Source: Scytalidium lignicola (Eukaryota; Ascomycota; Leotiomycetes). From it: a DNA stretch of 32,976 bases. The notes under the pieces are model-generated. The model was not told where the DNA came from. It was given only the letters and a program-made list of their open reading frames with translations, and did not search any database. Shown here piece by piece: positions 1 through 32,976 of the stretch. The DNA lies in NCBI GenBank assembly GCA_002812745.2, contig NCSJ02000429.1, positions 1 to 32,976 of the forward strand. The letters run 5' to 3'. Every line of letters begins with the position of its first letter. The stretch's first letter is position 1. The position numbers were made by a program, and so were the translations under genes.

Positions 1-441
1 CTCACCAGCGGCCTCCGCGCCATCATCCTCGCCTCGTTCGCCTCCTCCCCGGACTTCACCTGGTCCCTGGGGAAAATGGTCATCATCTCCAACGTCGAGA
101 TGCAAGTCGCCATCGTTGCAGCCAACATGCCCTCCCTGAAAGCCTTCTACACCTGCTGGCAGCAGAACAAGCTTGGTCCAGGTAAGGGCACCGGCCTGGC
201 GCATAGTAGTGGCGGCGGCGCGGGGGGAACAAGTGGTGGGAAGAGCTCCGAGGGGTCGCAGGGGAATATCCAGTTGCGCAGCGGAGTCTCGGCGTCGGCG
301 AAGTCGAGGTCGAAGAGTAAGGCGCCGGATCCGATGGCGCTGACGATGACGGAGAGCGAGGAGAAGTTGTTTGAGACGCAGAATCAAAAGCAGAAGAATA
401 GTGATTATGAGAGCTCGATGCAGAGTGGGCGGAGTGGGTAG
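1..441 (+). CDS. Rhodopsin-domain (PTH11-like) integral membrane protein, 3' part only
   Basis: An open frame runs from the first base of the window to the TAG stop at 439-441, so this is the C-terminal part of a gene that starts to the left. The first ~50 residues read as the last membrane segment of the fungal rhodopsin-domain family: a helix with AIILASFASS, then a W-S-L-G-K turn, then VEMQVAIVAANMPSLKAFY, matching the typical 'W..VE...AI..A.LP.L..' end of these seven-helix proteins. After it comes a Gly/Ser-rich, charged cytoplasmic tail (GGGAGGTSGGKSS), as usual for the family. Roles known for relatives are surface sensing or unknown. A GTAAGG at 181 looks like a donor but the frame continues openly, so I read it as coding. 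The family call is good; a specific function cannot be given. Confidence 0.8.
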   Translation, partial: LTSGLRAIILASFASSPDFTWSLGKMVIISNVEMQVAIVAANMPSLKAFYTCWQQNKLGPGKGTGLAHSSGGGAGGTSGGKSSEGSQGNIQLRSGVSASAKSRSKSKAPDPMALTMTESEEKLFETQNQKQKNSDYESSMQSGRSG

Positions 442-1567
442 GCAGTCACATCTGTCAGGGATGAAGTTAAAAAAAAAGTTTTGTGTTGGGGGAGGTTATA
501 TTGGAGAATCCGGCGTTTATTTTTTGTAAAAGAAATATATATATGTATGAAAAATATAAAGCACGTAGAATACCAATCTTCATTTCTATTCCTTCCTTGG
601 ATACTAAATTCTAGCATCGTGTTTTGCTATACATAACCCATCCCCAATTCTAGGCCTAATAAACTCCTAATGTCTCGTCCTATATCCACACAAATTACAT
701 TTAATTCCCCCAACGAATACACCGAACTTCTTGAAGACCCCTATGGAGTAAAAAAACATGATATCTTCACTTATTAATCGCTAACCCGCGTAAACGAGAA
801 CCCTTTTCTCCGAGCGTACAGTGTAGTAAGCATATAAGAAGTACAAGCCCTTCCCGTCGCCATTTTCTTTTGGTGTTTAGGCTAATGAACACAAACATAC
901 ACAAGCTTTTTTACTGTACTAGACTCTGCGCCATCTACGTCCACATCTATCTGTGCCAATGAGAACGCGCTTAAGCAAACGGGGGGTTTCCCGCTTTTCA
1001 TATGCTTCACGTTCTTTGCACATGAATTATATCGACAAGGGGTTATTATTCCTCGTCGGAGGGTTTTAACATCCGTGCTCCGAATATGAGCGGATATTCC
1101 CCATTGCTACTGTGGAGTTGTAGATTACTATTTACTGGGGTCGGTTTTTTGGGTCGCTGGTTAGGAGTGTCTTAATAGGTCAACGCTGGTTGGGCTTACG
1201 GTGTAGTGTGCATATGTGGCTTCAGCCAATGAACTCACGTTATGAATTTAAATGTAAAGATCAAAGATCATCCTAAAACTAAGGGCTTAGACGGAAGCTT
1301 TATGGTTGCGTTCTAGTTCTGGTGACTATAGGTGAGTAAGTTTTCCGTCACAACAAAACAGAGCCCACAATTTCATTATCACGATTAGAGATAGATGACT
1401 TCTTATATAAGAGCATGTATATTTAGAGCTATACTAATCTTAATCATTGAAGTGTGATAGCTGTGCTTATAAAACTCAAGCAGAGAATCTTCCGCTACCC
1501 TATTTCAAACTTCCACCCAACACGTGACCGCACTGAGAACCCGAATAACAATAAGGACCATTCTCCT
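442..1567. other. Intergenic region, no gene seen
   Basis: About 1.1 kb with no convincing coding frame on either strand. The left part must hold the 3' untranslated region of the rhodopsin-domain gene; the right end (about 1450-1567) is downstream of the minus-strand gene that stops at 1568. The ORFs that can be drawn here are short, low complexity and without recognisable motifs. Confidence 0.6.
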
Positions 1568-2671
1568 CTAGAGCTTGGTACCAATTGCAGCAAGAAGGGT
1601 AGGATAGGCGTTGTCATTAGGGGGAATCTCGATGAGTGAACCACCATCGTGAGTCTTAACCTCATCAAAGGTTGAGGTGGACGTGTTGTTGGAATCCACA
1701 GATCCACCAAGGCCGATATTCCACCCACAGAACGAAACGGAACCCTTGGTCTTGCTGGCCTTCTTCATATAGTTGTGGATCTCCTCAGAATCAGCAGTGG
1801 ACAACTTGATCTTTAACCCGACACCATATCCTAGCATGACTTGGGTAACAGCTCCGTAAGGCTTCGTCAGTTCAGCTGGTATATCGTCTCTGAGGTTGAG
1901 ACTTTTCAATTCCGAAGGATTCCTACAAATATCGATCAGTCTTGCTGGGCCAAGAATAGGAGAACTACTCATACCATTGAGGGCTTGGGTTGACAGCAAA
2001 GCGGCCATAACCGGTCATCGTGACTTCCACTTCGAGTGCAGGTGAGTTCTTGACCTGACGAACCTCCTTCACTACCTCCTGATTGTTCTCAGTGTAAGAG
2101 GCTCGGAAGAAAATAAAACCTCGACCTGAAGTGTCAATGTTCGATTCTTTGAATCCGATATCGCTCCAGTCTTTAGACTCGGCATCTTTTACGGTGAATT
2201 TGAAAGAGATCGGTTTGTCCTTCTTTTGGGGATATGTGCTAATCCAGTTTGTAACTTCTTGTTTGTACTGGGCTGAAATGTCATATGCAGGCATCTGGAA
2301 CTCATCGGTAACTTTATAATCCCCATCCTTGATCTGGTTTGCTGAAGCAGGAGAACATGGCATATTGTAACTAAACATTTCGTGTTAGCATCTGTAATGG
2401 TGGATCAAGGCTTGTACATAATACCCTGCACGATGAGTAGTGTCACTTGCATTGGCAAGCTGCCGCTTGTACTTCGAAACAGTTGCCGCTTCGGGACCTT
2501 CAACCTCACCGAGAGCTGAGAGAACGGCTGCACTAGTGCTATCTTTGGCCTCCTGACCAGACTCTTATCCCACGTCTCCTTGTCACCGCCAACAATATCG
2601 TTATTTGAATGTGTTGTCTGATTATATTGTGTTGCTGACACAGCAGTAGTTGGGGTCCGGACGAATACCAT
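1568..2671 (-). CDS. Protein of unrecognised family, 3-4 exons, 5' end uncertain
   Basis: Three exons are supported on the minus strand: 2552-2425, 2370-1975 and 1922-1568. The intron 2424-2371 (54 nt) has a GTATTA donor, a GCTAAC branch site and TTTAG acceptor. The intron 1974-1923 (52 nt) has GTATGA, ACTGAT and TTGTAG. Both keep one reading frame to the TAG stop, giving about 290 residues. The protein has GYG and GLGG stretches, a single CGW motif and many charged residues, with no membrane helix. I do not recognise the family. The first exon is unclear: an ATG at 2671 opens a protein-like frame, but it is one base out of phase with the exon starting at 2552, where an in-frame TAA lies just upstream. 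Either an intron ends at the TCAG at 2553 (a GTGTCA donor near 2641 would fit phase) or the gene carries a frameshift. It lies outside or at the left edge of the peptide cluster. Confidence 0.55.
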
Positions 2672-2942
2672 GCGCTAATACAACCACCTCTCCTCAAAGT
2701 GGCCGTGTAGCTTCTAATATACGGGTTTCTCCCGCTTCCTACCCATTTACGTTTTTAATAATTCTTGCGACGGTTGAGATTAAACGGTTATTACTTAATA
2801 TTGTTACAATTGAATTAATCAATCCTCCATACAGTTGGCGCAGGCTGGGGAGTTGTTTTGTTGACAATGTTTCTTTGGAATGGAGGCTGTTTGCGCGAGG
2901 ATAGGGAAAGGTATTATTATAGATTGTTTCTTCTCCTCCTTA
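2672..2942. other. Short intergenic spacer
   Basis: Lies between the unrecognised minus-strand gene and the stop of the AflR-type gene, so it contains the promoter of the former. Nothing else is recognisable; the plus-strand frame here (2650-2904) has no family features. Confidence 0.5.
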
Positions 2943-3566
2943 TCATCCAATGTCTTTTCCTGTCACGTCCTGTAATCCCCTATCTGTGTCATAACCCTCA
3001 TCTCTCATCTTTAGAGTGGTATTTTTCAAAGCGTTAATCAAGCTAGATTGGTACACACAAGTAGCTTCGTCCCACGTCTCTCTAGCGTTCTTCACACCAT
3101 CTGGCTGTAACACATCTCCTAGTTCGGAAATCACATCTATGGTGCGCTGTACTTCACTGAAAACCACCGCCTGCATAGCTGTTTCAGTGGGAGCGTTAAT
3201 ACTGAAAGTACCGACTTGAAGCTTGATCGTATTCGTCTCTCCCCGAGTGGAGCTGCCTCGTTGTAATAGAGCTGGGTAACATTCCGTCACTTGTCGCAGT
3301 AGTAGGGCGTAGAATGGAAAACGAGAGGAGTCTGCGCAGAGAGAACACGTTGAGTATTGGTGCACGACATTGACTGCTTGGCGGGTAGTGATGACGACCT
3401 GGTCTAGTGGTTGAGTCTCGATCCCGGCGAAGACTTGGTGGAGCTGCTCTGAAGCGCGGAGAGCGGAGACGAAACATGTGCATTCGCCTGAGCCATCACC
3501 ACTGTAACTGGTCATTCCTGGTGCCATCTGGCTGTGCAGCGAGTGAGCGCCTCCTTCTATAAACAA
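2943..3566 (-). CDS. AflR-type regulatory protein, C-terminal domain only
   Basis: The 207-residue frame matches the C-terminal region of fungal AflR-like pathway regulators (aflatoxin regulatory protein family). It shows a CTCFVSALRASEQLHQVF helix, then a long LDQVV..TRQAVNVV helix, then C-x2-C followed by a YALLLRQVTECYPALL helix. After a variable loop comes a final helix with MQAVVFSEVQRTIDVISELG, where family members have the 'L..EL.RV..LV' segment. The N-terminal Zn2Cys6 DNA-binding cluster that these factors normally carry is not present in this frame. TTTATAG at 3563-3557 could be an intron acceptor, making 3556 the exon start, but I found no cysteine cluster in the ~550 bases upstream. 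It is therefore a truncated regulator, a DNA-binding-less co-regulator, or a gene with a distant first exon. Position beside the peptide precursor suggests it was or is the cluster regulator. Confidence 0.65.
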   Translation of the reverse strand: MFIEGGAHSLHSQMAPGMTSYSGDGSGECTCFVSALRASEQLHQVFAGIETQPLDQVVITTRQAVNVVHQYSTCSLCADSSRFPFYALLLRQVTECYPALLQRGSSTRGETNTIKLQVGTFSINAPTETAMQAVVFSEVQRTIDVISELGDVLQPDGVKNARETWDEATCVYQSSLINALKNTTLKMRDEGYDTDRGLQDVTGKDIG

Positions 3567-4164
3567 ATGAAGCTTGAATTATTTATTTTCTTATGAAATA
3601 TGTTTACTGGAGGCTCCTATTTCCGGCCCCATTTACAATCAACCTTATAGGGGGACCGGGGGTGGGTAGGGTATCGAACCCAAAGACACGCTTCTGAAGT
3701 TTTCTTTACCTATTCCCCTGAACGAGAAATTATGAAACTACTGCTTTGGAATTACTGTGGGAATCTGTATATCTCCCTAATTGCGGATTGTTCTAAAGGA
3801 TATTCCGGTAATGACTTTGATGCTCCGGATTATCATAAGAGAAGTTCCGGAAGGGGTTGGCAAATCGCAACTAGTAATCCGGAATTTGCAATTGTCCTTA
3901 GAACCCGTCTACTGCTTTCAGGTTCATGACTCACTGCCGGGAGTCTAGATTGATGGACCAACCTTCGCAATCTTCCCCGGATTTTGTCTCAAAGGCTTCG
4001 TTCGCAGCCTAGCGCTCCACAAAACTAGCCGGCAATCTATCCCGATGGAATAACCTAAAGACATTCCCAATCGTCCTTAACTACCTGTCCTTAACCGTCC
4101 TCTTTCAGATAATTTATTCAATTTTGGTTTGTCTCTTCTTATCCGATCATACAACTTCGCCAAC
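3567..4164. promoter_or_regulatory. Divergent intergenic region with a TCCGGA cluster upstream of the peptide precursor
   Basis: This 600-base spacer separates the minus-strand regulator fragment from the plus-strand precursor. Three perfect TCCGGA palindromes lie within 60 bases (3824-3829, 3846-3851, 3878-3883), with a near match ATTCCGGTAA at 3803 and CCCCGGAT near 3977. CGG half-sites in inverted arrangement are typical targets of Zn2Cys6 regulators, so this is a candidate binding region for the cluster activator. Pyrimidine-rich sequence (TCTTTCAG, TTTGTCTCTTCTTATCC) precedes the precursor start codon, as in many fungal 5' leaders. The ORF at 3732-3929 looks non-coding. Confidence 0.45.
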
Positions 4165-4667
4165 ATGAAGGTGTCAATTCTCCTCGCCTTCTCTCTCGCC
4201 ACGGCCACTTTGGCTCTACCTTATACCGCCCGTATGTCTCATGTCTTACGTCTTTTGAGGGGTAATCCCAGTGAAGTTAACATTTCTCAGGTGCCCCAGT
4301 ATCTCTTAGCGTGAAACGAGACATCGAGTCCGTTGACAAGAGAGATATCGAAAGTGTGGATAAGAGAGATAAGCGTGATATTGAGAGTGTCGATAAGAGA
4401 GACATCGAAAGTGTCGACAAACGCGACATTGAATCTGTCGACAAGAGAGACATTGAAAGTGTAGACAAACGTGATATTGAAAGTGTGGACAAGAGAGACA
4501 TTGAATCTGTTGATAAGAAACGAGACATTGAAAGCGTAGACAAGAGAGATATTGAATCCGTTGATAAGAGGGATATTGAAAGTGTCGACAAAAGAGACAT
4601 CGAGCCAGTGGACAAGAAACGGGATATAGAATCGGTTGACAAACGTGACATCGAGTCAGTTGACTAA
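4165..4667 (+). CDS. Secreted Kex2-processed repeat peptide precursor (fungal RiPP precursor), 14 x DIE(S/P)VD
   Basis: Two exons, 4165-4231 and 4291-4667, are joined over a 59-nt intron (GTATGT donor, GTTAAC branch, TTTCTCAG acceptor) and give about 147 residues. Residues 1-17 are a signal peptide (MKVSILLAFSLATATLA); a short leader follows, ending in the first KR near residue 32. The rest is 14 repeats: 13 DIESVD and one DIEPVD (unit 12). Units are separated by KR, or KKR after units 8 and 12, with a stray DKR between units 2 and 3. The last unit ends directly at the stop. KR is the Kex2 site of the Golgi, so cleavage plus carboxypeptidase trimming would release many copies of one acidic hexapeptide. 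This is the architecture of ustiloxin, phomopsin and asperipin precursors, and DUF3328-type genes lie nearby. The core is unusual in lacking Tyr, Phe, Trp and His. The frame of the repeats is fixed by the splice; the upstream ATG at 4129 in the same frame is less likely because 4165 gives a clean signal peptide. Confidence 0.9.
4311..4664 (+). repeat. Tandem 24-nt coding repeat, 14 units
   Basis: The precursor exon 2 is a tandem array of mostly 24-nt units (27 nt where KKR replaces KR). All 14 hexapeptide-coding segments differ from one another at the DNA level although 13 encode the same six residues. Serine is written with TCN in six units and AGY in seven. Confidence 0.9.
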
Positions 4668-4668
4668 A

Positions 4669-4718
4669 GTAAGTCGTTATCACTCTACCCAAATTAACTC
4701 AGCACTAATCTATGTTAG
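4669..4718 (+). other. Probable intron in the 3' UTR of the precursor gene
   Basis: One base after the TAA stop (4665-4667) the sequence has GTAAGT, then CACTAATC as branch site and TATGTTAG as acceptor, 50 nt in all. These are the best intron signals in the neighbourhood and they lie outside the coding frame, so the intron is in the 3' untranslated region. Confidence 0.55.
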
Positions 4719-5280
4719 CCATTTCGTAGAAAATCAAAGGAGCTGGAGGATATTATCACAAGAATAAGATGAATAGATTTGTGGTTGGGGTCGCTGAATG
4801 AAGAGGTTGGAATGAGTGGTCGTGGGCAGCACAAGGTCATCAAAGTATTTAGTTTGAATTGGAAATTATGACCGTCGAGATTGATCTATGGAAAACTTGA
4901 ATAATTTTTGTGATGGCCGAACCATAATGTCCTTTTGTACTTGAAAGATTTCGACGTTGTCTCCTAGTTATGTTCTATATTTCATAGTAACTCTCATATC
5001 TTATGGGAGAGAAGCTCAAATTCCATAGAGAGTATATGGAGAGGGCTAAATTTACCTTGCGAGATATTAAAGTAAGGAGGAATTTCTATCAGACCCAAAC
5101 GTGTCCAACTTACCATATCAGTCCCACGCAATTTCATTCTATAATGGACCAAAGGCATCACAATCAACTAGCAACACAGCGTGATGGACCCAAGTACATA
5201 TTAGACCTCAGCCAAAGCATTTAATATATTAAGAGATTATACTATGGCGCATACTACCCAACTATTCCTTTCTCAATTTC
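4719..5280. other. Convergent intergenic region
   Basis: Shared 3' flank of the precursor gene (plus) and the HxxHC protein gene (minus). The frame at 5003-5224 has no family features. Nothing else is recognised. Confidence 0.5.
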
Positions 5281-6108
5281 CTAACACAAAGGATACTTAA
5301 CGGTAGCTTCTGTTGCGGCGGAGTCCATCGCCATACCCGAGTGGTCAGAAGCATTGATAATCAATCTCCCACAATGTGCCGTATGTTCATAATTCAGCAA
5401 AAACACGTCTAATTTCTTTCCTTTCTCAACAGCCCGATGCATCTGTCTCCATGCATAAGTACAATGCCAAACATGGTACTCTCTCGTAGCCCAAAATGTC
5501 CCTTCGTAAAATCCAAGCTCTTCTAGCGGAATGAGACTTAGCATCTCAGGAGTTGGCCGTTGACCGGGTGGGCCAGAGCTAGCGTAAAAAGTCCAAGGAC
5601 TATGCATCGCCATTATTTCAGCGTTGAGTTCTGCATCATAACAGTCTGGATGTTGCCATGAGGTGGTCATAATATCGAATATACAGCCTCGCACAACAGC
5701 TTCAGAGGGAGTATGACCACATCCTTGGGATCCAGATTCCGGCCAGGTCAGACGTTGAGATTCTGGGTTTTCAGAATTCCATGGCTCGTTCGAAGGAACT
5801 AGAGCCGCGTGTTGTTGGTGGATTTGATTTATAATAACGCGGAGTAATACTCCAGCTGTTCCAAGAATTATCAAGCTGAAGATGAGAAAGCTTATGCAAA
5901 TACCGATGCAGATAATCAAGAAACGACGGGATCGTTTGTATGTATGGGCATTGAAAGTCACATCACTGGCAACCTGCCACTCTTCTTGATTTTTAGAGAT
6001 CTCTTCGCCGTTTCGAAGAGGCTCGTACTTTGGCGGCGACAGGACTTTTGGTCCAGCCATGAAGACAGAGTCAAACAATGAACCACGTGACTTCGATTTC
6101 TGGCTCAT
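5281..6108 (-). CDS. Membrane-anchored protein with two HxxHC motifs, UstYa-like but not canonical DUF3328
   Basis: Single-exon frame, 275 residues from the ATG at 6108, which sits in a good fungal start context (ACAACCATGA). The frame stays open to an ATG at 6189, but those 27 extra residues look like leader sequence. Residues 1-60 are polar and cytoplasmic; about 62-90 form one transmembrane helix (IICIGICISFLIFSLIIL). Then comes a conserved block at 130-163, CGHTPSEAVVRGCIFDIM with W-x2-P-x-C-YD. I know this as a recurring fungal family that sits near secondary-metabolite genes. Two HxxHC motifs follow, HVWHC (212-216) and HTAHC (242-246). UstYa oxidases also carry two HxxHC motifs that bind copper, so I infer a related membrane-bound oxidase acting on the hexapeptide in the ER/Golgi lumen. 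It is convergent to the precursor and has TCCGGA twice in its promoter (6204, 6222). Confidence 0.75.
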   Translation of the reverse strand: MSQKSKSRGSLFDSVFMAGPKVLSPPKYEPLRNGEEISKNQEEWQVASDVTFNAHTYKRSRRFLIICIGICISFLIFSLIILGTAGVLLRVIINQIHQQHAALVPSNEPWNSENPESQRLTWPESGSQGCGHTPSEAVVRGCIFDIMTTSWQHPDCYDAELNAEIMAMHSPWTFYASSGPPGQRPTPEMLSLIPLEELGFYEGTFWATREYHVWHCTYAWRQMHRAVEKGKKLDVFLLNYEHTAHCGRLIINASDHSGMAMDSAATEATVKYPLC

Positions 6109-6399
6109 GGTTGTTAAAGGGCAATGATGGGAGCATATTTCGAAAAGATGTCTCATTACACGCCATGATTGATTAAGACTTGTAGCCAAAAGTGAGGGAA
6201 AAATCCGGAACCCACTGGACCTCCGGACTTATGGCCTCCACCCACTCTCGTCGCCCCGTAACCCCTGGATAACGAAATCAGGACTCGAATTTTACTACTC
6301 GTCAAAACCTTGCAAGGTCAAAGGGAAATTAGGCACTTTACAAGTATAATCACAGCTTGACAGGAATGCTCGAATCTCCTTTTCATATCGATCACAAAG
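6109..6399. promoter_or_regulatory. Divergent promoter region with two TCCGGA palindromes
   Basis: Lies between the HxxHC gene (minus) and the short plus-strand transmembrane gene. TCCGGA is at 6204-6209 and 6222-6227, 18 bases apart. The part nearest 6109 would be the 5' leader of the minus-strand gene. Confidence 0.4.
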
Positions 6400-6704
6400 A
6401 TGTACTCATCCAAAAGTACTCCCCAATTTTCGGCACGGACATTTGACGATGAATTCTCGAAGCTCAGCACTCGGAGAAGTTGCCCGCTGAGGATCGTCCT
6501 TCTCCTTTTCTTCATGTGGATTGCTTCATCAGCTGCTTTTGGAGGTTTAATAGCAATATGGCGAACTTCTCATAGTGAGTTCCAAAGTATAGCTAAATGA
6601 CAAGTTGGGCTTTAACAACCAGTGGCCTAGTGGGTAATATAACACAAAGAGCCACATTAACTGAATATTACAACTCGTGGAGTGGACTTCTAGCAAGTGA
6701 GTAG
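6400..6704 (+). pseudogene. Short transmembrane protein or truncated UstYa-like N-terminus
   Basis: The ATG at 6400 opens a 58-codon exon to 6574. A 56-nt intron (GTGAGT donor at 6575, acceptor CCTAG ending at 6630) leads in phase to a second exon ending at TAG 6702-6704, for about 82 residues. The layout is a polar N-terminus, RRSCPLR, then one hydrophobic helix (IVLLLFFMWIASSAAFGGLI), which is the N-terminal layout of UstYa-type proteins. A second possible intron (GTGAGT at 6697, GACTAAG, TTGCAG ending at 6743) leads to a stop within two codons. No HxxHC motif is found before the next gene. I read it as a degraded oxidase gene whose catalytic part is lost, though a genuine small membrane protein cannot be excluded. 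Confidence 0.4.
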
Positions 6705-7145
6705 TTTAGTTCCGATTATAGATATTAGGACTAAGAATTGCAGAAAGGTGAAATTCATGGTGGTAGGGTTTTCAAGTCACGTTCAATTAGATGGCTATTT
6801 AAGTTGACATAAATAAAATGATTTGCTTCACTAATTTAAACNTTTTTTTAGTGTTGAAATTATATTTAATGCTTTAAAAGCAATATTAGTATGTAGAATA
6901 TAAATAAGGAATAAGACCGGGGACTGTGGATATAATAGATATTTGCGTAAGCTTGCCGTTAGATGTTTTACCTTCCGGATTTCGCTCATGCAGGTTCTTC
7001 CACTCTAGACCGACAAGTACCCCGGTCACTTACGACTACTGCTCTTAACCAATTTCTGTTTTCTTTCTTCTGTCCACAATATAAAGTTATGTGCACTGTT
7101 CCCTTTACTTCTTTTCTGTTAGGCCCCTGCTTATTCTCATCCATC
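6705..7145. promoter_or_regulatory. Upstream region of the transporter gene
   Basis: AT-rich 440-base spacer. TCCGGA at 6974-6979 lies 167 bases before the transporter start, in the same motif set as the other cluster promoters. An ambiguous base at 6842 precedes a T-run. The in-frame ATG at 6963 is probably leader sequence. Confidence 0.4.
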
Positions 7146-8954
7146 ATGTCGCAAGCCTTTCGATTTCCTCTAAGGCCAACGTATGAAGATCTCTCTTGCG
7201 AATATGATCGCTCGTGTAAGAGTGAAAAAGATGATGCGGAGAAGCCGGCGGAAAACGATGTTCACATTCCAACTATGAGCCTCCCGCTCTTAATTGCGTC
7301 GACATGCGGTCTTGGAGGGCAAGTGACTTCCTCATGACTTGTACCTGATTTGTTTCTAACAAGTCACGTAGTCTCCAAGTTGTTTGGTCTGTCATATTGT
7401 CACATGGCGCGGTACCTATCCTCTTATATCTTCTCTGGTGCCGTAATTCTAATAACTAAACTAGCCATTTCTGATCTCAATGGGACTTTCTAAGTCTCTC
7501 ACTTCTCTTGTATGGATAGCCGGACCCCTTAGTGGCGTCGTTATTCAGCCATTGATGGGAGCATTGAGTGACCGCAGCCGCAATTCATGGGGTCGGAGAA
7601 GGCCCTACATTCTCGGAGGAGCAGTCGGAACAATCTTATCCATGATCTTCTTGGCCTGGCTCGAAGAACTTGTGAAAACGTTGACTAGACTCTCATACGG
7701 AGATGTAGATGACAAGAGGTTCAAAACAGTCGTTATAATATTTGCGGTATTCGGGGTCTATATTCTCAATATTTTTATTCAACCTCTTCAGATGGGACTC
7801 AGAACTATTGTCATTGAAAATTGCCCGAAGAGTCAACAGGAGCAGGCCAGTGCATGGTCTAGCCGCTTGACTGGAGTTGGAAACATTGTTGGATATCTTG
7901 CTGGTATCATTGACTTATCGCGGTTTGCTCCGTCACTCTTCGTTACACAGTTTCAAAGCCTTTGTTTAGTCGCTTCAATATCTTTGGTAATTGGCGTTAG
8001 TATGAGTTGCATTGCAGTTACAGAGAAAAACCCACAGAACGCTCTCCTACCTACCGGAGAAAATTCCAGCTTCTCATCATATTTCAGACAATTGTTGCGT
8101 ACTTATAGAACCATGTCATGGAGGATCAGAAGAGTCTGCCACATTCAATTCTGCGCATGGATGGCATGGTTTCCTTTACTTTTTTATAGCACGACGTAAG
8201 TTGAGAGGAATGATCCTATCTGCTTGTATCCAAGGCTGACTTATCAATAGTTACATAAGTGATCTTTGTAAGTCTTGCATTTAAATTCTCTTTGTATAAC
8301 TAATATTTAGAAGATAGTAAATCAATTCTGCTTCGTTTTGACGCTGCGGCTTTCCACATGCGAGGTATAATTCACGAAAGAGGCATTCGTATTGGGGCTT
8401 TTGCGAGTCTCATTTTCGCCATTGTTGCCCTCTTCGTAAACATGGTCCTTCCTTTCATCGTATCTGGCACCCCTCATAATGGAAAACCAAACCGAACTGA
8501 GTCTGTTCACTTCCGGCTCTGGGAACCCACGGTAATACAAGTTTGGACAGCCTCGCACATATTATTTGCTATGGCAACATTCTCGACAATCTTCATTACT
8601 TCAAAGACAGGCGGCATCATTGTCATTGGTTGCCTAGGACTATCTTGGGCATTGACACTCTGGGCACCATTCGCTATTATTGGAGTTGAGATTGCTACGC
8701 TCCAGGAGCTTCTTAATGCTGATTCTGAGAGTCGATTTGGAGCGGTCACAAATTGTGATACAGGTGTTATTTTGAGCTTGCATAACATAGCCATTTCAGC
8801 TCCACAGATTTTTTCAGCCTTGATATGTAGTGGCATCTTTTGGGCTGCCCATCTGTTGGAAAGTTCAGATGCTACAGGCTGGACTTTAAGAATCGGAGGA
8901 CTTGCAGCTTTAGGGGCAGCATGGCTTTCGAAAGGTTTATCTCGAGAGATTTGA
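7146..8954 (+). CDS. MFS transporter of the GPH (sucrose/alpha-glucoside) type
   Basis: Five exons: 7146-7318, 7372-7411, 7465-8195, 8251-8267 and 8314-8954, about 533 residues. The product is a 12-helix type carrier. After a polar 45-residue N-terminus the first helix holds STCGLGG, exon 2 gives the Q-V-V-W-S of the family, and exon 3 has SLTSLVWIAGPLSG. Next comes the loop GALSDRSRNSWGRRRPYILG, the GRRRP signature between helices 2 and 3 of GPH/sucrose carriers. Later helices include LHNIAISAPQIFSAL, also typical. Relatives transport sucrose or maltose with protons. Beside a peptide cluster it may instead export the product, but that is inference. The first intron is of GC-AG type (GCAAGT). 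Exon 4 is only 17 nt. The last acceptor is the second AG of TTTAGAAG, because the first would create a stop. Frame and motifs hold throughout, so the model is well supported although hand-made. Confidence 0.85.
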
Positions 8955-9670
8955 AATGACTTTCCCATGAATGAGTCATGTAGATATAGAGAGCATATTG
9001 GTATGAAGCTATATAGGTGGGAAAATGATAAGAGTCTTTAAGAAAGCCTGACCAAAAACGGTCAATCACAAAAATTCTTGAACCTATTTAAACATCATTT
9101 ATAGACTAAGAAAAACTTGTGGAATCAAACCTATTTGGGCTTGCATATTTTATTTATTTGATACATGTTACAGTTATATATTTAATTTAATAAAACTTGT
9201 GCTCTAAACACCTATTATACCAGACACCGTCTGCCGGTTCCATACAATCGGACAAAATCAACTGAAGTCAAAGTAATTTGAACAGTTTGTTTAGAAATAC
9301 ATATTCTGTAATTCTAATAGGATCTGTTGGAGGGGGGGACATCGAACCTCTATTGAAACACACCTACATAACACACCTAAATCCGGAACTTAGAAAGATA
9401 ATTTAGCGAAGGTTGCTTATTGGTAAATTATGATCCTCCGCCTCTTAAAAGCCCGGCCGGAGGTGCCTCCATATTAGATCGGAGGAGTTTGCTAATGTGG
9501 GGGTGAGGCAGGAACTGAAACACCGGAGGAAGAAGCAGTCCCTGAGCTCTCCCATACCAAAATGAAAACATGGGGCTTCAACTACTTTGAAGTTCATTGT
9601 TCAGATAGCTTCGTGGTCTTGGGAGCTAGTATTCGAGAACTGCAACACAAAATTTAAGAATCAACTAAGG
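8955..9670. promoter_or_regulatory. Spacer between transporter and UstYa gene
   Basis: Contains AT-rich sequence around 9080-9210 and the TCCGGA motif at 9382-9387, 284 bases before the UstYa start. The interval 9440-9540 is GC-richer with several CCGG/CGGAGG elements. No gene is seen. The frame from 9587 runs into the UstYa gene and I regard it as 5' leader. Confidence 0.4.
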
Positions 9671-10842
9671 ATGTTTTCAGTTTTAGGGCCAAAGCATACC
9701 TACAGATCACTGCTTTCCAATGAGGATCTAGATTCTGAAGCAAAGGATTTATGTCGATCTGAGTTGAAAACAAGGAGAACCAGAGCGTTTTGCAGTCTCC
9801 TGCCATGGGTCCTTTGTGTGATACTCGGCATAGTTCTGATTATCGTGTCGACGGTCCATCACACCTCTCACCGTCACGGCACGTATGAGACTGGATTCGA
9901 TACTGAACTTGGTAATATTTAATTCATTCTATGTTCTCTGAGACAACATTAATTAATTTTCTATAGCTGCTGCCAACTCTGTACTCGGGCTTACGAAGGT
10001 CAAATTCTATGGTGGGATTCGGATAGATCCTAATGGCACCTATTATTTGTCCCACAACCCGGCAGAGCCGAACTATGTAGGGCCTTCAAGTCCAGAAATT
10101 GATGAGGCGTGGGACAGAATGTTGCTACATCGTAAGTATCTCGTATGAAAATACTCTCCAACAAGAGACTCATGAAACGGCTAACAAGGTATTCTAGAAC
10201 GATATTTTGGATTGACTCCTGAGGAAGTAGCACAGACGGACTTCAAAGTCGATGAAAAAGATTGGATCTTTGACCTCTACTGGGTTTCGTATGTTGAAAC
10301 TTACGAGCTAAAAGATTATCTACTAACATGAAATACTTCTAGTCCGAATACTTTCCATAGTCTGCATTGTCTGGTTCGTACTTTCTGTCTTCTTTAGAAG
10401 GGCAAGATTTAACGTAGACAGGACTATATGCGCCGCTCACTGGACAGAGATTATTACAAGGATATTCAGGACTTACCATCAAGGCCGTTCAGAATGTCGC
10501 ACAGAATGCATTTAGGTAAGTGGAATGGCTTTTAAATAAATTTTCATAAAAAAACATTGCACTGTTATTCAATGTCTAACAGTATGCGTAGATCATTGTA
10601 TAGAAGCACTACGTCAGACTTTGACATGCTCACTGGACATGACTCCTGTTCCCAGACCCTGGATTCCCCAAGCCGGGATATATCATGCCGATATCGATCA
10701 GTGGCACACTTGTCGAGACTACAGCTCGGTGAGATCTTGGATGGATTGGAGAAACCGTGATGAGAGGGACAGTGATTTCATTAACGTTACCCATCGGTAT
10801 AAGGATCCTGATGCACTATATGCGAAATATAATCCTTGGTGA
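9671..10842 (+). CDS. UstYa-family (DUF3328) oxidase
   Basis: Six exons: 9671-9911, 9967-10131, 10198-10288, 10343-10373, 10422-10515 and 10592-10842, 290 residues. All introns are 48-76 nt with GT...AG. The start at 9671 gives the usual layout: a short cytoplasmic tail with Y-x-S-L-L, a transmembrane helix at about 42-62 (LLPWVLCVILGIVLIIVS), then the lumenal domain. That domain has D-E-A-W-D, FHSLHC (HxxHC at 171-175), DYMRRSL, a second HxxHC at 206-210 followed by IEALRQTLTC, and WHTCRDYSSVRSW near the end. The two HxxHC motifs and the W-H-x-C-R element define the family, whose members oxidatively modify or cyclise ribosomal peptides such as ustiloxin. In intron 5 two in-frame acceptors lie 9 nt apart; only the distal one (GCGTAG, ending 10591) creates the second HxxHC. 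It probably acts on the DIESVD precursor. Confidence 0.92.
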
Positions 10843-11897
10843 AGGCTTTGATGACTTTGAGACGAAAGTTTATGCATATCTTAGAAGTTGAATAGAAAGT
10901 GTAATCAAATGAATCAAGGCTATAGTAATCCTTTAATTTCTTTTTGCATTGAGTATATATACGTGATCTCTTCAAGATAGTTAACTACACTGACAANTTT
11001 TTCAACTTATTTACTACTAATTTCAAGTTTAAATATTTTTAACGATTATAATTTATAGATGTTATTTCACCAATAACTTTATTATATATAAATAATTTAT
11101 CAGCTTTAAAAATTTTGTATTTTATTTAACAGGTATTATTATATAAATATTTTATTATTTTATTAAATAATGATCTTCCTTTCACAATCCTTGGTTATAA
11201 CTTAGATCAATTGGAGTTAAAGTCTCAAACATTTAATCAGCTGTTCATAACAATTCTATTTCTAAGACAGCCCGAACTGGCAATCCTTTTCGGTTTCAAA
11301 CCCGAAGGAACGTGACCGTGACAAATACCATGAAATTACCACATCTAGGTAGGAGTCTATGAGATGGTTCATTTTGAGCTTGGGAGTGATTGGACGAGGG
11401 CGCTGTGGCGCCACATGTCTTTGGTCCTAACATGACGGGCTTCAGTGGTATCCAGTCGCTTGCGATAACGAGACTCTAACAATAGCCGCAGGAAATGTAC
11501 CGTGGAACAGGAGTGTATGTAAATTGGCTATTCATGTAAATAAATACATATTCACACTCTTTAATTAAATAGACGCAACTGTTTAAAACAAATTCCATGT
11601 CAATTAGCTTTTAATCAATGTTAAACGTTAAACTACAGAAATATTTTTGCTGTATCTTTGTCCTGTACAGTTTTACGCATACTTCCGTTCCGTGTACTGG
11701 ACACCTCCCTACTGCATTCTCCTATCAGAGCCAGCCACGACCCTGGCGAATCCGCCTTGGGCTGAACAAGATAACATTATTTTTCACCATTTCTAACTCT
11801 TTCGAATTTCTGTTTGCATGTTCTTCTAAATTCAAGTTGGGCATTGGAATTGGAATTGCTGTTCGTTTTTATTCGAGTGAATGAATTCATTAAAGGC
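10843..11897. other. Intergenic region with an AT-rich patch
   Basis: The stretch 10985-11175 is strongly AT-rich and includes an ambiguous base at 10997 before a T-run; the rest is of normal composition. The frame at 11618-11884 has no family features. This probably marks the right edge of the peptide cluster. Confidence 0.5.
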
Positions 11898-13062
11898 ATG
11901 TCGTTTGGATTCAGCGTCGGCGACTTCCTTGCTGTCGGTCAAATCGTCCTTCAACTTTACAACTTCTGTCAAAATGCGCCAAAAGAATCCCAAGAAATCT
12001 GTGGAGAGCTCAGTTCAATCCACACAGTTCTCTCCGGACTGCCGAACAAGCTGAAAACCCAACTTCATTACTGCTTCGTCGTGGAGGTCGAGGCTTCGAA
12101 TGGATCCAGATCAGAAAAAATCTCGAGAACACTCTCGCTGAGCTTCAAAGTCTCATAACTCGGTATCAGACAATGGGTAGGAGTGCTTAGCGTCGTATGA
12201 GACTGGGGTCTGAGAACTTGAGTGAGCTGAGGTCTAAATTAGCTTTCCATCTCGGTGTCATTAATACGTTTGTTGGTAGCCTCGCATTGTCCGCTTTGGG
12301 ACGGATGGAACCGGTGCTTGGGGAAATTGAGTGCTTCTTGCGCGAGTATGTTCGAAAGGAGCGGGCTGAGCATAAGACACCAACTGTATTGACAGCACAT
12401 GAGACTAACGATATAGTATCTTGGAAGCAGGTGGAGATGGACTTGTTGCTTGAAGGTATTTCCATGGAAGATTTTGAGAGGAAAAGGGAAAGGATTAGGG
12501 AACTTCTGGATTGGGTTGTGCACAACGAGTGTGATCTTGCAGGGCTACAGAGGTCGAACCCGACGATTCCGTGTCCCGAGTCGCCGCCAAAACAAATCCT
12601 TTCAATTCTGAAGTGTTTGAAATTCAGCCTTCGATATTATCAATTATTGATAAGATTTTTTGTCCTTCACTCGATCCCGATGTTACTTATATCGGATCCA
12701 TTTACCAGCAAAAGAAAATCAACGATTCCGAGTACGTTCCTACTGTAGCATTCTAGAAGGTCTTTGGCCTATCCTCCTTTGATCAGGAAGTTTAAAAGGC
12801 TTTCAGTCAAGCATTCTTTGAGAAGAGAACAGACCTTGGTGATGCCTGGAAAACTCTGGACTTGGAGTCTAGCAAGCCGACCAAGCCTAGCCTAGCGTCT
12901 GAAGTTTATGATACCACTCTACGTGGACAGAATTTTTTTTTTCTCCGCTGGGTGATATCTATACAGTTAATACAGCAGAATTATCTCCGCAATATGACCC
13001 TTTCCAATATCCTAACCCCGGACTCCCAAAGCTCCAAGAAACGCCTAAATCTTTCTTCATAA
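11898..13062 (+). pseudogene. Decayed STAND/NACHT-type protein gene, fungal N-terminal domain
   Basis: The ATG at 11898 starts MSFGFSVGDFLAVGQIVLQL, the characteristic opening of the N-terminal domain found on many fungal STAND/NACHT and ankyrin proteins. After about 50 codons the matching sequence continues in another frame (about 12070 onward: LENTLAELQSLITRY). It is broken by TAG at 12188-12190 and then runs on as RLGSENLSELRSKLAFHLGVIN, with a long helical, charged segment to about 12560. The tail shifts frame again (12571 onward) and is cut by TAG at 12754-12756 and a TAA shortly after. The stop at 12188 replaces what in relatives is usually a Trp codon (TGG to TAG), the G-to-A change RIP makes on this strand. 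At least two frameshifts and three stops make it a pseudogene. It abuts the AT-rich block, which fits spill-over of RIP or simple loss of function. Confidence 0.75.
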
Positions 13063-13817
13063 TCATTATGTCATTTACATATCAGCTTATAATCAAGGAT
13101 TTGTTAGTATTTACAAATATACTTAAATTATTATAATAAAGTTTAAAATTAAAGGTTTTCAAGTTAATGAAAGCTTTAATATATTATTCTCTTCTTAATT
13201 GTTTTAACTTATAAAGTAATTTTCTTAATAATAAAACCTTACCTTTTAATACTTTTAAACAAATTAAAGCTCTTATACATATAATAACATATAGTTTAAC
13301 TTTTAAATATACATTAACAACATTAACTTGTTATATTTCTAATTTTTCCTTAACTTTAATAGTTAATAGTATTTTTAATGATTTAAGCTTAATGATAAGG
13401 TTNAAAAATCTTCAAGTAATCATTTCTTTCCTTTTAATTATGACTTTAAACTATTAATCTAATCTTTTTTTTTCGTTTAATTTGACTAGTAAATGTGAAT
13501 TTGATAGTAAACACTTATTTGAAGTTTATAAGGTTATACTCTTTTAATAAGTTAACATACTTTTAAGTTCTTAAAGCTTATAATATATTAAATTCCTTTT
13601 ATATAACTTCTCTTTATNAAAAAGTTAATTAAAGTTTTTTCTTCAGTTTTAAGTATATAAAATTAATAACTTTCTTAAACTTTAAAAGCTTTTTCAACTA
13701 TATAACTTATAAGGTGATAACTAGTTTAATTTACATACTTTTCATTCTTAGTATTTATTAGAATTATATCTTTAATTAGCTTATTTTCAATATTGNTTTT
13801 TTAACTTAAAATTAAGC
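13063..13817. other. AT-rich DNA, no gene
   Basis: The composition changes sharply near 13070 to almost pure A/T with many TA steps and dense stops in all frames. No motif is recognised. Ambiguous bases at 13403, 13618 and 13796 adjoin A or T runs. Confidence 0.6.
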
Positions 13818-13833
13818 TTTAAGAACTTCTTTA
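13818..13833. repeat. Target-site duplication, left copy
   Basis: TTTAAGAACTTCTTTA, 16 bases, identical to 19065-19080. It abuts the TAA-rich 3' tail of the LINE. Confidence 0.85.
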
Positions 13834-15338
13834 TTATTATTATTATTCTTATACCATAGGCTATAGGGCTACCCTAAGGGTATGCAGGATAACTACACTG
13901 TCATACAGGAAACTATGCTAACTCCTTGACTAGGTGAAAACCTCTATGCTGCTCTCTATCTGCTTAAGTGCAATTACCTCATCTTGTCTCTATTATCCTC
14001 TTGTCCAGTACTTAGCTTACTAACTTAGTTGAGGAGAGTTTTGCTGTGCTATTAAGTTAATAGTTAATAACTTAGTTCTTTAAGATACTATTACTTTGTT
14101 GTTGTCTTATTCTGCTCTTAAATCCTCAGTTGTACTACTAATTTGTACTCTTGTAACCTTCTTGTAGTTAACACTTAGCTAACAATTTATTTACATCCTT
14201 GACAACTTCTTAGTATCTCTCTTAAGTCTCTTGCTATATAAACCTTTGTTTTAAGGCTCNTTTTTCATTTGTTTTAAGTTTGGACAGTCAATGATTAAAT
14301 AACAAGCTATTTCTTTTATAAGTCCACAATTACATAATAGTATATTTATGTTAAGTATATAACGTTTAAACAAATACATTTATAATCTAATTTTGCTAAT
14401 ATAAATTTGTATAATTAACAAGCTAATTACTTTGTCTAACTTACTATATAAGAGTAATGCNTTTTTTGTTAAAAGTAGGAAAGTCTATAACTTCTGTATA
14501 ATTGTATAACTTAGTTAGCTTAACAACTTCAAAACTCTAAGTTTATCTTACCTTCTAATCTCTTGTTATAATTACATTGATTACCTTTAATGTTGCTTAG
14601 TAACCCTTCTATTATTACAACTATATTACCTTGTATTCATTGCTTTCTTTAAGTAGTCACTTTTTCATTTACTACTTATATCTTCTTCTTTTCTTCAAGA
14701 GTCCTGTTATCTTGCTATTTATTCAGTGAATTACTTACTTCAAGCTTATACAATTAAGACAATCCTTAAATGCTACTACTCTTTCATTCAAGTATAAGTT
14801 TAACAATAAGCAGAATATCTTCGTCTTTAAACTCTAAATTAAAATGTCTTTATAAGCTCTTACTATTATATAAAGACATTATAACTACATTATAAGTAAG
14901 CAACAGCTAATTCCCCTCAGATTACCATTAGATTTTATAAGTTAATAATATATAACAATGTTATATATAATTATACTTTGTATAACTATTGTATAAATCT
15001 ATCTTGCTCTTATGAAGTTACATCCTTATATTTTTACTGTTAGTCTTGTTAATGTAAATATTTATATAACTAGCNTTTTTCTTAATCACCTTTGTATAAA
15101 CTTTAAAGTTAAACTACTGATTAAGTTAAATCCTTAAAAAACAAGCTGATTCTTTAAGCTTTAATTCTTTATTGCCAAGGCATATTAACTCTTTCCTTGT
15201 TGTACAAGTACATATGAAGTATATTAACTTACTTTTACTTACTTTGAATTGTATACCTTTACATATTACTTACCTTTTGTATATTTTCCAGCTTACTTCT
15301 AATATCTTACAACAACTCTTTATAGTATATACACAACT

Positions 15339-15383
15339 AAGAAGGTTCATATCATTTGCAAAGTCAATTACAACTAAACCTTT
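15339..15383 (-). pseudogene. LINE reverse transcriptase catalytic box, mutated
   Basis: Read on the minus strand this gives V-V-I-D-F-A-N-D-M-N-L-L, the active-site strand of a LINE reverse transcriptase. The first Asp of the FxDD box is replaced by Asn (AAT for GAT). Confidence 0.8.
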
Positions 15384-17786
15384 TATCTTTCTTAATTCAT
15401 CATATAAAGTAAAGATATATAATATAAACAATATTAGTAAAAGCAAAGAACTTTACAAGACTCTTACCTTTATTAGGATTAGCTAGGTCATTTCACTGTT
15501 AAAGGATAAACAAACAATCTTGTTTGTTAAGTAGTTATTAATCTAGCTTATTAACCATTATAAGAAGCCTTTCTCTTAGAGTATATGTTATAACCACTTA
15601 TAGTTTACTATGTTAAATGCTCTTTTAAGATCAAGTTGTAACAATAATACAATAATGCCTTAACTTTATGTTGTATAGACAATGTCTATTATTGTCCTTG
15701 TTGCTAATTCTGTAAATCTGCTATGTCTATTTCCTATCTGTCCTTTTAAGAGTAGTCCTTACTTCTCTACTACTTCTGTAATACAAATAACTATTATAAC
15801 TTCAAATACTTTTACTATACAACTAAGTAGTACAATTAGCTATTATCCTCCAGCCTGTTGTAATTATTCCATTGTCTTGCTTAGTTTTCACAATACTATC
15901 ACATTCACTATGTAATAATTACAAGGAAAGTATTCTAGTCTAAAGTTTATTTTAACTAAGACTATCAGAATTCATTATAATAACTAACTACAAGCTTATA
16001 AAAACCTATTAGTTAATTAGTCTAACCTTAATACCTTTTATACTCTAACCTTATGAAATGCTTATATAATAGTTACTTCATCATAACCTTTGTCTATCTT
16101 AATCATTCTTACTTGATTTATATCTTATAGTCTGATATAATCTACTTATACTTCTAAGAAAAACTTAACTATAAACACTATTACTTTCTTATTATGTATA
16201 TGCACTAGTAGTCTTTTTAAGTTGTTGTTATATAACTTTAAGATCTTTGACAAGTCAACAAGTATATAATTACATGTTCATGCTCATTATTCAAGTGTTT
16301 ACAACTTACAAGTATCCTTTATTACTATTACTACTGCTTATTATTAGCTTTTTATTTAAACTTGAGCAATTCTTTTCTTTTGTTCCTTAAGAGCTTAATC
16401 TAAGTTCTAACAATTTTACAAAGACTTATTTATATACTACTAATGTTCTGCTTTCTAAGCAACCTTAATTACTTTCTTAGTTATATAATTCTACTATAAT
16501 GTTAAGTAGCCAACTAATAACTTCTTTCTGAGTATTATCTTATTTGCAATATTAATCAATTATTTTGTTAATATATCAACTATTTTGTCTAACTACTCCT
16601 TAGTAAATATATAACCTAAGAAGAATAATAAGTTGACTACTATTACTTTAACTTTTTCATAGTCTATTAATCTCCAACTATAACCTAGTTCTTCATTGTA
16701 TATTTACTGCTTACTTACTTCAAGTTCAATTTTAATAAGCTGTAAGGTATAGTCTAAACTAGTCTAATCTTCAACTTTTATATACTGAATTCAAAAGTCT
16801 ATTATATACTAAGCATAATCAATGATTAAGTCTTTATTATCATTTTGTCTTTATATAAGTTCTCCTTTAAGTATAACAAGCTTAAGCTTTTATCATTGTA
16901 CTAATATTAACAATTAAAGATTCGATGATTCACTGAATTCTGCAATTAACTTTATCACTTATTCTTTCTTCTTTATCTTATATTAGATGATATTGATTAA
17001 AATCACTTGTTAGTATTATATAACTTTCTAATTCTACTACAACAAGATCATAGATAAGTATATGCTAATTTAAGGTTGTGTATCCAGTTAAGTATATCAA
17101 GTAAACTATTATATTTTCAACTATAAACATTACTTTTACTTAGTTCTCTTTTACTTTGTATGATTATACAACTAATTCATAGCATTTATGTATATATATA
17201 ACTACTCTCTTACTACCTTATATTCTTCGGTAATTCTTGTTATTTAAACAGTATATATCTTTGGTCTATTTGTTTACTTATAATTCTTAGACTACTAACA
17301 TATTATACTTGTTATTATCCTCTAATACTTTTATCATACATTCACATTTTCTATTTTAATTCTAATATAAAACTATAATTATAATTATACTATGATTATA
17401 TCTATTATCATACTACTTTGTTAACTAGTCTATTATTATTAGTTCATTAGATTTTCATCACTTTAACTAGTTATAAAACTTGACAATAAGCTAAGTAATA
17501 ACTAGTTAAACATAAAGTTATTATGTTAACTTGAAAATTTGTTTAAAGTATTTCCATTTATTCTTCTTATAATACTTAAACCTATAAGTCTACCTCATAA
17601 GTTTGCTTAAGTTCTGAGTCTTTTCCTTTCAAATACTATCTACTACCCTTCTTCTTCATTGTTTTCCATTAGCCTGGTTATGTTAAGCTAAGTTGTAATA
17701 TAAATTATGTTGTTTAATCTAACCAGTTTTATTACTCTGTTTTTATATACCTCTTTTACTTAATCCTAGTACTCCTTTACTGCTGG

Positions 17787-17831
17787 ACAACTCTGATCAA
17801 ACATTGTATGTTCCCTATCACAGCCACAACA
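17787..17831 (-). pseudogene. LINE ORF1 zinc knuckle
   Basis: Minus-strand C-x2-C-x3-H-x6-C motif, the nucleic-acid-binding knuckle of LINE ORF1, with all four ligands still present. Confidence 0.75.
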
Positions 17832-19064
17832 CTTGAGCGTAATTTCTCTTAAGTTTGTTGAACATTCTTCTTCTCCTCCTTCATATACTACTCTTATGCA
17901 GTAAGTATACCACTTCTTCATCTTGTAATATTGTATATAATGTCCTTAAGCCTAACATTTGAAATATTGCTTTAGTTATAACTTGTTCTTGAATGGCTTA
18001 TAGTAGAATACTTAACCTTCCTAGTATAAACCTTAGTCTATAAGTCTGTATACATTTCTTGTAATTGCTAGTTCAATATATAAGCAGCTTTTCCATTGTT
18101 AACCTTCTTCATAAGCTTGGCAAGCTTTAACCTAAAGTACTATTATTTTATTCTCTTTTTCTAGTACNTTTTTTAATTAAGGCTTCGTTATATTCAGCTA
18201 ACAAGTAATTGGATATTCCTTTAACATATACAACAACTCTGCCGTTGACAATTCACACTTCTTCTTCAAATACCTTTTGAACTCATTGTATGTTAAGCAA
18301 ATACTATTCTTTCTGGCCATCTTCAAAAATTACTACTATATTACCATTAAGTAACTGCCTTATTACATGCACACCACCTTGTGAGAATGTAGTTGTATTA
18401 ATTGCTATTACTATGTCTTGTAGGTTATAGTTCTTAAGCTCTAACAATATACTAAAAATGTATACGATGATTTCGTGGTTTCTTTTCATTAGTAGTCTAC
18501 AAGTCCTTTATTACATGTTCTCTATGTACTCGTTGTCAGACTGCATTATTATTGTTAAGGAGACTGCCATTTAAGCCTATGTATGCTCTTAAGGTCAAAT
18601 GACTTTTACAAATGCTTCTTTCAGGTTTCTACAAGTAATTAGTATATCGTCGTTATTGTTGGATTACTTCGCAGCTACTTCATGTTTGAATTTGAAGCAT
18701 AAAATTTTTTCCACCAACTAAAGCACTTTATGTATGTTTCTCTCCTTAACTAGCTGGTTGAATTACAGTAAATCCTCATGTTTGTTGCTGCTTAACTCCT
18801 ACTCCGTTACCCTTCTTTGGCCACATTCCTTATCTCCATAGCTCTGGCGTTGTTAGTTCTTCTGTTGATGGTTAAGGCTTGCAATACTATCATCGTATCC
18901 TATAACCACATTATGCCTGTGTCCTGCTTGCAACATCACAGCTAAGCATGTTTGACATGCTGAGTACAACTCTACTATTGGTATTGAATTAGGCTTTAGT
19001 ATTAGCATAGTGCTAAGGTTCAATTATTCCAGTTCTTCAGTTCTAGAATATCAAAGAATTCAGT

Positions 19065-19080
19065 TTTAAGAACTTCTTTA
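19065..19080. repeat. Target-site duplication, right copy
   Basis: Identical to 13818-13833; it marks the 5' end of the LINE and so its full length. Confidence 0.85.
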
Positions 19081-19910
19081 ACTCTTTTAAATTAAAGGTT
19101 AGTTTTAAAAGCTTTAAAGTTATTATATTTTTAAATACATTTTCTCTTATAAGTTTAGTAATTTTATAAGCTTTTAATGATTTCGTAAAGTTAAAAACAA
19201 TTATTTCTTCTTTTATTAGTAGTTCTTACTAATTGAATTATAACCTTTAGTCTTCTTTAAAAGTAAAAGCTATAATATTCAAGACTTTACTTATAAGAAG
19301 ATTATAAAGTTTATAATACTTAATAAAAGGTAAGTAATTAATAAAGCATATCTTAATAATTATAAGTTTTAACTTTGAACATCTTTTAAGTAGAATAATA
19401 AAATATATTATATATTTAAAAGCTTTAAGATAACTAATATATAATTGTTTGTTAGTGTATATCTCTTTAAGAGTCTTATCTTTAAGGTTAATTAAAGTAT
19501 AATTCTAAAAGTATAATGTTATAATTATAACATCTTCTTAAAATTTAACTAATAATTATACATTAATTAATATAACTTTAGTTAAAATCATTAAAGTTTT
19601 ATTTAATCGTTTAAAAACTTCATTTTCTTATTGTATATAAGTAATAATAAATTCAAAGTATATTTCTTAACCCTTATTATATTTCNTTTTTTAAAACCTT
19701 ATATTTAAATGTGTTATTATACTTTACAACTTTGATTTTAAAGTTTATTTTAAACTTAACCTTTACTTTGAATTTAATAAAGATTTTATATAAGTTAAAC
19801 CTTTTGTTAATGAAATAAACTTATATTTTACAATTATATTCGTCTGTAAAAATAATTATATGTACATATATATATATGTTAAGAATCTTATATAACTTCT
19901 ATATATTATT
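19081..19910. other. AT-rich DNA, no gene
   Basis: Very AT-rich, with stops in all frames. It is the continuation of the pre-insertion host of the LINE (joins 13817). Nothing further is recognised. Confidence 0.6.
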
Positions 19911-19992
19911 AATAGTTAGTAAGCACTCGGCTGAGGGGGAAATTTCACTACTAACTACTTAAGAGTCGTTAGCATAAGTATTCTATCATCTT
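19911..19992 (+). repeat. Terminal inverted repeat, left
   Basis: About 82 bases, inverted copy of 22239-22320 with roughly 80-85 percent identity by eye. Confidence 0.8.
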
Positions 19993-22238
19993 AAAGTATT
20001 CGGTCTCCTTTCACAAGATAACTAAATTATACAAACTATTATATAATTTGTATTTNAAAAAGAGNAAAACTACTTATACTATAATGAAATAATTATTCAA
20101 ACTCTATAAAATCTAAGTCCATCTATAATAACTTTATAACTCTGGTTTCTTATTCTAATTAAACAGTTGAAGTCTTAATAATATAATCATTTATAACTGA
20201 GTTTAATCTTCTAGAAAGCTGTAATTCCTTTATATAATCGTGCTTTAGTATTATATTAATATCTTCGTTATTTACTGAAGTTATAAACCTTTTAATTATA
20301 ATTAAATCAATTAGTTTATTAATGTTTCTAATAATAATTCAGTTAGTATAAGATGAAACTTATTCTTCTTGTATTTAATAATACATATAATTATAACTTT
20401 ACATTCTTTCTCCTTAGCTTTTTATACTTTCAAATCTTCTAAATATAACTTTTAGAGTATTAATTCTTGCTTTTTCTTAAGAGTTTTAACTTGTTTCTTT
20501 AAAACTTCTTTTTCTTCTCTTTTCTTAACCTTAATCAACTCTTATAAGTTAAAAAGGTTTTTACCATCTTTAAACAAAGTTACTTTTATTATATTTTTTA
20601 TTTTAGCTTTAAAGAAATGTTTTAAGTTGATATAATCATAACTTGCTTTATATAAGTTAAATCAATTAATTTAAGAGTATATTTAATACTTCAGAAAGTT
20701 ATAAGAAAACATTATATAAAAGGACTAGAAAATATGTTTAGAATATAGTCTTTAAACTGTTTAATTACTTAAATATTATAACATACAATTTTAAGTGTAA
20801 ATAAAAGTATTAATAATGTTAATTTTTATAATTAATCAAGAATAATATATGACTTAAGTTGAGTAAATGCCTTATTAACTTGAATTAGTTATATATTACT
20901 ATCATAAAAACCATATTGTATAATCTCCTGTTAAAAGGTTTACTCTTGAATATAATTCAAATTGTAAAAGAAAGAAACAATTATATATTCTAACTTTAAA
21001 CATTAAAGTGTTTAACATATAGCTTTTTTATAATTATACTTGTATAACTAAAATATCTTAACATTTAAAGGTTAAAGAATATAAATAAGATATAAAAGAA
21101 ATTATAAAAGGATAATATAATATTAAATAGCCAATTCTAAGAACTTAAGCAATTTATAAGATTTATAACCATCTAAGAGAAAAAGCTTTATCTTAATAAG
21201 TTTGTTTGTATTAAAATTAATATATTTTTAACTTTTAAGATTAAAATTTTTTTTTCTTTACTTTTAAAAACTAAATGAAATGTTTAAGCTAATAGATTTT
21301 AATATTATTATTAGTATATTTTGAAAAAGTAAAAAGTATAAGAATATCTTTAAGAAGATTCTTTTAAACTTAATTTTTTATAATTTATGTATTTTCTATA
21401 AGTATAACAAGTAGAATAAAAGCACTTTTATTAGCTGATATACATTTTATGATTATAGAAGATTTACAATTTTGAAAAGTACTTTTATATAATTACTAAT
21501 TTATTAGTAAATTAAGTATTATTTAAATATATTTATCTTTAATACTTCTTTAATATGTATTAACATAATAACTTACTCTTCTTCTATTACATTAATATGA
21601 AATCTTATCTTATCCATATTATAAATATTCTTCTTCTAAATCTCATTTTCTTACTGAATATTATTATACTTTAAGAATTATTACTTTATAAGCTTTGCAT
21701 TTTATACTTGAATTTACTCNTTTTTTAATGAGTTTAGTTGTAATTATATGAAATTGCTTAGAATAAGACTTTAAGAAGTTGTGTATTCATTATATTAAAG
21801 GTTTTTTATCAATATTATAAAGGTGCTTTATTATTCTCATAAGTATAGCCTTGTTTAATAAGTTGTTATTGTATACTTATATTGTAATATAAAAGTACAA
21901 TATGTCAATTTAATAAAGCTTTAAGAAAGGAAGTTATCCTTTACTCTATTTAAAGCCTTTAATAAAGGTTGAATAATGTTAGATTACTTTGTAAAGTGTA
22001 TTGATTTTAAGGTTGAATATATATGTAATAGTTATAATTATAATAAAATCCTCAAAGTCTTGATTATCAAAATACTATTTGATAACTTCATCTAATCGCT
22101 AAGTAATTATTGCAGAAGAGGTTTTAGCATTTTAAGAAGTATATTGATTGAAATATTATATAATGTTAACAGTAAAACGTGTAATGAAGGTACATGACTT
22201 TAATGTTTAAGGTTTGTGAAAGGTAATTGAATATATTA

Positions 22239-22320
22239 AGGTGATGGAATACTTGTGTTAACTACTTCTAAGTGGTTAGTAGTGAAATTTCCCTCTTAGC
22301 CGAGCGTTTACCAACTATTA
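22239..22320 (-). repeat. Terminal inverted repeat, right
   Basis: Partner of 19911-19992. The GC-containing CCCTCTTAGCCGAGCG block stands out from the AT-rich surroundings. Confidence 0.8.
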
Positions 22321-23833
22321 TATATATATTCTAACAGCTTAAAAATATACTTTAACCTTTGTTTATTAATTACTATTACAATTTTAATTAACATATAAAG
22401 CTTATATAACTTTTATAATATAATTATAAAGTAATTAAAACTTATAATTATAATATGAAGATTTTATAACTTTTAAACATTTAAGTGATTTAACTTCTTG
22501 TATTATAACTCTTTAACATTTTTAACAATAATAATAATAAAAGCTTATTCTTCTTATAAAATGCTTTTTAAAGTATATAACTTCTTTAATCTTTATACTT
22601 CCTTTATCACCTTCTCATTACATAATATAAAAAGTTTACTTTAATTCTTTTTATTCTTAATTGTTTGAATAAAGATTTTCTTATCTTAAAGTTATAAAAC
22701 TGAAATCAAACTTTTAACAAGGTTTAATACATATAATACTTTAATAAATGTTATAAGTTGTAATTAACCTTTTAATGTTATCTTTAATAATATTATTCTT
22801 TGACTAATAGCTTATATTTCAGCTCTTTTAACAGTTTATATAATTATAAGTTTNAAAAAGTTTAAAATACTCCTTAAAAGCTTTTCTAAAGTACATTATA
22901 TACTTAAAAACCTTTAAATTAATAATTTATAATAACTTCTTTAAACTAGTTATTCTTATAGTTATAACTTTACTTTATAACTTTATTAACCTTAATTTTA
23001 AACTCTGTTTTAACCTTTAGTTTACTCTTTAAAGGAATAAAGAGTAATTTTATATTAAAGCTCTTACTCTCCNTTTTTAAGCTTTTAGCAGTTTTCCNTT
23101 TTTATAACTTATTTTATCATAGTAAAAGCATTTTCCTTTAATCTTTTAAAACTTGTTAAATACGTTAAAAGCTCTTTCTTTAATAAATTCTTTAACTGTT
23201 CTTATACAACACTTTATATCCATAAATTTTATAATAATAAACTTATAGTTATTAATTAACTTTATGTTAATTTTTAACTGTAAAATCAAAGGGTCAAATT
23301 AGTTATTTAAAGACTTAAAAGCTTTAAATAGTACTTGAACTTTTATATTGTTTGATAATTGCTCAAAGAGTTTATATCCTTAATTTTAACTTGTAAAGTA
23401 TTTAATTTAATAGTAATAATAATTATAAAAACGTTAATTTTAAATGGTTAATAAACTTAAAAAGCTTATAATTTAACTTTTAATTATTATTTCCTCATAA
23501 GTGTACATATTACTTTTAAGGCTTCTTATTATCCTTTAGTTAATTCCTTACTTAATATATGATTTTTCATAGTTTGATTATAATATCTTATAATAATTAT
23601 ATTAACCTTTACATTTATAACTTTTATACAATTAATTGTAATTAATTCTAGTTTAAAAGTCTTTCTTGATTAATTATAACTATTTGGTTAACTTTAACTA
23701 CTTGATTATAACTCTGATTAATTACGTCTATTAATAAATGTTATAATAAATTCTCTTAAAGTGCTTACTTTACTATAAATGACTATTCTTAGTAAAAGTA
23801 GTAAAAGTAGAATAACTTGAATAATTAACTTTA
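22321..23833. other. AT-rich DNA, no gene
   Basis: 1.5 kb of A/T-rich sequence with several ambiguous bases next to T or A runs. No coding trace or repeat pair was recognised. Confidence 0.55.
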
Positions 23834-24165
23834 TGTTATAAGACCTCTAAGGACATAGTCATATAGTCTTAGGCTAATTACTCTTGTAAGATTTATATAA
23901 AAATAAAACATCTGAAGTTATAATAAACAAGTATTTATTATAAAGTTATAACTTAGGTTAAACATAAAGTTCTTAATTAAAGCTTAGAGAATATATTCTT
24001 ATATAAACAAGTAAGTATAGCTTAGTATAATTTGTATAACCTTTATACTTTTTTATACNTTTTTATACTCCTTGCATAAGTTACATAATACAACATTTGT
24101 TAGTTACCAACACTTTATAAGCTAATCTCCAAGCTTATCAGGTTATAACAGTAAAATCCATAACA
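23834..24165 (-). repeat. Probable 3' LTR of a Gypsy element (minus strand)
   Basis: The segment starts TGTTATAAG and ends CCATAACA (TG...CA with TGTTA/TAACA ends). On the minus strand it is preceded by the purine tract AAAAAGAGGATAA (24178-24166), the expected polypurine tract next to a 3' LTR. The 29681 site has the same arrangement. Confidence 0.55.
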
Positions 24166-26720
24166 TTATCCTCTTTTTATCTTAACATTATTTTAACACT
24201 TAACTAATAACATTAAACAATCTTCATTATTCTTTAATTATGCTTTCTATTTATTATGCCTCCTTACTCTTGTACATATAAAACTCATATTAAACAGTTA
24301 GAGAATATAAAATCCTTTAGTTTCCTTATAGCCTTTAAATGTAAATTCTATATAAATAACAACTGTANTTTTTTATTAAGCTAAAAGCTTTAATAAATAC
24401 TTAGAATATACTTGTAGAAGTACTTATTATAACCTGTTAAGTCTTAGCGTTTATAAGTTTAAACAAATATCTTACNAAAAAAGATTACTTTAACTTTGAA
24501 GAAGAATTGCTTAAAACTCAAATCTAACAAATGCTTACTAAACGATTATACCTTTATAAGCTTTAAAAACAACTAAAACTAAAAACTGTTAATATAATTC
24601 AAAAAAGAGTATTAACAATTGAAGAATTAAAGGAAATCGAAGAAAAAGAAAAGTTAAAGAAAGAAAGGCTTAACTTTTTAACCTTTATTATAAGCTTATC
24701 ATATCCTCTTGATAAAGATAAGCAACATTCTTCAATTTACCCTTTTGCATTAAATACTGACATTATTAATCTTTTATCTGTTTTGCTAATTTAATTAATT
24801 ATTTTTTTTAATATCTTTTTTAATTAAAGTTTGATAATAATTCTTTATTATCTCTTTATTATTTTTCAAGTACTTAATAAGTTCTTACAAATTGTCTAAT
24901 TCTAGAAATCCTTCTTATTTAACCAAATATTAAATCTTTTTATACTAATATTTATAATTTAAAATTTTCTTAACAACTTATTCCTTATTAGGTTTTAACT
25001 TAACTTTTACTGTTAACATTGATAATACATTTGCAAGTACTAATTTTAATAATGCTGTATAAAATATAAAATATATTTTCATAACTTTTAATAACTTTAA
25101 TTTAATCATTACTAGTTTATAAANTTTTTTTAACTTCAAATATTTCTAATTTCTTAAAGTTAAGTTTGTCATTTAATCTCTTTTGTATATGTTTTTTCTT
25201 TGAAGATAAACTTTATCTTTCTTTTTATACATAAGTTTTATATTACATTTCTTATCATAGTATATCTTCANTTTTTTCTTTTGCAAATTGTATTGTATTT
25301 ATTATTATAATATATGTTTTATGTAGATTTTCCATTAATTTGTTTGTTAAGTTGAATAATAATTGTAATTCCATATCTATTCAAAACTTATCAAGTTCTC
25401 TTTTATAATTCACATAAAATAGTATAAATCTTGTTATTTCATACTTAGAACTGTTATAAGCTAATCGTACTAATAACAATAGTTTATGTTAATTATCTTG
25501 CTTATAATTAATGTAACATTGTAAATGCACTTTTAGTATCTAATTCAATCTTTTAGTTTGACCATCAGTTTGTAAGTAAAATACTGTTAACATTTTCTTT
25601 TCAACACTTATATGTTTAGTCAATGTTTTTCAAAACTTTAAGATAAAATGTATATCTTAATTGAATATAATACCTTCTAATACTTTAAATAGTATTATAA
25701 TATGTTAAAGAAATGCTTTTGCTAATTCTTTTACTCTTTATATTTTATCTTATAGTATAAAGATTACATATTTTATAAAGATGTTTGTTATTATTAAAAT
25801 GCTGTTATAATCCTTCTTTATCATTAAATCCTTTGAGTTTAGTAATTTAATGATNAAAGTCTTATACAATAGTCTATTATAGTTGTATTAGTATTTTAGT
25901 AAACTGAAGTGTTTTATAAAGCTTATACCTCAAATTTCTTGTCTTATTACAAATATCATACTCATTAATGATTTCTTTAACTGTTTGCCTTATTTGGTAT
26001 AAATAGTAATTCCTTTAAATTTTGTAATAAGTTTGCTTAACTCTAAAATGCTTATTCTATGATAAGGAATACTGTTCCTTTAAGAATTCTCTTAATAACC
26101 TTTTAAGGATGTATAGTTTTTTGTCCTTATATTACAGTTGATCAATTAATTTTTACTAGTTACTTTTTGACTTGTATTTAATATCTTCTAGACTTCCTTT
26201 AAATAATTCATTATGAATTCTGCTAATTCAAGTTTTATCAATTATTATTGTTATAAACATCAATTGTCCTTGATTATAAATGATTTCNTTTTTTACTATT
26301 TACTAAGATTATTTGTTATAAGTTTAACTTCTCCTTGTTTATATACTTTAGTTTTTGACTTAGTACATTAACTTGTCTGTTATTAATTCTTTTAACATGT
26401 TAAATCTTAAAATTGTATTTTAACAAAGTCTTTACTTACTTAACTTGTCTTATGTTTAATTCCTTGGATATCATGAAATACTTTAAATTCTAATAATTTG
26501 TCAGTANTTTTTATTTGTTCNTTTTTTTCTCACTATGTATATTTTCCANTTTTTTAACATGTTTACTATTGTTAATAATTCTTTATCATAAATAGGATAA
26601 TTCTATTCTACTAAATTAAACTTTCTTGAATAAAATACAAATAACTTTTATCCTCTTTACTTGTTTTGTTAGTTTAAAATTATGCTTAAAGTATAACTTC
26701 TTTTATATATTAGCTAAAGT
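24166..26720 (-). mobile_element. Gypsy retrotransposon remnant, RNase H and integrase
   Basis: On the minus strand, 26644-26558 reads FYSRKFNLVE then NYPIYDKELLTIV after one stop, the end of a Gypsy RNase H domain. At 25572-25363 it reads QTDGQTKRLN, a stop, ILKVHLQCYINYKQDN, then LAYNSSKYE and RFILFYVNY. This is the diagnostic C-terminal part of Gypsy integrases. Order and spacing (RNase H, integrase, 3' LTR) are right for this superfamily. I could not find the reverse transcriptase upstream, so the 5' part is lost or too mutated. Around 24520-24680 the plus strand reads a Lys/Glu-rich coil resembling the tail of a pogo transposase, perhaps a nested fragment. Confidence 0.75.
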
Positions 26721-28340
26721 TTAAGCTAACACACAGAATAATATTAATACTTAAAAGAGGATAGAAGAGTTGTATACAAAGTATATTCAGTTTCTTATGC
26801 TCATCTCTTAACAGAAATAAAAATAGAGGACTATCTAAAGTATATATACCTTTTTCATTATTGCTTTTTTAATATATATAAAGCTTGTATTTAAATCACT
26901 TATAACCATTTAAACTGTTAAACCTTTAATAGTTTCAGTAAGAATATTTATAAGTAGATTACTATAACCAACATAGCCTTTTTTTATTCTTAAAGTGAAT
27001 TAATCCTTTAAAAGTATTAAAAGTTATATTTTACTTTAAATAAAAAAAAAATACATAAGTAAATAGAAAAGAAGAAAAATACAAAAACAAACTTATATGT
27101 CTGAGAAAAACAGTAATATCTTAATAAAAAGTAATTATAATATAAGATCTTAAGTTAATTATGTTTTTCTTATCTTCTTCATATAAAATGATTAAATTTA
27201 TAATAATAATCTAGAATCTAAAACTTAAAATAAACTAATTATATTTATTAATAGAATATTAAAATTACAATGAATATTGTAAATACTATAACAAGTAATT
27301 AGCAGTCCTTTACTCTTTGTTACTCTTAATTCTCTTCACACATATACATATGTATTATCTTAAACTTTATATTTTACTATTTTTAACCTTACAACCTTTT
27401 ATTCTTCTATCTTCATTCTTCTCTCTTCTGCTTGGTTTTTATCGATTTTTACTTATTCTATAATTATTATATCTTAGATATTTACCTGATTATCTATAAT
27501 TAGCTAAGCTATTATAAGTAGATTATAATGTTTAAACTTGTTTTCTTGAAATTGTTATCTAGTAACAAGCTTATTATATTACTAATATGTTTGAATACTA
27601 GTAGTAAAAATCACTTTTAAACTTAACAAACTTGTAAGACATATTAAAAGAGAAAACACAAGTGTAATAGCTTTTATTCATGTAATTAATATATAAACTA
27701 CAAATATTATTATTAATATGTTCTTTAAAGCTTGAAAACTACTTTTATAAACTTATTACTATATCCTTTTAATAATATATTTAATATTATAGTTAACTTT
27801 AAAATGATCAGATTAGAAAATGACAATATTACATAATAGTATAAACTGAATTTTAAGATACTGGTATCCTTATTATTATTGTTGTTGATGATGATTATAA
27901 GAATAATATAAAGTATTAGCTTTAAGAACAAGAGCTTAGTTTTGTATAATAGAAGGGTAATAATAAAGCTTAGGAAAAGCAAATTCTTATATACTTATAA
28001 TAGTGTTGTCCTTTTGAAGCTTAACTAGTAGATTTAATTATAAGAAGACTTGAAGTTTTACTTGTATAGTTAAAATCTTAATATACAGTTAGAATTATAG
28101 AAGATAATAACTTTAATAGTATAAAACTATTTTATCTTCTAGAACTTAACCTTTTATAATTGTATTTACTTTGACATTGTAAATTTAGTTTACTACTTTG
28201 TTTATTATACTTAGTTTTTCGATTAATATACTAAGTATTAATTGGTGAAGAAGTTAGAATTAGACAATATTAAGGCTTTTATTTTAAAGGTTATAACTTT
28301 AAGCTTATTCTTTGTAATAATATCCTTTTTAGCAGAAAGT
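26721..28340. other. AT-rich DNA, no gene
   Basis: No family trace was recognised. The minus-strand frame at 27725-27982 is A/T codon noise (long Leu/Ile/Asn runs). Confidence 0.5.
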
Positions 28341-28670
28341 TAACTTGTTGAGTATATTAAAGCTATTCTAGATACTAGTTATACTTATACATTTATACAC
28401 TTGTTGATAAATTAAGCTATTACTTAAATCTTATATATGTTGTATTTATGTTTTATTATTTGTTTATACTTGTTATAATATGTTTTTTACATTATTGTTT
28501 ATATGGTAAAGGTAATAAGATTCTATGTAAATTTGGAAACTGTTAATTTAGTTGGAGATAACTTTATAAAAACTTTAATTTTCAACTTTATCTTCAATTG
28601 TAGAAGTATTGTAGAATATGTTATATTCTTTAATGTTATAATATCCATTAAGTATAAATGATCTTGTATA
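28341..28670 (+). pseudogene. Possible retropepsin (Gypsy protease) remnant
   Basis: One plus-strand frame reads YIKAILDTSYTYTFIHLL at about 28353-28406 and, in the same frame, EYVIFFNVIISIKY near 28614-28655. The first resembles the catalytic D-T/S-G/S loop of Gypsy aspartic proteases and the second the later strand before the conserved G-M-x-W-L. Stops occur between them. The orientation is opposite to the Gypsy remnant at 24-27 kb, so it would be a separate insertion. Confidence 0.4.
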
Positions 28671-29320
28671 TTCTTGTTTACTCTAGACTTTTAGTGTTAA
28701 AGTAAAAAGAAAATTAATTTAAATTCCTTATTATAGAACTTAACAAGATTATTAGTCTTAGTAGAAGGAAAGCTTAATTTCAAAGAGAGAGTGGAAATTC
28801 TGACCTTGATTTATAATCTTCTTAAAGAGAACTTGTTCTTTGTTCTTTTAAAAACAGATATTACTATTTATATGTATTGTATGCAAATTAATGTTAACAT
28901 AAAGTATAAGTAACTTTTAAAGCTAGAAGCTTAAGTTATACTGATTATTATTAAGATGTTATTTGTAATACTTTACTAGCTTTTAGTCAACAAGTAATTA
29001 TAGTAGAATCTTATTTTAATGTTGTTTTAATTGGTTATGATTTTGATAGTAATCAAATCAAGTAAGAGTTTAAATTTAGTAGTAGAATGTATGTTTATTT
29101 TAATATTGATTTATAAAACCTTTAAAACCTATTTCATTTTAAAAGTTGTTCAGACTATCAAATATCTAATAGAAAGCTTAGAAAAATAAAAGCTTTATTA
29201 AATAAGTGCTTTAAGAAAAGTAATAAAATTAAGTAATGTTATTAAAGATTTACTATTTATAGCTTAAAGTTCTTTTGTTATTATCTGTTAAGAATGCTAT
29301 ATATAGTAGAATAGCTATTA
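28671..29320. other. AT-rich DNA, no gene
   Basis: Likely continuation of the retroelement debris; no motif recognised. Confidence 0.45.
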
Positions 29321-29680
29321 TGTTACAAAACTACACCATCCAGGTCACTGGATAACAAGGGTAAGGTAGATGTTCAAGAATAATAAAAACATATAACATA
29401 CAAGCAAGTAACTAAGTCAAAAATAGGATTTAATAATATATTTAAGTTGAACATAAGGAGTCTACTCTCATGTTCTTATAATGTACTTATATAAATAATG
29501 AAATCCTGCTAGAATGTTAGATTGCCATAATCCCTCAATCCAAGTCCTTGGATCATTGGATTACTCTGATCTAAAGATCCTGATCACATAACCTCCTAAT
29601 TGTTAAGTTCTCTGTGTACACCCTCCATGTACCAAGCCTCAGGCTTATACTAATTAACTAGTTTGGTCAAACCCATAACA
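29321..29680 (-). repeat. Probable LTR, 360 bp
   Basis: Starts TGTTACAAAACTACACC and ends AACCCATAACA, i.e. TGTTA...TAACA ends. It is much less A/T-rich than its surroundings. On the minus strand it follows the purine tract AAAAAGGGGATAA (29693-29681), so it would be a 3' LTR of a minus-strand element whose body lies to the right. The sequence next to the tract (29694-29760) is similar to 24179-24245 beside the other LTR, so the two belong to related elements. Confidence 0.55.
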
Positions 29681-29693
29681 TTATCCCCTTTTT

Positions 29694-30059
29694 GCACTAG
29701 TATCACCTTGACACTTAAGACATCGTCATGAACAATCTCATTATTCTGTAAACCTTCCTTTTTTTAAACATGCTACTAAAACATCCATCTCTTGATGACA
29801 ACAATCTACTAGAATGATCACAGTCAAAGAAACACCAAGAAAGATTAAATCTTGGTATTTATATCCAAAACATCAAGATTAAAGTAATACCTTACATATA
29901 TTACAAACGAAAAGGATTACCATATAAGATGGTGCTCAATTCTAATCATTATAATGAATATGTCCATAACAACTGAAAGTACAATGGCAAATACCTCTAT
30001 ATTCCCTTCTGGAAGTTGTATAAACAAGAGAATGAATGCTTTTTTTCTGAACACAAGAA
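29694..30059. other. Less mutated spacer beside the LTR, no gene
   Basis: Moderate AT content. It contains the region similar to 24179-24245 and several short near-palindromes, but no recognisable coding sequence. Confidence 0.4.
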
Positions 30060-30350
30060 GACTTCCAATGCTTTGACCTAGGCCTTACAAGNCTTGGCCA
30101 AGGCCGCTACCTGTCTCACTTGTCTAGATAAGTAACAAGTCTTTCTCTGGAGGCATACTGAAGAGATGGTTCATCGTAGTCTAAAGACCTTGGACAAGCT
30201 AGACACTAAGGAGAAGAAAGAGAGGCAAGAGAAACAAAATTCCTTACAACCCCTAGAGTTATATTCCACCGACTTAAGTATAGCCTCTTCCTTTGCTGTT
30301 GTCCTCTTCTTCTCTGACCTTATAATTCCATCGCCTAAAAATCTATTCTA
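30060..30350 (+). pseudogene. Fragment of a repeat-element protein with a charged coiled tail
   Basis: In one plus-strand frame, stops aside, the sequence reads LAKAATCLTRLDK, FLWRHTEEMVHRSLKTLD and then TKEKKERQEKQNS, ending at 30351. The pattern is an amphipathic coil followed by a Lys/Glu tail. It resembles the C-terminal region of repetitive fungal proteins carried by mobile elements, but I cannot name the family. Composition is close to normal, so it is either young or little affected by RIP. Confidence 0.35.
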
Positions 30351-30634
30351 GGATAAGTTTGTTAATATGCCTTTAATAACTCCTTATAATCTATGAGATT
30401 AAAAGTAAGTTTCCATCTGTTCTTACTTTTTAGATATCTTATCTATTTAACCAAGTATTATAGTTTTCTGTAATATATTTTATAACTGATAATTTTCTCA
30501 ACTTTATATTCTCTTTCTAAATCAACTTCTTCTAGTATTAGTGTTTAGGCATTTTCAAGTGTTAGTTTAAGAAGTAAAACATAGAAAACAAGATATATCT
30601 TAATTGTTGTTAGTAATTTTAATTTANAATTTAG
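30351..30634. other. AT-rich DNA, no gene
   Basis: Nothing recognised apart from strong A/T bias. Confidence 0.45.
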
Positions 30635-30885
30635 CTGAGACTGTACAGTTTACAGTCTTAAAATGGTCCTCATATTTATTTGGTTTCAGACTGTAGACCA
30701 NTATGGTCCGGTCTCAAATTTTTGACTTCAGACTGTAGTCCTCACGGTCTGGACCATACAGTCTACAGTCTGAAAACGGTCTTTACAATTTAAATTGCTC
30801 AGACCACGGTCTGAAACAGTCCGTAAAAACCTCACAGTCTGGTCTAGACCATGGTCTAATGCAACGGTCCGGCTAGTCTAGTTAT
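30635..30885. repeat. Dense array of short palindromes and inverted repeats
   Basis: A GC-richer island in AT-rich DNA with repeated CAGACTGTAG / CTACAGTCTG and GGTCTAGACC / GGTCTGGACC elements. Examples are the inverted pair TTCAGACTGTAG (30727-30738) and CTACAGTCTGAA (30763-30774), a further direct copy at 30685-30696, and the 14-base perfect palindrome TAGACCATGGTCTA (30845-30858). Such subterminal motif arrays are known from hAT-type transposon ends; no transposase is seen. Confidence 0.6.
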
Positions 30886-32976
30886 CTTTGTTTTAAATTT
30901 TAAATAAAATAATTATACTTAATCGTTTATCTTGTTCTATTATTAAATAAAGCTTTTTTAATGTTTTGTTTGTAAAGATAAAAACTATTGTATTTTTCGG
31001 ATTAGGTTATTTTCTTAGCTTTAAAGTATTATTTTCNTTTTTGCNTTTTCTTTTTTAAAATATTATAGTATTATATATTTTAATTTTCTACAAGTATAAT
31101 ATATAATTTTAAGGATTGTCAAACAATTCTTAATGATATATTCTAATTTCTTATAGTTATAACAATTGAATAGTTATTAAGTTTATATTAGTATTATATT
31201 TGTTTTTGTTAAAAGAGNTTTTTTAATACTTCTTATTATTATAATTCTTTTCTTAAACTAAAAAGTGTATCNTTTTCTTAAAGTAAGCTACTTTTGCANT
31301 TTTTTTTTGCTTTATTTGTATTTAGTATTTTAAGTATTTAATTGCTTTGTGTTTTTCTTTTAACTTGTATTTGTATTTTAAAATCTGCTAACTAGTATAA
31401 TAAAATCTTTCCAAGTAGTTAATATGTTATTATACTTTATAATCGATTTTTAAAGCAAAACTATAAGTTTTATAAAGAAGTTGTTTTGTTAGTATATGTT
31501 TATTATAATAAATATTTGTTTTTCTAAAGTGTTTAAGTATTAAATAAATGCTTTAATACTTTACTTTACTTTTATTATAGTTTTGTTATATTCTATAATT
31601 ACTTTTATCTGCTTATTATTTTCATCTTCTAAGAATACAAGTAGTATTTTCTTAAAGTTGTTTTAGGTTATTATATTAAATTCTAATATTTTTTTTCTCT
31701 TTTTATCTATTTAGCNTTTTAGAATTCNTTTTTAAGTATAATATTCTATATATTATTCTGTTTGCATTTATATTGTAGTTATCTTAACAAGTATAAAATG
31801 CTAATTCATAGTTATATATAAAATTTTGATATTTTTTTTAAAGATTTTCCTTTAAATAGTTTTAAAAGTAAAAGATGTTTTAATTTGCTAATATATAAGT
31901 AAGTTGTTAAGTATAATTTAAGTGTTGTTATACTAATACTTTGCTAAAGCAAATATATTAGTATATCTTAAAATATCTTTGTAATATCTTTTAAGCTTTT
32001 AATTTATAAGCTTTATTTTAAATATTATTATAATTATTTTTGTTGTATTAATTATTTTTGTATTTTGTTTTTTTAGCTTTATGTTTACTTTGTCTTTAGC
32101 TTAATACTAACTTTTTTAGTTCTTTATTCTTTTGCTTTAATTCTTACAGATAATATAATTGTTCTTTTCTTTTAAGAGCTTCTGTGTTTTAAGTTATCTT
32201 TTCAACTTTTTTCTGTTTAAAATGCTAACATTATTGNTTTTTTCTTAGATAATAGCCTTTTTTTTGTANTTTTTTCTTCTAATATCTTACTTGTTAAAAT
32301 ATTTACTATATACTTAGTACTGCTTATTATTTTCAGTTATAGTAAACTGTCTTTTTAAAGAAAAGTTAAGATATTATAAACTCTAGATAAATAATAAATA
32401 GTAAACTATAAGCTGAGTAATAAATATATTATAATAAGTATCTATACTTATACAAACTAACTCTTACCCTTTACTTTTCCTTTTGTCCTTGTATATATAT
32501 ATAATGTGTTTATATGTTAATTAATTTAGTTATTTCCTTTATAAAATCTGTATAATAGATTAATGAAATTCTATACTAATAACCTTATTCTTATACTACT
32601 CTAAGTTTGTATATATTTTCACTTATTATAAATTAACTTATTGTAAATTAACTTTTATAATTGTACATTTAAATTGTATAATATATATCNTTTTTTCTTT
32701 TAATTAATTCTTTTGAAATTAAAGCTTTTAAAGTTAGTAAAGTTAAATTATTAAGAAGTTTAAAAGTAAAAGGTAAATATATTATACTAGAAATTATATT
32801 AATAGTTAACTTTTAACTTTTTTAAAAGTTCTTTTAAGTTTACTCTTTTCTTTTATAACTTATAAGTTTAGAATAAGTACTTGAATATTTAAAATTATTA
32901 AAGTACTTTCTTTTAACTTATTATAATATTAGTATAAATGTATATCTTTAAAAAGAATTATTCTTTTATTTCTTTT
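30886..32976. other. AT-rich DNA, no gene
   Basis: Extreme A/T bias with frequent ambiguous bases next to T runs. On the minus strand at about 32215-32090 a Lys/Glu/Gln-rich frame could be the tail of another pogo-type transposase whose remainder lies beyond the window; this is weak. Confidence 0.5.

Follow-up and report, generated by a model that had tools for sequence, protein, structure and literature searches.

The window analysed here is the whole 32,976-nt stretch of contig NCSJ02000429.1 (assembly GCA_002812745.2) from Scytalidium lignicola, in which a precursor of short Kex2-separated repeats lies among genes for two HxxHC membrane proteins and a transporter. Gene models place all of the genes named by an earlier sequence-only reading between positions 2943 and 10842. 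The cluster borders on some 20 kb of AT-rich DNA. No tyrosinase, methyltransferase or peptidase was found among the 18 proteins and ORFs scanned at the locus; the contig starts 2.9 kb to the left, so a tyrosinase or methyltransferase could lie farther away.

A precursor with aromatic-free hexapeptide repeats

The precursor gene (4165..4667, forward strand) encodes 147 amino acids, with an ATG at 4165, a stop at 4665-4667, and exons 4165-4231 and 4291-4667 separated by a GT-AG intron (4232-4290). The N-terminus is hydrophobic and signal-like, as judged by hydropathy only. Unit counting and a pattern search place 14 repeat units, 13 DIESVD and one DIEPVD, with their basic sites at 4320..4664 (forward strand). 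Basic sites follow 13 of the units (11 KR and two KKR), and there is an additional DKR after unit 2. The gene model and unit count thus agree with the initial description of a signal peptide followed by 14 Kex2-separated hexapeptides, the signal being a matter of hydropathy. The window contains 10 copies of the pattern DIE-x-VD-KR-DIE, which appeared in none of 100 shuffles. Wall proteins can carry charged repeats, and a structural secreted protein with incidental KR sites would fit that general picture, but KR or KKR stands at every one of the 13 unit-unit boundaries and a DUF3328 gene is a neighbour, which makes such a protein a very remote prospect.

All 14 units differ from one another in DNA, nearly always synonymously: across the 91 unit pairs pS was 1.00 and pN 0.083, with one residue change in the 14 units. 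None of the units contains F, W, Y or H. A search of 5.8 billion proteins returned no relative of the precursor at E values up to 1, a null that says little because the repetitive 147-aa query was a poor one and may have failed for technical reasons. The DIE-x-VD pattern was absent from viral contigs, and no mention of DIESVD was found in the open-licence literature. One match to the precursor, at C542, falls inside a 1193-aa frame.

Membrane proteins, transporter and other neighbours

The gene first described as a canonical DUF3328/UstYa protein is one, and complete, matching PF11807 at E 3.7e-34 and carrying the two expected motifs, HSLHC and HLDHC. It lies on the forward strand at 9671..10842 in six exons (9671-9911, 9967-10131, 10198-10288, 10343-10373, 10422-10515 and 10592-10842). 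Reading the second motif depends on splicing to the acceptor at 10592 and not to that at 10583; HLDHC is also what the Rhynchosporium graminicola orthologue (78%) has. In the predicted model of a UstYa orthologue (P0012) the motifs sit on successive long helices, 174-188 and 209-227. The UstYa profile matched no PDB sequence, and NCBIfam gave a single chance-level match.

The second membrane protein with two HxxHC motifs, here called E, is likewise present as proposed, encoded by an intronless gene on the reverse strand (5281..6108). This 275-aa type II membrane protein has one membrane helix (55-102) followed by HVWHC (H212/H215/C216) and HTAHC (H242/H245/C246). Its relatives form eight database clusters at 57-81% identity, one of them from R. 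agropyri. Residues C130, G131, A137, C142, W151, C156, H212, H215, C216, H242 and H245 are invariant in the 18 aligned sequences, and C246 is absent from one. E had no match to PF11807 in a Pfam scan and none in NCBIfam. Among 11 members of its family searched against Pfam, PF11807 appeared weakly in one (E 0.011), zf_topless in one (E 0.00036) and MCRA in four (E 0.024 at best). Searching folds with the predicted E model yielded nothing at E values up to 0.001, the two matches among PDB sequences (E 0.07 and 0.084) are unconvincing, and viral and prokaryote contigs contained no E.

Like the binuclear copper enzymes of the CctR type, as they are presented in the parts of PMC12435403 consulted, E combines the HxxHC(x)nHxxHC arrangement with one membrane helix, and in its predicted model the motifs also occupy successive long helices (209-229 and 240-251). 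Aligned with hhalign against UstYa, E reached 45% with the broader E alignment, with the motifs in register, and 3% with the narrower one. Compared by eye, the models of E and the UstYa orthologue share a partly similar order of elements. E departs from the DUF3328 enzymes in its 25 residues between the motifs, its extra invariant cysteines (C130, C142 and C156), its want of a PF11807 match and a model without the C-terminal helices seen for UstYa. We take E to be a probable, divergent copper oxidase of the DUF3328 type, the homology itself being weakly supported, and its family may be undescribed in the literature searched.

Also encoded at the locus is a SUC/SLC45-type MFS transporter (7146..8954, forward strand, five-exon model), which the match to PF13347 (E 2.4e-8) and the solved relatives SUC1 and SLC45A4 identify in agreement with the first description. 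Its fourth exon is 8 bases long (8251-8258), a putative splice choice by which the frame stays open; an alternative choice leads to a stop. The announced AflR-type domain, on the reverse strand at 2943..3527, proved weak, scoring 17.4 bits against a Pfam cut-off of 24. No Zn2Cys6 pattern occurs in any frame of the window, the piece has no paralogue in its own genome, and its role as a regulator is doubtful. F, a short membrane-protein reading frame at 6400..6751 (forward strand, spliced model, 85 aa), has neither a Pfam match nor a paralogue in the genome and may be a fragment.

These two pieces raise the question of whether the locus is a decaying dikaritin cluster, in which DIESVD would be the remnant of a longer repeat whose aromatic core has been lost, and the regulator and F would already be reduced. 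The AflR piece without a DNA-binding domain, the short F, the stop in one transporter splice choice and the AT-rich DNA alongside could all be read in this way, as could the resemblance of DIESVD-KR to the NIDVVD-KR end of a repeat unit at another locus (C188; PPYHPNIDVVD-KR). Nevertheless, the protein units are nearly unchanged while synonymous change is saturated, the UstYa and E models are open, and each of these two genes has a Rhynchosporium orthologue, found separately (WAI453_001015 in R. graminicola for UstYa, RAG0_10291 in R. agropyri for E). Compared by eye, the contigs of the E and UstYa database hits had no length in common. We regard decay as improbable.

A shared upstream motif and related loci

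Seven of the nine TCCGGA sites in the window lie upstream of the precursor, E/F, the transporter and UstYa. Three are 5' of the precursor and also of the AflR piece (3824..3883), two lie between the divergent E and F (6204..6227), and one each is found 5' of the transporter (6974..6979) and of UstYa (9382..9387). Shuffles of the four upstream regions never reached seven sites (0 of 1000; mean 0.46). The hexamer was chosen after looking, and in 6 of 1000 shuffles some hexamer with at least four G/C reached seven sites with all four regions represented. All five copies of the longer form WTCCGGAW in the window are upstream of the precursor, E, transporter and UstYa genes. Other loci of the genome held 17 TCCGGA sites in 121,806 bases. 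An origin of the motif in a shared repeat was not supported, the upstream regions being single-copy by search.

E-family genes also keep company with UstYa elsewhere in the genome. Of the other 12 E matches, nine have a UstYa exon no more than 10 kb away, a zone that makes up 1.3% of the genome, and seven have one within 5 kb (0.7%). One locus (C340) has a like set, comprising a Kex2 repeat, E and two UstYa matches. Among the loci examined, which were mostly picked for UstYa or E, three Kex2-repeat genes other than the DIESVD precursor adjoin UstYa genes, all with Tyr. Our scan found no Kex2-repeat gene at four of the six E loci covered by at least 7 kb.

In a competing account the precursor is a Kex2-processed repeat protein (KEP) from which DIESVD is freed as a linear, unmodified hormone- or effector-like peptide, with UstYa and E acting on another substrate or the neighbourhood partly due to chance. 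The core without an aromatic residue is compatible with this, and 6120 of 7878 KEPs have no DUF3328 gene among their 15 closest (PMC7329392). Set against it are the upstream motif common to the precursor, E/F, transporter and UstYa, the small share of the genome that lies so near a UstYa exon match, and, with the stated bias in how loci were picked, the three other Kex2-repeat genes beside UstYa matches. On balance we find an unmodified product unlikely.

Proposed pathway and relation to known fungal peptides

The reading we favour, and consider likely, is that these genes form a fungal RiPP cluster under common regulation, of the ust-RiPS/dikaritin type. The Kex2 repeats, the signal-like N-terminus, the DUF3328 protein, the transporter, the shared motif and the association of E with UstYa in the genome all lend support to the RiPP assignment made at the outset. 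The precursor would enter the secretory pathway by its N-terminus, Kex2 would cleave at the KR/KKR sites and the basic residues would be removed by a carboxypeptidase, for example Kex1, releasing about 14 DIE(S/P)VD hexapeptides. Their calculated [M+H]+ values, unmodified, are 677.2988 for DIESVD and 687.3195 for DIEPVD. UstYa and E would both be anchored in the membrane, their HxxHC(x)nHxxHC domains facing the lumen. There UstYa, by its family membership, and E, by its motif, topology and model, could oxidise C-H bonds of the peptide as O2-dependent enzymes with binuclear copper. With no aromatic side chain in the core, we speculate that hydroxylation, desaturation or a crosslink at the aliphatic carbons of Ile or Val would be the likely changes. 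Position and the shared motif suggest that the SUC/SLC45-type transporter may handle or export the peptide.

A DUF3328/UstYa protein is class-defining for ust-RiPS according to a passage quoted in PMC12048977, which also quotes an older five-part definition that includes a tyrosinase and a methyltransferase. Like the dikaritins/ust-RiPS (ustiloxin, phomopsin, asperipin-2a and victorin), the DIESVD locus brings together a secreted Kex2-repeat precursor, a transporter and an oxidase of the DUF3328 type. It is as small as the asperipin cluster, which as described in the part of PMC6514808 consulted has four genes and neither a tyrosinase nor a methyltransferase. It differs from the dikaritins in its core without Tyr, Phe, Trp or His, in having no tyrosinase, methyltransferase or peptidase in the ORFs scanned, and in its sucrose-type transporter and Pfam-less partner E. 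Cyclisation of ustiloxin, phomopsin and asperipin is stated to require Tyr (PMC7329392). The epichloecyclin precursor GigA also carries repeats between Kex2 sites, but its ring uses Tyr in the account available to us from PMC9233826.

The candidate cluster was put forward as new, and this stands in part. Its aromatic-free core and Pfam-less E are unusual, whereas the gene arrangement alone is not novel, since many Kex2-repeat genes have a DUF3328 gene nearby (1758 of 7878 KEPs; PMC7329392). Like other KEPs, the precursor is a secreted protein with repeats between Kex2 sites, but its units of six residues (eight with KR) do not exceed the minimum of eight amino acids between Kex2 sites that the survey required, and DIESVD-like precursors may therefore have gone unnoticed.

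In 2025 a member of the DUF3328 family proved to be a copper oxidase whose targets are unactivated C-H bonds (PMC12435403). A less likely view of E is that it founds a second family of HxxHC copper oxidases, as yet uncatalogued, which would work together with UstYa, perhaps in a mixed pair, and enable oxidation or crosslinking of an aromatic-free peptide. With similar reserve, a crosslink in such a peptide might be of a type not found in the fungal RiPP literature examined; in the portions of PMC9233826 and PMC6514808 consulted and in PMC7329392, the cyclic fungal members described crosslink through an aromatic residue.

The DIESVD cluster probably makes a small modified peptide from a repeated precursor, a product of a known general kind whose chemistry we infer. 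Its conserved, aromatic-free substrate offers a direct test of whether DUF3328 enzymes can act on purely aliphatic and acidic peptides. Short units such as DIESVD may have escaped earlier length filters, and the E family, which has no Pfam model but is tied to UstYa genes in one genome, would broaden genome mining.

The repeat precursor and its neighbours

The assembly comprises 46.85 Mb in 664 contigs, and the window is the whole of one of these, C365 (32,976 bases). The precursor gene (ATG at 4165, stop at 4665-4667, + strand) contains a 59-base GT-AG intron and encodes 147 residues, laid out as a hydrophobic N-terminus, a short pro-region and then the 14 units (DIESVD in 13 cases, DIEPVD in one). 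The 14 Kex2-separated hexapeptides described in the sequence-only reading were thus borne out, while the signal peptide said to precede them is putative. The repeat pattern occurred in none of 100 shuffles. All 14 units are distinct from each other at the DNA level, with pS of 1.00 and pN of 0.083 across 91 pairs, the latter inflated by paths linking the two serine codon families, as the units differ at one residue only. The simplest reading is that selection holds the peptide while the DNA has drifted.

The UstYa (DUF3328) gene, at 9671-10842 (+), has six exons and a PF11807 match of 3.7e-34; its second HxxHC motif requires splicing to an acceptor at 10592, a reading shared by the orthologue from R. 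graminicola (78%). A second membrane protein, E (5281-6108, -; single exon, 275 residues), carries HVWHC and HTAHC but has no Pfam match at E-values up to 0.1. Two Rhynchosporium species gave orthologues of E and of UstYa, matched individually. The transporter (7146-8954, +) has a PF13347 match, and the solved structures that it matches are those of plant SUC1 and SLC45A4; its relatives elsewhere in the genome are distant, and its first intron (7319-7371) is apparently GC-AG. These three proteins agree with what had been proposed from the sequence, including both pairs of HxxHC motifs. The proposed AflR-type domain is weak: at 17.4 bits the piece at 2943-3527 (-) falls short of the cut-off of 24, all frames of the window lack a zinc-cluster pattern, and a search of this genome gave no paralogue of the piece.

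Also in the window are F, a short membrane-protein frame (6400-6751, +), and, as left neighbour of the cluster, a gene of unassigned kind at 1568-2674 (-) whose frames have no Pfam match. Broken reading frames at 11894-12750, apparently parts of a longer gene, likewise lack a Pfam match. The stretch from 13000 to 32000 is AT-rich (17-34% GC per kb), with one frame of at least 90 amino acids beyond 13 kb, and resembles what repeat-induced mutation leaves.

The E family and its association with UstYa

Across an alignment of 18 E members, eight from this genome besides E itself, the invariant residues were C130, G131, A137, C142, W151, C156, H212, H215, C216, H242 and H245. Profile comparison of E with UstYa gave 45% probability with both HxxHC motifs in register, against 3% from a narrower first alignment. 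The E model has a mean pLDDT of 73.6 (90 or above at 127 of 275 residues), and that of P0012, a UstYa orthologue standing in for the window protein, 80.3. Compared by eye, both show in order a long N-terminal helix, strands and a helix, two HxxHC helices and a strand; further C-terminal helices in the UstYa model are absent from that of E. The DUF3328 protein CctR is described as a dimeric, membrane-anchored, binuclear copper enzyme, its HxxHC pair lying on adjacent helices of the predicted structure (PMC12435403).

A six-frame search found at least 13 E matches in the genome, which also holds at least 54 PF11807 exon matches. With the window's own left out, a UstYa exon stands no more than 10 kb from 9 of the 12 E matches, and sequence that close to one makes up 1.3% of the genome; the corresponding binomial figure of 2e-15 overstates independence, because paralogous clusters may descend from a common ancestor and some E matches are on one contig. 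The exceptions are on C157, a contig without a UstYa match, C628 (48 kb away) and C221 (position 158497, 16 kb). Six E loci had at least 7 kb of sequence scanned (the window, C340, C635, C643, C421 and C221), and a Kex2-repeat gene was detected by scan at two and not at the other four, which ties E more firmly to UstYa than to repeats. The loci on C635 (L040) and C643 (L041) each carry two E-family matches beside UstYa matches, with no Kex2-repeat gene by scan.

A shared upstream motif

TCCGGA, a candidate co-regulation motif, occurs nine times in the window, and seven of these sites fall in four upstream regions totalling 2,039 bases (precursor, 3; E/F, 2; transporter, 1; UstYa, 1). None of 1000 shuffles of these regions reached seven (mean 0.46), and the background in other loci of the genome was 17 sites per 121,806 bases. 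Since the motif was picked after looking, an any-hexamer control was also run: some hexamer with at least four G/C reached seven across all four regions in 6 of 1000 shuffles. All five WTCCGGAW occurrences in the window are inside these upstream regions, which are single-copy by search. The sites cannot be assigned one gene each, as the region upstream of the precursor also serves as that of the AflR piece, and the sites counted for E stand between it and F. The left flank, convergent 3' region and right flank had no TCCGGA; the remaining sites are inside the reading frame of the gene to the left of the cluster (2656) and inside the broken reading frames (12033).

Other precursors and known systems

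The repeat scan covered 45 overlapping records (239,295 bases), representing part of the UstYa loci, and required three similar sites per frame, so that single-core or intron-split precursors would escape it. Besides the window, Kex2-repeat genes adjoin UstYa matches in these records on three contigs. The C228 precursor (L015:1116-1554, -) is built of (D/E)(I/T)ESPYY-KR units and has a UstYa match about 0.9 kb away; on C340 (L042:2400-7400), two UstYa matches and an E-family gene join a EDGADEYGAKWA-KR precursor in a compact cluster; and PPYHPNIDVVD-KR repeats on C188 (L001:72-278), known from a 68-residue stretch with the start outside, lie about 1.2 kb from the genome's best UstYa match. Tyr is present in all three.

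Figures given in PMC7329392 list 7878 Kex2-processed repeat proteins (KEPs), spread over 1345 of the 1461 strains; DUF3328 genes stand beside 1758 of these proteins, so that a KEP adjoining UstYa is common; Tyr occurs in 65.6% of the repeats of these 1758. A KEP near UstYa without any aromatic residue would be uncommon, within what those figures allow. Ustiloxins, phomopsins, asperipin, victorin and epichloecyclins, as described in PMC9233826 and PMC6514808, have Tyr or Phe in the ring, whereas the window unit contains no aromatic residue. With the aromatic core as the feature it does not share, the cluster would be filed, by its predicted gene content, as a variant of the dikaritins (ust-RiPS).
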